A DNA stretch of 64,000 nucleotides from Bradyrhizobium sp. CCGB01 (lineage in GTDB: Bacteria; Pseudomonadota; Alphaproteobacteria; Rhizobiales; Xanthobacteraceae): assembly GCF_024199795.1 (NCBI RefSeq), contig NZ_JANADK010000001.1, positions 3,844,001 to 3,908,000 on the forward strand, given 5' to 3'. Position 1 is the first letter of the stretch; every line of letters begins with the position of its first letter. The position numbers were made by a program, and so were the translations under genes. Positions 1 to 64,000 of the stretch are shown one piece after another. The notes beneath the pieces are model-generated. The model was given only the letters and a program-made list of their open reading frames with translations. It searched no databases and was not told the origin of the DNA.

Positions 1-1
1 G

Positions 2-3000
2 GCAGCCGTCGCGATCGATGCCGTGACGTTCACGGGCGACGCGGCCAAGGGGGGCGCCGGAGGTTACTGGGGGGGTGGTTCGAGCTCAGGCCAAGGTGGC
101 GGCGGTGGCGGCATGGGCACCGCCGGCAGCAGCGCCTTCGCCAGTGGCAGCTATAGTGCCGGCGGCGGCACCTTCATCTACATCAAAGGCGCCCCGGGCG
201 GTACGCTCGGTGTTAACGTCCCGGGGCACGCGAGCTATTCGCAGGCCGCTGCCGGCGGCAAACCTTCGGGCGGCAGCAGCCTTTCTCCGGGTGCGGATGG
301 CGGGTTTGGCGGTGGCGGCGGTGGCGGTGCGAGCGCCAACCAGAACACCACAAATGTAAGAACCTTCAGCGTCGGCGGCGACGGCGGTTTCGGAGGTGGC
401 GGCGGAGCCGCAGGCTCTTACGGCAGCGGAGCGGGAGCGACGGGCGGTGCCGGCGGCTTCGGTGGCGGCGGCGGGCGCAGTACCGCCGGCGCGGGCGGTG
501 CTGGCGGGTTCGGCGGCGGTGCTGGCGGAAGCCGCGATCAGTTTGGGTTTGCCGGTGGCGGCGGCGGCCTCGGCGCCGGCGGTGCCGTGTTCGTGCAGGA
601 AGGCGGCTCGCTGACGATTGCCGGCAGTTCGGTCTCCGGCAATTCGGCTACGGGAGGGCTGGGCAGCCGCGGCGGAGGCGACGGACAGGCGCTCGGCTCC
701 GGCATCTTCATCCAGGGCAACCAGAGCATCACGTTCGCGCCGTCTGCGGGCGCGGACGCCGTCATTGCCGATACGATCGCCGACCAGGGCGGCAATGGCG
801 GCAGTGGCCACGTCGACATTGGCGGCGCGGGCACGGTGCATTTCGCCGGTGCCAACAGCTATGTCGGCGGCACCACCATCGCTAGCGGCAGCACGCTCGA
901 GGTCGAGGCCGGCGGCAGCGCCGGCACCGGCGCCATCATCGACAACGGCACGCTGCGGTTCGAGGCGCCGGGTACGATCGTGAACGCGATCACGGACAAC
1001 GGCGCGGTTACCCTCGACCACGATGGCACGTTCGAATTCCAGGCCGCCGTGACCGGAACGGGCACGTTCAATTTCGGCCAAGGTCATATCATCACCGCCG
1101 TGTTCGATACCGGCGTTCCCGCCGTCACCCTCAAGGGCTTCGACGTCGGGGATACCATCGATCTCAAGTCGGTTGTCGCGACCTCCTTCACGATCGATGC
1201 GAACAACGTCATGACGCTGAAGAATGTCAGCGGCACGGCGGTGGCGACGCTGCATTTCGACCCGGCGCAGCATTTCGATCTCAACCTTGCCCTGGTCGCG
1301 GACGGCAATGGCGGCACCAACATCCGCCTGGCGCAGACCAGCTTCACGGTGAGCACCGCGGCCGAGCTCAACGCTGCACTGACGGCGATGAGCTCGGGCG
1401 GCAACGCCTATGGCGCGAATCTCAACTACGTCATCCATTTCGCCGGCAATATTTCGCTGGCGTCGCTGAGCTCGGATCTTGCCGCCATCAATCTCGCCAG
1501 CGGCAGCAAATTGACGGTCGATGGCGCCGGCTTCACGCTCGACGGCGCCAACACCCACCGCGGCTTCTTCGAATATGCCGGCACCGTCACGTTCAAGGAC
1601 ATGACGATTGCGCACACGCTGGCGCAGGGTGGCGCCGGCGCCATCGGCGGTGGCGGCGGCGGCGCCGGACTTGGTGGCGGCCTGTTCGTCGCGGCCGGTG
1701 CCACGGCGACGATCGCCAACGTGACCTTCCTCTACAACGCCGCCCGGGGCGGCAACGGCGGCGGCGTGAACCCGGCCGGCAGGATTTATCAAGGCGGTGG
1801 CGGCGGCGGCGGCATGGGCACCGACGGAGCCGTTGGCTCCACGACCGGGGTGCAACATTTCTATAGCATCGGAAGCCACGTCGGCTACACCGGCTGGGGC
1901 TATGCGGGCGGCGCCGGCGGCGGCCTCGGCCTGTCGAATCTTCCGGGCGGAGGCGGGGCCGGGGCGACGTCGTATCGCGGATCGTCCCCGGCCTCCGGCA
2001 CCTTTGGCGGTGGTGGCGGCGGCGGTAACGCCTATCTCGCCTCCCGGAAAGCCGGAACCACGGGTGCACAGGGCGGCTTCGGTGGCGGCGGCGGTGCTGG
2101 TGGCGGCTTCAACACGAACACCAACAGCTACGGCAACGGCGAGAACGCCGCCGGCGGCAATGGCGGCTTCGGCGGCGGCGGTGGCGGCGGCGGCCTCCGC
2201 GGTTGGTTCGGCATCGGGGGATTTGGCGCGGGCAATGGCGGCGTCTCCTTCGCCTATCGTGCCGGCGGGTATTACCAGTCAAAGATCGGCAATGTCGGTG
2301 GCGGCGGGCTTGGTGCCGGCGGTGGCATCTTCGTCCAGGAGGGGGGCACGCTGATCCTCGAAAGCGGATCGCTGTCCGGCGGCTCCGTGGCCGGAGGCGC
2401 TGCGGGTGCCATCCAGGCGGCTCATCAGTTGTACTCTATGCCTGGCGCCGGGCAGGGGCTCGGCAGCGGCATCTTCCTCCAGGGCAACCAGTCGATCGTT
2501 CTCGCGCCGGCGTCCGGAGACGCGATCACGATTGCCGGTGGGATCGCCGACCAGGGCGGCAATGGCGGCAGCGTCGCGATCGAGATCAAGGGGCCGGGCA
2601 CCGTCGAGTTCGACGGCGCCAATTCCTATGTCGGCGGCACGACGATCGATGCCGGCGCCAAGCTCACGCTCGGTGGGCAGGGGACCTTCGGCAGCGGAGC
2701 GGTGGTCGACAATGGCGACATCGTCATTGCCCATTCCGGCACGTTCGGCAATACGTTCACCGGGAGCGGTGACCTCGGGCTCGGCGCCCAGATCATCACC
2801 GTCACCTTCACCGCCTCCGTCTCACTCGGTGGCTCACTCGATCTCGGCAATGGCGACAATGTCGCCATCTTCCAGGGCGGGCTGTCTGGCATTCAATCGG
2901 TCAACTTCGGTACGGGGATGCAGACCCTGTCCGTCACAGGCGCGATGCCGAGCGCGGTCGTGCATGGCTTCGGCGTCGGCGACACCATCGACTTTGCGAC

Positions 3001-6000
3001 GATCAACGCCACCGGCATCGGCAGCTTCGTCAACAACGTGCTGACGCTGACCGGCCCCGGCGGCGTGCCGGTTGCGACCGTCCACTTCGATCCGGCCGAG
3101 CAGAACATCGCGCCGCACGGATTCCTGCTGGTGTCCGATGGGACCGGCGGCACCGAACTGAAGCTCAACGAGGTGCCGGTCTACCATGTGTCGTCCACCG
3201 CGCAGCTCGCCCGCGCGATCAACGAGATCAGCGTCGGCGGCGTGTTCTCCGCCACCAACCAGAACTACGAGATCGATATCGTCGGCAGCTTCACGCTGGA
3301 CGGCGCGCTGCCCGACATCAATCTCGCCAGCGGCGACACGCTGACGATCCATGGCCTCGGCCATGAGATCGACGGCGCCGCCACCTATTCCGGCTTCGTC
3401 CTGCGATCAGGCGACGTGACGATCGATCATCTGACCGTCGCCGACTTCGTCCGGCACGGCGGAGACGGGGCGTCACCGGGAACTGCGTCGAAGTATGGCG
3501 GCGGCGGTGGTGGACTCGGTGCGGGCGGCGCGCTGTTCATAGGCGCCGGCAGCTCGGCGACACTGACCGATGTCGCTTTCACCGACAATCATGTCTTCGG
3601 CGGAAATGGCGGTCAGGGCGGCATCTATGCACCGAGCGTGCCGAATGGCGACCAGGGTGTTACAACGGGAGGCGCATCGAGCCCGGGCCAGCCGGGATTC
3701 GGCTATGGCGGAGCGGGTGGTCATTTCAGCGCCAACGGAGGCGGAGGCAGTTTCGGCGGTGGTGGTGGCGGTGGCGGCGGCGGACGCAGTCCGGTCACCT
3801 CCTTTCCACCCGGCGGTGGCGGCGCCGGCGGCTACGGCGCCGGCATGGGCGGCACTGGAACCTCTGGAGGCGGAGGCGGCGGCGGCGGTGGTGGCGGCGG
3901 CGCGGGCCTCGGCGGCGCGGTCTTCGTCGCCTCCGGCGGTGCACTGAATATCACCGACTGGACCTTCTCCAACAATGGTGCAACGGGCGGCGCCGGCGGC
4001 AGCAGTCCATGGGGCACCAGCGGTACGGCGGGCCAGGGCATCGGCAACGATCTCTTCAACTACGGCGGCACGGTCGGCCTGACGTCCAGCGCCGGACAGA
4101 CCCTCACGGTCGATCAGTTCGTGGGCGGCACCCAAAGCACGTTCAATATTCAGGGCGCCGGCGCGGTCGTGCTGGCGCAGGGCATCGGAACGAATGTCCT
4201 CAACATAACCGGCGCCGGCGATGTCACCGTCCTCACCAGGATCACGGCCAGTGCCATCAACGTCTCTGGCTCCGGCGATGTGCTGTTGCGGGGCGCATTC
4301 TACGGCAGCGAGGTCTTCACCCACACCGGTAGCGGCACGCTGACAGTCGAGCCGATCTACAACGTCTCGACGACGGACCAACTGGTCGCCACGATCCAGA
4401 CCGTCAACTCCAATCCTGTCTCTAACCTGTCCGTCGAATACGTGATCAATCTCGACGGAGACATTCCGCTGGTGGCGGGACTGGCGAAGCTTACCCTCGT
4501 CGCCGGGGATACGATCACGGTGAATACCGCGGGCCATACCCTGGACGGCGCCGTCAACGGCGCCGGCGGCGGATTCAGTTTTGTGGCAGGTGTGTCCGGC
4601 GGAAACGCCCTGCTGGTCGGAAATGCGATCCCCACGTTCGACGTTGCAAGCGTTGCGGAGCTGACGACAGCCTTCAATGCCATCAATGTCGGAGGTTTCT
4701 TCTCCTCGCCGAACATCAACTACGTCATCAATCTCGAGGGAGACACCGCGCTCGGCAGCCTGTCGGCGGGCATGCTGAATTTTGCCGCCGGCGATACGCT
4801 CACCATCAATACCAACGGACACACGCTGAACGGCGCCGTCAACGGCAATGGTCCGGCTTTCACCTTCGCGACCGGCGCGTCCATGGGCACGCCGGCCTTC
4901 ACCGGCCATCCCATCGCGACCTTCACTGTCGGCACGATGGCGGAATTCAATGCGGCGCTCGCGGCCATCAATCCCGGCGGCTTCTACTACGGCACGAACA
5001 TCGACTACGAGATCGACCTGACCGCCGATCTGAAGCTGACCGGCAACATGGCAGCGCTTTTTCTTGCCGCCGGCGACACGCTCACCATCAAGGGTGGCGG
5101 CCACACCATCGACGGTTCGGTCAATGGCACGGCGACCTATTCCGGGTTCGATCTCGAATCCGGCAATCTGGTGCTCAGCCAGCTGACGATCGAAGGCACC
5201 CTTGCACATGGCCGCGACGGCGGGTCCGTTGCCCACGCCTATGCCGGCGCCGGCGGTGGCGGTGCCGGACTGGGCGGCGGCCTCTTCATTGGCGCAGGTG
5301 CGTCCGCGACGCTCGATGGCGTGGCGTTCACCGGCAACTCCGCGATCGGTGGCGCCGGTGGCAATGGCGGCACCGCCGGAGGCTACAATAGCTACGTCGG
5401 CGGCGGCGGGCCGGGGAGCCCTGTGAGTGGATTCGGCATCGGCGGCGCGGGCGGTTGGGGGCGCCAGCCGGCCTTCTACGCGCACTCGCGAAGCAACGGT
5501 CTGGCCGGCTCATTTGGCGGCGGCGGTGGTGGCGGGGCCAGCGTTTACAGGGTTATCACCCGCAGTCCCCCTTTCTTCGGTGGCGACCTTTATGCAGGCC
5601 TCGGCGGCAGCGGCGGTTATGGTGCGGGCAGCGGCGGCGGCGGCGGGGTAAGGGTTGCGTCCGGTGGTGGCGGTGGCGGCGCCGGTCTTGGCGGCGGCGT
5701 TTTCGTTGCGTCCGGCGGATCTTTGACGATCCAGAGTGGTTCGATCGGCGGCAACACCGCGGTCGGCGGTCTCGGCGGTGCATCCACGACCGCTGCCGGC
5801 GGAAACGGGCAGGGCATCGGTTCGGGTCTCTTCGCGGCCTCGCAGAACGTCACCCTTGCGCCGCTGCTGGGTAACACGCTGACCATCTCGGACACGATCG
5901 CAGGTGGAGGCGTCGGCATCATCCATGTCGCGGGCGCCGGCAACGTCACGCTGTCGGGCGCCATCACCGGCACGACGATCGACATCTCCAACACCGGCAC

Positions 6001-9000
6001 GGTGTCGCTGACGGTGGGCGATCTCGTCAACGATTCCTTCTCGCTGTCGGGCTCGGCGCACTACACGCTGGCGAACAAGATCACGGGCGGCGGCACCATC
6101 AGTGCCTCCGGCACGTCGGTGCTGACGATCACCGGCATGAACCTGCTGACCGGCGGCATGGCGCTGAGCGGCAACAGCACGATCGATCTCACCTCGGTGA
6201 ATTCGATCGGCAGCGGCATCATCACCTTCGTCCCCAATTCGGGCGCGACGCTGATCCTCGAAGCCGGGGTGACGCTGCCCAACCAGATCAACGGCTTCAA
6301 TCCGGGCGATACGATCAAGCTGGTCGGCTTTGCCGCCAATGCGACGGCGACGATGGGCGCGGGCAACGTCCTGACCGTCAGCGATGGCGTTCATTCAGTC
6401 GATCTGCATCTCAACCCGGGAGTTGATTTTTCTCTTTTCCAGTTCGACGTCACGGCCTACAGCGGCGGCGTGATGCTGACCGATCGCGTCCCGTTCGGAA
6501 TCACCGGCGTGGTCGGCCAGCCGGTCTACGGCAGCGGCGTCGAACTGCGCGGCACGGCCGCTCCGGGCACCACGGTCACGATCATTGCCAACGGCGGCAC
6601 GACCGTGCTCGGCACCGGCATCGTCGACGGCAACGGCAATTTCGATCTCATCACCTCGCCGCTCGCCGACGGCTTCTACACATTCCAGGCGGTTTCGCAG
6701 ACGGGAACGTCGTCGCAGCTCTCCGCCGGATTCGCGGTCACGGTCCTTCCGAGCGCGCCTGTCATCACGACGCAGATCGGCCATCCGCTCAACGGCGACA
6801 CCGTGGAGCTGAAGGGCACCGCGCTGCCCAACCAGACGATCAAGCTGTATCTCGACGGCAGCTCGACCGTGTTTGCGACCGGCGTTGCGGACGCCAACGG
6901 CAATTTCGACATCGTCACGCCGGCGCTGACCGACGGCGTCCATACCATCCGGGCGACCGAGACCGACAGCCTCGGCCTGGTAAGCCCGCTGTCGGCCGGC
7001 TTCATCGTCAACGTCAATCCGACTGCCCCCACGATCACCGCGCTGGTCAACAACCCCTTCAATGGCGGGCCGATCGAGGTGAAGGGCACGGGCGAGCCCA
7101 ATCACACCATCCAGATCTTTGCCGACGGTGGTACGACGGTGATCGGCACCGGCACCACCAACGCCAGCGGCCAGTTCGACATCGTGACCTCGGCGGGACT
7201 GAGCAACGGGGTCCACACGCTGACGGCGGTCGCCGTGACGTCGAACCTGCCAAGCACGGCATCGAACGGTCTCTCCATCACTGTCGTTCCGTCGGCGCCG
7301 GCCATCACCACGCTGGTCGGCCAGCCCGACAATGACGGCACCATCGAGGTCAAGGGCACGGGCCAGCCGAACCAGAGCGTCACACTCTACGCCGATGGTG
7401 GCACGACGCCGGTCGGAACCGGTGTCATCGACGCCACCGGACATTTCGACATCACGACGACGGTGACATTCGCCGACGGCGTGCACCGCCTGACCGCGAC
7501 GGCGACCGATGCCGCGAACCTCGTCAGTCCGGTGTCGTCGCAATTCACCGTGAACGTGATCCCGGATACGCCGGTCATCTCGGCGGTGCTTCCCGTTTCC
7601 GGCACCTCGCAGCGCATCGAGGTGCAGGGCACCGGCGAGGTCGGCGAGACCATCAAGCTGTTCGCCGACGGCAGCACGACGGTGCTGGCCAGCGGCGTGG
7701 TCGATGCGACCGGTCATTTCGACATCTTCGCCAATATCCTCGGCGGGGCGCATATCATCCGTGCCACGGAAACCAACGCCGCCAACCTCGTCAGCCTGGT
7801 CTCCTCGGGCGTGTCGGTCAACGTCACGCCGAATGCGCCGGCGATCACCGCGCTGGTGGGCCAGCCCATCAACGGCACCACCGTGACCGTGAAGGGAACC
7901 GCCCAGCACGTCGGCGGCACCATCACGCTTTACGCCGACGGCGGCACGACGGCAGTCGGAACCGGCACGGTTGCCGCCAACGGCACGTTCTCGATCACGA
8001 CCACCGTGACGTTTGCAGACGCCATTCACACTTTTACCGCGACGGAGACCGACGACGGTATGGCGAGCGGCCTGTCGCCTGCATTCACCGTCAACGTCAA
8101 CCCGATCGCGCCGACGATCACGGCGCAGATCGGAACAACGGTGGAGGGCGGTGCGCTCGAGTTCGTCGGCACGGGCGAAGTCGGCAACACCGTGACGATC
8201 ACCCTCGGCGGCGTCACCATCGGTTCGGGAATCGTCGATGCCACCGGGCATTTCGACATCACGACCATCTCCGGCCTGAACCCCGGCGTCCAGGCCGTGT
8301 CGGTGACAGAGACCAATGCGGATCATCTCACCAGCACGGCATCGGGCTTCGTGGCGACGGTTGCGCCGGTCGCGCCGGTCATCACATCGGTGGTTTCGGT
8401 CGACGATCCCGGCGGACGCGTCGAGGCTTTCGGCACCGGCAAGGCCGGCGACATCGTCACGCTGTATGCGGATGGCGGCACGACTGCGATCGGCTCGGGC
8501 ACGGTGGACCAGACCGGCCACTTCGCGATCTATTCGATCAACGGCCTTGCGCTCGGCGCCGGCGCTCACACGATCACGGCGACGCAGACGCTGGTGAACG
8601 GCGCGGGCTCGGCGACCAGCGCCGCGTCGACGGCCTCCAATGTGAACGTTGCGACGACCGCCACCAGCTTCACGATCACAACGGCCGCGGAGCTCGCCGC
8701 CGACATCGCAGCGATCGATCTGACCGGCGCATATTCACACGTCAACACGCACTACACGTTCAACATCGTCGGCGACCTCGTCCTGAGCACACAGCTCGCG
8801 GCGTTCAATCTCGCCTCTGGCGATACGCTGACGATCCATGGCAATGGGCATACCCTGGACGCCCACGGACTTCCCGGCCTGTTCGTCTATTCCGGCACGA
8901 TCGACATCGACAATCTCAGCGTCATCAATGCGGTTGCCAGAGGTGGCGACTCCACCAGCGGTGGCGGAGGCGGCGCGGGACTTGGCGGCGGCCTCTTCAT

Positions 9001-11041
9001 CGCCTCGGGCGGCGCGGTCACGCTCGACAATGTCAGCTTTGCACATGATCGGGCGGTCGGCGGCAATGGAAGCTATTTCAATGGCTATTCCGCCAGCGGC
9101 GGCGGCGGCATGGGCGGCGCTGGCAACGTCAATGGCGGCGGCGGCATCGGCCTCGCGGCGTCGGGCGGGAGCTATTTTGGCTACGTGCCCGGTCGCGGCA
9201 TCGTTATCGGCGCGGCGGCCGGTGGCGGTGCTGGAGGTACCGATGGTGGCGGCGGCGTCACTGGCACCAGTCCGTGGGGCTCCGGTCGCTACGGCTATGT
9301 CGGCGGCGCTGGTGGCGGCATCGGTGGTGGCGCGGGGTCCGCCACGTCGGGCGGCGCCGGTGGTTTTGGCGGTGGTGGTGGCGGCGGCGTCGTCAGCCCT
9401 GTGGATCTCACGGGCGGCGCCGGAGGTGCCGGCGGGTTCGGCGGTGGTGGCGGCGCTGGGCTGCGGGGTGCGGGCGGCGCCGGCGGGTTCGGTGGTGGCG
9501 GCGGTGCCGGCTATTGGGGCTACGCGAATGGCGCCGGCGGTTTCGGCGGCGGGCAAGGCAACTATCAATCGGGCGGCGGCGGACTCGGCGCCGGCGGCGC
9601 GATCTTCGTCCAGGAAGGCGGCTCGCTGACCTTCGGCGGCAGCGGTGGCACCCACGACAACAGCGTCGCCGGTGGTTCGGGCTCGAATGTCGGCCACAAT
9701 TCCGGATCGGGCCTCGGCAGCGGCATCTTCCTCCAGGGCAACCAGACCATCACCTTCGCTCCGGATGCGGGGCACATCATCACGATCAGCGACGTGATCG
9801 CCGATATGACCGGCTCGCACGATGCCAGCGGCCAGACCGGCGCGGGACATCTGGTCCTCGATGGCGACGGAACGCTGGTCCTGGCGACCGCGAACACGTT
9901 CACCGGCGGCATCACGATCGAGAACGGCACGCTCGACCTCACTGCGAGCGGCGCGGCCGGCTCCGGCGCGATCGACTTCTCGGCGGCGGATCATGCCGCG
10001 CTGGAATTCAGCGCCGCAAACGCGCCCGTCAACGCGATCGAGCATTTCGGCACGCGTGACCAGATCATCGTCGACGGCTTCCACGCCACGAGTGAAACGT
10101 TCATCAATGGCGTTCTGGTTCTGAGCGGCGCGAGCGGATCGGTCAGCCTTACGGTCAGCGGCGATGACATCGCTTCGCTGTCGGACTTCCATTTCGCCTA
10201 CGACTCCGCGGCCAACACCACGACCATCACCGCCGGGCCGGATCGATCGGGCAACGACGTGATCCATTACGGTGTCGGCGCGCAGAGCCTCACCGGCGGG
10301 ACGGGGGACGACGTGTTCTTCTTCCGCGGCAGCGACCTTGCCGCGGGCGTCACCGACAAGATCACCGACTTGTCCTGGGCAACCGGCAGCAGCGAGCACG
10401 ACCGCATCCATCTCGAAGGCGTCGATCCCAATGCGGTGTCGGTCTCGACCGTCAATGGCGGCCACGACACCGACATCGCGATTTCCGTCGCCGGCGGCAC
10501 GGCGCACATTCTGGTGCAGGGCGTCGGTTCGGGGCCGCTGCAGATCGAGTTCCAGAACACGACGCCGACGGATGATGCGCATTTGAATACGCTGCTGACG
10601 CCGTCGACGGTAAATGAGATCGTCGCAAGTTTCTATTTCGGCGCCAATCCGCCCTATGCCAAATCTCTGGTCAGTTATGGCGCTGATGGCGCGGTCATCG
10701 CTCAGGATGTCACCAACAATGACGGATCGCACCTGGTGACCGTGCAGGGGGACAACGCTGCGCTGACGGCGTCAGCGGCGAACGATACGTTCGTGTTCCA
10801 GTTCAATTCGCAGGCGGCCGCCACGGCTACCATCGGCAATTTCGACGTGGCGCATGACGTCCTGCAACTCAGCCAGTCGGCTTACGCGGACGCGGCGGCA
10901 GCGCTGGCTGCGATCACCGCCGATCCGCACAACGCCGGCAACCCGGCCGATACCATCATTGCGCTGGACGCGCTTCACTCGGTCACACTGACCGGTGTCA
11001 ATCCAAACCTGCTGCAGCAGCGGGATTTTCTGGTAGTCTAG
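2..11041 (+). CDS. Giant glycine-rich repeat surface protein/adhesin with type I secretion tail (5' partial)
   Basis: The frame is open from the first codon of the window, so the start lies upstream; about 3,680 residues are visible. Modules beginning with an F-x-V-x-T-x-A-E-L-like segment recur near nt 1338, 3178, 4360, 4635, 4918 and 8667. The long ones run into a beta-helix-like stretch (ending in NVTF-like or DVAF-like strands) and then a Gly-rich tract. Three autotransporter-type beta repeats (GxGTVxFxGANSYVGGTT) and eight Ig-like repeats of about 90 residues (nt 6494-8650) follow the same theme. Near the C-terminus is one RTX-like GGTGDDVFFF segment, and the protein ends in a hydrophobic DFLVV tail, typical of proteins exported by a type I ABC system. 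Likely role is an extracellular adhesin or matrix protein; this is inferred from architecture. No beta-barrel autotransporter domain is visible, and no transporter genes lie in the window. Confidence 0.85.
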   Translation, partial: AAVAIDAVTFTGDAAKGGAGGYWGGGSSSGQGGGGGGMGTAGSSAFASGSYSAGGGTFIYIKGAPGGTLGVNVPGHASYSQAAAGGKPSGGSSLSPGADGGFGGGGGGGASANQNTTNVRTFSVGGDGGFGGGGGAAGSYGSGAGATGGAGGFGGGGGRSTAGAGGAGGFGGGAGGSRDQFGFAGGGGGLGAGGAVFVQEGGSLTIAGSSVSGNSATGGLGSRGGGDGQALGSGIFIQGNQSITFAPSAGADAVIADTIADQGGNGGSGHVDIGGAGTVHFAGANSYVGGTTIASGSTLEVEAGGSAGTGAIIDNGTLRFEAPGTIVNAITDNGAVTLDHDGTFEFQAAVTGTGTFNFGQGHIITAVFDTGVPAVTLKGFDVGDTIDLKSVVATSFTIDANNVMTLKNVSGTAVATLHFDPAQHFDLNLALVADGNGGTNIRLAQTSFTVSTAAELNAALTAMSSGGNAYGANLNYVIHFAGNISLASLSSDLAAINLASGSKLTVDGAGFTLDGANTHRGFFEYAGTVTFKDMTIAHTLAQGGAGAIGGGGGGAGLGGGLFVAAGATATIANVTFLYNAARGGNGGGVNPAGRIYQGGGGGGGMGTDGAVGSTTGVQHFYSIGSHVGYTGWGYAGGAGGGLGLSNLPGGGGAGATSYRGSSPASGTFGGGGGGGNAYLASRKAGTTGAQGGFGGGGGAGGGFNTNTNSYGNGENAAGGNGGFGGGGGGGGLRGWFGIGGFGAGNGGVSFAYRAGGYYQSKIGNVGGGGLGAGGGIFVQEGGTLILESGSLSGGSVAGGAAGAIQAAHQLYSMPGAGQGLGSGIFLQGNQSIVLAPASGDAITIAGGIADQGGNGGSVAIEIKGPGTVEFDGANSYVGGTTIDAGAKLTLGGQGTFGSGAVVDNGDIVIAHSGTFGNTFTGSGDLGLGAQIITVTFTASVSLGGSLDLGNGDNVAIFQGGLSGIQSVNFGTGMQTLSVTGAMPSAVVHGFGVGDTIDFATINATGIGSFVNNVLTLTGPGGVPVATVHFDPAEQNIAPHGFLLVSDGTGGTELKLNEVPVYHVSSTAQLARAINEISVGGVFSATNQNYEIDIVGSFTLDGALPDINLASGDTLTIHGLGHEIDGAATYSGFVLRSGDVTIDHLTVADFVRHGGDGASPGTASKYGGGGGGLGAGGALFIGAGSSATLTDVAFTDNHVFGGNGGQGGIYAPSVPNGDQGVTTGGASSPGQPGFGYGGAGGHFSANGGGGSFGGGGGGGGGGRSPVTSFPPGGGGAGGYGAGMGGTGTSGGGGGGGGGGGGAGLGGAVFVASGGALNITDWTFSNNGATGGAGGSSPWGTSGTAGQGIGNDLFNYGGTVGLTSSAGQTLTVDQFVGGTQSTFNIQGAGAVVLAQGIGTNVLNITGAGDVTVLTRITASAINVSGSGDVLLRGAFYGSEVFTHTGSGTLTVEPIYNVSTTDQLVATIQTVNSNPVSNLSVEYVINLDGDIPLVAGLAKLTLVAGDTITVNTAGHTLDGAVNGAGGGFSFVAGVSGGNALLVGNAIPTFDVASVAELTTAFNAINVGGFFSSPNINYVINLEGDTALGSLSAGMLNFAAGDTLTINTNGHTLNGAVNGNGPAFTFATGASMGTPAFTGHPIATFTVGTMAEFNAALAAINPGGFYYGTNIDYEIDLTADLKLTGNMAALFLAAGDTLTIKGGGHTIDGSVNGTATYSGFDLESGNLVLSQLTIEGTLAHGRDGGSVAHAYAGAGGGGAGLGGGLFIGAGASATLDGVAFTGNSAIGGAGGNGGTAGGYNSYVGGGGPGSPVSGFGIGGAGGWGRQPAFYAHSRSNGLAGSFGGGGGGGASVYRVITRSPPFFGGDLYAGLGGSGGYGAGSGGGGGVRVASGGGGGGAGLGGGVFVASGGSLTIQSGSIGGNTAVGGLGGASTTAAGGNGQGIGSGLFAASQNVTLAPLLGNTLTISDTIAGGGVGIIHVAGAGNVTLSGAITGTTIDISNTGTVSLTVGDLVNDSFSLSGSAHYTLANKITGGGTISASGTSVLTITGMNLLTGGMALSGNSTIDLTSVNSIGSGIITFVPNSGATLILEAGVTLPNQINGFNPGDTIKLVGFAANATATMGAGNVLTVSDGVHSVDLHLNPGVDFSLFQFDVTAYSGGVMLTDRVPFGITGVVGQPVYGSGVELRGTAAPGTTVTIIANGGTTVLGTGIVDGNGNFDLITSPLADGFYTFQAVSQTGTSSQLSAGFAVTVLPSAPVITTQIGHPLNGDTVELKGTALPNQTIKLYLDGSSTVFATGVADANGNFDIVTPALTDGVHTIRATETDSLGLVSPLSAGFIVNVNPTAPTITALVNNPFNGGPIEVKGTGEPNHTIQIFADGGTTVIGTGTTNASGQFDIVTSAGLSNGVHTLTAVAVTSNLPSTASNGLSITVVPSAPAITTLVGQPDNDGTIEVKGTGQPNQSVTLYADGGTTPVGTGVIDATGHFDITTTVTFADGVHRLTATATDAANLVSPVSSQFTVNVIPDTPVISAVLPVSGTSQRIEVQGTGEVGETIKLFADGSTTVLASGVVDATGHFDIFANILGGAHIIRATETNAANLVSLVSSGVSVNVTPNAPAITALVGQPINGTTVTVKGTAQHVGGTITLYADGGTTAVGTGTVAANGTFSITTTVTFADAIHTFTATETDDGMASGLSPAFTVNVNPIAPTITAQIGTTVEGGALEFVGTGEVGNTVTITLGGVTIGSGIVDATGHFDITTISGLNPGVQAVSVTETNADHLTSTASGFVATVAPVAPVITSVVSVDDPGGRVEAFGTGKAGDIVTLYADGGTTAIGSGTVDQTGHFAIYSINGLALGAGAHTITATQTLVNGAGSATSAASTASNVNVATTATSFTITTAAELAADIAAIDLTGAYSHVNTHYTFNIVGDLVLSTQLAAFNLASGDTLTIHGNGHTLDAHGLPGLFVYSGTIDIDNLSVINAVARGGDSTSGGGGGAGLGGGLFIASGGAVTLDNVSFAHDRAVGGNGSYFNGYSASGGGGMGGAGNVNGGGGIGLAASGGSYFGYVPGRGIVIGAAAGGGAGGTDGGGGVTGTSPWGSGRYGYVGGAGGGIGGGAGSATSGGAGGFGGGGGGGVVSPVDLTGGAGGAGGFGGGGGAGLRGAGGAGGFGGGGGAGYWGYANGAGGFGGGQGNYQSGGGGLGAGGAIFVQEGGSLTFGGSGGTHDNSVAGGSGSNVGHNSGSGLGSGIFLQGNQTITFAPDAGHIITISDVIADMTGSHDASGQTGAGHLVLDGDGTLVLATANTFTGGITIENGTLDLTASGAAGSGAIDFSAADHAALEFSAANAPVNAIEHFGTRDQIIVDGFHATSETFINGVLVLSGASGSVSLTVSGDDIASLSDFHFAYDSAANTTTITAGPDRSGNDVIHYGVGAQSLTGGTGDDVFFFRGSDLAAGVTDKITDLSWATGSSEHDRIHLEGVDPNAVSVSTVNGGHDTDIAISVAGGTAHILVQGVGSGPLQIEFQNTTPTDDAHLNTLLTPSTVNEIVASFYFGANPPYAKSLVSYGADGAVIAQDVTNNDGSHLVTVQGDNAALTASAANDTFVFQFNSQAAATATIGNFDVAHDVLQLSQSAYADAAAALAAITADPHNAGNPADTIIALDALHSVTLTGVNPNLLQQRDFLVV
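50..595 (+). repeat. Gly-rich tract 1 of the giant protein
   Basis: Dense GGxGG and GGFGGGGG coding repeats, low complexity at both DNA and protein level. The tract ends in a G-L-G-A-G-G-A-V-F-V-Q-E-G-G segment that recurs after the later tracts. Confidence 0.8.
824..915 (+). repeat. Autotransporter-type beta repeat 1
   Basis: Encodes a GAGTVHFAGANSYVGGTTI-like segment, the pattern of the autotransporter-associated beta strand (PATR) repeat. Confidence 0.65.
1630..2335 (+). repeat. Gly-rich tract 2 of the giant protein
   Basis: Long run of GGGGGG-type segments interrupted by Tyr, Asn and Ser. It is closed by the same GLGAGGGIFVQEGG block that closes tract 1. Confidence 0.8.
2591..2677 (+). 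repeat. Autotransporter-type beta repeat 2
   Basis: Encodes GPGTVEFDGANSYVGGTTI, nearly the same as the copy at 824. Confidence 0.65.
3433..3915 (+). repeat. Gly-rich tract 3 of the giant protein
   Basis: Repeated GGGGGGLGAGG-like and GGGGGGGG segments inside the third module. Confidence 0.75.
5215..5705 (+). repeat. Gly-rich tract 4 of the giant protein
   Basis: GGGGAGLGGGLF-type opening and closing blocks flank a Gly/Ser/Tyr-rich centre, as in tracts 2 and 5. Confidence 0.75.
6494..8650 (+). repeat. Eight tandem Ig-like repeats
   Basis: Eight copies of a unit of about 90 residues. Each reads roughly P-x-I-T-x-x-x-G-x-P, (I/V)E(V/L)KGTG, a Y/F-A-D-G-G-T-T strand, G-x-F-D-I-T and a V-N-V end. 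This is the pattern of bacterial Ig-like domains in large adhesins. The unit spacing is nearly constant and copies have diverged by substitution rather than by length. Confidence 0.8.
8941..9600 (+). repeat. Gly-rich tract 5 of the giant protein
   Basis: GGAGGFGGGGG-type repeats. The tract is again closed by a GLGAGGAIFVQEGGSL block. Confidence 0.8.
9863..9952 (+). repeat. Autotransporter-type beta repeat 3
   Basis: Encodes GDGTLVLATANTFTGGITI, the most diverged of the three PATR-like copies. Confidence 0.6.
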
Positions 11042-11071
11042 TCACGAATCCCCAGTCAGGTTTGCAGGATC

Positions 11072-11887
11072 ATGCAAGGCGATATCCATTTCATCTCCGG
11101 CCTTCCGCGCGCGGGCTCGACGTTGCTGTCGGCGATATTGCGACAGAACCCGCGCTTTCGCGCCGGGATGACCGGACCGGTCGGCTCGCTGGTCGACGGC
11201 ATGCTGCGCAGCATGAGCATGAACAACGAGACCGCGATCTTCATCACCGACGAGCAGCGCCGGGAGCTCATCAAGGCGATCTTCTCGACCTATTACGCCG
11301 ATCTGCCGAAGGGGCATGTGGTGTTCGACACCAACCGCAATTGGTGCGCACGGCTGCCGCTGATCACCGAGCTGTTTCCACGCGCCAAGGTGATCTGCTG
11401 CGTGCGCCACATTCCCTGGATCCTGGACTCGGTCGAGCGGCTCATTCGCAAGAACAAGTATCAGCCGTCGGGCATCTTCAATTTCGAGCCGGGCGGCACG
11501 GTGTATTCGCGCGTCGAAGGGTTGGCCGCTCCCAACGGCATGGTTGGCTTTGCCTGGAATGCGCTGCGCGAAGCGTTTTGCGGCGAGCAGACCGCCTGCC
11601 TGCTGGCGCTGACCTATGAGACGCTGACCACCCAGCCGGAGCGGGCGATCGCGGCCGTTTACGAGTTCATCGGCGAGAAGCCGTTCGCCCATGATTTCCA
11701 GAACATCGAGTTCGACGCCGAAGAATTCGACCGCAGGATTGGTACGCCGGGTCTCCACAGGGTCGGCAAACGTGTGGAATCCCCGGGTCGTAAAACCGTG
11801 CTGCCGGGCGATCTCTGGCGCAAATACGAGAACGATGCTTTCTGGGGCGACCCCGCCCGCAACCCGAACCAGGTGAGGGTGATCTAG
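11072..11887 (+). CDS. Sulfotransferase family protein
   Basis: 271 residues. The N-terminus has the 5'-phosphosulfate-binding loop of PAPS-dependent sulfotransferases (SGLPRAGSTLLSAIL, residues about 8-22). A 3'-phosphate-binding-like segment with Arg and Ser (CCVRHIPWILDSVERL) follows near residue 110. The family transfers sulfate from PAPS to sugars, lipids or tyrosines; the acceptor cannot be read from sequence. The ATG lies 30 bp after the stop of the giant repeat protein and has a CAGGA ribosome-binding site, so the two are probably cotranscribed. No signal peptide, so it is likely cytoplasmic. Confidence 0.85.
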   Translation: MQGDIHFISGLPRAGSTLLSAILRQNPRFRAGMTGPVGSLVDGMLRSMSMNNETAIFITDEQRRELIKAIFSTYYADLPKGHVVFDTNRNWCARLPLITELFPRAKVICCVRHIPWILDSVERLIRKNKYQPSGIFNFEPGGTVYSRVEGLAAPNGMVGFAWNALREAFCGEQTACLLALTYETLTTQPERAIAAVYEFIGEKPFAHDFQNIEFDAEEFDRRIGTPGLHRVGKRVESPGRKTVLPGDLWRKYENDAFWGDPARNPNQVRVI

Positions 11888-12328
11888 GGCAGGGTATGAC
11901 CACCTCGAATTCGGTGTCTGTCTCGAGATTTTCTTGCTGACCGCCGATGCCTTGCTCGAGAAGCGCGAGGCGAAACCCGCAACGACGCCAGCGCCTGCTT
12001 TTGATCCGGCTTCGCCGAGCATCGGCTCGCGCAGCCCATTGCAAGATTTGTCCAATGTGAGCGGGTTGCTCACTCCCTGTTGATGTCATGGACGATCCGT
12101 GCCGCGCGCGGGATGTAGCCCTGCGACGGGCGCCGCACATCAACGTTGCCACTTCGGTTAGAGGCCCCGAGGATGTCGGGCCTTATCTGGATTGCGGCCG
12201 GGCCAGCCCCACTAGCCTCCTCGATATGGTTAATTCATTCCACGTGTTTTCCGCAGTCGCAATTAATCTGAATTTCAGGACTCGCCTATAGATTGAACCA
12301 AGGGACAACAGTCTTTTTGGTTGCGAAA
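11888..12328. other. Intergenic region with an orphan reading frame
   Basis: About 440 bp between the sulfotransferase and the next gene. One plus-strand frame is open from 11883 to a TGA at 12081-12083. It translates into a plausible Leu/Ala/Pro-rich peptide but has no convincing start codon or ribosome-binding site, so it may be a gene remnant. I see no tRNA, hairpin terminator or strong promoter here. Confidence 0.3.
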
Positions 12329-13804
12329 ATGCTTCCGTCGTCAATGCCCGCCGATGCGCGCCAGGCCGCGCAAGGCCCTCAAAAGTGGTCCATGTTCTTT
12401 AACGCGCTCGTTTCGCCCAACGTACGGCTACTCGCGGGCGGACTGCTGATTCCAAACCTGATCTCGCTCGCAACGATGGCTTCATTGGTCGATATCGGCT
12501 TCCCGCCGCGGTCCATCGCCATCGCTCTCTATGCCAGCATTGCCATCCTGGCGCGGCGCATTCCCTTCATGATCACGGCCGCGCTGTTTCTTGCCGCGCT
12601 CACGTTCGACGTTGTGCAAACGTTGTCTCTGATGTTTGGCCTCGGGCTAGGTGACTTGATGGCAGCTGTCGACCACGCGAGGCGCATCAATTTCTTCGCC
12701 TCTCCGCTCTATTTTGCTTTGATCGCCATACTCGTCATGACCACGAGCGCGACCCTGGCATGCTTGAGGCCGCGCGCCGTGCTCATGAAGGCGAACATAC
12801 CGGTTCTCTTCTTCGTGGCGCAGGCGTTCGGTGTCCTCGACTATGTCAGCAACGCATCGCCACACTACCATTTCGGCTCCACGATGGGGAGCAGTGAGCC
12901 GGTGCAATCCGCTGCGGAAGTGTCGGGTTTTAGGGCGGCGGCGGGCGCTGACGGAAAAAACGTTGTCCTGGTGATCGTCGAGAGCCTGGGCTACCTGCTG
13001 GATCAGAACGCCCGAGCGCGCATAGCGGAACCACTGTATGACCAAAGCCTGACGAGGGATTACACGGTCACGTCCGGAAAAACGGTCTATTTCGGTTCGA
13101 CGACCTCGGGCGAGATGCGGGAACTATGCAATACGCGCACATTCTACACGGAGTACGTTCAGAACGACACCAACACCTGCCTGCCTGATCTGCTGGCCGC
13201 GCGAGGGTATAGCAACATCGCCATGCACGGCTTCGCTGGAGGCATGTTCGAGCGTGAGCGGTGGTATCCGACAATCGGCTTCGACCAGGAATTTTTCCGC
13301 GACGAGTTGGTCAAAACGACCCACCGCGTATGCGGTAGCGCCTTCGCCGGCGCGTGCGATGCAGATCTTGCGCCCGTGATTTCTGCAGCCTCCCGCGACG
13401 CGGGAAAGCAAGGCAAGCCACGCTTCATCTATTGGCTCACTCTGAATACACATATTCCGGTCGCGCCCAGCCAAGCCCTGACGGATTTTCATTGCGGGAT
13501 CGACGGTGGCGTCTTTGGGCGACCCAAGGTTTGCCGGATGGCCGAACTTTGGCACGACGTATTTGCCGTCGTCGCGAAGATAGCGCGCGACCCAGCCGTG
13601 GCGCCGGCCGACATCCTGGTCGTCGGCGATCATGCGCCGCCGTTCTGGTCGAGGCATGACCGCGCCCAGTTCGAACCCGGTCAAGTGGCTTGGTACAGGC
13701 TCCAGCCCCGGCGAGCGCCTCCTATGCCGATGCCGGACGCTCTCAACCAACAGAGAGCATCGGTAAATGACGCGGCAAGTCTGAACCTCGTCAATTCGCG
13801 ATGA
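12329..13804 (+). CDS. Membrane-anchored sulfatase-fold transferase (LtaS/phosphoethanolamine-transferase-like)
   Basis: About 491 residues. The first 190 or so contain about five hydrophobic segments, and the rest is a periplasmic alkaline-phosphatase-superfamily domain. Visible metal/nucleophile motifs are a VIVESLG strand (metal Glu), GSTTSGEMREL (candidate Thr nucleophile) and VVGDHAPPF (Asp-His pair), the arrangement known from LtaS and phosphoethanolamine transferases. It probably moves a phospho-alcohol group onto an envelope glycan or lipid; donor and acceptor are unknown. The start is uncertain: TTG at 12293, ATG at 12329 and ATG at 12344 share the frame and none has a strong ribosome-binding site. 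Confidence 0.7.
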   Translation: MLPSSMPADARQAAQGPQKWSMFFNALVSPNVRLLAGGLLIPNLISLATMASLVDIGFPPRSIAIALYASIAILARRIPFMITAALFLAALTFDVVQTLSLMFGLGLGDLMAAVDHARRINFFASPLYFALIAILVMTTSATLACLRPRAVLMKANIPVLFFVAQAFGVLDYVSNASPHYHFGSTMGSSEPVQSAAEVSGFRAAAGADGKNVVLVIVESLGYLLDQNARARIAEPLYDQSLTRDYTVTSGKTVYFGSTTSGEMRELCNTRTFYTEYVQNDTNTCLPDLLAARGYSNIAMHGFAGGMFERERWYPTIGFDQEFFRDELVKTTHRVCGSAFAGACDADLAPVISAASRDAGKQGKPRFIYWLTLNTHIPVAPSQALTDFHCGIDGGVFGRPKVCRMAELWHDVFAVVAKIARDPAVAPADILVVGDHAPPFWSRHDRAQFEPGQVAWYRLQPRRAPPMPMPDALNQQRASVNDAASLNLVNSR

Positions 13805-13951
13805 GTGCTGCAGCCGCGGAAATCATCTAGCGGCGCGAATGTTCAAGAACGCTGCGGTGACCAAGAGAAATCTTGCCAGCATTTCGTGCAACGCAGGCCG
13901 TGTGGCGGTAATCCGAGCGTTCCGTTGGAAGGCGGTGAACCGGCAGGTGGT

Positions 13952-14539
13952 CTAACCGGTTGCGCGTGGGAGAATGCCCTTTGCCGTAATCTCCGCCGAA
14001 AGCTCTTCAATCGTCTTGCGTTGTTCCATGGCGGATCTGCGGATCAGTGCAAAGGCGGCTGGTTCCGCGAGCGCGTGCGAGTGCATCACCTGGAGAACGG
14101 CGGCAAGCACGACGCGACGCGACCGAAGACGCTGCTCGAGCTTGAGCACCTGCTGCTTCAATTCGTTGGTGCGTTCGTTGCGTTCGAACGCCATGACGAG
14201 CGCCGCGTAGATGCCGGCCGAGCGCAACGGCTTGACCAGGAATGAGGCCGGATCGAGTTCGAACACCAGCTTCAGGCGGCTCGGCGTCTCGGTGCCGAGC
14301 AGGGCGATGACCGGGCAGCGCCCCAGGAACGCACGTCGAGCCGGTTGTGTCAAAGGCAGGAACTCGTCATCGATCAACGCCAGATCCGGCGCGAAGTCGA
14401 TCGCCCCTGTGGGGTCCCATGCGACGCTGTCGATCCCGAGACGCTCAAACTGGCGCCGGACGATCGAGGCATCGCGTTCGTCCTTGATGGCGACGAGGGC
14501 CTTGCGTCCGCGTAGCGAAAATGAAGACGGTTTGCTCAT
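13952..14539 (-). CDS. amiR: AmiR-like ANTAR-domain antitermination regulator
   Basis: 195 residues: a receiver-like N-terminal half (to about residue 125), a coiled-coil linker (ERNERTNELKQQVLKLEQRL), and a C-terminal three-helix ANTAR RNA-binding domain (about 140-190; AAFALIRRSAMEQRKTIEEL). AmiR proteins bind nascent leader RNA and prevent intrinsic termination; their activity is blocked by AmiC until an amide is bound. Its start overlaps the amiC stop by 4 bp (ATGA), so the pair is translationally coupled as in Pseudomonas. The divergent amidase operon with a leader terminator at 15979-16018 is the obvious target. The receiver half looks like a pseudo-receiver, as in AmiR. Confidence 0.85.
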   Translation of the reverse strand: MSKPSSFSLRGRKALVAIKDERDASIVRRQFERLGIDSVAWDPTGAIDFAPDLALIDDEFLPLTQPARRAFLGRCPVIALLGTETPSRLKLVFELDPASFLVKPLRSAGIYAALVMAFERNERTNELKQQVLKLEQRLRSRRVVLAAVLQVMHSHALAEPAAFALIRRSAMEQRKTIEELSAEITAKGILPRATG

Positions 14540-15711
14540 TTCACAACCCGCAAATGTGGCGCATTCGGCAGCGCACTACCCTTCGACGTGTCCCGCGAAG
14601 GACTTACGGCAACGTCGAGCTGGGTCAGATAAGGATCAGGCTTAACAGGCGCGTCAGCTTCCCAGAAGATATCAAACTGTCCTTGCGGATTGGACACGGC
14701 CAACCGCGGTGTAAGGACGCAATGGTTGTTGCCGCCGTCGATCCAGACTGGTCCTTGCGGCGAATTGTAGCGATGGCCGGCCGCAGCGCGTCGCACTTCC
14801 ACGATATCAGATGTGCCTGCGCGCTGCAGCGCGCGCGCCAGCAGATAAACCGCGACATAGGCGGATTGTCCGTCGACGGAGGGGCTGCTGTCCTCGCCAT
14901 AGCGCGCCTTCCAGCGTTCGACGAACGCGCGGTTCTCAGGCAGGCGGATGCTTTCGAAATAGGCGGACGACGTGATGCACCCGGCCGATGCCGGTCCGAC
15001 GATTGACAGTTCCGGCTCGCACAGGCTGCAGCTCAGCATCGGAATCTCGAGCCCGGCGGCCTTGGTGCCGGCGTGGAAGGCACGGATGAAGTCGTAGCTC
15101 GAGCTTCCGACCAACGTGTTGAACACGATGGGCGGCTTCCTCCGTACGATCTCGTCGACGATATGCCCGACGGCGCTTTCGCCGAGCTCGAGCAACCGTT
15201 CGGCGAGGATGTGGCCATCCGCCGCGCTGACCAATTCCCGGGTGACGCGATTGGTTTCCCATGTCCACACGTAGTTGGAGCCGACGCAGAAGATTTCGCG
15301 TGACAGATTGTCGAGCACGTAACGGACGAGCGGCAGGACGTTGTGATTGGGCGAGGCGCCGACATAGATGACGTTGTCGGAACACTCGAAGCCCTCATAG
15401 CGCGCAGGATACCAGAGCAGGCGATCGGTGCGCTCCACGATCGGCAAGACCTGCTTGCGCGACGCCGACGTGTAGCAGCCGATGATATGCTTGACGCCGA
15501 CGTTGCGAATGAGGTCGTCGCAGACCGTATGGTATTCCGAGATGATGCCGCGGGGATCGCGAATATGGGCTGCGATCGAGAAGTCGAACTCCGCCTGGCT
15601 GTTGATCTCGTCGACCGCCATCATCGCGCTCTTGAGGATTTCGCGGCCCATGGCCTGATAGGGCCCGGACTGCGAGCAGATGATGCCAACGGGAACAGAC
15701 GGTTTTGTCAT
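14536..15711 (-). CDS. amiC: AmiC-like amide-sensing periplasmic-binding-fold protein
   Basis: 391 residues of the type 1 periplasmic-binding fold (Leu/amide family; starts PVGIICSQSGPYQAMGREIL). There is no signal peptide, which separates it from transporter binding proteins and fits AmiC, a cytoplasmic ligand sensor that sequesters AmiR. An in-frame TTG at 15732 would add seven residues. I prefer the ATG at 15711, which has a GAAAG-type ribosome-binding site. It is followed by amiR with a 4-bp overlap and divergent from the amide operon, whose own ABC binding protein (18572) does carry a signal peptide. Confidence 0.85.
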   Translation of the reverse strand: MTKPSVPVGIICSQSGPYQAMGREILKSAMMAVDEINSQAEFDFSIAAHIRDPRGIISEYHTVCDDLIRNVGVKHIIGCYTSASRKQVLPIVERTDRLLWYPARYEGFECSDNVIYVGASPNHNVLPLVRYVLDNLSREIFCVGSNYVWTWETNRVTRELVSAADGHILAERLLELGESAVGHIVDEIVRRKPPIVFNTLVGSSSYDFIRAFHAGTKAAGLEIPMLSCSLCEPELSIVGPASAGCITSSAYFESIRLPENRAFVERWKARYGEDSSPSVDGQSAYVAVYLLARALQRAGTSDIVEVRRAAAGHRYNSPQGPVWIDGGNNHCVLTPRLAVSNPQGQFDIFWEADAPVKPDPYLTQLDVAVSPSRDTSKGSALPNAPHLRVVK

Positions 15712-15822
15712 TGACGGCTTTCGGTCGCGCAACGCGAAGATGAAATCATCATCGCCGATGACAGCGCAAGTGGCTTGCCGTTTTGCTGCGCAGCACTCTC
15801 GAAATTTAGGCAGACAGCATCG

Positions 15823-15851
15823 TTGACAATGCGACGGACAGTTACTTAGAC
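15823..15851 (+). promoter_or_regulatory. Candidate promoter of the amide operon
   Basis: A perfect TTGACA at 15823-15828 is followed after 17 bp by TTAGAC at 15846-15851, a weak -10. It would start a leader of about 260 nt that reads through a small hairpin (ACAGG/CCTGT, 15861-15874) and the terminator at 15979-16018. The weak -10 limits confidence. Confidence 0.35.
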
Positions 15852-15978
15852 TTTCCTCCTACAGGGCCTCCTGTCGAACCTCGCGTGCGCCGATCTGGCC
15901 GATGACGTCCAGCTCTTTGTACTAAGTGCTTCGTTCGATGTCGGACCCTAAGCGATAGTTCATAGCCGCGGCATTTGA

Positions 15979-16018
15979 GCCATTCGTCACCTCATTCGGG
16001 AGGGACGGGTGGCTTTTT
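15979..16018 (+). terminator. Leader intrinsic terminator, probable AmiR antitermination target
   Basis: A 10-bp stem (15979-15988 with 16004-16013, including two G-U pairs) is extended by CTC/GAG (15991-15993 with 16000-16002), has a six-base ATTCGG loop, and is followed by TTTTT at 16014-16018. It lies about 100 bp before the amidase ATG at 16121 inside the transcribed leader, not at an operon end. A short competing hairpin with a six-base loop (GGC-ATTTGA-GCC, 15970-15981) shares the terminator's 5' arm. Its loop has A at position 1 but not the G at position 4 described for ANTAR targets. Confidence 0.65.
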
Positions 16019-16120
16019 GCGTTTGCCGCCAGGGAAGCTGGCAATGCGACCGCGTCGCCAGAACGTTGACGCATGCGCGGGGACGACCGCGTGTCACGTC
16101 GAGTGGGAGGATGAAGAACA

Positions 16121-17521
16121 ATGGCAGCAGCAGATTTCCACTATCTGGGACTCGTCGAGGTCGGGCGGAAGATCCAGGCGAAGCAGCTGTCGCCGGTCGA
16201 AGCGACCAAAGCGATGCTCGGGCGGATCGAGAAGCTCGACGGCAAGCTCAAGAGTTTTGCGCATGTGATGGCTGACTCGGCGCTCGCTGATGCCGCCACG
16301 GCCGAGAAGGAGATCGCTTCCGGCAAGATCAGGGGGCTGCTTCACGGTGTGCCGGTGGCGGTCAAGGATCTCTGCTGGGCCAAGGGCGCGCCGGCGGCCC
16401 ATGGTATGACCATTCATCGCGATTTCCGTCCCACCGAGGACGCAACGGTCGTTGCGCGGCTGAAGGATGCCGGTGCAATCATCCTCGGCAAGCTGCAGCA
16501 GACCGAGGGCGCCTACGCAGACCACCATCCGAAGATCGATCCGCCCAAGAACCCGTGGAACGCGGATCTCTGGCCCGGCGCGTCGTCGAGCGGTTCCGGC
16601 GTCGCGACCGCGGCGGGCCTCTGCTTCGGTTCGCTCGGCACCGATACCGGCGGATCAATCCGCTTTCCGTCCGCGGCCAACGGCGTCACCGGGCTCAAGC
16701 CGACCTGGGGACGTGTCAGTCGCTACGGCGCGTTCGAGCTTGCGGCGACGCTGGATCACATCGGCCCGATGGCGCGGAGCGCGGTCGATTGCGGCGCCAT
16801 CCTCGGCGTCATCGCGGGACAGGATCCCAGGGACACGACGTCGGTGCCGCTGGCCGTCCCCGACTATCTCGCGGGTCTATCCGGCGACCTGCGTGGCGTG
16901 ACAATCGGCGTCGACCGGCGCTGGACCAGCGAAGGCACTGACGGTGACGCGGCCAAGGTGCTGACCGAGGGACTGCGTGTGGCGGCCGATCTTGGCGCGA
17001 AGATCAAGGAGATCACGTTCCCCGACACCAAGGCGGTTGTCGACGACTGGTTCCCGCTTTGCGGCATCGAGGTCGCCGTTGCGCACGAGGACACCTATCC
17101 GGCGCGCAAGGACGAGTACGGCCCTGCGCTCGCGGGCTTGCTCGATCTCGGGCGGCAGCAGTCCGGTATGGACTACCAGAAGATCGTGCTGCGGCGCGAG
17201 GCGTTCCGCGGCGCAGTGCGTGTGCTGTTCGAGACCGTCGATCTCATCGCGGTCCCGGCCCAGGCGTTCGCCGCGCCCACGCTTGCCAAGATGGCGGCAC
17301 TTGGTGAGGACGCCTCGCTGATTGGCGGATTGCTCCGCTTCACGTGCCCGTTCGACATGACGGGAAGCCCGACCGTAACGCTTCCCGGCGGCTTCGCGGC
17401 GAATGGCGGTCCGGTCGGCTTCCAGTTCGTCGGGCGTCATTTCGACGAGGCCGGCCTGGTTCGCGCGGGCGATGCGTTCCAGCGCGTCACCGACTGGCAC
17501 AAACGTCATCCCGGGATCTGA
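16121..17521 (+). CDS. Amidase, amidase-signature (AS) family, first copy
   Basis: 466 residues, full length for the family. The Ser-cisSer-Lys catalytic triad is visible: Lys82 (VAVKDLC), cis-Ser155 (GASSSGSG) and nucleophile Ser179 (TDTGGSIRFP), with the 24-residue Ser-Ser spacing of AS enzymes. It hydrolyses an amide to acid and ammonia; the substrate is unknown. The start is ATG 16121 with GGAGG at 16106-16110; an ATG directly after that site is out of frame. It is the first gene of the AmiR-controlled operon, and a paralogue at 24197 keeps the three catalytic residues at identical positions. Confidence 0.9.
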   Translation: MAAADFHYLGLVEVGRKIQAKQLSPVEATKAMLGRIEKLDGKLKSFAHVMADSALADAATAEKEIASGKIRGLLHGVPVAVKDLCWAKGAPAAHGMTIHRDFRPTEDATVVARLKDAGAIILGKLQQTEGAYADHHPKIDPPKNPWNADLWPGASSSGSGVATAAGLCFGSLGTDTGGSIRFPSAANGVTGLKPTWGRVSRYGAFELAATLDHIGPMARSAVDCGAILGVIAGQDPRDTTSVPLAVPDYLAGLSGDLRGVTIGVDRRWTSEGTDGDAAKVLTEGLRVAADLGAKIKEITFPDTKAVVDDWFPLCGIEVAVAHEDTYPARKDEYGPALAGLLDLGRQQSGMDYQKIVLRREAFRGAVRVLFETVDLIAVPAQAFAAPTLAKMAALGEDASLIGGLLRFTCPFDMTGSPTVTLPGGFAANGGPVGFQFVGRHFDEAGLVRAGDAFQRVTDWHKRHPGI

Positions 17522-17538
17522 GTTGAGGAGACATTCGT

Positions 17539-18537
17539 ATGTCTGCAGAAGACTGGTTGAAGAACTCCATCATGGCCAAGCGCGCAGTCGCAAAGGGTGC
17601 GACGGGCGCGACGCATAGTCTGACCATCGAGCAACAGGGCGGCTTCCACTACGTCTACGGTCCCTATGCCAAGCCGACCCTGTCGATCGACCCGGGCGGG
17701 GTGGTCGTCGTCGAGACGGAAGACGCCTTCGGCGGTGTGCTCACCAAGGAGAGCGACAGCCCCACGGCCAAGCTGAACTTCCCCTATCTCAACCCGCAAT
17801 GCGGACCGATCGCCGTCAAGGGCGCCAAGAAGGGCGATTGCCTTGCGATCTATATCCGCGATGTCGAGACGCGGGGTGAACAGCCGGCCGGAACGACCTG
17901 CATCATTCCGGAGTTCGGCGGGCTGGTTGGAACAAGCTCGACCGCGCTGCTCAATCCGCCGCTGCCCGAGCGCGTGAAGAAGCTGCATGTCGACAGGAAC
18001 GGCGTGCGCTGGAACGACAAGATCACGCTGCCCTACGAGCCGTTCATCGGCACCATCGGCGTCTCGCCGGAGATCGAGGCGATCTCGTCACTGCAGCCGG
18101 ACTATCACGGCGGCAACATGGATCTGCCCGACGTCGCTCCCGGCGCGATCATCTATTTCCCGGTGCACACCGACGGCGGGATGCTCTACGTCGGCGACTG
18201 CCATGCGACGCAAGGCGACGGCGAGCTATCCGGCGTGGCGATGGAGCAGCGCGCGACCGTCACGCTGCAGGTCGACCTGATCAAGAACTGGAGCTTCGCA
18301 TGGCCGCGGCTCGAGACGAAGGACTTCATCATGACGATCGGCAGCGCGCGTCCGCTCGAGGACGCGGCGCGCATCGCCTATCGCGAGCTCGTGCGGTGGA
18401 TGGCGGCCGATTACGGCTTCGACGAGATCGACGCCTACATGCTGCTCAGCCAGGCCGGCCGCATGCGGCTCGGAAACATGGTCGACCCCAAATACACGAT
18501 GGGGGCATCGATCCTGAAGAATTACCTCAAGCCATGA
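17539..18537 (+). CDS. Acetamidase/formamidase family protein
   Basis: 332 residues of the FmdA/AmdA family, which hydrolyses formamide or acetamide to ammonia and the acid and is unrelated to AS amidases. Recognisable blocks are PTLSIDPGGVVVVET near the N-terminus, the EFGG and IPYEPF/GTIGVSPE regions in the middle and GDCHATQGDGELSGVAME near residue 215. It follows the first amidase by 17 bp and precedes the importer genes. With two AS amidases it gives the operon three amide hydrolases of two families. Formamide, acetamide or another short amide is a reasonable substrate guess. Confidence 0.88.
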   Translation: MSAEDWLKNSIMAKRAVAKGATGATHSLTIEQQGGFHYVYGPYAKPTLSIDPGGVVVVETEDAFGGVLTKESDSPTAKLNFPYLNPQCGPIAVKGAKKGDCLAIYIRDVETRGEQPAGTTCIIPEFGGLVGTSSTALLNPPLPERVKKLHVDRNGVRWNDKITLPYEPFIGTIGVSPEIEAISSLQPDYHGGNMDLPDVAPGAIIYFPVHTDGGMLYVGDCHATQGDGELSGVAMEQRATVTLQVDLIKNWSFAWPRLETKDFIMTIGSARPLEDAARIAYRELVRWMAADYGFDEIDAYMLLSQAGRMRLGNMVDPKYTMGASILKNYLKP

Positions 18538-18571
18538 CATCCAGCCGCTTTCAGAAACAGGGGATATCACG

Positions 18572-19813
18572 ATGAATTCGGGACGTAAGTTCGGTATCGT
18601 CTTGCTCGGCGCCATGCTCGGTACAGCGGCGGCGATGAGTGCTGCTCGGGCAGCGGAACCACCGTTGAAGGTGGGTCTGCTCGAGGACGTGTCAGGCGAC
18701 CTCGCCTTCATGGGCATGCCGAAGCTGCACGGCTCTCAGCTCGCTGTCGAGGAGATCAACAAGAGCGGCGGCATTCTCGGGCGACAGATCGAGCTGATCC
18801 ATCTCGATCCGCAGGGCGACAACGCGCGCTATCAGGAATTCGGCCGCCGCCTGCTCAATCGCGACAAGGTCGACGTGCTTATCGGCGGCATCACCTCGGC
18901 CTCACGCGAGGCGCTGCGTCCGATCGTAGATCGCACCTCGACGCCGTACTTCTACACCAACCAGTACGAAGGCGGCGTCTGCGACGCCAGCATGATCAGC
19001 ATGGGCGCGGTGCCCGAGCAGCAGTTCTCGACGCTGATTCCGTGGATGGTCGAAAAGTTCGGCAAGAAAGTCTACGTCATCGCCGCCGACTACAATTTCG
19101 GTCAGATCTCGGCCGAGTGGAACCGCAAGATCATGAAAGATCTCGGCGGCGAGGTCGTGGGCGAGGAGTTCATTCCGCTCGGCGTGTCGCAGTTTGCGCA
19201 GACCATCCAGAACATCCAGAAGGCAAAGCCGGACTGGTTGCTCACGATCAATGTCGGTGCGGCCCAGGACTCGTTCTTCGAGCAGGCGGCGGCAGCCAAC
19301 CTCAATCTGCCGATGGGGTCTTCGATCAAGGTCATGCTCGGCTTCGAGCACAAGCGGTTCAAGCCGCCGGCGCTCAACAACATGCACGCGACCGCCAACT
19401 GGTTCGAGGAGATCGACACACCTGAGGCCACCGAGTTCAAGAAGCGCTGGCACGCGAAATTCCCCGACGAACTCTACATCAACGACATGGGGTATAACGC
19501 CTACAACGCGCTCTACATGTACAAGGCGCTGGTCGAGAAGGCGAAGTCGATCAAGCTCGACGACATGCGGAAAGTGATCGCGACCGGAGATGCCTGCATC
19601 GATGCTCCCGAAGGGAAGGTCTGCATCGATCCGAAGAGCCAGCACACCTCGCATCGCATGCGCCTGATCTCGGTCGGTCCGAAGCACGAGGTGAAGGTCG
19701 AGAAAGACTACGGGGTGATCCAGCCCTACTGGCTTGGCGAGATCGGTTGTGATCTCACCAAGAAGAACGACAAGGATCAGTACACGCCAAGCCATCTCCC
19801 GAAGAAGTCGTGA
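18572..19813 (+). CDS. ABC transporter substrate-binding protein, amide/urea/branched-chain type
   Basis: 413 residues with a clear signal peptide ending near ARA at residue 26, then the type 1 periplasmic-binding fold (LKVGLLEDVSGDLAFMG). It delivers substrate in the periplasm to the LivH/LivM-type permeases encoded just downstream. It resembles AmiC in fold, but the signal peptide marks it as the transport component. Given the operon, the ligand is probably a short amide or urea-like compound. The ATG has a GGGGATA-type upstream sequence and is 34 bp from the acetamidase stop. Confidence 0.88.
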   Translation: MNSGRKFGIVLLGAMLGTAAAMSAARAAEPPLKVGLLEDVSGDLAFMGMPKLHGSQLAVEEINKSGGILGRQIELIHLDPQGDNARYQEFGRRLLNRDKVDVLIGGITSASREALRPIVDRTSTPYFYTNQYEGGVCDASMISMGAVPEQQFSTLIPWMVEKFGKKVYVIAADYNFGQISAEWNRKIMKDLGGEVVGEEFIPLGVSQFAQTIQNIQKAKPDWLLTINVGAAQDSFFEQAAAANLNLPMGSSIKVMLGFEHKRFKPPALNNMHATANWFEEIDTPEATEFKKRWHAKFPDELYINDMGYNAYNALYMYKALVEKAKSIKLDDMRKVIATGDACIDAPEGKVCIDPKSQHTSHRMRLISVGPKHEVKVEKDYGVIQPYWLGEIGCDLTKKNDKDQYTPSHLPKKS

Positions 19814-19911
19814 CGTCGGGCGGGCACGGATCTTGCTCGTGTTGAGTGTCTCGACTTCGAACAAAACCGGTGCCGCAACGATGCGGCGCCGGGATCGGCA
19901 AGGGGATCAAG

Positions 19912-20778
19912 ATGTCGGCTGAAGTGTTCTCGGTATTCTATCAGTTCGCCGACGTGTTTGCGTTCCTCATTCTTTCGGCCGCGGGCCTCGCCATCGTGTT
20001 CGGCATGATGGGCGTCATCAACATGGCGCATGGCGAGTTCATCATGTGTGGCGCCTATGTGACGGTCGGCTTGGTGAATTTGGGCGTGCCGCTCGCAATC
20101 GCCCAGATACTCGCCGCGTTGACGGCGGGGCTCATCGGTGTCCTCGTCGAATTCCTGGTCGTGCGTCGCTTCTACAAGCGGCCTCTGGATTCCCTGCTCG
20201 CGACCTGGGGCCTCAGCCTCATCGTGACGCAATCGATGCTCCTGATCGTCGGGTCTGCCGTACGAGGAATCGGCACGCCCGAGGGAAGCTTCGCAATCGG
20301 CGGCTATACGTTTTCGACCTATCGTCTGGTGCTGTTCGGTTGCGCGGTGGCCGTGCTGGCCGGTCTCTACATCATCTTCATGAAGACGCGTTTCGGCGTG
20401 ATCGCCCGTGCGACAATGCAGAACGCCGCGATGGCGAAGGCGCTGGGCGCACGCACCGGCCGCATCTATGCGATCAGCTTCGGGATCGGCACCGGCCTCG
20501 CCGGGCTTTGCGGGGCGCTGTACGCGCCGACCATGACGCTGATCCCGACCATGGGCGCCACCTTCGTGGTCGAAAGCTTCGTCACGGTCGTGATCGGAGG
20601 GGCGAACGTGCTGCTCGGAACGGCGCCGGCCGCTGTGTTCCTGGCGATGATCCGGATGGCGTTGAATGCGAGCTACGGCCAGATCATCGGACAGATCGGA
20701 ATGCTGGTCGCCGTCATCCTGATCATTCGGGTGTTGCCCGAGGGGCTGTCCAGCGTGCTGGTTCGTCGTGGGCGCTAA
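19912..20778 (+). CDS. Branched-chain-type ABC permease, LivH-like
   Basis: 288 residues, highly hydrophobic, with the LivH-type segments GLAIVFGMMGVINMAHGEF near the N-terminus and GLSLIVTQSMLLI in the middle. It forms the inner-membrane channel with the LivM-like protein that follows. The start is ATG 19912, preceded by an AAGGGGATCAAG site; an in-frame upstream start at 19846 would add 22 non-hydrophobic residues and is less likely. It is separated by 98 bp from the binding-protein gene, with no terminator seen in the gap. Confidence 0.87.
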   Translation: MSAEVFSVFYQFADVFAFLILSAAGLAIVFGMMGVINMAHGEFIMCGAYVTVGLVNLGVPLAIAQILAALTAGLIGVLVEFLVVRRFYKRPLDSLLATWGLSLIVTQSMLLIVGSAVRGIGTPEGSFAIGGYTFSTYRLVLFGCAVAVLAGLYIIFMKTRFGVIARATMQNAAMAKALGARTGRIYAISFGIGTGLAGLCGALYAPTMTLIPTMGATFVVESFVTVVIGGANVLLGTAPAAVFLAMIRMALNASYGQIIGQIGMLVAVILIIRVLPEGLSSVLVRRGR

Positions 20779-20784
20779 AGGGGA

Positions 20785-21864
20785 ATGTTGATGTTCAAGC
20801 TGCTGGAAGGCCCACAGACGCTCGGACGCGGCAAGTTGTTCTGGTCGTGCTTCGTCGCCGTGCTGGCAGGCGCGCTGGCCTATCCGCTGTTCGCCGATTC
20901 CTACGACGTCGGCAATTTCGCCTACTTCCTGATCTGGATCTTCATGGCGCTCGGCCTCTGCCTGATGTGGGGCTATGGCGGCATGCTGTCGTTCGGTCAG
21001 ACCTTGTTCTTCGGCATCGCCGGTTACGGTTACGGCGTGCTCGCGATCAACATGGGCGGCGGCACCGCCACGATCGCGGCGCTTGTACTCTCTGTGTTTA
21101 TCGCGATGGTCGCGGCTGGCATCCTCGGCTACTTCATGATCTGGGGCGGCATCAACGGTATCTTCTTCGGCATCGTGACACTGTCCGCAACGCTGGTGCT
21201 GGCCTTCTTTCTGGGCCAGACCGCGGGGCCTGAATGGCACATCGGCCCGGCCCGGCTGAACGGGTTCAACGGCATGAAGGGCATGGACCCGTTGACGGTC
21301 GGCGACTTCTATATCGAGGGCTCGGCGCTCTATTACGTCATGGTCGCGCTGATCGTGATCGTCTATCTCGCGCTGCGCATGCTGGTGAATTCGGGGATCG
21401 GCAACGTCATCGTAGCGACGCGGGAAAACCCGCAGCGCGCCGAGATGCTGGGTTACGACGTCAGGAAATACCAACTGCTTACCTTCGTGATCGGAAGTGG
21501 TCTCGCGGGTCTCAGCGGCGCCCTGTACACGTCGTGGGGCCAGTTTATCACCCCGTCCAGCATTGGCTTGCCGGCCGCTGCAATGCCGATCGTGTGGGTG
21601 GCCTTCTCCGGACGCAGCGATTTGACTGCGACGCTGATCGGGTCGTTCCTGCTGCTGTTCGGCTTCCAGACCATCACGGTCTACAGCCAACAGGCCGCAC
21701 TGGTGCTGATGGGGGCGCTGCTCCTCGCCACGGTGATGCTCGCGCCGCAAGGCTTTGTGCTCGGCATCGGCAAGCTCGTTGCGGACTGGTGGAGCGGCCG
21801 CCGGCGGCGCGATGACGGTGCCGTCATGGCGGAGGCTGGCCGCTTGCAGTCGGAAGAGTCCTGA
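20785..21864 (+). CDS. Branched-chain-type ABC permease, LivM-like
   Basis: 359 residues with about nine hydrophobic segments and the LivM hallmark LMWGYGGMLSFGQTLFFGIAG near residue 70. The C-terminus is an Arg-rich cytoplasmic tail. Starts at 20785 and 20791 are both in frame (ATG TTG ATG), with AAAGGGG just upstream. It is six bases from the LivH-like gene and 2 bp before the ATPase gene, so the importer genes are tightly coupled. Confidence 0.87.
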   Translation: MLMFKLLEGPQTLGRGKLFWSCFVAVLAGALAYPLFADSYDVGNFAYFLIWIFMALGLCLMWGYGGMLSFGQTLFFGIAGYGYGVLAINMGGGTATIAALVLSVFIAMVAAGILGYFMIWGGINGIFFGIVTLSATLVLAFFLGQTAGPEWHIGPARLNGFNGMKGMDPLTVGDFYIEGSALYYVMVALIVIVYLALRMLVNSGIGNVIVATRENPQRAEMLGYDVRKYQLLTFVIGSGLAGLSGALYTSWGQFITPSSIGLPAAAMPIVWVAFSGRSDLTATLIGSFLLLFGFQTITVYSQQAALVLMGALLLATVMLAPQGFVLGIGKLVADWWSGRRRRDDGAVMAEAGRLQSEES

Positions 21865-21866
21865 TC

Positions 21867-22586
21867 ATGACGCTGGTCGAAGTCAAAGGCGTATCCAAGC
21901 GGTTTGGCGGATTGACTGCCGTCTCCGATGTCGACCTTGCGGTCAACGCGGGCGAGGTCCACTGCCTGATCGGTCCCAACGGCGCCGGCAAGAGCACACT
22001 GTTCAAGCTGATCGTGGGTCTTTATCCGCCGACCCAGGGCAGCATCCTGTTCGACACCGTCGACATCACGGCCGAGCGTCCATACGCGCGCGTGCAGCGG
22101 GGCATGAGCATCAAGATGCAGGCTCCGAGCGTGTTCAAGGAGCTGCCGGTCCGGCAGAACATCCAGATTGCGCTCCAGGAGCGACTGTCCGGCGCGGAAC
22201 GCATCGCCGAAGAGGATCGCCTGCTGACACTGCTCAACCTCGGCCCGGACAGCGAGAAGCTCGCGGGTGCGCTGTCGCATGGCCAGCAGCAATGGCTCGA
22301 GATCGGGATGGCGCTGGCGCTGAAGCCTCAGCTCCTGCTGCTGGACGAGCCGACCGCCGGGATGTCACCGGAGGAAACCTTCAAGACCGGCGAGCTGATC
22401 AAGTCGTTCAATGCCGAAGGCATGACGGTGCTTGTCGTCGAGCACGATATGGCCTTTGTGCGCCAGGTCGCCCAACGCGTCACGGTACTGCATCTCGGCA
22501 AGATATTTGCGCGCGGCAATCTCGAAAGCATCTTGCAGGACGAAAAGGTCGCGGAAATTTACCTCGGTAAGGCCCATGCTCACTAA
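21867..22586 (+). CDS. Branched-chain-type ABC ATPase, LivG-like
   Basis: 239 residues. Walker A is GPNGAGKST (about residues 36-44), the signature is LSHGQQQWLEIGMAL, Walker B is LLLLDEPTAGM, and the switch His lies in VVEHDMAFV. It powers the amide-type importer. The end overlaps the start of the second ATPase gene by 11 bp. The signature LSHGQ replaces the usual LSGGQ, as is common in urea/amide-type importers (UrtD-like). Confidence 0.88.
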   Translation: MTLVEVKGVSKRFGGLTAVSDVDLAVNAGEVHCLIGPNGAGKSTLFKLIVGLYPPTQGSILFDTVDITAERPYARVQRGMSIKMQAPSVFKELPVRQNIQIALQERLSGAERIAEEDRLLTLLNLGPDSEKLAGALSHGQQQWLEIGMALALKPQLLLLDEPTAGMSPEETFKTGELIKSFNAEGMTVLVVEHDMAFVRQVAQRVTVLHLGKIFARGNLESILQDEKVAEIYLGKAHAH

Positions 22587-23301
22587 GCCCACGCCCACTG
22601 ACCGGATTCTTCGCGTCTCGGACTTATGGGCGGGATACGGCGCGACGCCTATCCTGCAGGGGGTCACCATGTCGGTCTCGCGCGGCGAGATCGTCGGCGT
22701 GATCGGCCGTAACGGTGTCGGCAAGTCGACCCTGATGCGGTGCCTGATCGGACTGCTGCAGACATGGCGCGGCACGATCAGCTTCATGGAGCAGGACGTC
22801 ACAAAGCTCGAAGCCGACGCGCGGGCGAGGGCGGGTTTTGGCTACATTCCACAGGGACGCGACGTCTTTCCGCAGATGACGGTCGAGGAAAACCTGCAGG
22901 TCGGCGAGTTGATCGGCGGTCCCGGCGGCAAGAAGCTGCCGGAGCTCGTCTATGAGTATTTTCCGCGGCTGAAGGAACGTCGGCGGCAGGCCGCGGGCAC
23001 CATGTCGGGCGGCGAGCAGCAGCAGCTCGCCATAGGCCGCGCGCTGATCGGCAATCCGTCCTTGATGATCCTGGACGAGCCGTCCGAGGGCATCCAGCCC
23101 TCGATCGTCCAGCACATCTGCGAGGCGCTGAGGTCGTTCCGGAACGAGCTTGGGACCACGATCATCTTCGTCGAGCAGAATCTCGACACGATCCTGGCGA
23201 TCGCCGAGCGATGTTACATCATGGAGAAGGGCAGGATCACGCAGTCACTGGCGGGAGGCGAGGTCAACGAGGACAATGTCCGCGAGCAGCTCCTGCTCTG
23301 A
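22576..23301 (+). CDS. Branched-chain-type ABC ATPase, LivF-like
   Basis: 241 residues. Walker A is GRNGVGKST, the signature is MSGGEQQQLAIGRAL, Walker B is MILDEPSEGIQPS, and the switch region is FVEQNLDTI. It is the second nucleotide-binding subunit of the importer. The ATG at 22576 overlaps the LivG-like gene, implying translational coupling. The EGIQPS motif after Walker B is the form seen in urea/amide-type (UrtE-like) ATPases. Confidence 0.88.
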   Translation: MLTKPTPTDRILRVSDLWAGYGATPILQGVTMSVSRGEIVGVIGRNGVGKSTLMRCLIGLLQTWRGTISFMEQDVTKLEADARARAGFGYIPQGRDVFPQMTVEENLQVGELIGGPGGKKLPELVYEYFPRLKERRRQAAGTMSGGEQQQLAIGRALIGNPSLMILDEPSEGIQPSIVQHICEALRSFRNELGTTIIFVEQNLDTILAIAERCYIMEKGRITQSLAGGEVNEDNVREQLLL

Positions 23302-23348
23302 ACGGCCGCATGGCATGTCTCTATGTCGTCAACAGGGAGGGAATGGAC

Positions 23349-24110
23349 ATGGATCTGGGACTTAAGGGAGCAAAGGTTCTCGTCACCGGCAGCACCAAGG
23401 GCATCGGCAGGGCGATCGCCGACACCTTCGCGGCCGAAGGCGCCAATGTCGGCATCTGCGCGCGCAACCAGGCCGACGTCGACGCCGCGGTCACTGCGAT
23501 CAAGGCGAAAGGCGTCGCCGCATTTGGCAGTTCGGTCGACGTCTCCAACGGTCCGGCGCTCAAGGCCTGGGTGGAGGACATGGCGTCCAAGCTTGGCGGC
23601 ATCGACATTGTCGTCGCCAATGTCAGCGCCTTGTCAATCGGGCAGGACGAGGAGAGCTGGGAGAAGGAATTCTCCACCGACATGATGGGCACGGTGCGGC
23701 TGGTCAATGCGGCGATGCCCTATCTGGAGAAGAGCAAGGCCGCCGCCATCGTCACCATCTCAAGCGTGTCGGGGCGCGAGGTCGATTTCGCCAGCGGCCC
23801 CTACGGCACGTTCAAGGCGGCGATCATCCACTACACGCAGGGGCTCGCGTTCCAGCTTGCCGGTAAAGGCATCCGCGCCAATTCGGTATCACCGGGCAAC
23901 ACCTATTTCGAGGGCGGTGTCTGGCATCAGATCAAGGACGGCAATCCCGAGCTGTACAAGACCGCGCTGGCGCTCAACCCGACCGGCCGCATGGGCACAC
24001 CGCAGGAAATGGCGAATGGTGCGGTGTTCCTTGCCAGCAAGGCGGCGAGCTTCATCACCGGGACCAACCTCGTGGTCGATGGTGCCCTCACGCGAGGAGT
24101 GCAGTTCTAG
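23349..24110 (+). CDS. Short-chain dehydrogenase/reductase (SDR)
   Basis: 253 residues of the classical SDR fold: nucleotide-binding TGSTKGIG near residue 14, a VANVSA strand in place of NNAG, catalytic Ser in TISSVSG and YxxxK as YGTFK, and a C-terminal GTNLVVDGAL. The best ribosome-binding site, GGGAGG at 23335-23340, favours ATG 23349 over ATG 23343. Its substrate is unknown. Its place between the importer and the second amidase suggests it acts on the alcohol or carbonyl part released from the imported amide. Confidence 0.82.
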   Translation: MDLGLKGAKVLVTGSTKGIGRAIADTFAAEGANVGICARNQADVDAAVTAIKAKGVAAFGSSVDVSNGPALKAWVEDMASKLGGIDIVVANVSALSIGQDEESWEKEFSTDMMGTVRLVNAAMPYLEKSKAAAIVTISSVSGREVDFASGPYGTFKAAIIHYTQGLAFQLAGKGIRANSVSPGNTYFEGGVWHQIKDGNPELYKTALALNPTGRMGTPQEMANGAVFLASKAASFITGTNLVVDGALTRGVQF

Positions 24111-24196
24111 GCGCTTCTCGAGCAGCGCAGTCACGAGACCGGGCCGTCAGGGGTGCCGGTGTGCGAAGCCGTTTCCGACAACAACGGGGCTGTCAG

Positions 24197-25600
24197 ATGT
24201 CAGCAGATCCAATTCACTACAAGTCCATCACCGAACTCTCCGAGCTGTTTCGCCGGGGTGAGCTTCTGCCCTCGAAAGTGACTGAGGCGATGCTGAGCCG
24301 GATCGCGAAGCTCGACAGCCGGTTTCACGGCTATGCGCTTGTCCTCGCCGAGCGTGCCATGGCGCAGGCGAAGCGCTGTGACGCCGAGCTTGCCAAGGGC
24401 ATCTGGCGCGGGCCGTTGCACGGTGTGCCGATCGGATTGAAGGATCTATGCTACACCACGTTCGCGCCGACCGCAGGCGGCACCACGATTCACGCCAGGT
24501 TTGTTCCGTCCTTCAATGCGACGATCGTGGATCGGCTTGAGCACGCCGGTGCCGTCACGCTCGGCAAGCTCAAGATGACCGAGGGCGCCTATACCAGCCA
24601 CCATCCGAACGACCAGGCGCCGCTCAATCCCTGGGGCGTCGACTATTGGGTCGGCTCCTCCTCGAGCGGATCGGGCGTGGCGACCTCGGCGGGGCTCTGC
24701 TTCGGCTCGATCGGCAGCGACACCGGCGGCTCGATCCGGTTTCCGTCGGCGACCTGCGGCTTGACCGGGATCAAGCCGACCTGGGGACGCGTCAGCCGTC
24801 ACGGCGTCTTTCCGCTGGCGGACTCGCTCGACCATGTCGGACCAATGTGCCGGAGTGCGGCCGATGCGGCCGCCATGCTCGGCGTCATTGCGGGCGCCGA
24901 TGTCAACGACCCGACGGCCCTGCAGGCCCCGGTGCCGAATTATCTGGCAGGCATCGGGGACGGCATCCGCGGCCTACGGATCGGCGTGGACCGCAGCTAC
25001 ACCCAGGACGGAATCGATCCGCAGGTGGTCGCCGCCTTGCTGGAAGCGGAGCGCACGCTTGCGGACCTTGGCGCCGATATCCGCGAGGTCAAGTTCCCGG
25101 ACTACCAGAAGCTCGTCAGCATGTGGATCCCGATGTGCTCGATCGAGACGGCAGAGGCGCATCTCGAGACCTATCCGTCGCGGAAGTCGGAATACGGCCC
25201 CGATCTCGCGCAGCTTATCGAGCAGGGCAGGTCGATGAGTGGCGTCGAGATCGCAGCGATCCATCATGAGCGACTGAAGTTCTGCGGCAGCCTCGCCGCC
25301 CTGTTCGGCGATATCGACCTGCTGTTGATCCCGACCATGCCCGTGCCGATCCCGACGCTGACCAAGATGGGCGAATATGGCGCCGATCCGAACGTTCTGC
25401 TCAGTATCCTTCGCTTCACCGCCGTGTTCGACTTCTCGGGCAGCCCGACCATCACGCTGCCGAACGGCATGGCGTCGGACCGGCTGCCGCTCAGCATGCA
25501 GCTCGTCGGCCCGCATCTATCCGAAGCTGTTCTTGCCCGTGCCGGGTACGCATTCCAGTCGGTGACGGATTGGCATACGCGGCGTGCGCCCATCGAATGA
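24197..25600 (+). CDS. Amidase, amidase-signature family, second copy
   Basis: 467 residues, paralogous to the first amidase over its whole length. Lys82, cis-Ser155 and Ser179 fall at exactly the same positions, and the LHGVP-K-DLC and SHHPN/WVGSSSSGSG blocks are conserved. It is the last gene of the nine-gene amide operon, which ends before a convergent methyltransferase-like gene. The ATG is at 24197; an upstream in-frame start at 24161 would add unconserved residues. Divergence between copies suggests different amide substrates rather than a recent duplication. Confidence 0.88.
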   Translation: MSADPIHYKSITELSELFRRGELLPSKVTEAMLSRIAKLDSRFHGYALVLAERAMAQAKRCDAELAKGIWRGPLHGVPIGLKDLCYTTFAPTAGGTTIHARFVPSFNATIVDRLEHAGAVTLGKLKMTEGAYTSHHPNDQAPLNPWGVDYWVGSSSSGSGVATSAGLCFGSIGSDTGGSIRFPSATCGLTGIKPTWGRVSRHGVFPLADSLDHVGPMCRSAADAAAMLGVIAGADVNDPTALQAPVPNYLAGIGDGIRGLRIGVDRSYTQDGIDPQVVAALLEAERTLADLGADIREVKFPDYQKLVSMWIPMCSIETAEAHLETYPSRKSEYGPDLAQLIEQGRSMSGVEIAAIHHERLKFCGSLAALFGDIDLLLIPTMPVPIPTLTKMGEYGADPNVLLSILRFTAVFDFSGSPTITLPNGMASDRLPLSMQLVGPHLSEAVLARAGYAFQSVTDWHTRRAPIE

Positions 25601-25667
25601 GAGGCATCGGAATGGTTTTGGGCAGGTGACATTCATCTGGCACCACCCGCACCGCCAATAACTACGA

Positions 25668-26411
25668 TCAGCGAATGCCGGCGCGATCCGTACAGGCAAC
25701 GATGTCGCGAGGAGGTTTTCGAACTGCGGCCTGCGGTGGAGCGAACACCGCCAGGTACCCGCCATCACCTGCGAGCCGATACGTGGCGATCTCGCCGTAG
25801 TCAACGGCGGCCAGTTCGCAACGCAACAGATCAATCGGCGTGCCATGCCTTGAGGTCGGCCGCTCGAAGTCGACAATTCCGATCCGCGCGCCCGGCTTCA
25901 AGGCCGGCGCGAGATTATAGAGGAACGCATAGGGTTGGGTTATCTCATGATACATGCGGGCGAGGATGGCGGCATCCAGCGAGGAAGCGGGCAGGCGTGG
26001 GTCGTGTGGTTCGCCCAACGCGAATATGATGTTCGTCAGCCCCAACCGTTCTGTTCGCCTGTCGAGTTCGATGAGATAGTCCCGCATGATGTCCTGGGCG
26101 ACGACGACACCCTTTGGGCCGACGATGTTTGAGAGGCGGACCGTGTAATAGCCGCTGCCTGCACCAATATCGCCGACCGTCATGCCTGGTTTCAGCTCGA
26201 GAAGACGGGCGACCTCACCGACCTCATCCAGGACGTCGCGGTGCTCCCAGGCGGAGCGGCTCAGGCCGGCGATCGGCGCAACCGGGCGCCGAGTTGGGAG
26301 AAAATCCTTGGCAGGGATTCCCGGAGAAGTCAGATAACCAATGTCAGCGGCGCATACGCGAGTTGTGCCCAGCGCCGCGACAAGCGCCACGATGAGGACC
26401 AGCGTCATCAT
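25668..26411 (-). CDS. Exported class I SAM-dependent methyltransferase-like protein
   Basis: 247 residues. A signal peptide (MMTLVLIVALVAALGTTRVCAA) precedes a Rossmann methyltransferase core with motif I VGDIGAGSGYYTVRLS (about residues 72-87) and a later LDAAILARMYHEI strand. Such periplasmic methyltransferase-fold proteins are common in Bradyrhizobium, but their substrate is not known to me. The frame remains open upstream to 27047, but the hydrophobic start and the Met pair at 26411 mark the real start. It converges with the second amidase. Confidence 0.72.
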   Translation of the reverse strand: MMTLVLIVALVAALGTTRVCAADIGYLTSPGIPAKDFLPTRRPVAPIAGLSRSAWEHRDVLDEVGEVARLLELKPGMTVGDIGAGSGYYTVRLSNIVGPKGVVVAQDIMRDYLIELDRRTERLGLTNIIFALGEPHDPRLPASSLDAAILARMYHEITQPYAFLYNLAPALKPGARIGIVDFERPTSRHGTPIDLLRCELAAVDYGEIATYRLAGDGGYLAVFAPPQAAVRKPPRDIVACTDRAGIR

Positions 26412-26548
26412 GGGGTCGCCAGGTCTCAGACGCGGTCGTTCACGTTGCGAAAGACGTGGGCCCAGGGCACGCGCCCCTTCTCTCCCTTCTCTAGAGATAG
26501 CAGCCGGGCATGGAGCAGGCCGCCCCGGCGCCTCTTGCGGCCGGCGTC

Positions 26549-26671
26549 TTACAGACGCACGCCGGTTGTAGCAAACGCCTGGGAAACGGGTTCCTGCACC
26601 TGATCCAGGATTGCCATTGCGCCAAATGCGATGACAATGGCCGCAGCGCAGCCGAGCAGAAAAGCCTTCAT
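26549..26671 (-). CDS. Small membrane/exported peptide, 40 aa
   Basis: Too short for routine gene finding but well supported. ATG at 26671 has GGAG with a 7-base spacer, the N-terminal half is a single hydrophobic segment (MKAFLLGCAAAIVIAFGAMA), then a polar tail ends in TTGVRL. The frame closes with TAA. Small one-helix proteins of this kind are frequent in rhizobial genomes. Function unknown; it may be cotranscribed with the methyltransferase-like gene 137 bp downstream. Confidence 0.55.
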   Translation of the reverse strand: MKAFLLGCAAAIVIAFGAMAILDQVQEPVSQAFATTGVRL

Positions 26672-26773
26672 GCGCAAACTCCATCACTTGCAAGCCGCCT
26701 GCATCGTACGACGCCGCTTGCTGTGAGCAACTGTGACGGACGATCTCAAGTTCACCCGCCGTTCCTGCCGACT

Positions 26774-27010
26774 CTAAGGGCTCATGAAAATCGGGTCGAT
26801 TGGAAATGCATCGCCGATCAACCCCAGCGCTTGAAGCTCGGCGCGGTGCAAGTCCACTTCCAATATGGCGACGAGCAGCATGAGCACGACAACCGTGAGG
26901 ACGAGGAGAGGCGAGGCTTCCCGGGTCGCTGGCTCCGGAGTAATCAAGAGCACGCGCACGGCGCGTAGCCATGAGATCATCCGCAGAAATGGCCTCGATT
27001 GCCCCAGCAT
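26774..27010 (-). CDS. Small hypothetical membrane protein
   Basis: 78 residues. One strong hydrophobic segment (SPLLVLTVVVLMLLVAILEV, about residues 32-51) is flanked by a basic N-terminus, which predicts a single membrane helix. ATG 27010 is preceded by AAGGAAAAGG, a usable ribosome-binding site. No family is recognised. It lies between the 40-aa peptide and a divergent small exported protein. Confidence 0.45.
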   Translation of the reverse strand: MLGQSRPFLRMISWLRAVRVLLITPEPATREASPLLVLTVVVLMLLVAILEVDLHRAELQALGLIGDAFPIDPIFMSP

Positions 27011-27171
27011 GCCTTTTCCTTGACATGACGAGCAAAGACGTGACCAACCAAAGCTAGGACTCGCGCTGCCGCCATTCAAGGGAGAATGCCGACGATGGGC
27101 GAACTGACGCAGTGCGCATCGAGGAACGGATATCGATCCTTCCTCGTTGGGCTCCAAAGGAGGAGTTCGCC

Positions 27172-27432
27172 GTGAAGGCACTGACATCCATCCTATGCCT
27201 GGCAGCAGTCGTGACCTTCGATAGTGCGCGCGCCCAGTCCGGACAGACAGGGTCGCCTGCGGCACAGACCCGTCCCGAAGAGAAGGGCCAAATACAGCCT
27301 CAGGGCTGGACGGGCCCCATCAATACGGGTTCGGGCGGCGCGCCCGCCGAAAGTCCGCAAGGTCAGAGCCCGCCCGGGATGCAGGCGGCGCCCGAGGGCT
27401 CGTCCAAAAAGGTCGTTGCACCGGAAAAGTAG
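27172..27432 (+). CDS. Small exported Pro/Gly/Gln-rich protein
   Basis: 86 residues. The GTG start at 27172 is chosen because AAAGGAGGAG (27156-27165), a near-perfect ribosome-binding site, sits six bases before it. The signal peptide (VKALTSILCLAAVVTFDSARA) is followed by a low-complexity, disordered Gly/Pro/Gln/Ser tail without Cys. No function is assigned. It precedes the WD40-cytochrome gene by 69 bp on the same strand. Confidence 0.6.
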   Translation: MKALTSILCLAAVVTFDSARAQSGQTGSPAAQTRPEEKGQIQPQGWTGPINTGSGGAPAESPQGQSPPGMQAAPEGSSKKVVAPEK

Positions 27433-27501
27433 ACGTCGTGCCGCGGACATTTTTTTCGGGCATTCTTGAAGGCGTGGAGCAACCATGGCCGGCAAAGATT
27501 G

Positions 27502-28791
27502 ATGGGGTGGGCTTCGTGCGCCCGGGTCGCCGCGACCCTTCTGGAGATTGTTGCTGCGTCGGCGGCACACGCGCAGCTTGCGGGGCACGGCGGCCCTGTA
27601 CGGGCGCTCGCCGTTTCGCCTGACGGCGAGAGCCTGTTGTCGGGCAGCTTCGACACGTCCGCCATCCGCTGGGCGCTGAAGACCGACGCGGCGGGTGAGG
27701 TGCTGCGGTATCATGCGGATGCCGTCAACGCCGTTGCGTTCCTGAAGGACGGCCGCATGATCACAGCGGGTGCCGACGGCCGGATTGCCATCTGGACGGC
27801 GGGCCTGCAGCAGCCCGATCAAGTCCTGGAGGGGCATACCGGTCCGGTCGTGGCACTCGCCGTGGCGCCGGACGGATCGACGCTCGCCTCGGCCTCGTGG
27901 GACCACAGCGTGCGGCTCTGGTCCCTGGCCGATCGCGCATCACGCGCGCTCGAGGGGCACGTGCAGAACGTGAATGGTGTCGCCTTCGCTCCGGACGGCA
28001 TGTCGCTCGTGAGCGTTGGCTACGATCGCGCGTTGTGTATCTGGCGCTTGCCGGAGGGTCGGCCTGAAACGGTGGTATTGCCGGTGCCATTGAACGCCGT
28101 CGCAACTGCGCCCGATGGCGAGATCGTCGCCGCAGGGGCCGACGGCAAGCTGCGCATGCTGACGACGGACGGAAAGCCGGCTGGCGAGGTGGCCGCAGGC
28201 TCGGCGTCGATCGTTGGCTTGGCGCTTTCCGACGATGGGACGCTGATCGCCGCCGCAGGCATCGGCGGCACGGTTGCCATTGTGGAGCGCAAGTCCCGCA
28301 GTGTGTTGAGGACTCTCGTGGGGCCTGGCTTCCCGGTCTGGTCGGTCGTCTTCCTGCACGATGCGGCCACGCTCGTGACTGGAGGTGCGGACGGAAAAAT
28401 CCGGCGTTGGAATGTGCGGAGCGGTGAGCCGGTCGGTTCGAACCTGTTCGGGACATCAGCGGATCCGCTGGCTGCCTATGCGGGCGATCATGGCGCCGAT
28501 GTCTTTCGCGCCTGTGTTGCCTGTCACACGCTGTCGACCAAGGAGGCGCAACGTGCGGGGCCGACGCTAGCCGGATTGTTCGGCCGGAAAATCGCTTCGG
28601 TCCCCGGCTATCGGTTTTCCGAGGCGCTCAAGACGATGGATATCGTCTGGACCCCCGAGACAGTCGCGAAGCTGTTTGAAGTCGGGCCCAACGTCTACAC
28701 GCCGGGAACGAAGATGCCGGAGCAGCGCATCGGATCGGCCGAAGACCGCCGCGCATTGACCGACTTCCTGGTCCGGGCGACCTCGCAATAG
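27502..28791 (+). CDS. WD40-repeat and c-type cytochrome fusion protein
   Basis: 429 residues. A signal peptide (ends SAAHA) is followed by about seven WD40 units (HGGPVRALAVSPDG, HTGPVVALAVAPDG, HVQNVNGVAFAPDG and others), then a C-terminal c-type cytochrome domain with CVACH heme site near residue 342 and a likely Met ligand in TKMPEQR. It is predicted to be periplasmic with one covalent heme. It converges with the large Fe-S protein and lies beside the formate dehydrogenase genes, so a role in electron transfer or regulation of respiration is plausible. ATG 27502 fits the signal peptide better than the in-frame TTG at 27466. Confidence 0.8.
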   Translation: MGWASCARVAATLLEIVAASAAHAQLAGHGGPVRALAVSPDGESLLSGSFDTSAIRWALKTDAAGEVLRYHADAVNAVAFLKDGRMITAGADGRIAIWTAGLQQPDQVLEGHTGPVVALAVAPDGSTLASASWDHSVRLWSLADRASRALEGHVQNVNGVAFAPDGMSLVSVGYDRALCIWRLPEGRPETVVLPVPLNAVATAPDGEIVAAGADGKLRMLTTDGKPAGEVAAGSASIVGLALSDDGTLIAAAGIGGTVAIVERKSRSVLRTLVGPGFPVWSVVFLHDAATLVTGGADGKIRRWNVRSGEPVGSNLFGTSADPLAAYAGDHGADVFRACVACHTLSTKEAQRAGPTLAGLFGRKIASVPGYRFSEALKTMDIVWTPETVAKLFEVGPNVYTPGTKMPEQRIGSAEDRRALTDFLVRATSQ

Positions 28792-28826
28792 GTGAGTACC
28801 CGAGCCCTGGTGACGAACGGTCGCGC

Positions 28827-30851
28827 TCAGGTCTTGCTGTCCGGCCGGCGCAAATAATCCTCGGTGGTTCGGGGCGGCGCGCGTTCCGGAACGCCCGCAA
28901 ACGGATCGAACTGCTGTTCACTCATCACGATCACGCGGCAATCGGCGCACATCCTGATGGTGTCGAGGCGCTTGTCGCCGGCCGGATACATCCAGTGCCG
29001 GCCCTCGAGCTTTGCCGCGATCCGATCAATCGTGCTTCTTACGCCGAACGCCGTGCCGCAGCGGATGCAAAGCGCGGGCTCTTCCTCCTTGATCACAACC
29101 GCGCTCGCGCGGCCGGCGCGGAAATCGATCTGGGGCTTGAGCGTGATGACCTTCTCGGGACAGGTGCTCTGGCAGAGGCCGCATTGCACGCATGCATCTT
29201 CGACGAATTTGAGTACCGGGCGTTCGGGATCATCGCGGAGCGCGCCGGTCGGGCAGACGGAAACGCAGGACAGGCACAGCGTGCATCCACTGGTATCGAC
29301 GCTCACTGCGCCGATCGGAGCGCCCTGAGGCAGCGCAATGACATCGACCGGGTTCGGCGCGAGGCGATGCAGCTCGCTCAACGCGAAGCGGAGCAGGTCG
29401 CGCCGCTTGCCGACAGTCTTGAACGTCGCTGGCGTCTTCACGCTGGCAAGTCGTCCGATACCCTTCAATTGCTCCAGCAATGCATCCGGATCGTCGGTTT
29501 CGATCGCAGCGACCCGGTGTCCTTCAAATCCGAGGCCCGCAAGGATGGTCTCTGCCATGCCGATCGTTTGCCTCAGCCCGGTCACGTCATGCCGCGGCTT
29601 GCTGCGGAGCAAGAACCGGAATGCGGCCGCTCCGTAGGCAAAGGCGCCGATAACGGCCTCCGGCCCGACCTGTGTCACCTCATTGACGGCCAGAGGGATG
29701 ACTTGGGCAGGCAGCCCATCGCCGTGCCGCGCAAGCGCGTCAATTAAAGGCGTGCCGTGTGAGCCGTCGTGCAGCAACAGGACAGGGTTCGATCCGCCCG
29801 CCTGATGATAGGCGAGCAGCATGGCGCGGATGGTGTGAAGCTGGGTGTCCGCGGGCGGCAACGCGTAGGACGCCGCGCCCGTCGGACAAGCGGCGGCACA
29901 TTGGCCGCAGCCGGCGCAAATCGCGGCATCGATGGCAACGTGATTGCCGGCCGGTGTGATCGCACTCGTGGGACACAAATCAAGACAACGATGGCAGCCG
30001 GTCAGATTCGAGCGCGAATGGGCGCAAAGATCGGGCGTGAACTCGACATATTTGGGCTTATCGAAACGTCCGACGAGATCACGCGCGCTCAGGACGGCGC
30101 GGAGCATGGCGCCCGGGTCCTTGGGATCGGCCCGCAGGTAACCGTCGCGCAAATCATGCGCTGGAAACAGCGGTCTCTCTCCCGATAGGTCAAGGATGAT
30201 GTCACAACGCGAGGTGGCGCCATTGCGTGGCGTTTCAAAGACGTAGTGATCGCGCGAGGAGGGACGCGGGCGAGCGTAGTCGTCGATCGTGAGCTCGAAG
30301 GCGCCAAAATGTCCTCTGGCGTTACGGATCGCTCCCTTCACGACCGGGAAGGACGTTGCCACAGGCGAGATGATCTCGCGCGGCTCCCTCAGCATCACCG
30401 TCACATCGAGGTGCTCCGAAAGCAGCCGCCCGGCTTCGATTGCCGCTTCGTCCCTGCCGTAGATCAGGATGACCCCGTCGCTCGCCAGCGTGACCAGCGG
30501 ATAGTCGGGCGCCTGCACGGCGCTCGCTGCGAGCAGCGCCGCCATTTTGGGGCCCGCTTGCGCGCCTTCGGCCGACCAGCCTGCCGTTTCGCGAACGTTT
30601 ACGAACGCGATGGGCGCGGAGCGCTCGCCGGATTCCTCCGCAAACAAGGATTGCTGATACGTGCAGGCAACGGTCAGAGGGCCCTCTGCCTTTGCGCCTG
30701 CGCGAAAACGGTCGAGCTCGGCGCCGCACAGGTGACGAAAACTCTTGATGTTGCCATTGCCGCATCCGCGCTGGATCGCGGTCACGTCAAGACGCATCGT
30801 GTCTTCACACGAGCAAATCAGGATGGTCTTCGCTGGCTGCTCCAGGTTCAT
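28827..30851 (-). CDS. Large multi-cluster 4Fe-4S ferredoxin-type protein of the formate dehydrogenase locus
   Basis: About 674 residues. Cys motifs for several [4Fe-4S] clusters are visible: one near residues 276-293 (GCHRCLDLCP), one near 312-323 (CAGCGQCAAACP), and another pair near 520-570 (CTLCLSCVSVCP and CVQCGLCQSTCP). A C-terminal pair of CIRCG and CADC could hold zinc or iron. The first 200 residues are not ferredoxin-like. Proteins like this sit beside alphaproteobacterial formate dehydrogenase genes, and electron transfer or enzyme maturation is inferred. The start is somewhat uncertain: the GGGAGG site is only a base or so from ATG 30851. The frame stays open upstream to 31310, but that stretch overlaps the divergent gene. 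Confidence 0.72.
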   Translation of the reverse strand: MNLEQPAKTILICSCEDTMRLDVTAIQRGCGNGNIKSFRHLCGAELDRFRAGAKAEGPLTVACTYQQSLFAEESGERSAPIAFVNVRETAGWSAEGAQAGPKMAALLAASAVQAPDYPLVTLASDGVILIYGRDEAAIEAGRLLSEHLDVTVMLREPREIISPVATSFPVVKGAIRNARGHFGAFELTIDDYARPRPSSRDHYVFETPRNGATSRCDIILDLSGERPLFPAHDLRDGYLRADPKDPGAMLRAVLSARDLVGRFDKPKYVEFTPDLCAHSRSNLTGCHRCLDLCPTSAITPAGNHVAIDAAICAGCGQCAAACPTGAASYALPPADTQLHTIRAMLLAYHQAGGSNPVLLLHDGSHGTPLIDALARHGDGLPAQVIPLAVNEVTQVGPEAVIGAFAYGAAAFRFLLRSKPRHDVTGLRQTIGMAETILAGLGFEGHRVAAIETDDPDALLEQLKGIGRLASVKTPATFKTVGKRRDLLRFALSELHRLAPNPVDVIALPQGAPIGAVSVDTSGCTLCLSCVSVCPTGALRDDPERPVLKFVEDACVQCGLCQSTCPEKVITLKPQIDFRAGRASAVVIKEEEPALCIRCGTAFGVRSTIDRIAAKLEGRHWMYPAGDKRLDTIRMCADCRVIVMSEQQFDPFAGVPERAPPRTTEDYLRRPDSKT

Positions 30852-30976
30852 CCCTCCCGAGACGGGCGACGAATGACGGACTCGCGCCGATCCTTTGCCT
30901 CGTATAAATATTGTCAATCGGGAAAAAGGGGAAAGTGGAGGACGGCCTGCGGTCGATCCCAACCAGCCACGCTTCC

Positions 30977-31702
30977 ATGGCGGAACCCATCCAGTTGCCG
31001 CCGCCCTTTGCCTTGGTCCGATTGCGCGAGAGCGGAGACGCGTTTGCCCATGCATGCCGCATTGCACTCGAAAGCGGTGCCGGCACGCTAGTCTATGTAG
31101 GACGGTTCGATGTTGCCGAGTTCGCGGTGGTGCTGGAGCCGGCCGAGCCGCTGACCACCGCGCGCCGCGCCTTTTACGCTGGCATGGTTGCTCTGACCGA
31201 CGCCCTGCGCGCCTATGCGCCGCCGGCCAAGGAGGTCGCGATCGGTTGGCCTGATGCGGTGAGGATTGACGGAGCGCTGGTCGGAGGGGGACGGCTGGGC
31301 TGGCCCGCATCCGCGGACGAGGATGAGCCGCCGGGCTGGCTCGTATTCGGAGCCGTGATCCGGACAGTCACGATGAACGATCATGATCCCGGTGTTCGCC
31401 CACTTGCCTCCGCCCTGGATGAGGAAGGGTTCGGGGAGGCCGGTGCAGTGCAGATGACAGAGAGTTTTGCGCGGCACCTGATGCGGGCGATCGACAACTG
31501 GCAGGTCGATGGATTTGACAGCGTCGCGCGCGAATATCTCAGCCGCATCCCTCGCGAGCGGCAGACGTTGCGACGCATCGATGATCGCGGCGATCTGCTC
31601 ACGCGCCGTATCGGAACTGATACGACTGAGCGGGCAGACCTTGTTAAAGCGCTGGCCGCGCCATCCTGGCTCGATCCTGATCTCGGAGGGCCAGGGTCGT
31701 GA
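30977..31702 (+). CDS. Biotin/lipoate protein ligase-like protein of the FDH cluster
   Basis: About 241 residues, starting MAEPIQLPPPFALVRLRESG. I recognise it as a member of the biotin/lipoate A/B ligase-like family that accompanies this type of formate dehydrogenase cluster. The GGGRLGWP segment near residue 100 would be in the nucleotide-binding part. Whether it is a true ligase is not known. An upstream GTG at 30935 with AAAAAGGGGAAA before it is a possible alternative start. It overlaps the next gene by 4 bp (GTGA). Confidence 0.6.
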   Translation: MAEPIQLPPPFALVRLRESGDAFAHACRIALESGAGTLVYVGRFDVAEFAVVLEPAEPLTTARRAFYAGMVALTDALRAYAPPAKEVAIGWPDAVRIDGALVGGGRLGWPASADEDEPPGWLVFGAVIRTVTMNDHDPGVRPLASALDEEGFGEAGAVQMTESFARHLMRAIDNWQVDGFDSVAREYLSRIPRERQTLRRIDDRGDLLTRRIGTDTTERADLVKALAAPSWLDPDLGGPGS

Positions 31703-32193
31703 AAAAGGCTGCGAAACTCCTGCGCACCATCGCGCTCGATGCCTCCGATACCTTCATGTTCGACGTTCCGGCAATCTCGGGCGAATGGGCGGTCTCCGGC
31801 GCGTTCCGCTTCTGCGATCAGGATCCCGGGAAGCTGGGCGGAAAGGCGCGCGCCGCCTTCCGCAGCGGCTTTCTCGGCGTGCAGTCCTGGGGATGGTCGA
31901 CACTTGCGCAGATTGTTCCGGCGACCGAGGACGATTGCCAGGCGCTGATCGAACTCCTTGCCAGGCAACTCGTTGACCGGTTCGGCGCACCGGACATGGC
32001 AATTGCGAGGACCGCTGCGGAAGAGGAAGTCACCTTTGCGCAGACGCTCTGCACGCACCCGATCAGTTCGCTCGTTGCGGTCCATCGTTCGGCGCGAGAT
32101 GGCGAAGCCCACGAGGCCTTCCGCAGGCTGCAACTGCGGGAAGGGCAGCCGCATGGCAGGGCATTCTCGTTCATGGAAATCGAGGATGAGTGA
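31699..32193 (+). CDS. DUF6505-type protein of the FDH cluster
   Basis: 164 residues beginning at GTG 31699, which overlaps the stop of the ligase-like gene. It has TIALDASDTFMFD near the N-terminus and a QSWGWSTLAQI segment near residue 60. No catalytic motif or membrane segment is visible. I recognise it as a small conserved family found only in this cluster type. The five-gene run from 30977 to 34304 is joined by overlaps, suggesting a single maturation or assembly unit. Confidence 0.6.
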   Translation: MKKAAKLLRTIALDASDTFMFDVPAISGEWAVSGAFRFCDQDPGKLGGKARAAFRSGFLGVQSWGWSTLAQIVPATEDDCQALIELLARQLVDRFGAPDMAIARTAAEEEVTFAQTLCTHPISSLVAVHRSARDGEAHEAFRRLQLREGQPHGRAFSFMEIEDE

Positions 32194-33190
32194 TTTCTGG
32201 ATCGCATGCGGCCATCATCTTCTTGATCGCGACGAGAGCGGCGGGCTTCGTGTCACCGACGAATTCTTGAAGGCATATTTTGCCCGTCCCGAGCTGATGC
32301 CGCCGAGGGACGCGTGCCCGGTCGAACGGGGACTGCATCGCGACATGCTCGCCGATCCGCGCCGGGCGGTCGGAGCGGACGACGTCACCGCGATCGCCGA
32401 TGAGGATGCGCGCGAGAACTGGCGCTTCGTACTGGGCTTTCGCGATCTCATGTTGCGGCACTCAACACTCGAGGCTGCGTATCTCGCAGCCCTGCGCTCG
32501 CGGTCAAACGACCTGCCGCCGCTGTTCATCAATCAACTTGTGCACGTGATCCTGCGCAATGTCCTTGATGGCAGCAACGATCCGTTCGTGCTGCGCGCCG
32601 CCGAGTTGTTTTTCCGGCCGCAGCGGATCCTGCCGCATGAGCAGGCCTTGCTGCTTGGCGATGAAGAGGTCGTCGGCGGTCGCAGCCCGACGCCTGTCTT
32701 GTCGCTGATCTCGATGCTGGGCACCAAGGTGGACGCGCAGCTCGACGTGTTGAGCGAGGACAACGCCGAGAGCTATTGGGACCGCAGCGACCGGTTTGAC
32801 ATGGCTCTCGATCTCACCGCGGGTGGGCGAGGGTCTCGCGCGCTGGCGCAGGCAATGACACGCTGGGTCTCCCATCTGCTCGGGATCGATGTTGTCATTG
32901 AACCGCTGACGGAACCACGCGAGGTGAAGCTGACCTGGTATATCGGGTTGGACGCTGACGCCACCAGGATGGGCGATCGGCTTTGGCACGGCGAGGAGCT
33001 TGACGAGCCCAGCGCAGGGCGAGTGCTTTCGTTGTTTCGCCTGACTTTTGCGGATTCTCGGCTCGCCATGGAGAGCTTGCAGGGCGAGCCGGTCTATCTG
33101 ATCCTGGCGATGACGGCCGATCACAAGCTCCGCATGAAACCGCAGAATCTGTTGGCGGGACTCCCGATCAGGCGCGTGGAAGCCATCTGA
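32186..33190 (+). CDS. DUF6352-type protein of the FDH cluster
   Basis: 334 residues from ATG 32186, overlapping the previous gene by 8 bp. It is soluble and mixed alpha/beta, with SDFWIACGHHLLDRDE near the N-terminus and RILPHEQALLLGDEEVV in the middle. No enzyme motif is recognised. Conservation of gene order with DUF3305/DUF3306 proteins and formate dehydrogenase is the only functional clue. A cofactor or subunit assembly role is inferred. Confidence 0.6.
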   Translation: MSDFWIACGHHLLDRDESGGLRVTDEFLKAYFARPELMPPRDACPVERGLHRDMLADPRRAVGADDVTAIADEDARENWRFVLGFRDLMLRHSTLEAAYLAALRSRSNDLPPLFINQLVHVILRNVLDGSNDPFVLRAAELFFRPQRILPHEQALLLGDEEVVGGRSPTPVLSLISMLGTKVDAQLDVLSEDNAESYWDRSDRFDMALDLTAGGRGSRALAQAMTRWVSHLLGIDVVIEPLTEPREVKLTWYIGLDADATRMGDRLWHGEELDEPSAGRVLSLFRLTFADSRLAMESLQGEPVYLILAMTADHKLRMKPQNLLAGLPIRRVEAI

Positions 33191-33702
33191 TGAGTGCCGC
33201 CCTGCCAATCGTGCGTATCCCCGTCGGCATCGTCGTCGAACGACGCAGGGCGGAGTCGCCCTGGGTCGATTTCATCTGGCGGAGCACCGCCGTTTTGCCG
33301 GACGAACCGGATACGAAACCCTGGACAATCTTGCGCGAGCAGGAGGGCAGCACCTTGTTTTATGTCGGCAGCGCAACGGTTGATCTGTACGTGTCGGAAA
33401 CCGCGCGTTACCGCGACAATGTTGCCTCCGGCACGCCGAGCATCTGGGTGATCTTGAGCCCATCCGAGGGCGCCTGGCCTTATGCGATCGCCGCAGCGAC
33501 GGCTGATCCCGCGGAAGGAGAGGGGTTTACCGAGGCCGCTGACAATCTGGTTGAAGCCGTACCAATGCCCGAGGCCGTGCGCGAGGTGATTGAAAGTTTT
33601 GTTGCCGAACACCACGTCGAGAGAGAGTTCGTCAAACGCGAGCGACGGCGCGCCGATCCCGAAGCCTTGGCGCGTCGGCAGCATGAAGGCGGGCAAGAAT
33701 GA
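33190..33702 (+). CDS. DUF3305 domain protein
   Basis: 170 residues. The start shares bases with the previous stop (TGATG). The family pattern is visible: IPVGIVVERRRAESPWVDFIWR near the N-terminus, a VDLYVSETARYRDN strand, PSIWVIL and a basic C-terminal tail. DUF3305 proteins travel with DUF3306 proteins and formate dehydrogenase in proteobacteria. Function is not established. Confidence 0.75.
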   Translation: MSAALPIVRIPVGIVVERRRAESPWVDFIWRSTAVLPDEPDTKPWTILREQEGSTLFYVGSATVDLYVSETARYRDNVASGTPSIWVILSPSEGAWPYAIAAATADPAEGEGFTEAADNLVEAVPMPEAVREVIESFVAEHHVEREFVKRERRRADPEALARRQHEGGQE

Positions 33703-34304
33703 CTGAGGAAGAGTTTCTCGCACGTTGGTCGCGCCGCAAGCGCGGGTCAAAACCGAATGCTCCGCCGGCGGAAATAGCCGAGCCGGCCGATGAGGCCGCG
33801 GTGCCGTCCCCGGCGGCCAAGGCCGAGCCGGACGTGGATCTCGGCAGCTTGCCGTCGATCGATGCGATCGCGGCCGGGACCGACATCACCGCATTCCTGC
33901 GCAAAGGTGTTCCGCAGGAATTGATGCACGCGGCTCTTCGCCGTGCCTGGACGGCCGATCCGGCGATCCGCGATTTCGTGGGGCTCGCCGAAAACGCCTG
34001 GGACTTCAACGATCCGAATGCCATGCCGGGGTTCGGACCGCTCGATTGCTCGCAGGCCGAGTTGGCCGCCTGGGTCGAGCGGATCGTCGGCGGCCTGCGG
34101 AACGCTGCAGAGGCATCTTCCGACACGCCAACGCAATTGCAGGAGTCCGCGGACGTTCCAAATGCGGATGTTGTGCACTCCGCAGTGCTTACAGAGTTTG
34201 ATCAAGCGGTCCACACCGAGATCGCTGCTCCCGTTGCATCGCAACCGACCACGGAAGCCGCGACTGTTCGGCGCCGCACACATGGCGGTGCTCTTCCTCG
34301 CTGA
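33699..34304 (+). CDS. DUF3306 domain protein
   Basis: 201 residues, overlapping the DUF3305 gene by 4 bp (ATGA). Diagnostic segments are FLARWSRRKR at the N-terminus, a disordered Ala/Pro/Glu linker, and LPSIDAI...DITAFLRKGVP with a following AALRRAWTADPAIRDF helix. It ends the overlapping accessory run; a 134-bp gap with a candidate promoter separates it from the TorD fusion. The tail beyond about residue 140 is poorly conserved in appearance. Confidence 0.75.
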   Translation: MTEEEFLARWSRRKRGSKPNAPPAEIAEPADEAAVPSPAAKAEPDVDLGSLPSIDAIAAGTDITAFLRKGVPQELMHAALRRAWTADPAIRDFVGLAENAWDFNDPNAMPGFGPLDCSQAELAAWVERIVGGLRNAAEASSDTPTQLQESADVPNADVVHSAVLTEFDQAVHTEIAAPVASQPTTEAATVRRRTHGGALPR

Positions 34305-34345
34305 CACTGCGACCAAAGGTATAGCCTCACGCTATGGGTCGGCGA

Positions 34346-34374
34346 TTGACCGTCCGAGGAGCGAGGTCTACGCT
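34346..34374 (+). promoter_or_regulatory. Candidate promoter of the torD-fdh operon
   Basis: TTGACC (34346-34351), a 17-bp spacer and TACGCT (34369-34374), 65 bp before the ATG of the TorD fusion. The -35 is good and the -10 is weak. It lies in the only gap of more than 100 bp in the FDH cluster. Confidence 0.35.
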
Positions 34375-34438
34375 CTGTTAGCGCTTTGTTACGCAAGCAA
34401 AATCGGTCATTCGGGGGTCTCGGGCGACGGAGGTCCAT

Positions 34439-35230
34439 ATGCGTGACGCCGGGCTTGATCGTGCCATTGACGCCGCAGGCGGCGTGGCCCGGCTTGCGCG
34501 CAAAATCCGCATCAGCCAGCCCTCGGTTTCGAACTGGAGCAAGATACCCGCTCAGCGGGTGATTGCGGTGGAAGCGGCAACAGGTGTTCCCCGGGCAGAA
34601 CTGCGGCCTGATCTCTATCCCGATCACCGTCAGGAACGCACGGTGTCGCAAGACAGCATCGATCCGATCGATGTCGCGCGATCGCGGGAATATGGCCTTC
34701 TCGCCGTCTTGCTCGCGGCTGCGCCGTCCAGGAACTTGCTCGATCGGCTTGCCAGTTTGAGCGGAGACGGGACCCCGCTTGGTCAGGCTCACGCCGGCTT
34801 GGCGGAAGCCGCTTCGCGCGCGAGCGTAGCTCAGGTCGAGCGGGAATATTTCGACCTCTTCGTTGGTCTCGGGCGCGGCGAGTTGCTGCCCTACGCCTCC
34901 TACTATTTGACCGGCTTCCTCAACGAACGGCCGCTGTCACGTTTGCGAACCGATCTCGCGGCGCTCGGCATCGCGCGCGCCGAGGGCAATTTCGAACCAG
35001 AGGATCATGCCGCCATCCTCTGCGAGATCATGGCAGGAATGGCCGACGGCCAACTGGATGCGCCGACGGATGTGCAGCGCGCACTGTTCGAGAAACACGT
35101 CTCGCCCTGGATGGGACGCCTGTTCGCCGACATGGAACAGGCGGCAAGCGCAAGATTCTATCGCGCGGTCGGCACGCTCGGCCGCCTGTTTATCGAGGTC
35201 GAGAGGCAAGCATTTTCGTTCGCTGAGTGA
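34439..35230 (+). CDS. HTH (YdaS-like)-TorD chaperone fusion for formate dehydrogenase
   Basis: 263 residues. The first 60 or so form a YdaS/Cro-like helix-turn-helix (AAGGVARLARKIRISQPSVSNW, then RVIAVEAATGVPRAELRPDLYP). The rest is a TorD/DmsD chaperone domain (AREYGLLAVLLAAAP..., VEREYFDLFVGLGRGELLPYASYY). TorD-family proteins hold Mo-enzymes during cofactor insertion and Tat export, and here the partner would be the Tat-dependent FDH alpha subunit downstream. The DNA-binding head suggests the chaperone could also sense unassembled enzyme and regulate transcription; that part is inference. Confidence 0.8.
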   Translation: MRDAGLDRAIDAAGGVARLARKIRISQPSVSNWSKIPAQRVIAVEAATGVPRAELRPDLYPDHRQERTVSQDSIDPIDVARSREYGLLAVLLAAAPSRNLLDRLASLSGDGTPLGQAHAGLAEAASRASVAQVEREYFDLFVGLGRGELLPYASYYLTGFLNERPLSRLRTDLAALGIARAEGNFEPEDHAAILCEIMAGMADGQLDAPTDVQRALFEKHVSPWMGRLFADMEQAASARFYRAVGTLGRLFIEVERQAFSFAE

Positions 35231-35259
35231 CCAGCGCAGGCTGGTCCGGGAGAAATGCG

Positions 35260-35469
35260 ATGAACGAAGACAAGCAAGCGACCGTCGGAAGGCGCGACTT
35301 TCTCCGCAAGGTTGGCATCGGCACGGTAGGCGCTGGCGCCACGCTGGCGACGCCGCTCGTCGGCTCTGCGCAAGCCGACAGCGAGAATGACGATGAGAAG
35401 CGCAAGGCGCGCTACAAGGAATCCGATCACGTGAAGGCCTATTACCGCGTCAACCGCTATCCCGCCTGA
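35260..35469 (+). CDS. Small Tat-dependent formate dehydrogenase accessory protein
   Basis: 69 residues. A twin-arginine signal (GRRDFLRKVGIGTVGAGA) occupies most of the protein, followed by a short Asp/Lys-rich tail ending HVKAYYRVNRYPA. This is the FDH-region Tat-target family, always next to the alpha subunit. ATG 35260 lies 30 bp after the TorD stop and 11 bp separate its stop from the alpha-subunit start. It may be an additional small subunit or escort. Confidence 0.75.
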   Translation: MNEDKQATVGRRDFLRKVGIGTVGAGATLATPLVGSAQADSENDDEKRKARYKESDHVKAYYRVNRYPA

Positions 35470-35480
35470 GGGAGGCTGCC

Positions 35481-38429
35481 GTGCTTATCAAGCGATCAGA
35501 TCAGCATTCTGGATCCGGCCACCGCGGCTCAGTCGCCGATACCTTGGCACACCAGGCCGGCGGTCTCGATCGCCGCACCTTCCTGCGGCGGTCCGGTCTT
35601 GCGGGTGGCGCGCTCGCGGCACTCGGCACAATGCCGGTTTCCGGCGTGCGCAAGGCGGAAGCCGCCGTGGCGGGTCCGCTGGCCGCCGGCGCCACCGTCA
35701 GGAAAAGCATCTGTACGCATTGTTCGGTCGGATGCACGGTGACCGCGGAGGTGTTGAACGGGGTCTGGATCGGTCAGGAACCGACCTGGGAGTCCCCCAT
35801 CAATCGCGGATCTCATTGCGCGAAGGGGGCTTCCGTGCGCGAGCTGGTGCACAGCGAGCGGCGTTTGCGCTATCCGATGAAGCTCGTGAACGGGCAATGG
35901 GCGCGCGTCTCCTGGGAGACTGCGATCAACGAGATCGGCGACAAGATCCTCGATGTTCGCGAAAAATCGGGCCCGGATTCCGTTTACTGGCTCGGGTCGG
36001 CCAAGATGACCAATGAAGGCGCTTATCTGTTCCGCAAGCTCGGGGCGTTCTGGGGTACCAACAACACCGACCATCAGGCCCGTATCTGCCATTCGACCAC
36101 CGTCACCGGCGTCGCCAATACCTGGGGCTACGGCGCGATGACCAACAGCTACAACGATATCCGCAATGCCAAGACCCAGATGATCATGGGCGGCAATCCG
36201 GCCGAGGCGCATCCGGTTTCGTTGCAGCATCTGCTCGAGGGCAAGGAGCTGCAAAAGGCCAACTTCATCGTCATCGACCCGCGCATGACGCGCACCGCGG
36301 CGCACGCGACGGAATACGTGCGGATGCGTCCGGGCACTGACATTCCGATACTCTACGGCATCATGTGGCACATCCTCCAGAACGGCTGGGAGGACAAGGA
36401 ATTCATCAGGCAGCGCGTCTACGGCTTCGACGATCTCCGCAAGGAAGTGGAGAAATGGAATCCGGAAGAGGTCGAGCGCGTCACCGGCATTCCCGCCGAA
36501 CAGCTCAAGCGGGTCGCCAAGATGTTCGCTACCGAGAAGCCGTCGACCTTGATCTGGGCCATGGGCCAGACCCAGAAGACCGTCGGCACGGCCAATGTGC
36601 GGGCGAGCTGCATTCTGCTGCTCATGACCGGCAATGTCGGTGGACCGGGCATGGGCGCCAACATCTTCCGCGGCCACGACAATGTGCAGGGCGCGACCGA
36701 TGTTGGTCTCGATATTGTGACGCTGCCATTCTACTACGGCCTCGCCGAGGGCGCGTGGAAGCACTGGTCGCGGGTCTGGGACGTCGACTACGAGTTCTTG
36801 AAGTCGCGCTTTGTTTCCAAGCAGATCATGGAAACTCCCGGCATTCCGCTCACCCGCTGGTTCGAGGCGGTGACGTTGCCGAAGGATCAGGTCGCTCAGC
36901 AAGACAATGTGCGGGCCGTGTTCGTTCAGGGACACGCCAGCAACAGCATCACGCGCATTCCGGAGTCTCTCAAGGGCCTGAAGGCGCTGGACCTGCTCGT
37001 CATTGCCGACCCGCACCCCACGACCTGGGCATCGCTGGCGGTCGAGGCCGGCCGCAAGGATGGCATTTACATTCTTCCGGTGGCTACGCAATTCGAGTGC
37101 AAGGGATCGCGCGTCGCCTCGAACCGCTCGCTGCAATGGGGCGAACAGATCGTGAAGCCAATCTTCGAATCCAAGGACGACCTCGAGGTCATCTATCTGA
37201 TGGCCAGGAAGCTCGGCTTCGCCGACCAGATGTTCAAGAAAATCAAGGTCGATAACAATCTGCCTGAAGCAGAAGACGTGCTGCGCGAGATGAACCGCGG
37301 CAGCTGGTCGACCGGCTATTGCGGGCAATCGCCCGAGCGGCTCAAGGCGCACATGAAGAACCAGGCGAAGTTCGACATGCTGACGATGCGTGCGCCCAAG
37401 GACGATCCCGAGGTCGGCGGCGATTATTACGGCCTGCCGTGGCCGTGCTGGGGCTCGCCGGAAGTCCGGCATCCCGGCACGCCGCTGCTCTACAATACCA
37501 ATCTCGCGGTGATGGACGGCGGCGGCACGTTCCGGCCGCGCTTCGGCATCGAGCGCGAGGAGAAGCTGCCCGACGGGACCACGCGCAAGGTCAGTCTGCT
37601 GGCCGACAAATCCTACTCCAAGGATTCCGAGATCCAGGACGGCTATCCCGAATTCACGCTGGCGAGCCTGAAGAAGCTTGGCTGGGACACGGATCTCACC
37701 GAAGCGGAGATGGCCACGATCATGAAGGTCAATCCGACCAATCCGGATTTGGTGTCGTGGTCGCTCGATCTCTCAGGGGGCATCCAGCGGGTCGCACTCA
37801 AACACGGCTGCGTGCCGTATGGCAATGGCAAGGCACGCATGAACGCCTTCGGCTTGCCTGATCCGATTCCGGTCCATCGCGAGCCGATCTACACGCCACG
37901 TGTCGACCTCGTCGAGAAATATCCGACGCTGCCCGATGCCAAGCAGTTTCGCATGCCCAACATCGGCTTCTCGGTGCAGAAGGCCGCTGTGGAGAAGGGG
38001 ATCGCCAAGCAGTTCCCGCTCATCCTCTCCTCGGGACGTCTCGTCGAGTATGAGGGCGGCGGCGAGGAGACCCGGACCAATCCGTGGCTTGCCGAACTGC
38101 AGCAGGACATGTTCATCGAGATAAATCCGGCCGATGCCGCCGATCGCGGCGTCAAGGACGGCGGCTGGGTCTGGGTCACGGGCGCCGAGAACAGTTCCAG
38201 GGCGAGGATGAAGGCGCTCGTCACCGAGCGTGTCGGCAGGGGCGTGGCCTGGATGCCTTTCCACTTCGGCGGTTGGCTCGCCGGCAAGGATCTCCGGGGC
38301 AACTATCCGAAGGGCACTGATCCGATCGTGCTCGGCGAAAGCGCCAACACGATCACCACCTACGGATACGATCCCGCGACGAACATGCAGGAGACCAAGG
38401 TCACCCTTTGCCAGATCTCGGCGGCATAA
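35481..38429 (+). CDS. Formate dehydrogenase alpha (molybdopterin) subunit
   Basis: 982 residues, GTG start after GGGAGG. The Tat signal is LDRRTFLRRSGLAGG (about residues 27-41). The N-terminal [4Fe-4S] motif is CTHCSVGC with a fourth Cys in GSHCAKG. The active-site ligand is Cys in ARICHSTTV, with the His that follows Sec/Cys in formate dehydrogenases. It is encoded by a normal TGC, so this is a Cys enzyme, not a selenoprotein. It oxidises formate to CO2 in the periplasm and passes electrons to the beta subunit. Periplasmic location is inferred from the Tat signal. Confidence 0.92.
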   Translation: MLIKRSDQHSGSGHRGSVADTLAHQAGGLDRRTFLRRSGLAGGALAALGTMPVSGVRKAEAAVAGPLAAGATVRKSICTHCSVGCTVTAEVLNGVWIGQEPTWESPINRGSHCAKGASVRELVHSERRLRYPMKLVNGQWARVSWETAINEIGDKILDVREKSGPDSVYWLGSAKMTNEGAYLFRKLGAFWGTNNTDHQARICHSTTVTGVANTWGYGAMTNSYNDIRNAKTQMIMGGNPAEAHPVSLQHLLEGKELQKANFIVIDPRMTRTAAHATEYVRMRPGTDIPILYGIMWHILQNGWEDKEFIRQRVYGFDDLRKEVEKWNPEEVERVTGIPAEQLKRVAKMFATEKPSTLIWAMGQTQKTVGTANVRASCILLLMTGNVGGPGMGANIFRGHDNVQGATDVGLDIVTLPFYYGLAEGAWKHWSRVWDVDYEFLKSRFVSKQIMETPGIPLTRWFEAVTLPKDQVAQQDNVRAVFVQGHASNSITRIPESLKGLKALDLLVIADPHPTTWASLAVEAGRKDGIYILPVATQFECKGSRVASNRSLQWGEQIVKPIFESKDDLEVIYLMARKLGFADQMFKKIKVDNNLPEAEDVLREMNRGSWSTGYCGQSPERLKAHMKNQAKFDMLTMRAPKDDPEVGGDYYGLPWPCWGSPEVRHPGTPLLYNTNLAVMDGGGTFRPRFGIEREEKLPDGTTRKVSLLADKSYSKDSEIQDGYPEFTLASLKKLGWDTDLTEAEMATIMKVNPTNPDLVSWSLDLSGGIQRVALKHGCVPYGNGKARMNAFGLPDPIPVHREPIYTPRVDLVEKYPTLPDAKQFRMPNIGFSVQKAAVEKGIAKQFPLILSSGRLVEYEGGGEETRTNPWLAELQQDMFIEINPADAADRGVKDGGWVWVTGAENSSRARMKALVTERVGRGVAWMPFHFGGWLAGKDLRGNYPKGTDPIVLGESANTITTYGYDPATNMQETKVTLCQISAA

Positions 38430-38441
38430 GGAGCAACGACG

Positions 38442-39038
38442 ATGGCACGTATGAAATTCCTCTGCGACGCCGACCGTTGCATCGAATGCAATGCCTGCGT
38501 CACCGCCTGCAAGAACGAGCATGAGGTGCCCTGGGGTATCAACCGGCGCCGCGTGGTCACCATCAATGACGGCAAGCCGGGCGAGCGTTCGATCTCGATG
38601 GCCTGCATGCATTGCACCGACGCGCCCTGCGCGGCAGTGTGCCCCGTGAACTGCTTCTACACCACTGCCGACGGCGTGGTGCTGCACTCCAAGGACCTCT
38701 GCATCGGCTGCGGCTATTGCTTCTACGCCTGTCCGTTCGGCGCGCCGCAATATCCCAAGGTTGGAAACTTCGGCTCGCGCGGCAAGATGGACAAATGCAC
38801 CTATTGCGCCGGGGGCCCCGAGGCCGACGGCAGCAAGGAGGAATACGAGAAGTATGGCGCAAACCGGCTGGCGGAGGGCAAGCTGCCGCTGTGTGCCGAA
38901 ATGTGCTCGACCAAGTCGTTGCTCGCCGGCGACGGGGAGATTATCGCCCAGATCTACAAGGAACGCGTGATGAAGCGCGGCTACGGCTCCGGCGCGTGGG
39001 GCTGGAAGACCGCGTATCGCGAGACGATCGAGTCCTGA
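38442..39038 (+). CDS. Formate dehydrogenase beta (4Fe-4S) subunit
   Basis: 198 residues with four Cys clusters: CIECNACVTAC, CMHCTDAPCAAVCP, CIGCGYCFYACP, and a fourth CTYC with CAEMC. This is the four-cluster FdnH/HybA-type ferredoxin that wires the alpha subunit to cytochrome b. There is no C-terminal membrane helix, unlike E. coli FdnH, so it must be held by the other subunits. The gene starts 12 bp after alpha. Confidence 0.9.
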   Translation: MARMKFLCDADRCIECNACVTACKNEHEVPWGINRRRVVTINDGKPGERSISMACMHCTDAPCAAVCPVNCFYTTADGVVLHSKDLCIGCGYCFYACPFGAPQYPKVGNFGSRGKMDKCTYCAGGPEADGSKEEYEKYGANRLAEGKLPLCAEMCSTKSLLAGDGEIIAQIYKERVMKRGYGSGAWGWKTAYRETIES

Positions 39039-39076
39039 CGCGGACGGCAGTCAAGGACGCGATGCGGGAGGCGCAG

Positions 39077-40078
39077 ATGGCGTCATTTGGACGATTCGTT
39101 AGCTTGCTGTTCGGCGCATGTGCGCTGCTTCTGGTGATCACGGCGGTTCCTGCGAGAGCCCAGCAGGTCAACCCGACCGCGAGCTCCGTCAAGGAGCAGC
39201 AACTGCTGCAGGAACTCAACCGGATCCAGGGCCGCGTCAGCATTCCGGATCAGAGGTCGGGCGTGCTGGAGCAACCGCAGGGGCGCGAATGGCGGGAGTT
39301 TCGCAATGTCACGCTGCGCTGGATCGGCGGCGTCGCGATTATCGGCATGTTGGCGCTGCTCGTGATCTTCTATCTGACCCGTGGCATGGTGCGGCTCGAA
39401 AGCGGGCGATCGGGACGCGCGATCGTGCGCTTCAACCTGTTTGAGCGCTTCGTGCATTGGATGACAGCCAGCTGCTTCATCATCCTCGCCATCTCCGGTC
39501 TGAACATCACCTTCGGGCGGCCGCTGTTGTTGCCGCTGATTGGCTTCGAGGCCTTCTCCGAGTGGTCGCAATGGGCGAAGTATGCCCACAACTATCTGAG
39601 CTTCCCGTTCACCATCGGCGTCGTCCTGATCTTCCTGATGTGGATCGCGGGAAATATCCCGAACAAGGTAGATGTTGCCTGGATCAGGCGGGGAGGGGGC
39701 CTTGTCGGCCATGATCATCCGCCGGCCTATCGCTTCAATGCCGGCCAGAAGATGATCTATTGGATCGTCGTGATCGGGGGCGGCCTCGTCGCCGCAACGG
39801 GATACGCGCTGATGTTCCCGTTCTACATGAGTGGTATCGAAGGCATGCAGGTGGCCCAGATCATCCACTCCGTGGTGTCCGTACTATTCGTGGCCGCAAT
39901 GATTGCGCATGTTTACATCGGCACGATCGGGATGGAGGGAGCCTTCGAGGCCATGGGCTCGGGTGAGGTCGACCTCAACTGGGCACGCGAACATCACAGC
40001 CTTTGGCTCGACGAGCAGATGGGGCGAACTGGACCGAGCGGTCAAAAGCCGCAACGGGCGACCGCTGCGGCTGAATGA
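39077..40078 (+). CDS. Formate dehydrogenase gamma (cytochrome b) subunit
   Basis: 333 residues. The signal peptide ends near RAQA, and a periplasmic stretch of about 70 residues precedes four membrane helices. Heme-ligand His residues are visible in FERFVHWMTASCFI, KYAHNYLSFPF and IIHSVVSVLFVAAMIAHVYIG. This is the FdnI-type diheme cytochrome b that reduces quinone. ATG 39077 is chosen over ATG 39062 because GGGAGG lies five bases before it. The N-terminal signal plus periplasmic domain is longer than in E. coli FdnI. Confidence 0.9.
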   Translation: MASFGRFVSLLFGACALLLVITAVPARAQQVNPTASSVKEQQLLQELNRIQGRVSIPDQRSGVLEQPQGREWREFRNVTLRWIGGVAIIGMLALLVIFYLTRGMVRLESGRSGRAIVRFNLFERFVHWMTASCFIILAISGLNITFGRPLLLPLIGFEAFSEWSQWAKYAHNYLSFPFTIGVVLIFLMWIAGNIPNKVDVAWIRRGGGLVGHDHPPAYRFNAGQKMIYWIVVIGGGLVAATGYALMFPFYMSGIEGMQVAQIIHSVVSVLFVAAMIAHVYIGTIGMEGAFEAMGSGEVDLNWAREHHSLWLDEQMGRTGPSGQKPQRATAAAE

Positions 40079-40112
40079 AAAGGACGGCTGATAGAGGTTG
40101 GTCCGGTATGCT

Positions 40113-40316
40113 CTATTGCGTCCGCTCTCTGGCGAACAGGACGGACCGGTCCTCGATCTGCTGCTCCGGTAGTGTGCCCGCTCGGCCTGTTTGCAGCTCC
40201 TGAATATTTGGCATGCCGCTCTGTGCAGAGCTAAAAAGTGCATGCGATCTGAGCATGCTGCTGGCCGCACTGATGACGAGCAAGGCCGAAACAAGCGAAA
40301 GCATAATGCGTTTCAT
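40113..40316 (-). CDS. Small exported hypothetical protein
   Basis: 67 residues. A hydrophobic signal (MKRIMLSLVSALLVISAASS) is followed by a short polar domain (PNIQELQTGRAGTLPEQQIEDRS). ATG 40316 has GGAG upstream. It is convergent with the cytochrome b gene. A CRP-type palindrome lies 63 bp upstream. No family is recognised. Confidence 0.6.
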   Translation of the reverse strand: MKRIMLSLVSALLVISAASSMLRSHALFSSAQSGMPNIQELQTGRAGTLPEQQIEDRSVLFARERTQ

Positions 40317-40378
40317 CCGACATCTCCATCCGGAGTTGCATTCTCCAGGACGGCGTAAGCTTTAATTCGCCCCAGTGA

Positions 40379-40394
40379 TGTGACCCGCATCACA
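40379..40394 (-). promoter_or_regulatory. CRP-type palindrome upstream of the small exported protein
   Basis: TGTGACCCGCATCACA matches the TGTGA-N6-TCACA consensus exactly. It does not match the TTGA-N6-TCAA box of FixK/FNR regulators. Its centre is about 70 bp before the ATG at 40316, a normal position for an activator site if the transcript starts 40-60 bp inside. No CRP-family gene is in the window. Confidence 0.45.
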
Positions 40395-40746
40395 TTTTTC
40401 CAAGCTTTTCGGGGGCCCACGGCCAACGAAAGGGCGGGCGATCCTCGTTGGTCCAGTTTCGTTGAAGCGATGTCACCTTCGCAGGAGTTTTTCGGCGGCC
40501 TGGACAGTTTGACTGCAAAGCAGGTTACCGCTGATCGTCGTTGTTGCGATCAGGACTGTGTCCAGGCGAATGGCCGGCCGACGCGGACGTGGGGCGCGAT
40601 CGCATTGACAGGAGCGGGGCCTCCCACCCGCGGCCGGAAGCTGAGCCCGTTTTTCGCCTGGCGGCCGGAGCGCGCCCCCCGACAGCCTCTTTGAGTGCAG
40701 ACGCCCTCGGCCGCCGCGGACGGCAATTTAGGCTGCCACCCGACGA
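40395..40746. other. Intergenic region without a recognised gene
   Basis: About 350 bp between the CRP-like site and the dioxygenase promoter. The frames that stay open here translate into Arg/Pro/Ala-rich shadow sequence with no recognised domain and no ribosome-binding site. No hairpin terminator or RNA gene is visible. Confidence 0.4.
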
Positions 40747-40775
40747 TTGACAGGCAATTATTACATGTCTAAAAA
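40747..40775 (+). promoter_or_regulatory. Promoter of the reductase-dioxygenase operon
   Basis: TTGACA (40747-40752), 17 bp, then TAAAAA (40770-40775). A perfect TATAAT at 40788-40793 is an alternative -10 but lacks a good -35 and would leave only about 8 nt of leader. The reductase ATG is at 40808. Confidence 0.45.
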
Positions 40776-40789
40776 TATGCAAATTCATA
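40763..40789. promoter_or_regulatory. Paired palindromes, putative MarR operator
   Basis: ACATGT (40763-40768) lies in the promoter spacer, followed by TATG-CAAATT-CATA (40776-40789). The same pair, in the same order relative to transcription, occurs in the iorA promoter at 50898-50925. Two MarR regulators are encoded between the two promoters. Confidence 0.45.
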
Positions 40790-40807
40790 TAATTGTGAGA
40801 TGCCTGA

Positions 40808-41758
40808 ATGGACGCGCATCCGCTCAAGCTCAAGGTGAGGTCGTGTACCGCGGAAACCGCGTCGGTACGGAGCCTTGTGTTTGGCGTGGAGAACGGTGTC
40901 GCGCCGCGATGGCAGGCGGGCGCCCATGTTCGCGTGGCGCTCCCGAATGGAGGAGACCGGCCGTATTCACTGATGGCCTTGCCGGGACTCCCGGACGGTG
41001 CTCTGGCGCTCGGGGTCCTGCGCGAGCAGGCCTCGACCGGAGGCTCGCAGTTCATGCACGCGCTGAAGATCGGCGATGTCGTAAAGGCAACCGCGCCGGT
41101 GAACAATTTCAGTCTGCACGGAGAGGCTTCACCTGCGCTGCTGCTTGCCGGTGGCATCGGCATCACGCCGATCCTGTCGATGGCGGCTGAGCTGAAAGCT
41201 CGCGGCAACCCGTATCGCCTGCACTACGCGGGCCGCGCGCGCGGGATGCTGGCGTTCCTGCCGCAATTGCAGGAGATCTGCCCGGACAGCCTCTCCATCC
41301 ATCATGACGACGACGACTCCCGCCTCGATATCGCAGCGGCGCTCGGTGATGTGTCGGCAAACTGCCACATCTACGTCTGCGGCCCTGGGGGAATGATCGA
41401 GGCGGTGAAGGCGGCCGCGCTTGCGAAGGGCATCCCGTCGGACCGCATCCACTACGAGCTCTTCAAGGCAGAGCAGCCGGGCGCGCCCGACGAGCCGTTC
41501 GAGGTCGAACTCAAGTCGAGCGGGCAGGTCGTCACCGTCGCGGCCGGCCAGACCATCATCCAGGCGCTGGAGGCTGTAGGTCTCGACGTTCTCTACGACT
41601 GCCAGCGCGGCGATTGCGGCATCTGCCAATGCGGCGTGATCTCGGGCGTTCCCGATCATCGCGACGTCATTCTCAGCGACGACGAGAAGGCGTCAAACAA
41701 GGTCATGCAGATCTGCGTGTCGCGCGCGAAATCGGAACGGCTGGTGTTGGATCTCTAG
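40808..41758 (+). CDS. Phthalate-dioxygenase-reductase-type electron transfer protein
   Basis: 316 residues in the order FMN-binding barrel (RPYSLM near residue 55), NAD domain (LLLAGGIGITPILSMA near 112-127, then CGPGGMIEAV) and a C-terminal plant-type 2Fe-2S domain with Cys in YDCQRGDCGICQCG and QICVSR. It moves electrons from NADH to the Rieske dioxygenase encoded next. The start ATG has no strong ribosome-binding site, and the leader is short. The PDR domain order (FMN, NAD, 2Fe-2S) distinguishes it from NDO-type reductases. Confidence 0.9.
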   Translation: MDAHPLKLKVRSCTAETASVRSLVFGVENGVAPRWQAGAHVRVALPNGGDRPYSLMALPGLPDGALALGVLREQASTGGSQFMHALKIGDVVKATAPVNNFSLHGEASPALLLAGGIGITPILSMAAELKARGNPYRLHYAGRARGMLAFLPQLQEICPDSLSIHHDDDDSRLDIAAALGDVSANCHIYVCGPGGMIEAVKAAALAKGIPSDRIHYELFKAEQPGAPDEPFEVELKSSGQVVTVAAGQTIIQALEAVGLDVLYDCQRGDCGICQCGVISGVPDHRDVILSDDEKASNKVMQICVSRAKSERLVLDL

Positions 41759-41777
41759 CGGGAGGCAAGGGGGCGTC

Positions 41778-43118
41778 ATGGACAGATACCGGAACAATGC
41801 CTTAGCGATCGACGCGCTGGTGCGCGACGCCGAGGTGCATCGCGACGTCTATGTCGATCCTGAAATCTTCGAGCTCGAGATGGAGCATCTGTTCCCGAAC
41901 AGTTGGATCTATGTCGGGCACGCGAGCCAACTCGCAAAGCCCGGTGATTTCATCACTGCCAATATTGGTCGGCAGCCGGTGCTGGCGAGCCGTCATACCG
42001 ACGGCGCGATCCACGTTTTCTACAATCGCTGTCCGCACAAGGGCGTGAAGATTGCTTCCGAGCCATGCGGCAACACCGGAAAATTCTTCCGCTGTCCCTA
42101 TCATGCCTGGTCGTTCAAGACCGACGGCTCGCTGCTCGCGATTCCCCTAAAGAAAGGCTACGAGGGGACGGGGTTCGGCGATGCGCAGGCCAATGAGGGG
42201 CTGTCGAGGATCAGGAACGTCGTCGTCTACCGCGATTTCATCTTCGTGCAGTTGAACGACAACGGCGTTTCCTTCGAGGATTATTTCGGTGAGAGCCTGT
42301 CGACCATCGACAACATGGTCGACCGGTCGCCGGTGGGGAAGCTCGCGGTCGTCGCTGCGCCGATCCGCTACATGCACACCTGCAATTGGAAGATGCTGGT
42401 CGAGAACCAGACCGACACCTGCCATCCGATGGTGGCGCATGAAAGCTCGGCGGGCACCGCGGTCAAGGTCTGGAAGCGCGAGCAGGGCTCCTCCACGGAA
42501 ACGCCGATGGCGGTGCAGCTCTACGGTCCCTTCATGAGCCCGTACGAGTTCTACGAGCAGAGCGGCATCAGGATCTGGCCGAACGGCCATGGTCACACCG
42601 GCGTCGCCAACTCGATCCATTCCAACTACTCGGACATCGAAGGCTATGTCGGCCAGATGGTTGCGGCCTACGGCGAGAAGCGGGCGCACGAGATTCTCGG
42701 CGAGGTCAGGCACAACACCGTCTATTTCCCGAACATCATGGTGAAGGGCGCCGTCCAGATCCTGCGCAATTTCATTCCGATCGCGGTCGACAAGACGCTG
42801 GTCGAAAGCTGGGTCTATCGCCTGGTCGGGGCGCCCGACAAGCTCTACGAACGCGCCCTGATGTACAACCGCTTCATCAATGCGCCGACATCGATCGTCG
42901 GCCACGACGACCTCGAGATGTATGAGCGCGCCCAGGAAGGGCTGAAGTCCAACGGCAATCAATGGGTCAATCTCCAGCGCCTCTATGAGGCCGGTGAGCA
43001 GGCGGACGTCACCGCCGTCATCAACGGGACATCGGAACGGCAGATGCGAAACCAGTTTCATGCCTGGGCCAAGTTCATGACCATCGACATGGGCGAGCGC
43101 ATCGAGGCCGCGGAATGA
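41778..43118 (+). CDS. Rieske aromatic-ring-hydroxylating dioxygenase, alpha subunit
   Basis: 446 residues. The Rieske centre is CPHKG...RCPYHAW (about residues 85-114; C-x-H and C-x2-H). The mononuclear iron facial triad begins DTCHPMVAH (about 213-221), the D-x2-H-x4-H pattern. It hydroxylates an aromatic or indolic ring using electrons from the upstream reductase. The beta subunit gene overlaps its end by 4 bp. In this operon context a substrate such as indole-3-acetate is plausible but not shown. Confidence 0.92.
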   Translation: MDRYRNNALAIDALVRDAEVHRDVYVDPEIFELEMEHLFPNSWIYVGHASQLAKPGDFITANIGRQPVLASRHTDGAIHVFYNRCPHKGVKIASEPCGNTGKFFRCPYHAWSFKTDGSLLAIPLKKGYEGTGFGDAQANEGLSRIRNVVVYRDFIFVQLNDNGVSFEDYFGESLSTIDNMVDRSPVGKLAVVAAPIRYMHTCNWKMLVENQTDTCHPMVAHESSAGTAVKVWKREQGSSTETPMAVQLYGPFMSPYEFYEQSGIRIWPNGHGHTGVANSIHSNYSDIEGYVGQMVAAYGEKRAHEILGEVRHNTVYFPNIMVKGAVQILRNFIPIAVDKTLVESWVYRLVGAPDKLYERALMYNRFINAPTSIVGHDDLEMYERAQEGLKSNGNQWVNLQRLYEAGEQADVTAVINGTSERQMRNQFHAWAKFMTIDMGERIEAAE

Positions 43119-43591
43119 TCACCGAGAAGACCATCACGGACTTCATCTATCGCGAGGCCGACCTCCTCGACACGATGCAGTGGCAGGCCTGGCTCGACCT
43201 GTTTCATCCCGAAGGGCGTTACTGGATGCCGCTGGAATGGCAGCAGCACGACCCGGTGCTTCAACCGTCCCTGATGTACGAGGACCTGCTGCTGCTGAAG
43301 GTGCGGGTCGAGCGCCTCGCCGGCGAGCGGACTTTCAGTCAGAAGCCGAAGAGCCGGTGCCATCATCTGTTCCAGGCGCCGCAAATCATCGCGTGCGATC
43401 CGGAGGCCGGCGTATTCAAGGCGCGGACCTCCTACATCTACACGGAGACGCGCGGCGACATGCTGGAGCGCTTCTCGGGATGGGCTTCGCACGATCTCGT
43501 TCAGGTCGGAGACAGCCTGAAGATCAAGCTCAAGCGCGTCGATCTCGTCAATTTCGACGCGCCGTTCGGCAACATCCAGCTCTTCATGTGA
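43115..43591 (+). CDS. Rieske dioxygenase, beta subunit
   Basis: 158 residues of the SnoaL-like beta-subunit fold: ITDFIYREADLLDTMQWQAWLDLF near the N-terminus and YWMPLEW soon after, the usual opening of ring-hydroxylating beta subunits. It is structural, with no catalytic residues expected. It overlaps the alpha gene (ATGA). Its presence makes this a two-subunit (alpha-beta) oxygenase. Confidence 0.88.
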   Translation: MITEKTITDFIYREADLLDTMQWQAWLDLFHPEGRYWMPLEWQQHDPVLQPSLMYEDLLLLKVRVERLAGERTFSQKPKSRCHHLFQAPQIIACDPEAGVFKARTSYIYTETRGDMLERFSGWASHDLVQVGDSLKIKLKRVDLVNFDAPFGNIQLFM

Positions 43592-43598
43592 GAATGCC

Positions 43599-45215
43599 TT
43601 GACCGCTGCGACCACAGTCTACGCGCGCTTTCGCGAAACCGCCCTCCGTCGCGGCGAGGCGGGCTTCCTCAACGTTCTGCCGGAGACCGCCGACATCTAC
43701 GGCATCGCGGCCGGGGAGATTTCCTACCGCGCCATGCTAGATCGGGTCGAGCGCTGGCGAACGGCGTTTGCGAGCCGGGGCTATGGCGAAGGCCACAGGG
43801 TCGGGCTTCTGCTCCAGAACCGGCCGGTGTTCATCGAGTTGTGGTTCGCGCTGAACGCGCTCGGCGTCTCCGTCGTGCCGATCAATCCGGATTTGCGGAT
43901 GAGCGAGCTCGAATACATCATCGCGCATTCCGAGATGAACGCGGCGTTCGTGCTCGCCGGGCGGCGCGCCGAGGTCGAGACCGCGGCCCGTCAGGCCGGC
44001 CGGCCGATTCCGGTGGTGGCCGATGACGACGACGTTCCCGCGCCATTTGGCGGCACGCTGGCCGCGACCGCAGGCGACGGCGTGACCGAATGCGCGCTGC
44101 TTTACACGTCGGGAACGACCGGGCAGCCGAAGGGCTGCGTGCTGACCAATACCTATTTCCTGCATTCCGGAAACTGGTATCGCGACGTCGGCGGGCTGTG
44201 TGGGCTGAAGGCTGAAGGCGAACGCATGATCACGCCGCTGCCGCTGTTCCACATGAACGCGATGGCGGTGTCGCTGATGGCGATGCTGTCGGTCGGCGGC
44301 AGCCTCACCATGCTCGATCGCTTTCATCCGCGCAGCTGGTGGAATTCGGTGCGCGACAGCCGCGCCACCTGCCTGCATTATCTCGGCGTGATGCCCTCGA
44401 TGCTGATGAGCGCGCCTGTCTCCGAGCAGGACAAGGCCCATACCGTGCGGTTTGGATTTGGCGCTGGCGTCGACAAGCTCTTGCATGCGCCGTTCGAGGA
44501 GCGCTTCGGCTTTCCGCTGATCGAAGCCTGGGCGATGACCGAGACGGGCAGCGGCGGCGTGATCGCTGCCAATGTCGAGCCGCGCAAGATCGGCACCAGT
44601 TGCTTCGGCCGCCCGGCGCCCGAGGTGGAGATCCGCATCGTCGACGAGCGCGGCAACGATGCGCCGGTGGACATGCCGGGCGAGCTGCTGGTGCGGCGGG
44701 CCGGCACGGATCCACGCTACGGCTTCTTCCGGGAATATCTGAAAAACCCGCATGCCACCGACGAGGCGTGGGAAGGCGGCTGGCTGCACACCGGCGACAT
44801 CGTATCGCGCGATGCGGACGGTGACCTTCATTTCGTTGATCGCAAGAAGAACGTCATCCGCCGCTCCGGCGAGAACATCGCCGCGGTCGAGGTCGAGTCC
44901 GTCCTGAATCGCCATCCCGTGATCCGGCAGGCCGCGGTCGCGGCCACCCCCGATCAGGTGCGCGGCGACGAGGTCGCGGCCGTCATCATTGCGGAGCGGG
45001 CGGGGGCGGACCGCGCGCTCGCCGAAGACATTGTCCGCTGGAGCCTGGGGCAGATGGCCTATTACAAGGCGCCGGGCTGGATCTGCTTCGTCGATAGCCT
45101 GCCGCTGACCGCGACCGAGAAGATCCAGCGCGGCGGGCTCAAGGACTATGTCGCGAAGCTGATGGGTGAGGGCGCGTTCTTTGATCTCCGCGAGCTCAAG
45201 CGGCGGCAGGTCTGA
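43599..45215 (+). CDS. AMP-forming acyl/aryl-CoA synthetase family enzyme
   Basis: 538 residues, TTG start 7 bp after the beta-subunit stop (the nearby ATG at 43593 is out of frame and stops at once). The ATP-binding P-loop is YTSGTTGQPKG (about residues 167-177). AWAMTETG (A5) and TGDIVSRDADG, then the A10 Lys in TATEKIQRGGLK near the C-terminus, are visible. It activates a carboxylate to the acyl-CoA through an acyl-AMP. The carboxylic substrate is unknown; an aryl or indolic acid is expected from the operon. Confidence 0.87.
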   Translation: MTAATTVYARFRETALRRGEAGFLNVLPETADIYGIAAGEISYRAMLDRVERWRTAFASRGYGEGHRVGLLLQNRPVFIELWFALNALGVSVVPINPDLRMSELEYIIAHSEMNAAFVLAGRRAEVETAARQAGRPIPVVADDDDVPAPFGGTLAATAGDGVTECALLYTSGTTGQPKGCVLTNTYFLHSGNWYRDVGGLCGLKAEGERMITPLPLFHMNAMAVSLMAMLSVGGSLTMLDRFHPRSWWNSVRDSRATCLHYLGVMPSMLMSAPVSEQDKAHTVRFGFGAGVDKLLHAPFEERFGFPLIEAWAMTETGSGGVIAANVEPRKIGTSCFGRPAPEVEIRIVDERGNDAPVDMPGELLVRRAGTDPRYGFFREYLKNPHATDEAWEGGWLHTGDIVSRDADGDLHFVDRKKNVIRRSGENIAAVEVESVLNRHPVIRQAAVAATPDQVRGDEVAAVIIAERAGADRALAEDIVRWSLGQMAYYKAPGWICFVDSLPLTATEKIQRGGLKDYVAKLMGEGAFFDLRELKRRQV

Positions 45216-45226
45216 GGGAGCTGATC

Positions 45227-45955
45227 ATGAGCGCGATCCGTACGACACTCGTCACCGGCGGCAATTCGGGAATCGGTGAAGCGCTCGCCAAGAGGCTCGT
45301 CGAGAAAGGCCAGCGCGTCGTCTCGGTCGGGCTGGAGAAGCCGGGCTGGACCCATGATCTGCTCGCCGCCTATTGCGCCGATCTGACTGATATCGAGGCG
45401 ACGCGCACCATCGCGCAAGAGATCTGCCGGGATCACGCCATCGATCGCCTCGTGCACAATGCCGGCATCATCCTGCCGAACCTGCTGCAAAATGCAAAAC
45501 CCGAGGACATTCTGACGCTGGCGCAACTGCATCTCGGCGCGCCGATGCTCCTGACCCAGGCTGCGATGGAGGGGATGCGTTCGCGTCGCTTCGGCCGCGT
45601 CGTGTTCGTCTCCTCGCGCGCGGCGATGGGCGCGGCGACGCGCTCGGCCTATTCCGCCACCAAGGCCGGCGTGCATGGCATGGCGCGGACCTGGGCGCTG
45701 GAGCTTGCCTCGAGCGGCATCACCGTGAATGTCGTCGCGCCGGGGCCGATCCTGACCGACAATTTCTGGGGCATCATTCCGAAAGGCTCAGAGCAGCAGC
45801 AGCGGATGGCGAGCAACGTGCCGATCGGGCGGCTCGGCTCGCGTGAGGATGTCGCCCATGCGATCGAGTTCTTCCTCGATGAGCGCTCGGACTTCGTGAC
45901 GGGGCAGGTGCTCTATGTCTGCGGCGGCACCAGCCTCGTCGGGCTTGGTCCTTAG
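45227..45955 (+). CDS. Short-chain dehydrogenase/reductase of the dioxygenase operon
   Basis: 242 residues: TGGNSGIG cofactor loop near residue 10, HNAGI, catalytic Ser in VFVSSRAAM and YxxxK as YSATK (about residue 142-146). It probably dehydrogenates a diol or secondary alcohol made by the Rieske dioxygenase. It is the last gene of the five-gene operon; its stop codon overlaps the first base of the inverted repeat at 45955. Confidence 0.85.
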   Translation: MSAIRTTLVTGGNSGIGEALAKRLVEKGQRVVSVGLEKPGWTHDLLAAYCADLTDIEATRTIAQEICRDHAIDRLVHNAGIILPNLLQNAKPEDILTLAQLHLGAPMLLTQAAMEGMRSRRFGRVVFVSSRAAMGAATRSAYSATKAGVHGMARTWALELASSGITVNVVAPGPILTDNFWGIIPKGSEQQQRMASNVPIGRLGSREDVAHAIEFFLDERSDFVTGQVLYVCGGTSLVGLGP

Positions 45956-46024
45956 AGCATGATCCGGACCCGGAGGGCCGCGCTAGCGCAAAGTGTGAAG
46001 CGGTTTTCCGAAGAGATCATGCTC
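45955..46024. repeat. Bradyrhizobium-type intergenic inverted repeat
   Basis: The 10-bp arms GAGCATGATC (45955-45964) and GATCATGCTC (46015-46024) are perfect inverted copies, with GCGGTTTTCCGAAGA next to the right arm. This resembles a short palindromic repeat scattered in Bradyrhizobium and Rhodopseudomonas genomes. It sits between convergent genes and may act as a bidirectional terminator, though there is no T-run. Confidence 0.6.
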
Positions 46025-46037
46025 CAAACAAACACAG

Positions 46038-46520
46038 TCAGATCTGGTTCTGCCTGATATTCTCGACCATCTTCGCAAGCACGCGGGCGCAGACCTCTAT
46101 CTCGTCGGGGTCGATGCCCGCGATCAGCCGGTCGTAGTTGTTGGTCATGATCGGCCAGATCTTGCGTAGCAGCGCTTCGCCGTCAGGCGTCAGCCCCACC
46201 ACGCGGCGACGCTGGTCCTCCTCCGCGATCTCGCGCTTGACGAGGCCCGACGACACCATGGACTCGACCATGCGGCTCGCAGTCGACTGCTCGGTGACGG
46301 CGAGCACGGCGATCTCGTTGACGGTCAGGGTCTTGTAGATGAACAGCACCGACAGCGTTCGAAACACGACATTGTTGATGCCGTGCTCGGTGAGGTCGCG
46401 GTTCTGGTCCAGGTTCCAGCGATTGGCGAGGCGGTTGAACAGATACGGAATGTAGCTTTGCAGCTGGTCCCGCGTCCGGGGCGGACCCGATTTCCACCTG
46501 CTCTTGGAGTCTTTGGCCAT
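46038..46520 (-). CDS. MarR-family transcriptional regulator 1
   Basis: 160 residues. The winged helix is visible as LTVNEIAVLAVTEQSTASRMVESMVSSGLVKREIAEEDQRRRVVGLTPDG split over about residues 65-115, the MarR DxRxxx wing pattern. Likely a dimeric repressor released by an aromatic ligand. It lies 26 bp downstream of a second MarR gene on the same strand and converges with the dioxygenase operon. Candidate operators are at 40763-40789 and 50898-50925. Confidence 0.88.
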   Translation of the reverse strand: MAKDSKSRWKSGPPRTRDQLQSYIPYLFNRLANRWNLDQNRDLTEHGINNVVFRTLSVLFIYKTLTVNEIAVLAVTEQSTASRMVESMVSSGLVKREIAEEDQRRRVVGLTPDGEALLRKIWPIMTNNYDRLIAGIDPDEIEVCARVLAKMVENIRQNQI

Positions 46521-46546
46521 TATCTCTTGCGACTTTACTGCTTGCT

Positions 46547-47014
46547 TCAGGGGCGAATTTTCGAGGAGAGGGAGCGCAACACCGACAGCGCGGTGTCCAG
46601 CTCCCGGGCCGGAATGTTCTCCAGCCGTTTGCTGAGATGCCTCTTGTGGACGTCCGCCGCCTTCCGGAACAGCTGCTCGCCCTTGGGCGTCAGGCGCACG
46701 ATGAACGATCGCCGATCCTCGCTCGACATTTCCTTGCTGATGAGGTCGTCAGCCAGAAGGCGTTGCACCAGCCCCGAGACGTTGCCGCCGGAAACCTTCA
46801 GGTTCTGCGACAGCTGCCCGAGCGCCATTCCGTCCGGGTAGCGGTCGAGCTGGGCCAGCACGTCGAACTTCGCCAGCGACAGTCCGAACTCCGCACCCAG
46901 CATCGCATTCAGCGACGCAAAAATCTCTCCGTGCAGGGATAGCAGCTGAAGCCAGAGCCTGGTTTCGATCTGCCCATAGGCGGGACCAATGTTCTCTTTG
47001 AGTGCTGCCGGCAT
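46547..47014 (-). CDS. MarR-family transcriptional regulator 2
   Basis: 155 residues from ATG 47014 (an in-frame TTG at 47047 would add eleven). MarR pattern: LSLAKFDVLAQLDRYPDGMALGQLSQ, recognition helix VSGGNVSGLVQRLL, and wing SSEDRRSFIVRLTPKG. It differs clearly from the neighbouring MarR 1. It is on the same strand and 155 bp behind iorB, so iorAB and both marR genes could form one autoregulated unit. Such paired MarR proteins would allow two ligands to be sensed. Confidence 0.87.
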   Translation of the reverse strand: MPAALKENIGPAYGQIETRLWLQLLSLHGEIFASLNAMLGAEFGLSLAKFDVLAQLDRYPDGMALGQLSQNLKVSGGNVSGLVQRLLADDLISKEMSSEDRRSFIVRLTPKGEQLFRKAADVHKRHLSKRLENIPARELDTALSVLRSLSSKIRP

Positions 47015-47169
47015 CGCATGACCATCGAGGACAAAATGTCTCGTCAACTGGAGGGGTTATCGCGGGTCTTTCACTCCGATTAGCAACCTGAGAATCGTAG
47101 TCAAGATGCCCGATCCTGACGTCCTGTCGGGCGAACGGCAATCCAATCCTGCGTCCCGGCCCGATGGAA

Positions 47170-48726
47170 TCATGCAAAAGTCTTGATGGTCTGGATCACG
47201 CCGTCGAGCTCCCTGCCGGCGCTATCCTTCAGTGCGGCCTCCCGCAGGCGTCGTGCCCAGTCGGCGGCATCGTCGCGCCGCTCGACCAGCTTGATCGCCT
47301 CCAGCGTCTTGTCGAATTTAGACAGGCCCCGGCTGTGGGTATCGGAATAGCCCTTCACCAGGCGGCGGCATTGCAGGATTTCGACACCGAGCTGGTAGTT
47401 GGTGCCGACCGCGTCGGTCGCGGCCTTGAGCCACTCGTTCCGGTGAGCGGTCTCGACGGCGTGACGGAGCGAGCGGCGGCGCAGGCCGCGCATCCCGCCC
47501 ACCACGTAGAGCGCCAGGAACCAGGGCAGCGAGTAGGTCCGCACCCGGCGTCCCTTGTTGACGCGGCGATCAAGCCAGCCGAGCAGGCGTGGCCTCGCGC
47601 CCAACCAGCGGCCGAGGCCCACCGGCAGCATGCCCATGACCTCCTCCATGCGGGGGTGCATGAATTCCGTCGTCTGGAGCACCTGGCCTTGCGACAGCTC
47701 CAGCTCGGTCTCGATCCGCGTGCGACGGCTGCTGCGGGTCTTGAGGTCGGCGACGCGGATGACGTCGTCATAACTCATCGCATTGGCAAGATGCTTTGCG
47801 GCGGCCTGCGTGAACGCGTAGCCGCGCTCGGCGCCGCCGGCGTTCCGGTCCGCGGTGGACAGCTTGCCGAGGATGTCGAGATATTCCGCGCCATAGGCGA
47901 CGTCCTGGAAATCGACCACCTTCCTCAAGCCCGCACGCGCCATCGCCTGCGCGGGCCCGGGCAATTCCTGCGTCAGCCGCGCGACAAGCCCGCCGAGCTC
48001 AGGATCGAGCGGCGCGGAAGAGGGCGCTGTGTTGACCTGCGCCGGTGCCGCAACCTCAGCCGCCCCGGTTTTGACGCGATCAAACGCGGCATCAAACGTC
48101 CCGATGCTGGCCTTGGCCCCTTTCTCGCCGGCGCGGATCACATCGAGATAGCTCTCGCGGCTGAAGGGCAGCACACTGGCCGCAGCGAGCGCGCCAAACA
48201 TCGCGGCCGAAATGACGCTGCCGTGCTCGATGGCCAGTGCGTTGAGGTCGAAGATGATCTCGGTCTTCGCGGCAATCCCGATCGCGCCGGTGACGGCGCC
48301 CTTGTCGGCGATACCGTTGCCTGGCGCGATCTTCTCGCCAATTGCAAATGAGCGGTGGTTGGACGCGATCAGCGTGGTGCGATCCGGCGTCACGAGGCCG
48401 CGCAGGATCGACCGGCCGGCCTCCATGAATTCCGCCGCCATCACGACGTCGACGTCGCCGGGTGTCGGCATCAGTGACAGGATTGGCCTTCGGCCGTCGA
48501 GCAGAGGCATCGCCTCGATGTAGTAGATCGTGGCGCCGGTGCGCTGGGCGACGCCGGGCACCGAGGTCGATTGCGCGGCCCAGCCGTGGTTCTCGGCGAG
48601 CTGCACGATCCAGTCGGTCAGGACGCCGCCGCCCTGGCCGCCCATCGCGACGATCGCGATCGAGATCGGCCGCTCAGTCGCGTCGCCTGCGGCGGGGAGG
48701 GCCAGCCGGACCGTCTCGTCTCTCAT
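47170..48726 (-). CDS. iorB: Indolepyruvate ferredoxin oxidoreductase-type beta subunit with C-terminal extension
   Basis: 518 residues. The N-terminal 200 or so match the pyruvate-ferredoxin-oxidoreductase gamma-type domain (AIVAMGGQGGGVLTDWIV; TSVPGVAQRTGATIYY). A further 300 residues are an extension (DUF6537-like) found in the long bacterial forms; canonical archaeal IorB is only about 200. With IorA it oxidatively decarboxylates an aryl 2-oxoacid with CoA, reducing ferredoxin or an equivalent. The start ATG 48726 overlaps the iorA stop by 4 bp. Confidence 0.85.
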   Translation of the reverse strand: MRDETVRLALPAAGDATERPISIAIVAMGGQGGGVLTDWIVQLAENHGWAAQSTSVPGVAQRTGATIYYIEAMPLLDGRRPILSLMPTPGDVDVVMAAEFMEAGRSILRGLVTPDRTTLIASNHRSFAIGEKIAPGNGIADKGAVTGAIGIAAKTEIIFDLNALAIEHGSVISAAMFGALAAASVLPFSRESYLDVIRAGEKGAKASIGTFDAAFDRVKTGAAEVAAPAQVNTAPSSAPLDPELGGLVARLTQELPGPAQAMARAGLRKVVDFQDVAYGAEYLDILGKLSTADRNAGGAERGYAFTQAAAKHLANAMSYDDVIRVADLKTRSSRRTRIETELELSQGQVLQTTEFMHPRMEEVMGMLPVGLGRWLGARPRLLGWLDRRVNKGRRVRTYSLPWFLALYVVGGMRGLRRRSLRHAVETAHRNEWLKAATDAVGTNYQLGVEILQCRRLVKGYSDTHSRGLSKFDKTLEAIKLVERRDDAADWARRLREAALKDSAGRELDGVIQTIKTFA

Positions 48727-50882
48727 GCCAGTGCCTCGAGCGCGGGGCGCCGGCGATCGCGCCGCCGTTGCAGCCAGCCGATCACGGCCATCGCGACCTT
48801 CGATTTGAAGGTGTCCCAGCCGGTCGGATTGTGGATGACGTCGGCGCGATAGAACGAGGGGCAAAGCACCGCGGCCTCGGCGACCTCGCCGCAATTGCCG
48901 CATCCGACGCAGGAATTGTCGATGGCCGCAACCGGATCGTCGCGCAAGGGATCGTCGAGCTGCTTCACCGAGAGCGACGGGCAGCCCGAGAGCCGGATGC
49001 AGGCATGGTCGCCCGTGCACACATCTTCGTCGACGCCGAACCGTTCCTTGACGATCCGGACGCCGTCCTTGATCGCCTTGTTCATCTGCGGCTTCACGCG
49101 GCGCTGCTTGTTCAGCATGCATTCGCTGGAGGCGACGATGACCTTGGGGCCATCCTCCTTCGTCGTCAGTGCCTCCTTCAGCGTGTCGCGCATCTTGCCA
49201 ACGTCGTAGGTGCGGTCGATCTGGCGGACCCATTGGCCGCCAATGCCCTTCACGGCCTTGACGATCGAATTGTTGGTGTCGCGCCGCTTGTTGATGGCTC
49301 GCGACGACAGGATGTCCTGACCGCCGGTTGCCGAGGTGTAATAGTTGTCGACGATGACGAAGACGCCGTCATGCTTGTTGAAGACGGCGTTGCCGATGCC
49401 GCTGGTCAGGCCGTTGTGCCAGAAGCCGCCGTCGCCCATCACCGCGATGGAGCGCTTGTCGGCCTTGACGTTGAAGGCCGAGGTCGAGGCCGGGCCGAGG
49501 CCGAAGCCCATGGTCGTCGCGCCGATATTGAAGGGCGGCAGGATCGAGAACAGATGACAGCCGATGTCGGCCGAGACGTGGTGCTGGCCGAGCTCTTCCT
49601 CGACGAGCTTCATGGCGGCGAAGATCGGCCGCTCCGGGCAGCCGGTGCAGAGCCCGGGCGGGCGCGCCGGCACGACCTGCTTCAGCTTCTCGATGGCGGG
49701 ATGATTGAGCACGGGCGCAGCATCCGGCGCGGGCGGCCGGTTGCCGAGCAGCCGTGGCTCGGTCTTCTCCAGGAATTCGCGGACGCCGCCGAGCAGGACC
49801 TGCGCGGTATAGTCGCCGCCCATCGGCAGCACATCCTTGCCATGGACGCGCGCCTGGATGTCCTTGCGGCGCAGCACGGTGTTGATCGCCTGCTCGAGAT
49901 ATTCCGGCTGGCCTTCCTCGACGATGAGGACGGCCTCCTTGTCGAGACAGAATTCCGCGACCTCCGTGTCGATCACGGGGTAGGTGACGTTCATGACGTA
50001 GAGCGGGACCTGCGTGTTGCCGTAGGCATCCGACAGCCCGAGATATTGCAGCGCGCGGATCACGTTGTTGTACATGCCGCCCTGCATGATGATGCCGACC
50101 TTGCCCTGCTTCGGCCCCATCCACTCGTTCAGCTTGTTGTCGCGGACGAATCCGATCGCCGCGGGCAGCCGCGTCCTGATCTTCTCCTGCTCGTGCTCAT
50201 AGGCCGCCGGCGGCAGCACGATGCGGTTGACGTCGCGCTTTGGATTGTTGAGCGCGTCCTTGATGGTGTGCGCCGGCTTGACGTTGTCCTTGCAGGCGAA
50301 GCTGCCATGCATGTGACAAGCGCGAACGCGGACCTCGAGCATCACGGGCGTGTTCGAGAATTCCGAGAGCTCAAATCCCTTCTCGATCAGATTGACGATG
50401 CATTCATGGTCGGGGCGCGGGTCGAGCAGCCACATCTGCGACTTCATCGCGAAGGCATGGGTGCGTTCCTGCATGATCGAGGAGCCCTCGCCATAGTCCT
50501 CGCCGACGATGATCATGGTGCCGCCGGTGACGCCGCCCGAGGCGAGATTGGCAAGCGCATCGGAGGCGACATTGGTGCCAACGGTCGATTTCCAGGCCAC
50601 CGCGCCGCGCAGGGGATACATCACCGATGCCGACAGCATGGCGGCTGCTGCCGCTTCATTGGCGGAGCTCTGGAACACGACGCCGAGATCGTCGAGCACG
50701 TCCTTGGCATCTGCCAGCACGTCCATCAGATGCGAGATCGGCGAACCCTGATAGCCTCCGACATAGGCTACGCCGGATTGCAGCAGCGCCTTGGTGATGG
50801 CGAGGATGCCTTCGCCGCGGAACGTGTCGCCATCGCCGAGCCGGAGATCCTCGACCTCGCGAGCAAAAGACCGTTCAGCCAT
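48723..50882 (-). CDS. iorA: Indolepyruvate ferredoxin oxidoreductase-type alpha subunit
   Basis: 719 residues. An N-terminal pyrimidine-binding domain has GGYQGSPISHLMDV, the middle has CTGCPERP and then the thiamine diphosphate region MGDGGFWHNGLTSGIGNA with NYYTSATGG. The C-terminal ferredoxin domain has Cys in CTGDHACIRLSGC and CVGCGNCGEVAEAAVLC. Known substrates of the family are aryl pyruvates; here an aryl glyoxylate such as isatinate is a speculative alternative. The promoter at 50906-50934 carries the putative MarR operators. Confidence 0.88.
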   Translation of the reverse strand: MAERSFAREVEDLRLGDGDTFRGEGILAITKALLQSGVAYVGGYQGSPISHLMDVLADAKDVLDDLGVVFQSSANEAAAAAMLSASVMYPLRGAVAWKSTVGTNVASDALANLASGGVTGGTMIIVGEDYGEGSSIMQERTHAFAMKSQMWLLDPRPDHECIVNLIEKGFELSEFSNTPVMLEVRVRACHMHGSFACKDNVKPAHTIKDALNNPKRDVNRIVLPPAAYEHEQEKIRTRLPAAIGFVRDNKLNEWMGPKQGKVGIIMQGGMYNNVIRALQYLGLSDAYGNTQVPLYVMNVTYPVIDTEVAEFCLDKEAVLIVEEGQPEYLEQAINTVLRRKDIQARVHGKDVLPMGGDYTAQVLLGGVREFLEKTEPRLLGNRPPAPDAAPVLNHPAIEKLKQVVPARPPGLCTGCPERPIFAAMKLVEEELGQHHVSADIGCHLFSILPPFNIGATTMGFGLGPASTSAFNVKADKRSIAVMGDGGFWHNGLTSGIGNAVFNKHDGVFVIVDNYYTSATGGQDILSSRAINKRRDTNNSIVKAVKGIGGQWVRQIDRTYDVGKMRDTLKEALTTKEDGPKVIVASSECMLNKQRRVKPQMNKAIKDGVRIVKERFGVDEDVCTGDHACIRLSGCPSLSVKQLDDPLRDDPVAAIDNSCVGCGNCGEVAEAAVLCPSFYRADVIHNPTGWDTFKSKVAMAVIGWLQRRRDRRRPALEALA

Positions 50883-50897
50883 TGCACCCTCCAGAAA

Positions 50898-50925
50898 TAT
50901 GCGATAGCATACGTTTACATGTAAA
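50898..50925. promoter_or_regulatory. Paired palindromes, putative MarR operator of iorAB
   Basis: TTTACATGTAAA (50914-50925), a perfect 12-bp palindrome, fills the promoter spacer. TATG-CGATAG-CATA (50898-50911) overlaps the -10. The same two motifs recur at 40763-40789. Because the nitrilase operon starts divergently at 51008, the site might also control it. Confidence 0.5.
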
Positions 50926-50934
50926 GTAAGTCAA
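50906..50934 (-). promoter_or_regulatory. Promoter of iorAB
   Basis: Read on the minus strand: TTGACT (50934-50929), a 17-bp spacer, TATGCT (50911-50906), 24 bp before the ATG at 50882. This is a good sigma-70-type match, and a GGAGGG ribosome-binding site follows. Confidence 0.55.
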
Positions 50935-51007
50935 CGCGGCGCCATGCTATCACGCTCGCAGGGCTCTGCTCCGCAAGCGGTCATGAGCCAGCGACAGGGT
51001 AGGGCCA

Positions 51008-52036
51008 ATGCTGAAGCTGCCTCGCTTTAGAGCTGCCGCCGTCCAGGCCTCACCCGTATATCTCAACCCGAGCGCGACCGCCGACAAGGCGGCTTCACTG
51101 GTCCGTGAGGCAGCAAGCCACGGAGCGAAACTCGTCGCGTTCCCCGAGGTGTTCGTTCCCGGCTATCCCTATTGGAACTGGATCACCGATCCCGTCACGG
51201 GGAGCGCATGGTTCGAGAAGCTCGCCAAGGCGTCGGTGCTGGTGCCGGGTCCGGAGATCGACGTCGTCCGGAAGGCGGCGCGCGATACGGGCTGCCATGT
51301 CGTGCTCGGCGTAAACGAGCGCAGCCCGGTCTCGCTCGGCGCGATCTACAACACGCTGGTCTTCATCGGCCCGGACGGCGCGTTGCTCGGCAAGCATCGC
51401 AAGCTGGTGCCGACATGGGCAGAGAAGCTGACCTGGACCGGCGGTGACGGATCGAGCCTGCGTGTCTATGATACCGAGATCGGACGTCTCGGCGCCCTGG
51501 CGTGCGGCGAGAATACCAATACGCTGGCGCGCTTTGCGCTGCTCGGGCAGGGTGAGCTCGTGCATGTCGCGAGCTACATCTCGCTTCCCGTCGCGCCCCC
51601 CGACTACGACATGGCGGAGGCGATCAAGTTGCGCGCGATTGCCCATTCCTTTGAAGGCAAGATTTTTACGGTCGTCTCCTGTTCGACGGTCTCCGAAGAG
51701 ATCATTGCGGCGATGGAGACCGTCGTTCCCGACGCGCGGGCACGCCTGCAGCGCAAGTCCAGCGCATTCTCCGGCATCATCGGTCCTGACGGCCGCGTGG
51801 TCGGAGACTCGCTGATCGACGACGAAGGCATCGTCTACGCCGACATCGATCTCGAGCGCTGCATCCAGCCGAAGCAGATGCATGACATTGTCGGGCACTA
51901 TAACCGGTTCGACATCTTTGATCTCAGGGTCAATCGTCGTCCGCTGACGCCGCTTGGCCTGGCGGACGGAGAGCGCGTTGCCGCGGATGCCGGGGAGCAG
52001 GCAGGCTTCTCGTCGATCCCGGGCAAATCGGAATGA
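51008..52036 (+). CDS. Nitrilase (carbon-nitrogen hydrolase family)
   Basis: 342 residues, the length of true nitrilases. The catalytic triad is visible: Glu in FPEVFVPGYPYWNW (about residue 42), Lys in KHRKLVPTW (about 131) and Cys in LACGENTNT (about 165). It converts a nitrile directly to the acid plus ammonia. If the island degrades indoles, indole-3-acetonitrile would be a natural substrate; this is inference. It is the first gene of a plus-strand run to 55320, divergent from iorAB. Confidence 0.88.
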   Translation: MLKLPRFRAAAVQASPVYLNPSATADKAASLVREAASHGAKLVAFPEVFVPGYPYWNWITDPVTGSAWFEKLAKASVLVPGPEIDVVRKAARDTGCHVVLGVNERSPVSLGAIYNTLVFIGPDGALLGKHRKLVPTWAEKLTWTGGDGSSLRVYDTEIGRLGALACGENTNTLARFALLGQGELVHVASYISLPVAPPDYDMAEAIKLRAIAHSFEGKIFTVVSCSTVSEEIIAAMETVVPDARARLQRKSSAFSGIIGPDGRVVGDSLIDDEGIVYADIDLERCIQPKQMHDIVGHYNRFDIFDLRVNRRPLTPLGLADGERVAADAGEQAGFSSIPGKSE

Positions 52037-52103
52037 GAGCTCGGGACGCGTCGAGCCAACGACGCCACCAGACAGGACTTGCAGACAGGACTTGGAGGAT
52101 AGG

Positions 52104-53210
52104 ATGCGCGAAAACATCGTCGGCCGGGCCAATGTCGAGGACACGCCCGAGCTCAAGGCCTATTACAAGGACCTCGAAAAATACGAAGCCGGCGCCTTGT
52201 GGACGGTCGCCAACAAGATCGAGCCATGGGAGCCGCAATCGGCGTCCGTTCCCGTGCTCTGGCGCTACAGCGATCTGCGCGAGCATGTGCTGCGCTCGGT
52301 CGAGCTGGTCTCGCCGGAGAAGGCCGGGCGGCGGGTGATCTACCTCAACAATCCTGGCCGCCGCGACGTGTCGGCTGCCGTCGGCTGGCTCTATTCGGGA
52401 TTGCAGGTGATGCATCCCGGCGAGGTCGCAACTGCGCACGCGCACTCTGCTTCAGCTCTGCGCTTCATCATGGAAGGGGCGGGTGCCTATACCGTCGTCG
52501 ACGGACACAAGATGACGTTGGGGGCGCGGGATTTCGTGCTCACGCCGAACGGCACCTGGCACGAGCACGGCGTCGAGGGCAACGGCTCGGTCTGCATCTG
52601 GCAGGACGGGCTCGACATTCCGCTGGTCAATGCGCTGGAAGCGAACTTTTTCGCGGTCCATCCGAAGGTTCAGCAGGAAGAATCCGGTTATCCCGTGGAC
52701 GACATGACCAAGACCTGGGGCAATCCGGGCCTGCGGCCGGCAGCCTCGCCATGGTCGAAGGGCTATTCCCCGATGTTCAAATATGAGTGGGAACCGACCT
52801 ACGACTCCTTGCGGAAATATGCCGCGGCAACCGATGGATCGCCGTACGACGGCATTCTCATGAACTACGTCAATCCGATCACCGGCGGACACGTGATGCA
52901 GACGATCGGCGCGAGCATGCAATTGCTGCGGCCGGGCGAGAGGACGAAGTCGCATCGGCATACCGGAAGTTTCATCTACCAGGTCGCCAAGGGCAGCGGC
53001 TATTCCGTGATCGGCGGCAAGCGCTTCGAGTGGCAGGAGCGCGACATCTTCTGCGTTCCGTCCTGGGCATGGCACGAGCACGGCAATACGTCCCAGAGCG
53101 AGGACGCCTGCCTGTTCTGCTTCAACGATCTGCCCGTCATCGAAGGTCTCGGCTTCTACCGGGAAGAGGCCTATGGCGACAATGCGGGCCACCAGCCGAT
53201 TGCCGCCTGA
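52104..53210 (+). CDS. Gentisate 1,2-dioxygenase-type bicupin
   Basis: 368 residues with two cupin domains. The first has AHAHSASALRFIMEGAGAY with iron-ligand His residues and a later GTWHEHG. The second has RTKSHRHTGSFIYQVAKGSGY and SWAWHEHGN. This is the architecture of gentisate, salicylate and hydroxyanthranilate-type ring-cleaving dioxygenases. It would open an ortho- or para-hydroxylated benzoate ring without a preceding catechol. ATG 52104 follows GGAGGATAGG. Confidence 0.87.
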   Translation: MRENIVGRANVEDTPELKAYYKDLEKYEAGALWTVANKIEPWEPQSASVPVLWRYSDLREHVLRSVELVSPEKAGRRVIYLNNPGRRDVSAAVGWLYSGLQVMHPGEVATAHAHSASALRFIMEGAGAYTVVDGHKMTLGARDFVLTPNGTWHEHGVEGNGSVCIWQDGLDIPLVNALEANFFAVHPKVQQEESGYPVDDMTKTWGNPGLRPAASPWSKGYSPMFKYEWEPTYDSLRKYAAATDGSPYDGILMNYVNPITGGHVMQTIGASMQLLRPGERTKSHRHTGSFIYQVAKGSGYSVIGGKRFEWQERDIFCVPSWAWHEHGNTSQSEDACLFCFNDLPVIEGLGFYREEAYGDNAGHQPIAA

Positions 53211-53252
53211 CATCTTCACAGAATTCAACCGAAAGAGCCGGATAAAGCTGCT

Positions 53253-54161
53253 ATGCGTTTTGTCACCTACACCACGGGCTCCAGCGGACCCCGCCTCGGG
53301 GTTCTCGTCAGCGGATTGGTCGTCGACGTCGAGCGCCTCGGTGCGTCGCGTGGCCTTGAATGGCCGAGCGACATGCTCTCGTTCATCGACAACGGTGTGA
53401 CGTTGCTCCCGGCGCTGCGAGACTGTCTGGAAAGCGCCAATGGACGCCTGCCGACCGGCTCCGCCGTCCCGGTCGAGGACGTCAAGCTGCAGGCGCCGAT
53501 CCCCCGCCCGCGCAAGAACATCTTTGGCATCGGGCTGAACTACCGCGCGCATGTTGCCGAATCCGCCAAGAGCCTCGATACCAGCAAGGACCTGCCGAAG
53601 CAGCCGGTGGTGTTCTCGAAGCCGCCGACATCGGTGATCGGCCCGGGCGCCGCAATTCACCACAACGCGAAGATGACGCAGCAGCTCGACTGGGAGGTCG
53701 AGCTCGCCGTCATCATCGGCAAGACCGCGACGCGCATCCCGGTCGAGAAGGCGATGGACCACGTCTTCGGCTATTCGGTGATGATCGACATTTCCGCGCG
53801 CGACAATCGCCGCGCCGGCCAGTGGATCTTCTCCAAGGGCATGGACACCTATGCGCCGTTCGGCCCCTGCATCGTGACGGCGGACGAGATTCCCAATCCG
53901 CATGATCTGCGGCTCTGGCTGACCAAGAACGGGGTCATGAAGCAGGACTCCAACACCAGATACATGATCTTCGATATTCCGGTCCTCATTGCCGACATCT
54001 CGTCGGGGATGACGCTCGAGCCTGGCGACATCATCGCGACCGGGACGCCCGAGGGCGTCGGCGCGGGGATGAGCCCGCAGGAATGGCTGTGGCCGGGCGA
54101 CGTCGTGGAAGCCGGCGTCGACGGCGTCGGTGTCATCAGACACCCGGTTGTCGCGATCTGA
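53253..54161 (+). CDS. Fumarylacetoacetate hydrolase family protein
   Basis: 302 residues. The FAH core is visible as KNIFGIGLNYRAHVAES near residue 88 and QLDWEVELAVIIGK near 147, where the Glu-x-Glu metal-binding pair lies. A second conserved block reads DISARDNRRAGQWIFSKGMDTYAPFGP. It probably hydrolyses or isomerises the ring-cleavage product of the upstream bicupin, as maleylpyruvate or fumarylpyruvate hydrolases do. The thioesterase gene starts on its stop codon (TGATG). Confidence 0.88.
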   Translation: MRFVTYTTGSSGPRLGVLVSGLVVDVERLGASRGLEWPSDMLSFIDNGVTLLPALRDCLESANGRLPTGSAVPVEDVKLQAPIPRPRKNIFGIGLNYRAHVAESAKSLDTSKDLPKQPVVFSKPPTSVIGPGAAIHHNAKMTQQLDWEVELAVIIGKTATRIPVEKAMDHVFGYSVMIDISARDNRRAGQWIFSKGMDTYAPFGPCIVTADEIPNPHDLRLWLTKNGVMKQDSNTRYMIFDIPVLIADISSGMTLEPGDIIATGTPEGVGAGMSPQEWLWPGDVVEAGVDGVGVIRHPVVAI

Positions 54162-54598
54162 TGACGTCGTTCTCGTTCGACCGCGAACTGCGCTTCGGGG
54201 ACTGCGATCCCTCGGGGATCGCGTATTTTCCGTCCTATCTGAACATCCTCAACGGCGTCGTCGAGGAATTCTGGGCGACGATCGGCTTTCCCTGGCCGGA
54301 GTTGATCACGGTCCGGAAGATTGGAACGCCTACGGTGCATCTGACCTGCGACTTCTCGCGGCCGTCGCGGTTCGGCGATCTCCTCACGTTCGAGCTCGGC
54401 GTCGGCCGGGTGGGGGGATCATCGCTGCATCTGGAGCATGTCGTCTCGGGCGCAGATGGCATGCGCTGGCGTGCCCGCCAGATCCTTGCCGCGACCTCGC
54501 TCGTGCATCACCATGCCATTCCATGGCCGGATGATGTCCGCGCCGCGCTCGTGGCGCACATGAATGCCGACGAGACAACCGAAGCGGCTCCATCATGA
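54161..54598 (+). CDS. Hotdog-fold acyl-CoA thioesterase (4-hydroxybenzoyl-CoA type)
   Basis: 145 residues. LRFGDCDPSGIAYFPSYL at residues 8-25 is the 4HBT signature with its Asp and Tyr, and a second conserved strand is LTCDFSRPSRFGDLL. It hydrolyses aryl-CoA to acid and CoA. It sits between the FAH-family gene and the EthD-like gene, overlapping both by 1 to 4 bp. Together with the CoA ligase at 43599 and the CoA-forming IorAB it suggests that part of the pathway runs through CoA thioesters. Confidence 0.82.
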   Translation: MTSFSFDRELRFGDCDPSGIAYFPSYLNILNGVVEEFWATIGFPWPELITVRKIGTPTVHLTCDFSRPSRFGDLLTFELGVGRVGGSSLHLEHVVSGADGMRWRARQILAATSLVHHHAIPWPDDVRAALVAHMNADETTEAAPS

Positions 54599-55320
54599 TC
54601 TCCCTGTTCATGACGTTTTCGGATCCGGCAGGCGGACGGCGCGTCCGGTCGGAGGCACTGAACGCCGTCGCAGTGCTGATCGGGGCGGTCCCGCAGATGA
54701 CCGAGGGCCTGCTGTTCACACCGCTGGAGCAATCGGCGGACCATCCCTACAAGGCTGACGGTCCGGGGCCGGCCTTTGCGCTACAATTGCGGTTTCCGGA
54801 CCTGCTCGCGTGCGAGGCCGCGCTCAATCGTGGCGGAGCGCTCGCCAGCCTCGCGACCGGCGGCGGATTATCGAGCCTCACCGGATTGGACGTCACCCAT
54901 CAGGTGATGCTGACACGCTCCTTTCCGGTCGATGTCGCCGAGCATCATCCCGGCACGGCCACGCCGTGCAGCTATCTCGTGCACTATCCCGGGCCGGCCG
55001 AGGACATGAATGCCTGGAACCTGCACTATCTCGAGCATCATCCGTCGATCATGCGAACTTTCCCGAACGTCCGTCAGATCGAGATTTATACGCGGATCGA
55101 TTGGGTCGACCAGCTGCCGTCGCAGCGGATCGAGCACATGCAGCGCAACAAGCTGGTGTTCGACAGTCCGGCGGCGCTCTCGCATGCGCTGACCTCCGAC
55201 GTGATCACGCGCATGCGCGCGGACTTCGTAAGATTCCCGCCATTCGCGGGTGGCAACAAGCATTTTCCGATGCTGACGCGGGTGGTTCGACCGGCGCCTA
55301 GCCAGGACATGCCCTCATAG
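54595..55320 (+). CDS. EthD-like dimeric alpha/beta barrel protein
   Basis: 241 residues, apparently two ferredoxin-like halves. The second half has YLVHYPGPAEDMNAWNLHYLEHHPSIMRTFPNVRQIEIYTRID, the EthD pattern (W/F...HYxxxHxP), split here over residues 131-170. The first half begins SLFMTFSDP and is a weaker match. EthD-like proteins act on phenolic or quinonoid intermediates or stabilise them. It ends the nitrilase run. Confidence 0.6.
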   Translation: MISLFMTFSDPAGGRRVRSEALNAVAVLIGAVPQMTEGLLFTPLEQSADHPYKADGPGPAFALQLRFPDLLACEAALNRGGALASLATGGGLSSLTGLDVTHQVMLTRSFPVDVAEHHPGTATPCSYLVHYPGPAEDMNAWNLHYLEHHPSIMRTFPNVRQIEIYTRIDWVDQLPSQRIEHMQRNKLVFDSPAALSHALTSDVITRMRADFVRFPPFAGGNKHFPMLTRVVRPAPSQDMPS

Positions 55321-55446
55321 GCCTGGCGTCGCAGATCAGGGATGAGGTCTGCTGTGCTCCTGATAGCGAAGTGATGGCAGGCGTCACCAGAGGTCCGCGT
55401 TGGGCCAATTCCGGAATCATGCATTGCAGCAAATAGAGCTCTCGTT

Positions 55447-55465
55447 CTACCGACCTCGTCGGTAG
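55447..55465. promoter_or_regulatory. TetR-type operator-like palindrome
   Basis: CTACCGAC-CTC-GTCGGTAG is a perfect 8-bp inverted repeat with a 3-bp centre, 140 bp before the monooxygenase ATG. ACCGAC/GTCGGT arms are typical of TetR/AcrR-family operators. No TetR gene is present in the window. The rest of 55321-55604 contains no gene I can support. Confidence 0.4.
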
Positions 55466-55604
55466 GCAAAGCAGCGTTGTCGCAGGCGATCGCTGAGAGG
55501 CGTTGAAGCCGGCCGGGAACCCTGCCGCGCGAGTCTGGATTCCCGCGATAGTTGGGATAAGGTGACGCGACCTGCGCAGTGCAAACGACATCCGGGAGGA
55601 AGCG

Positions 55605-57401
55605 ATGCTCGACACCACGCTTACCGCGCGCGTCCAGGTTTTCCTCGACAGGTTTGAAGCTGCGCTTGCGACGGGCGATCTCGACGCTGCCGTGGGAATG
55701 TTCGCGCCAGAATGCTACTGGCGCGACCTTGTTACCTTCACCTGGAACATCAAGACAATGGAGGGCCGCGATCAGATACGCGACATGCTCGCGCATAGCC
55801 TCGCGCATGTGAAGCCGCGGAGCTGGAAGGTCGCTGAGGGTGAAACGCCAACCGAGGCCGGCGGCGTGACCGAGTCCTGGATCTCGTTCGAGACCGAGGT
55901 CGCGCGCGGATATGGTCTCATCCGCCTGCAGAACGGTCAGATCTGGACGCTCTTGACGACCATGGCTGAACTCAAGGGCCATGAGGAAAAGGCTGGCTTC
56001 AGCCGGCCGCTCGGCGCCAGGCACGGCGTCAATCCTGGCGCCAAGACCTGGAAGGAACTGCGTGACGAGGAAGTCGAGCAACTCGGATCCAAGACCCAGC
56101 CATATGCACTGATCATCGGTGGCGGGCAGGGCGGCATTGCGCTCGGGGCGCGGCTGCGCCAGCTCGGTGTGCCGACGATCATCGTCGAAAAGAACGCGCG
56201 CCCCGGCGATTCCTGGCGCAACCGTTACAAGTCGCTCTGCCTGCACGACCCCGTCTGGTACGATCACTTGCCCTACATCGATTTCCCCAAGAACTGGCCC
56301 GTGTTCTCGCCGAAGGACAAGATCGGCGATTGGCTGGAAATGTACACCAAGGTCATGGAGCTGAACTATTGGACGAACACCACGGCCAAGCACGCCAGTT
56401 GGGACGACACCAAGAAGGAATGGACCGTCGTTCTCGAACGTGATGGCAAGGAGATCACGCTGCGGCCCAAGCAGCTTGTGTTCGCGACCGGCATGTCGGC
56501 CAAGCCGAACATGCCAAAAATCAAAGGAATGGAAACCTTCAAGGGCGAGCAGCACCATTCCTCACGCCATCCCGGCTCGGACGGCTGCAAGGGCAAGAAA
56601 GTGGTGGTGATCGGCTCGAACAATTCGGCCCATGACATTTGCGCAGCGCTGTACGAGGCGGGCGTCGACGTAACCATGGTGCAGCGCTCCACGACACACA
56701 TTGTGCGCTCGGACTCGCTGATGGAGAGCATCGCCGATCTTTATTCCGAACGAGCCGTCCGGAGCGGAATGACGACGGCGAAGGCCGATCTGATCTTTGC
56801 CTCACTGCCCTACCGGATTTTGAATCAGTTTCAGAAGCCGGTCTACGACAAGATCCGCCAGGATGACGCCGCTTTCTATGCCGGGCTGGAGAAGGCGGGC
56901 TTCAGGCTCGACTTTGGTGACGACGATTCCGGGCTGTTCATGAAATATCTGCGCCGGGGCTCAGGCTATTACATCGATGTCGGCGCCTCTCAACTCATCA
57001 TTGACGGCAAGATCAAGTTGTTCGCTGGCCAGGTCGAGGAAATCATGCCTAACGGCGTCAGGCTCGACAACGGCACAGAATTGCCGGCGGACGTGATCGT
57101 CTATGCCACCGGCTACAGCTCGATGAATGGCTTTGTCGCCGATCTCGTAAGTCGAGAAGTGGCCGACAAGGTCGGCAAGGTCTGGGGCCTCGGCTCGAAT
57201 ACGACAAAGGACCCCGGTCCATGGGAAGGCGAGCAGCGCAACATGTGGAAGCCGACACAGCAGGAAGGACTATGGTTCCACGGCGGCAATCTGCATCAGT
57301 CACGACACTATTCGCAATTCCTTTCCCTGCAGTTGAAGGCGCGCCAAGAGGGCATCCCAACGCCGGTCTATGGCCTGGAAACTGTCCATCACAAGGCCTG
57401 A
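55605..57401 (+). CDS. NTF2-like domain-flavin monooxygenase fusion
   Basis: 598 residues. The first 130 or so are an NTF2/SnoaL-like domain (VQVFLDRFEAALATGDLDAAVGMFAPECYWRD). Then comes an FMO-type core with FAD loop IIGGGQGGIALGARL (about 169-183), FKGEQHHSSRHPG near 306 in place of the FMO fingerprint, an NADP loop VVVIGSNNSAHDI (about 329-341), and VYATGYSS late. It oxygenates a carbonyl, amine or aromatic compound. GGGAGG precedes the ATG, and the gene stands alone behind a TetR-type palindrome. Confidence 0.85.
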   Translation: MLDTTLTARVQVFLDRFEAALATGDLDAAVGMFAPECYWRDLVTFTWNIKTMEGRDQIRDMLAHSLAHVKPRSWKVAEGETPTEAGGVTESWISFETEVARGYGLIRLQNGQIWTLLTTMAELKGHEEKAGFSRPLGARHGVNPGAKTWKELRDEEVEQLGSKTQPYALIIGGGQGGIALGARLRQLGVPTIIVEKNARPGDSWRNRYKSLCLHDPVWYDHLPYIDFPKNWPVFSPKDKIGDWLEMYTKVMELNYWTNTTAKHASWDDTKKEWTVVLERDGKEITLRPKQLVFATGMSAKPNMPKIKGMETFKGEQHHSSRHPGSDGCKGKKVVVIGSNNSAHDICAALYEAGVDVTMVQRSTTHIVRSDSLMESIADLYSERAVRSGMTTAKADLIFASLPYRILNQFQKPVYDKIRQDDAAFYAGLEKAGFRLDFGDDDSGLFMKYLRRGSGYYIDVGASQLIIDGKIKLFAGQVEEIMPNGVRLDNGTELPADVIVYATGYSSMNGFVADLVSREVADKVGKVWGLGSNTTKDPGPWEGEQRNMWKPTQQEGLWFHGGNLHQSRHYSQFLSLQLKARQEGIPTPVYGLETVHHKA

Positions 57402-57587
57402 AGTTGCCATCCATGGGCGGCGATGGTGACACTATGCCACTGTTTTGCCCGACGGATCAACTTGAGTTCGTAAAATCCGCAATCGTTCGACGTTAAGCCA
57501 TTGATATCGCTATCGCCGGCTACTGTGCATGGGGTTGTTTTCGGCGATTCTTGTTGTGCCGCGCGCCGGACCTGATCAAAACTGGTC

Positions 57588-58301
57588 TCAGTGCCCGCCG
57601 AGATAGGCCGTGATCAGCCGGGGATCGTGGATGAGGTCCTTGGCCGGGCCTGACTGCACGACCTCGCCGGTCTCCAGCACATAGCCATAATCGGCCGTCT
57701 CGAGCGCGGCGCGGGCGTTCTGCTCGACCAGCAGGATGGAGACGCCGAGGTCGCGCAAGGAGGCGATGGTGCGAAAGATCTCGCGGACGATCAGTGGTGC
57801 GAGACCGAGGCTCGGCTCGTCCAGCATGAGCAGTTTCGGCTTGGCCATCAGCGCGCGCCCGAGTGCCAGCATCTGGCGCTCGCCGCCGGAGAGCGTGCCG
57901 GCGGCCTGGCGCTGCCGCTCCTTCAGGCGCGGGAAGCGGTCGTAGACCTCGTCGAGCGTCTTCTGCACGCCCGAGCGGTCGCGCAGGCTGTAGGAGCCGA
58001 GCAGGAGATTGTCGGCGACCGACATGTCGGAAAACAGCTCGCGCTTTTCCGGGACGAGGCAGAGCCGGCGCTCGACGCGGTCCTCGACCGACATTTTTCC
58101 GATGTCGCCGCCCTGAAAGACCATGCGGCCGCGCGAGGCGAGCAGTCCGATCGCCGCCATCAGCAGCGTGGTCTTGCCGGCGCCGTTCGGGCCGATGACG
58201 GTGACGATCTGTCCTTCTTCGACCGACAGCGACACGTTGCGAACCGCCTCGACGTTGTCGTAGCAGACGGTCACGTCTCGCATGGAAAACATCTCGCTCA
58301 C
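57588..58301 (-). CDS. Branched-chain-type ABC ATPase, LivF-like (second importer)
   Basis: 237 residues. Walker A is GPNGAGKTT, the signature is LSGGERQMLALGRAL, Walker B is MLDEPSLGLAP, and the switch region is LVEQNARAA. The GTG at 58301 overlaps the upstream TGA (GTGA); ATG 58292 is an alternative start. It is the last gene of the importer operon and converges with the FMO gene. Unlike the amide importer, it keeps the standard signature LSGGE and SLGLAP after Walker B. Confidence 0.88.
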   Translation of the reverse strand: MSEMFSMRDVTVCYDNVEAVRNVSLSVEEGQIVTVIGPNGAGKTTLLMAAIGLLASRGRMVFQGGDIGKMSVEDRVERRLCLVPEKRELFSDMSVADNLLLGSYSLRDRSGVQKTLDEVYDRFPRLKERQRQAAGTLSGGERQMLALGRALMAKPKLLMLDEPSLGLAPLIVREIFRTIASLRDLGVSILLVEQNARAALETADYGYVLETGEVVQSGPAKDLIHDPRLITAYLGGH

Positions 58302-60067
58302 GCGACGCCTCCGAGATAGGCCTCTTGGACGCGCTCGTCGCTGCGGATCGCGCTTGGAGCGCCCTCGCAGAGCTTCGATCCGAAATCGAGCACGACAATG
58401 CGGTCGACCAGCGACATCACGAACTCCATGTCGTGCTCGACGATCAAAATGGTCAGATGGTCCGCCCGCAGCGACCTCAGCAGCTCGGCAAGGCGCAGCT
58501 TCTCCTGGCGGCGCAGGCCGGCCGCCGGCTCGTCGAGCACCAACAGCGTCGGGTCCGCGGCGAGCGCGCGCGCGATCTCCAGGATACGCTGGTTGCCGAG
58601 CGGCAGATTGCCGGCGAGCTCGAACGGCTTGTCGCCGAGCCCGACACGTTCGAGCTGCGTCAAGGCCTCGTGCCGGGCACTGGCTTCCTCGCGCTGGTTG
58701 AGACGGAACGCACCGGCCAACAGGCCCGTGTCCGTGCGGGCGTAGGTGCCGAGCATCACGTTTTCCAGGAGGCTCATGCGCGGCCTCAGCTTGACGTGCT
58801 GGAAGGTCCGCGCGATGCCGGCCTTGGCGATGCGCGATTGCGCCTCGCGGGTGATCGGCCGTCCCGCGAAGACGATCTCGCCCTTGTTGACCCTGAGCGC
58901 GCCGGTCAGGCAGTTGAACATCGTGCTCTTGCCGGCGCCGTTGGGGCCGATGACGGCGAGGATTTCGCCCGACCGCACCTCGAAGCTGACCTTGTTCACC
59001 GCGATGAGACCGCCGAAGCGGCGCTCGGCGCCGTCGACTTTCAACAGCAGCTCGCCCGGCGTCGGCTGCGTACGGCGGGGCAGGGGCGGCGCGGGCTGCG
59101 GCCGCTCGCGCTGGATCTTCGGCAAATAGCGCGCGACGAAGGGCACGATGCCCTGCCGCGCCCATTGCAGGAACAGGATGAACAGCCCGGAGAAGGCGAC
59201 GATCTCGAGTTGCCCCGACGCGCCCTTGGCGATCAGCGGCAGATAGTCCTGCACGCTGTTCTTGAGCAGGGTGACGATGGCAGCACCGACGACGCCGCCG
59301 AGCAGGCTGCCGGCGCCGCCGACCATCGACATCATCAGATATTCGATGCCCATGCCGGCATCGAACGGGCCCGGGCTGATGAAGCGGCTCATATGCGCGT
59401 AGAGCCAGCCCGAGAGCGCGGCGAGGAAGGCCGCGATCACGAAGGTCACGAGCTTGATCCGGAAGGCGTTGATGCCGAGGCTCTCGACCAGCGTGTTGCC
59501 GCCGCGCAGCGCCCGCATGGCGCGGCCGAGCCTGGAGTCCAGCAGGTTGTAGCCGAGGAACAGTACGGTAGCGACGATGCCCCAGATCAGGAAGTAGATC
59601 TGCGCGCTGGTGACCAGCGCGAACGAGCCGATGCTGATCGGCGGGATCGAGGAGATGCCGTTGAAGCGGCCGAGCCCCTCGACATTGCCGAACAGGAAGC
59701 CGATGGCGAGACCCCAGGCGACGGTCGAGAGCGAGAGGAAATGGCCCTGAAGCCGCAGGGTGACGACGCCGAGGATCGCCGCGACGCCGCAGGTCAGTGC
59801 CACGCCGAACACGAGCCCAAGCCACGGCGAATATCCATTGAGTGCCGAGACCCAGGCGGTCGCATAGGCTGCGACGCCGACGAATGCCGCCTGTCCGAAC
59901 GACACGATGCCGCCGACGCCAGTGAGGAGCGCGAGCCCGATGGCGACGAGCGAATAGATGCCGATGTAGTTCATCAGCGTGATGCTGAAGGGGCTGAGCA
60001 CGAAGGGCGCGAGTGCCAGGCACACCACTGCGGCCATCGCCGCAAGCTGAACATGAAGGCGCGTCAT
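58298..60067 (-). CDS. LivM-LivG fusion: branched-chain-type ABC permease and ATPase in one chain
   Basis: 589 residues. Residues 1 to about 310 are a LivM-type permease (LTGVGGIVSFGQAAFVGVAAYA). After a Pro/Arg-rich linker (QPAPPLPRRTQPTP) the rest is a LivG-type ATPase with GPNGAGKST, a Walker B LLVLDEPAAGL and LIVEHDMEFV. No stop or frameshift is seen, so it is a genuine gene fusion. It starts within the LivH stop (ATGA) and is followed by LivF with a 4-bp overlap. Confidence 0.88.
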   Translation of the reverse strand: MTRLHVQLAAMAAVVCLALAPFVLSPFSITLMNYIGIYSLVAIGLALLTGVGGIVSFGQAAFVGVAAYATAWVSALNGYSPWLGLVFGVALTCGVAAILGVVTLRLQGHFLSLSTVAWGLAIGFLFGNVEGLGRFNGISSIPPISIGSFALVTSAQIYFLIWGIVATVLFLGYNLLDSRLGRAMRALRGGNTLVESLGINAFRIKLVTFVIAAFLAALSGWLYAHMSRFISPGPFDAGMGIEYLMMSMVGGAGSLLGGVVGAAIVTLLKNSVQDYLPLIAKGASGQLEIVAFSGLFILFLQWARQGIVPFVARYLPKIQRERPQPAPPLPRRTQPTPGELLLKVDGAERRFGGLIAVNKVSFEVRSGEILAVIGPNGAGKSTMFNCLTGALRVNKGEIVFAGRPITREAQSRIAKAGIARTFQHVKLRPRMSLLENVMLGTYARTDTGLLAGAFRLNQREEASARHEALTQLERVGLGDKPFELAGNLPLGNQRILEIARALAADPTLLVLDEPAAGLRRQEKLRLAELLRSLRADHLTILIVEHDMEFVMSLVDRIVVLDFGSKLCEGAPSAIRSDERVQEAYLGGVA

Positions 60068-61107
60068 TCCTCGATCTCCTCCTCGGAATGCAGCGAGGCG
60101 AGGGATCGCCAGATCAGGACCGGGATCAGGAGCGAGAACACGATGACGTCCTTCAGCGCACTGCTCTCGAAGGACGCGAAGCTTTCGAGGATGCCGACCC
60201 CGACGGCGCCGATCGCGGCGCCGGGATAGCTGGTCATGCCGCCGACGATGGCGCCGACGAACGCCTTGAGGCCGATCAGGAAGCCGGAATCGTAGAACAC
60301 CGTGTTGACCGGCGCGATCAGGATGCCCGATACGCCGGCCATGAGCGAGCCGAGCAGATAGGCAATCGTGCCGGCACGCGCCGGCCGGATCCCCATCAGC
60401 CGCGATCCGGTCCGATTGACGGCGGTGGCACGGAGGGATTTGCCGACCAGCGTGAAGTCGAAAAAGAGGTAGAGCAGGCCGCTGAAGACGAGCGCCGCGA
60501 TCACGATCAGCATGGTCTGGCCCGAGATCAGCACGCCGGCGAATTCCGTGGAGAGCGAAGTCAGCGGCTCGGTTCTGACGCCTTCGGGTCCGAAGAACAG
60601 CAGGCCGAGGCCAACCAGCGCGAAATGCAGCGCCACCGAGACGGTCAGCAGCAGCAGCACGGTGCCGTCGGCGATCGGGCGGAAGACGATCCGATCCAGC
60701 AGCGGTGAGATGGGCGTGATCAGCATCAGTGCGAGCACGAGCCGGATGGCAAGGGGTGGGTCCATGCGCATGACGAGCCAGGCAGCACCGACCACGGCCA
60801 CGGGAAGAACGAGGTACAGGAGAAGCGCGCGCGGCAGGAGGCGAATCTCGCCGGCGCGCAGGAGCGAGATGATTTCGATCAGGGTCGCAAGGCAGGCCAG
60901 GATCACGACGAGTGCTCCCGTGCCCGGAAAGCGCTTGGCGTCGAGCGCTGCAAGCGTCAGCGCCGTGAAGGCGGCGATGTCACCAAAGGGGATGAAGATG
61001 ACCCGCGTCACCGTGAAGATGAGGACGGTCCCGATCGCCACCAGCGCATAGACTGCGCCGGTGGCGATCCCGTCGATCGCAAGAATGGCTGCGATGTCGC
61101 TCGTCAT
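60064..61107 (-). CDS. Branched-chain-type ABC permease, LivH-like (second importer)
   Basis: 347 residues, longer than the usual 290. LivH segments are present: GAVYALVAIGTVLIFTVTRVIFIPFGDIA near the N-terminus, where the usual INxAHG is IPFGD, and GGMTSYPGAAIGAVGVGILES near the C-terminus. Extra hydrophobic segments occur between residues 60 and 110. It is the first permease gene after the binding protein, 36 bp away. Confidence 0.85.
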   Translation of the reverse strand: MTSDIAAILAIDGIATGAVYALVAIGTVLIFTVTRVIFIPFGDIAAFTALTLAALDAKRFPGTGALVVILACLATLIEIISLLRAGEIRLLPRALLLYLVLPVAVVGAAWLVMRMDPPLAIRLVLALMLITPISPLLDRIVFRPIADGTVLLLLTVSVALHFALVGLGLLFFGPEGVRTEPLTSLSTEFAGVLISGQTMLIVIAALVFSGLLYLFFDFTLVGKSLRATAVNRTGSRLMGIRPARAGTIAYLLGSLMAGVSGILIAPVNTVFYDSGFLIGLKAFVGAIVGGMTSYPGAAIGAVGVGILESFASFESSALKDVIVFSLLIPVLIWRSLASLHSEEEIEE

Positions 61108-61143
61108 TGAGACGCCGTTCCCCCGTTGTGACTGTGTCTGCGC

Positions 61144-62292
61144 TTACGGCGCGTACTTCCAGGCGCCGCCGGTGAGGCGCACCACGACCAGCGACCGCTC
61201 GTCGACGCCGGTCACGGCGCCCGGCTTGAAGTTGTAGACGGCATGCACGCCTGGCAGCTCCTTGGTGCTGAGGATCGCATCGCGCAGCGCCGTGCGGAAT
61301 TCGGCCGTACCGGGCTTTGCGCTCTTCAGCGCGCGCTCGGCGGCGTTGGCGAAGATCAGCCAGGCGTCGAACGAGTAGGCGGAGAAACCGTCGGTGGTCG
61401 GGATGTTGTGGGTCTTCTGGTAGACGGCGCGGAAATCCAGCGCGATCTTCTTGGCGAAGTGCTCGTCCGGAAGCTGTTCGGCCACGATCACGGGGCCGGC
61501 GGAGACCTGGATGCCGTCCGCGGCCTTGCCGCCGACGTTGACGAAGTCCGGGTTGACCAGTGCCACCGTGCCGTAGGTGTTTCCCTTGAAGCCGCGCTCG
61601 GAGAGGGTGAGCAGGGGCAGTGCGCCTTGCGTTCCGGAGCCCCCGATCAGCACGGCGTCGGGGCGTGGAGCCATCACTTTCAGGATCTGCGCGGTCACCG
61701 ACGTGTCGGTGCGGGCATAGCGCTCATTGGTCTGGATCTTGATGTCGTCGATCGGCTCGGCGGCCTTGGCGCCGTTATAGACGAGGTCGCCCCATGCATC
61801 CGAGAAACCGATATAGCCGATGTTCTTCATGCCATCGCGCTTCATGCGATCGGCGACGATCTTGACGAGGAGCGAGGCCGGCTGCGGCACCGAGACGACC
61901 CATTGCTCCGGCGATTCCGGCAGCTTGCCGATCGGCGAGACCGCGATCATCGGCACCTTCAGTTCGCTCGCCACCGCCGCCATGGCGATGGTCGACGGTG
62001 CCGTGGCGGTACCGATCAGGAGGTCCACCTTCTCCTCTTCCACCAGCTTTCGCGCGTTGCGGGTCGCGGCCGACGGATCGGAGCCGTCGTCGAGCTGGAT
62101 CAGGCGGACGGTCTGGCCGTTGATCGTCTTCTTGTATTCATAGGCGGCATTGATGCCGCGCCCGTAGGGAATGCCGATCGACGAACCGTTGCCGCTCAGT
62201 GATGTGACGAAGCCGATGGTGATGTCGGCCCGAGCGGCGGGCGCCGCCAGGACGCCGGCAGCGAGTGCGAGGATACTCAGAGTATTTCGCAT
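61144..62292 (-). CDS. ABC transporter substrate-binding protein (second importer)
   Basis: 382 residues with signal peptide MRNTLSILALAAGVLAAPAARA and then ITIGFVTSLSGNGSSIGIPYGRG of the type 1 periplasmic-binding family. GGAGGAGAA precedes ATG 62292. It feeds the LivH/LivMG/LivF proteins encoded downstream. The ligand is not readable, but its place in the island suggests an aromatic or indolic acid rather than an amino acid. Confidence 0.88.
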   Translation of the reverse strand: MRNTLSILALAAGVLAAPAARADITIGFVTSLSGNGSSIGIPYGRGINAAYEYKKTINGQTVRLIQLDDGSDPSAATRNARKLVEEEKVDLLIGTATAPSTIAMAAVASELKVPMIAVSPIGKLPESPEQWVVSVPQPASLLVKIVADRMKRDGMKNIGYIGFSDAWGDLVYNGAKAAEPIDDIKIQTNERYARTDTSVTAQILKVMAPRPDAVLIGGSGTQGALPLLTLSERGFKGNTYGTVALVNPDFVNVGGKAADGIQVSAGPVIVAEQLPDEHFAKKIALDFRAVYQKTHNIPTTDGFSAYSFDAWLIFANAAERALKSAKPGTAEFRTALRDAILSTKELPGVHAVYNFKPGAVTGVDERSLVVVRLTGGAWKYAP

Positions 62293-62704
62293 GTGCGTTC
62301 TCCTCCGTTGATGCTGGGTACGAATGAATGCAGGCCGGGCGCGAAGCCCGGGCCGGGAACAAACCGATTGAAAGCATTGTTGCGGCGCCAATCGCTGGGC
62401 GCGGCCGAAAAGAGTTCGCTCGGCCGGGCGTCAGCAACCATAGCGACGCGTGCCGCTCAAATCGCGGGCCCATCGGCGGAAGCCGGCGGGTGCCTTTCGC
62501 GGGGACGAGACGTGATTGCCGCAGTCGCGATGCGCGACCGGCGATGCTGCTGCCGGCTCTTCAAGCCCGACGAATGTCCACGCGATCGAGTTTCTCAAAA
62601 TCGGTGCCCTGCAACATCATTATCTTGGCCATCGGCCGCAGCCGGTGGAGGATTACTTAAAGCCTAAAGTATTCCCGGCGGGGCCGTCAACACGCGTCAC
62701 GGCG
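62293..62704. other. Divergent intergenic region, left part
   Basis: About 410 bp upstream of the importer binding-protein gene. Frames here give Arg/Ala-rich shadow translations without a recognisable domain, and I see no RNA gene or clear promoter for the minus-strand importer. Confidence 0.35.
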
Positions 62705-62734
62705 CTGTCAGAAAAAAATGTTGTTGCATACAAT
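62705..62734 (+). promoter_or_regulatory. Candidate promoter of the racemase-like gene
   Basis: CTGTCA (62705-62710), 18 bp, TACAAT (62729-62734). An AATG-TTGTTG-CATA element (62717-62730), one mismatch from the TATG-N6-CATA motif of the two putative MarR operators, overlaps the -10. The leader to the gene would be about 175 nt. Confidence 0.3.
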
Positions 62735-62916
62735 TCCATCAGAGTGCGCCATTTCCTTGATCTCTTTGTCCCTCAAAAAGGGCGTCGTCGCCGCTGCACA
62801 AGGGGGCCTCCCGTCGGAGTTGCCGTGCCCATTTGACGGGTCAATTAGTTTATGGTTGAAATATATCGTGGCAGCCGGCGACCGATCCTCCGATGGACCG
62901 CTCGAGGAGAAGGACG

Positions 62917-63699
62917 ATGCGCATCTTCTGGCAGAGCTTCGTTGATGCGAGCGCGAATGCGCCCTACATGGTGCTGCTGTCGGAATACCTCAACAAAATC
63001 GCGGCGCCCGGCACGACGGTCCATGTCGAAGGGATTTCGCCGCCGGACCGCGAGTTCGGACGGCTCGCCGAACTGCGCTGCGCGGTCCAGGCGATCGACA
63101 ACGGCATCGCGGCCGAGGAGGGTGGGTTCGACGCCTTCGTCATGGGACATTTCCAGGATCCCGGTCTCTACGAGCTTCGCTCGGCGCTCGCCATTCCCGT
63201 AATCGGGACCGGCGAGGCGACGCTGCTGGCGGCATCGCAGCTCGGCCGGCGCCTGGGTCTCGTCACGCTCGACCCCGTTTTCGAAGTCTGGCACTACGAG
63301 CAGGCCGAACGTTACGGTCTCGGTGACCGCGTCGTTCACGTCACCGGCATGGGCTGCAAGCCGGAGGATTTTGCCGATGCGTTCGCGGGCAACGAAGCGG
63401 CCCAGGCCCGCATGATCAGGGATTTCGTCGCCTGCGCGCTGCCGTTGACCGAGCGCGGCGCCGATGTCGTGATCCCCGCCGGTGTCCTTCCCGGTCTCTT
63501 GATTGGACGGGAGCATGGCCTGAAGGTCGGGCACGCACCTGTCGTCAATTGCGCGGCCGTTGCGCTCAAGAGCGCCGAGATGTGGGTGCAGCTCAGGCGC
63601 CTCAATGGCACCGAGCCCAGCCGCGGGCCGAGCTTCGGTCGCGCCAGCGACCTGGCCCGCAGCGATTTTCGCGCCATGCTCGCACGCAACAAGCGTTAG
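62917..63699 (+). CDS. Asp/Glu/hydantoin racemase-fold protein lacking the usual catalytic cysteines
   Basis: 260 residues, start ATG 62917 after GGAGAAGG. The fold is suggested by AFVMGHFQDPGL (about residues 76-87; the family has GCFxDPGL), PVIGTGEATLLAA and ADVVIPAGVLPGLL (family: VIVLGCAGM). His replaces the first catalytic Cys and a small residue replaces the second. A Cys near residue 214 (PVVNCAAVAL) is not at either usual site. It may be a lyase, decarboxylase or binding protein rather than a racemase. The Ohr gene follows closely. Confidence 0.7.
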   Translation: MRIFWQSFVDASANAPYMVLLSEYLNKIAAPGTTVHVEGISPPDREFGRLAELRCAVQAIDNGIAAEEGGFDAFVMGHFQDPGLYELRSALAIPVIGTGEATLLAASQLGRRLGLVTLDPVFEVWHYEQAERYGLGDRVVHVTGMGCKPEDFADAFAGNEAAQARMIRDFVACALPLTERGADVVIPAGVLPGLLIGREHGLKVGHAPVVNCAAVALKSAEMWVQLRRLNGTEPSRGPSFGRASDLARSDFRAMLARNKR

Positions 63700-63733
63700 G
63701 GCGGGCGCAGCGCCGAGTTCTGGAGAACGAGAC

Positions 63734-64000
63734 ATGATGACACCCGAAAAGATCCTGTACGAGACCGAGGTCACGGCCACTGGAGGCCGCGACGGCAAGG
63801 CCGCAAGTTCGGACGGTCTCCTGTCGGTCTCGTTGTCCTTGCCGAAATCGATGGGCGGTCCCGGCGGCGAGGGGACCAATCCGGAGCAGCTCTTTGCGGC
63901 CGGCTATGCCGCGTGCTTTCTTGGCGCGGTCAAGCTGGTGGCGCGCACGCGGAAGATCGTGCCGTCCGCTGAGCCGTCTGTGACGGCAAAGGTCGCCATG
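63734..64000 (+). CDS. Ohr/OsmC-family organic hydroperoxide reductase (3' partial)
   Basis: 89 codons are visible before the window ends. The start is ATG 63734, about 7 bp after GGAGA. The Ohr pattern is present: YETEVTATGGRDGKA near the N-terminus and GTNPEQLFAAGYAACF with the peroxidatic Cys near residue 62. It reduces organic or fatty-acid hydroperoxides with a thiol or lipoyl partner. It is encoded 34 bp after the racemase-like gene, so peroxide protection may accompany the oxygenase pathway. Confidence 0.85.
   Translation, partial: MMTPEKILYETEVTATGGRDGKAASSDGLLSVSLSLPKSMGGPGGEGTNPEQLFAAGYAACFLGAVKLVARTRKIVPSAEPSVTAKVAM

Follow-up and report, generated by a model that had tools for sequence, protein, structure and literature searches.

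The amide locus and its leader

The window (the whole 64-kb stretch of DNA analysed here) carries an amiC-amiR pair on the minus strand and a nine-gene operon on the plus strand, with a leader between them that holds the following features.

13952-14539, minus strand: amiR-like gene, with Pfam PF21332 (AmiR_N pseudo-receiver) and PF03861 (ANTAR) above cut-off
14536-15711, minus strand: amiC-like gene, probable amide sensor, with Pfam PF13433 (Peripla_BP_5) at 5.3e-111
15823-15852, plus strand: promoter-like site TTGACA-18-TAGACT, predicted by motif scan
15885-15922, plus strand: P1 hairpin, from covariation and RNAalifold
15923-15969, plus strand: P1-P2 linker, 47 nt, from the hairpin coordinates
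15970-15981, plus strand: P2 hairpin GGC-AUUUGA-GCC, proposed antiterminator, from invariance, position and loop
15977-16018, plus strand: intrinsic terminator (stem 15977-16015, T-run 16014-16018), from fold energy and conservation
16121-25600, plus strand: nine-gene operon, from frames and Pfam; probably a single transcript, judging by strand and spacing
16121-17521, plus strand: amidase, first operon gene
17539-18537, plus strand: FmdA
18572-19813, plus strand: substrate-binding protein
19912-20778, plus strand: permease 1
20785-21864, plus strand: permease 2
21867-22586, plus strand: ATPase 1
about 22579-23301, plus strand: ATPase 2, a conserved frame only, outside the domain scan
23346-24110, plus strand: SDR
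24194-25600, plus strand: amidase, last operon gene

By Pfam and PDB matches the two regulatory genes form an AmiC-AmiR pair, in which a protein with AmiR_N and ANTAR domains adjoins an AmiC-type binding protein, and amiC overlaps the start of amiR by four bases. The amiR product matches AmiR (PDB 1qo0_D, E 7.3e-08), with the Rv1626-like 1s8n scoring slightly higher, and the amiC product matches Pseudomonas aeruginosa AmiC (1pea, E 1.8e-61), with a different binding protein, 8tg1, scoring higher. The positions of EutV Tyr164, Arg168, Met172 and Arg175 are kept in AmiR as F163, R167, M171 and R174 when the numbering is matched by spacing. The window's genome encodes two ANTAR proteins, AmiR and one other, which we take to be NasT. 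The first-pass annotation, made from the letters alone, had placed an ANTAR protein and an AmiC-like sensor beside the leader and a divergent nine-gene target operon with an ABC importer after it; the Pfam matches confirm both regulators as well as the enzyme and transporter domains, and nine genes do share the plus strand. Just upstream of the amide cluster, positions 23-11041 of the window (plus strand) hold a 3672-codon open frame that is glycine-rich and repetitive.

The terminator stem has 16 pairs (15977-15988 and 15990-15993 with 16000-16015), with A15989 bulged and a hexaloop at 15994-15999. Its folding energy is -25.9 kcal/mol, where shuffles give -10.91 +/- 2.47 (z -6.07; as low in 0 of 200 shuffles). 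It had been annotated at 15979-16018 with 13 pairs, about 100 bp before the amidase ATG; the hexaloop, the T-run and the position in the leader stand, the T-run ends 102 nt before the ATG, and the pair count is corrected to 14 when counted from 15979. Pairing is kept in 98.2% of terminator cells across the 36 leaders of an alignment that we call A2. That the terminator sits in a leader follows from the upstream gene, amiC, being on the other strand. A simple terminator scan of 13500-17500 is uninformative by itself, since it gives 4 sites with 3.2 expected, and it lists only a 7-pair core of the leader terminator. A permissive Rfam search of 15700-16140 returned four matches far below the family cut-offs, which we took as chance.

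Promoter-like sites in 13500-17500 number two, with 0.8 expected, and only the one at 15823-15852 is on the plus strand; its TTGACA is invariant in 28 of 28 rows of the group A alignment. A transcription start downstream of 16018, which the first-pass annotation had named as the case against its own proposal, finds no support in this interval, as the only predicted plus-strand site lies upstream of the terminator.

Distribution of the leader and its regulator

The AmiR query matched 143 of 146 genomes of the genus at E<=1e-3, mostly by weak matches. At 50% identity or more it matched 39 of the 146, of which 31 are nearly full-length at 77% or more, 6 stand at 51-53% and 2 are fragments; 37 of these 39 loci were compared, leaving out the window's own and that of G049. 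The leader aligns throughout the 28 rows of group A, an alignment in which L042 and L056 were skipped, L043 was excluded and L063-L068 were set apart. Group B has the same leader plan, even though in five of its six loci the first amidase shares only 32-33% identity. The pattern behind A2 missed L042, L056, L069 and L100, and the leaders of L056 (G012) and L100 (G513) were later found by model and are absent from A2. Homologous loci preserve both the leader and its terminator, and the lack of conservation that could have spoken against the annotation does not appear.

A covariance model of A2 matched 38 of the 146 genus genomes strongly (E up to 4.1e-18), once in each, and four more weakly, at 21-26 bits. 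AmiR at 50% identity or more and the leader occur together in 37 of 146 genomes, AmiR by itself in two and the leader by itself in one. Of the two genomes with AmiR only, G130 has a broken amiC close to the end of a contig; in G141 amiR itself is broken, and neither amiC nor a leader above noise was found. The genome with the leader only, G065 (L150:5615-7244, minus strand), keeps leader and first amidase without amiC or this amiR; its P2 loop, AUGUAA, has no G at position 4 or 5, and it retains other, weaker ANTAR matches. Across 397 genomes of the order, strong leader matches came solely from the window and from two members of its genus, under stricter filters that may lose weak ones.

A collection of named genomes holds 53 loci with an AmiR relative (45 in Bradyrhizobium, 5 in Rhodopseudomonas and 3 in others), and the leader was found in 48 of them, always on the strand opposite amiR. 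All five Rhodopseudomonas leaders were matched, none of which had been used to build the model. The five named loci without a leader match are L204, L216, L254 and L256 (both partial matches) and L255 (a 33% relative); that of L204 would fall outside the compared stretch, since its amiC lies in two pieces about 1.4 kb apart. This split amiC, at L204:280-1707 in Bradyrhizobium barranii subsp. apii, perhaps marks a mobile-element insertion. In several group A and group B genomes a second, weak ANTAR match lies some 12-13 kb away from amiR, on the other strand (for example G070:C2, G010:C1, G077:C14, G025:C1 and G045:C268), and the window's genome has none nearby.

The genome's other ANTAR protein, presumably NasT, might instead read the leader, a proposal to which we give hardly any credence. 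Such a second protein is present in the window's genome, and a NasT from Bradyrhizobium has leaders of this type as targets (PMC6759348), but the leader keeps company with this AmiR in the 37 genomes above, while ANTAR-like matches of some kind are found in 143 of 146.

Two hairpins before the terminator

P1, absent from the first-pass annotation, was added by comparison. It comprises an outer helix (15885-15889 with 15918-15922) and an inner helix (15892-15900 with 15907-15915) with a C15899/U15908 mismatch and the loop GAUGAC at 15901-15906. In A2, both bases of a pair have changed in 28 cells of the inner helix, where shuffles give 6.7 +/- 2.1 and sliding the helix gives no more than 15; the covariation score of this helix is 0.353, against 0.176 in shuffles and at most 0.156 when slid. 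The outer helix has 20 such cells, against 6.1 +/- 2.0 and at most 8. Three inner pairs occur as three or four standard pair types. Two of five inner-helix measures are not above the shuffles, which leave relatedness among the leaders in place: the number of double-change pairs, 5 (as high in 101 of 500), and that of pair types, 10 (318 of 500). For 48 leaders aligned to the model and taken from named genomes that partly coincide with those of A2, the structure comes to 32, with 10.8 +/- 2.5 in shuffles, and the pair count is again not beyond the shuffles. RNAalifold, unguided, draws most of P1 and pairs G1 with C6 into a tetraloop, so that the loop is a hexaloop only if these two bases are unpaired. 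Among 61 distinct leaders, which come from related and hence non-independent genomes, the loop reads GAYGAC, with G4 in 61 and G1 in 60.

Some other control, for example by a leader peptide or as a ligand-binding RNA, would also be compatible with a structured, conserved leader that has a terminator, and most leaders do have an ATG inside the P1 loop. We nonetheless think such control very improbable: that ATG reads ACG in 7 of 61 leaders (GACGAC), linker gaps of 1 and 2 bases disrupt any reading frame, Rfam has no family at gathering score in the 64-kb window, and the leader co-occurs with AmiR.

P2 has three GGC/GCC pairs around a six-base loop; all three are unchanged throughout the 36 aligned leaders, hence their zero covariation. 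The terminator's 5' arm takes in the 3' arm of P2 (15979-15981), an overlap found in dual-hairpin ANTAR RNAs, and the leader has both hairpins described for such RNAs (PMC3369931), P1 by covariation and P2 by invariance. The first-pass annotation had pointed to this hairpin as a possible ANTAR-type alternative that shares the terminator's arm and lacks G4 in its loop; it appears to correspond in place to the P2 of ANTAR leaders, and the oddity of the loop is conserved in the clade. A P2-like hairpin alone is weak evidence. In 165 unrelated terminators drawn from the window and L102-L139, any hexaloop hairpin of at least three pairs occurs at the foot of 46, and GGC-N6-GCC is rarer, at 7; two of these seven are in the AmiR locus L106, one before nitrile hydratase genes.

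By the published rule, each of the two loops of an ANTAR RNA has A1 and G4 (PMC3369931), and the EutV structure shows G4 stacked on Tyr164 (PMC8934654). Neither loop of the window follows the rule, P1 having G1-G4 and P2 having A1 with U4 and G5. In the 55 distinct leaders of group A and Rhodopseudomonas the P2 loop is AUNNGN, with A1 in 55, U2 in 55 and G5 in 54, while position 4 is U in 41, A in 7, C in 5 and G in 2, so position 5, rather than 4, carries the constrained guanine. In group B and L062 the P2 loop does have G4. The linker is likewise long, at 42-49 nt in 36 leaders, against printed ranges of 5-12 nt for eut (PMC3369931) and 2-25 nt for an actinobacterial ANTAR set (PMC8164766), and EutV is reported to be stopped in vitro by 20 extra linker nucleotides (PMC8934654). 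Long linkers of 31-64 nt also occur at 13 loci of A1-G4 relatives. Within the linker, GUUC (15933-15936) and AUAG (15962-15965) are invariant in 36 of 36 leaders, and a hairpin drawn by RNAalifold at 15930-15945 was rejected, its covariation score being matched by 159 of 500 shuffles.

Folding of the nascent RNA gives P2 a probability of 0.79 with the transcript to 15982 and 0.63 to 15985, about 0.02-0.04 at 15990-16005 and 0.77 at 16010, after which it is lost at full length; P1 stays at or above 0.78, and enforcing P2 at full length costs 5.3 kcal/mol. AmiR would have to hold P2 in the face of this loss.

AmiR might also antiterminate through P1 alone, with P2 no functional hairpin and G5 kept for the G15977-U16015 pairing at the terminator foot. 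The zero covariation of P2's three invariant pairs would allow this, as would the pairing by RNAalifold of the G5 column (column 97) with the U-tract (G-U in 29 leaders, A-U in 7), and EutV is described as binding single hexaloops (PMC8934654). However, the GGC arm lies outside the terminator and is still invariant in 36 of 36, A occupies loop position 1 in 27 of 28 other leaders without G4, and the terminator needs no G at position 5, which is A in group B. We regard action through P1 alone as unlikely, if less so than the two alternatives above.

A probable attenuator and its place among ANTAR RNAs

The terminator, its conservation, the covariation of P1, the overlap of P2 and the co-occurrence with AmiR make it highly probable that the leader is a transcription attenuator controlled by AmiC-AmiR; the start site, AmiR binding, the amide signal and readthrough at this leader are steps that we infer. 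Polymerase would start near 15859 and P1 would form. Without amide, AmiC would hold AmiR, the terminator would fold and transcription would stop near 16018. With amide on AmiC, AmiR would be freed, as is established for P. aeruginosa (PMC3369931), and would bind P1 and then P2, which would take three bases of the terminator stem and allow readthrough into the nine genes for amide uptake and hydrolysis. No terminator-like site was found before amiC-amiR, and since that pair is also divergent, the regulator is apparently not itself under the control of this switch. Against the attenuator reading stand the broken A1-G4 rule, a linker above the printed ranges, a P2 of three pairs and the leader without AmiR in G065.

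In the wider order, AmiR relatives were found in 99 of 397 genomes at E 1e-12. Among 78 distant loci, 49 have an amiC-strand terminator upstream of amiC with GGC-N6-GCC or GAGC-N6-GCTC at its foot, to be set against 7 of 165 unrelated terminators with GGC-N6-GCC, and in 29 neither type of P2 was found on the amiC strand; L102 and L135, whose P2 was located separately, lie outside the 49 and served for the tree and the residue tables only. NasT has T at the place of AmiR Met171, as do several of the 29. The 49 leaders have A1 in 45, G4 in 21, G5 without G4 in 17 and neither in 11, and the choice of hairpin did not favour A1 in the 28 leaders without G4. A binomial figure of 0.0007 for this set assumes a G frequency of 0.3 and independence, and we give it no weight. 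With a strict [AG]NNGNN scan, 14 of the 49 leaders show an A1-G4 P1: 13 of these hairpins have four or more pairs and lie 31-64 nt away, and that of L200 lies at 10 nt. In the second G5 clade the strict scan finds no convincing A1-G4 P1; by eye, hairpins with larger loops stand directly before P2, and some leaders there also have AUAG-like bases before P2.

Mapped on the AmiR tree, the G5 label requires 7 changes, of which at least 6 fall on starred branches, and the window's G5 rows fall inside G4 rows, apart from the other G5 clade. The best reading of these sequences is that G5 loops had two origins, in separate AmiR clades, with long branches that warn of false joins. AmiR residue 172 is R in 24 of the 30 rows with a G4 loop and in 4 of the remaining 35; a link with the type of P2 loop was set aside, as the tree offers only 2 independent pairs.

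Nitrile hydratase genes (Pfam) lie behind terminator leaders of their own in two AmiR loci, L137:3446-4999 (minus) and L106:2476-3924 (plus), with A1-G4 P2 loops (AUAGUC and AUCGAA), and the L137 leader is divergent from amiC; nitrile use may thus come under the same regulator. L172, L177, L178 and L186 each have a second, divergent leader.

ANTAR RNAs have so far been sought as A1-G4 hexaloops with a short linker. The tested departures here are a GAYGAC loop with G1 in P1, an AUNNGN loop with G5 in P2 and a linker of 42-49 nt. We tentatively raise the possibility, to which we give somewhat less than even weight, of a distinct class of ANTAR RNA in which AmiR reads a shifted-register P2 (A1-G5, with position 4 free), in two clades and here with a G1-G4 P1 about 47 nt away. 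If so, the A1-G4 and short-linker rules would not be general and motif searches built on them would miss the class; should loops with G5 and linkers of 40-60 nt prove functional, switches of this kind have been overlooked, and the choice of loop guanine by ANTAR domains would be less fixed than the EutV structure suggests. The open-licence papers listed for this leader concern ANTAR, AmiR and Bradyrhizobium NasT; none of those listed treats G5 loops or an AmiR leader from either Bradyrhizobium or Rhodopseudomonas, and the supplementary tables of PMC3369931 could hold an entry. The clade offers a ready comparison, with related AmiR proteins beside G4 loops (group B and L062) and G5 loops (group A).

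Set beside known systems, the leader very likely works like an AmiC-AmiR ANTAR attenuator, and it is not a strict member of the A1-G4, short-linker family, as it has neither defining feature. It shares with P. aeruginosa amiE an AmiC-like sensor, an AmiR with pseudo-receiver and ANTAR domains and a leader terminator before an amidase gene; in contrast to amiE, the target is divergent from amiC-amiR and is a nine-gene operon with an ABC importer, and neither loop is A1-G4, as both P1 and P2 of amiE are described to be (PMC3369931). The RNAs of Enterococcus EutV and Klebsiella NasR likewise have P1 and a P2 that overlaps the terminator's 5' arm (PMC3369931, PMC8934654), whereas here P1 is G1-G4, P2 is A1-G5 and the linker is 47 nt rather than the 5-12 of eut (PMC3369931). 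Also similar in plan are the Rhizobiales loci L104, L113, L138 and L139, leaders of amiC-amiR-importer-FmdA operons, which share the order of P1 and P2, a GGC-N6-GCC P2 at the terminator foot, the long linker and a homologous importer and FmdA, but whose loops are both A1-G4 and whose leader precedes amiC-amiR on the same strand.
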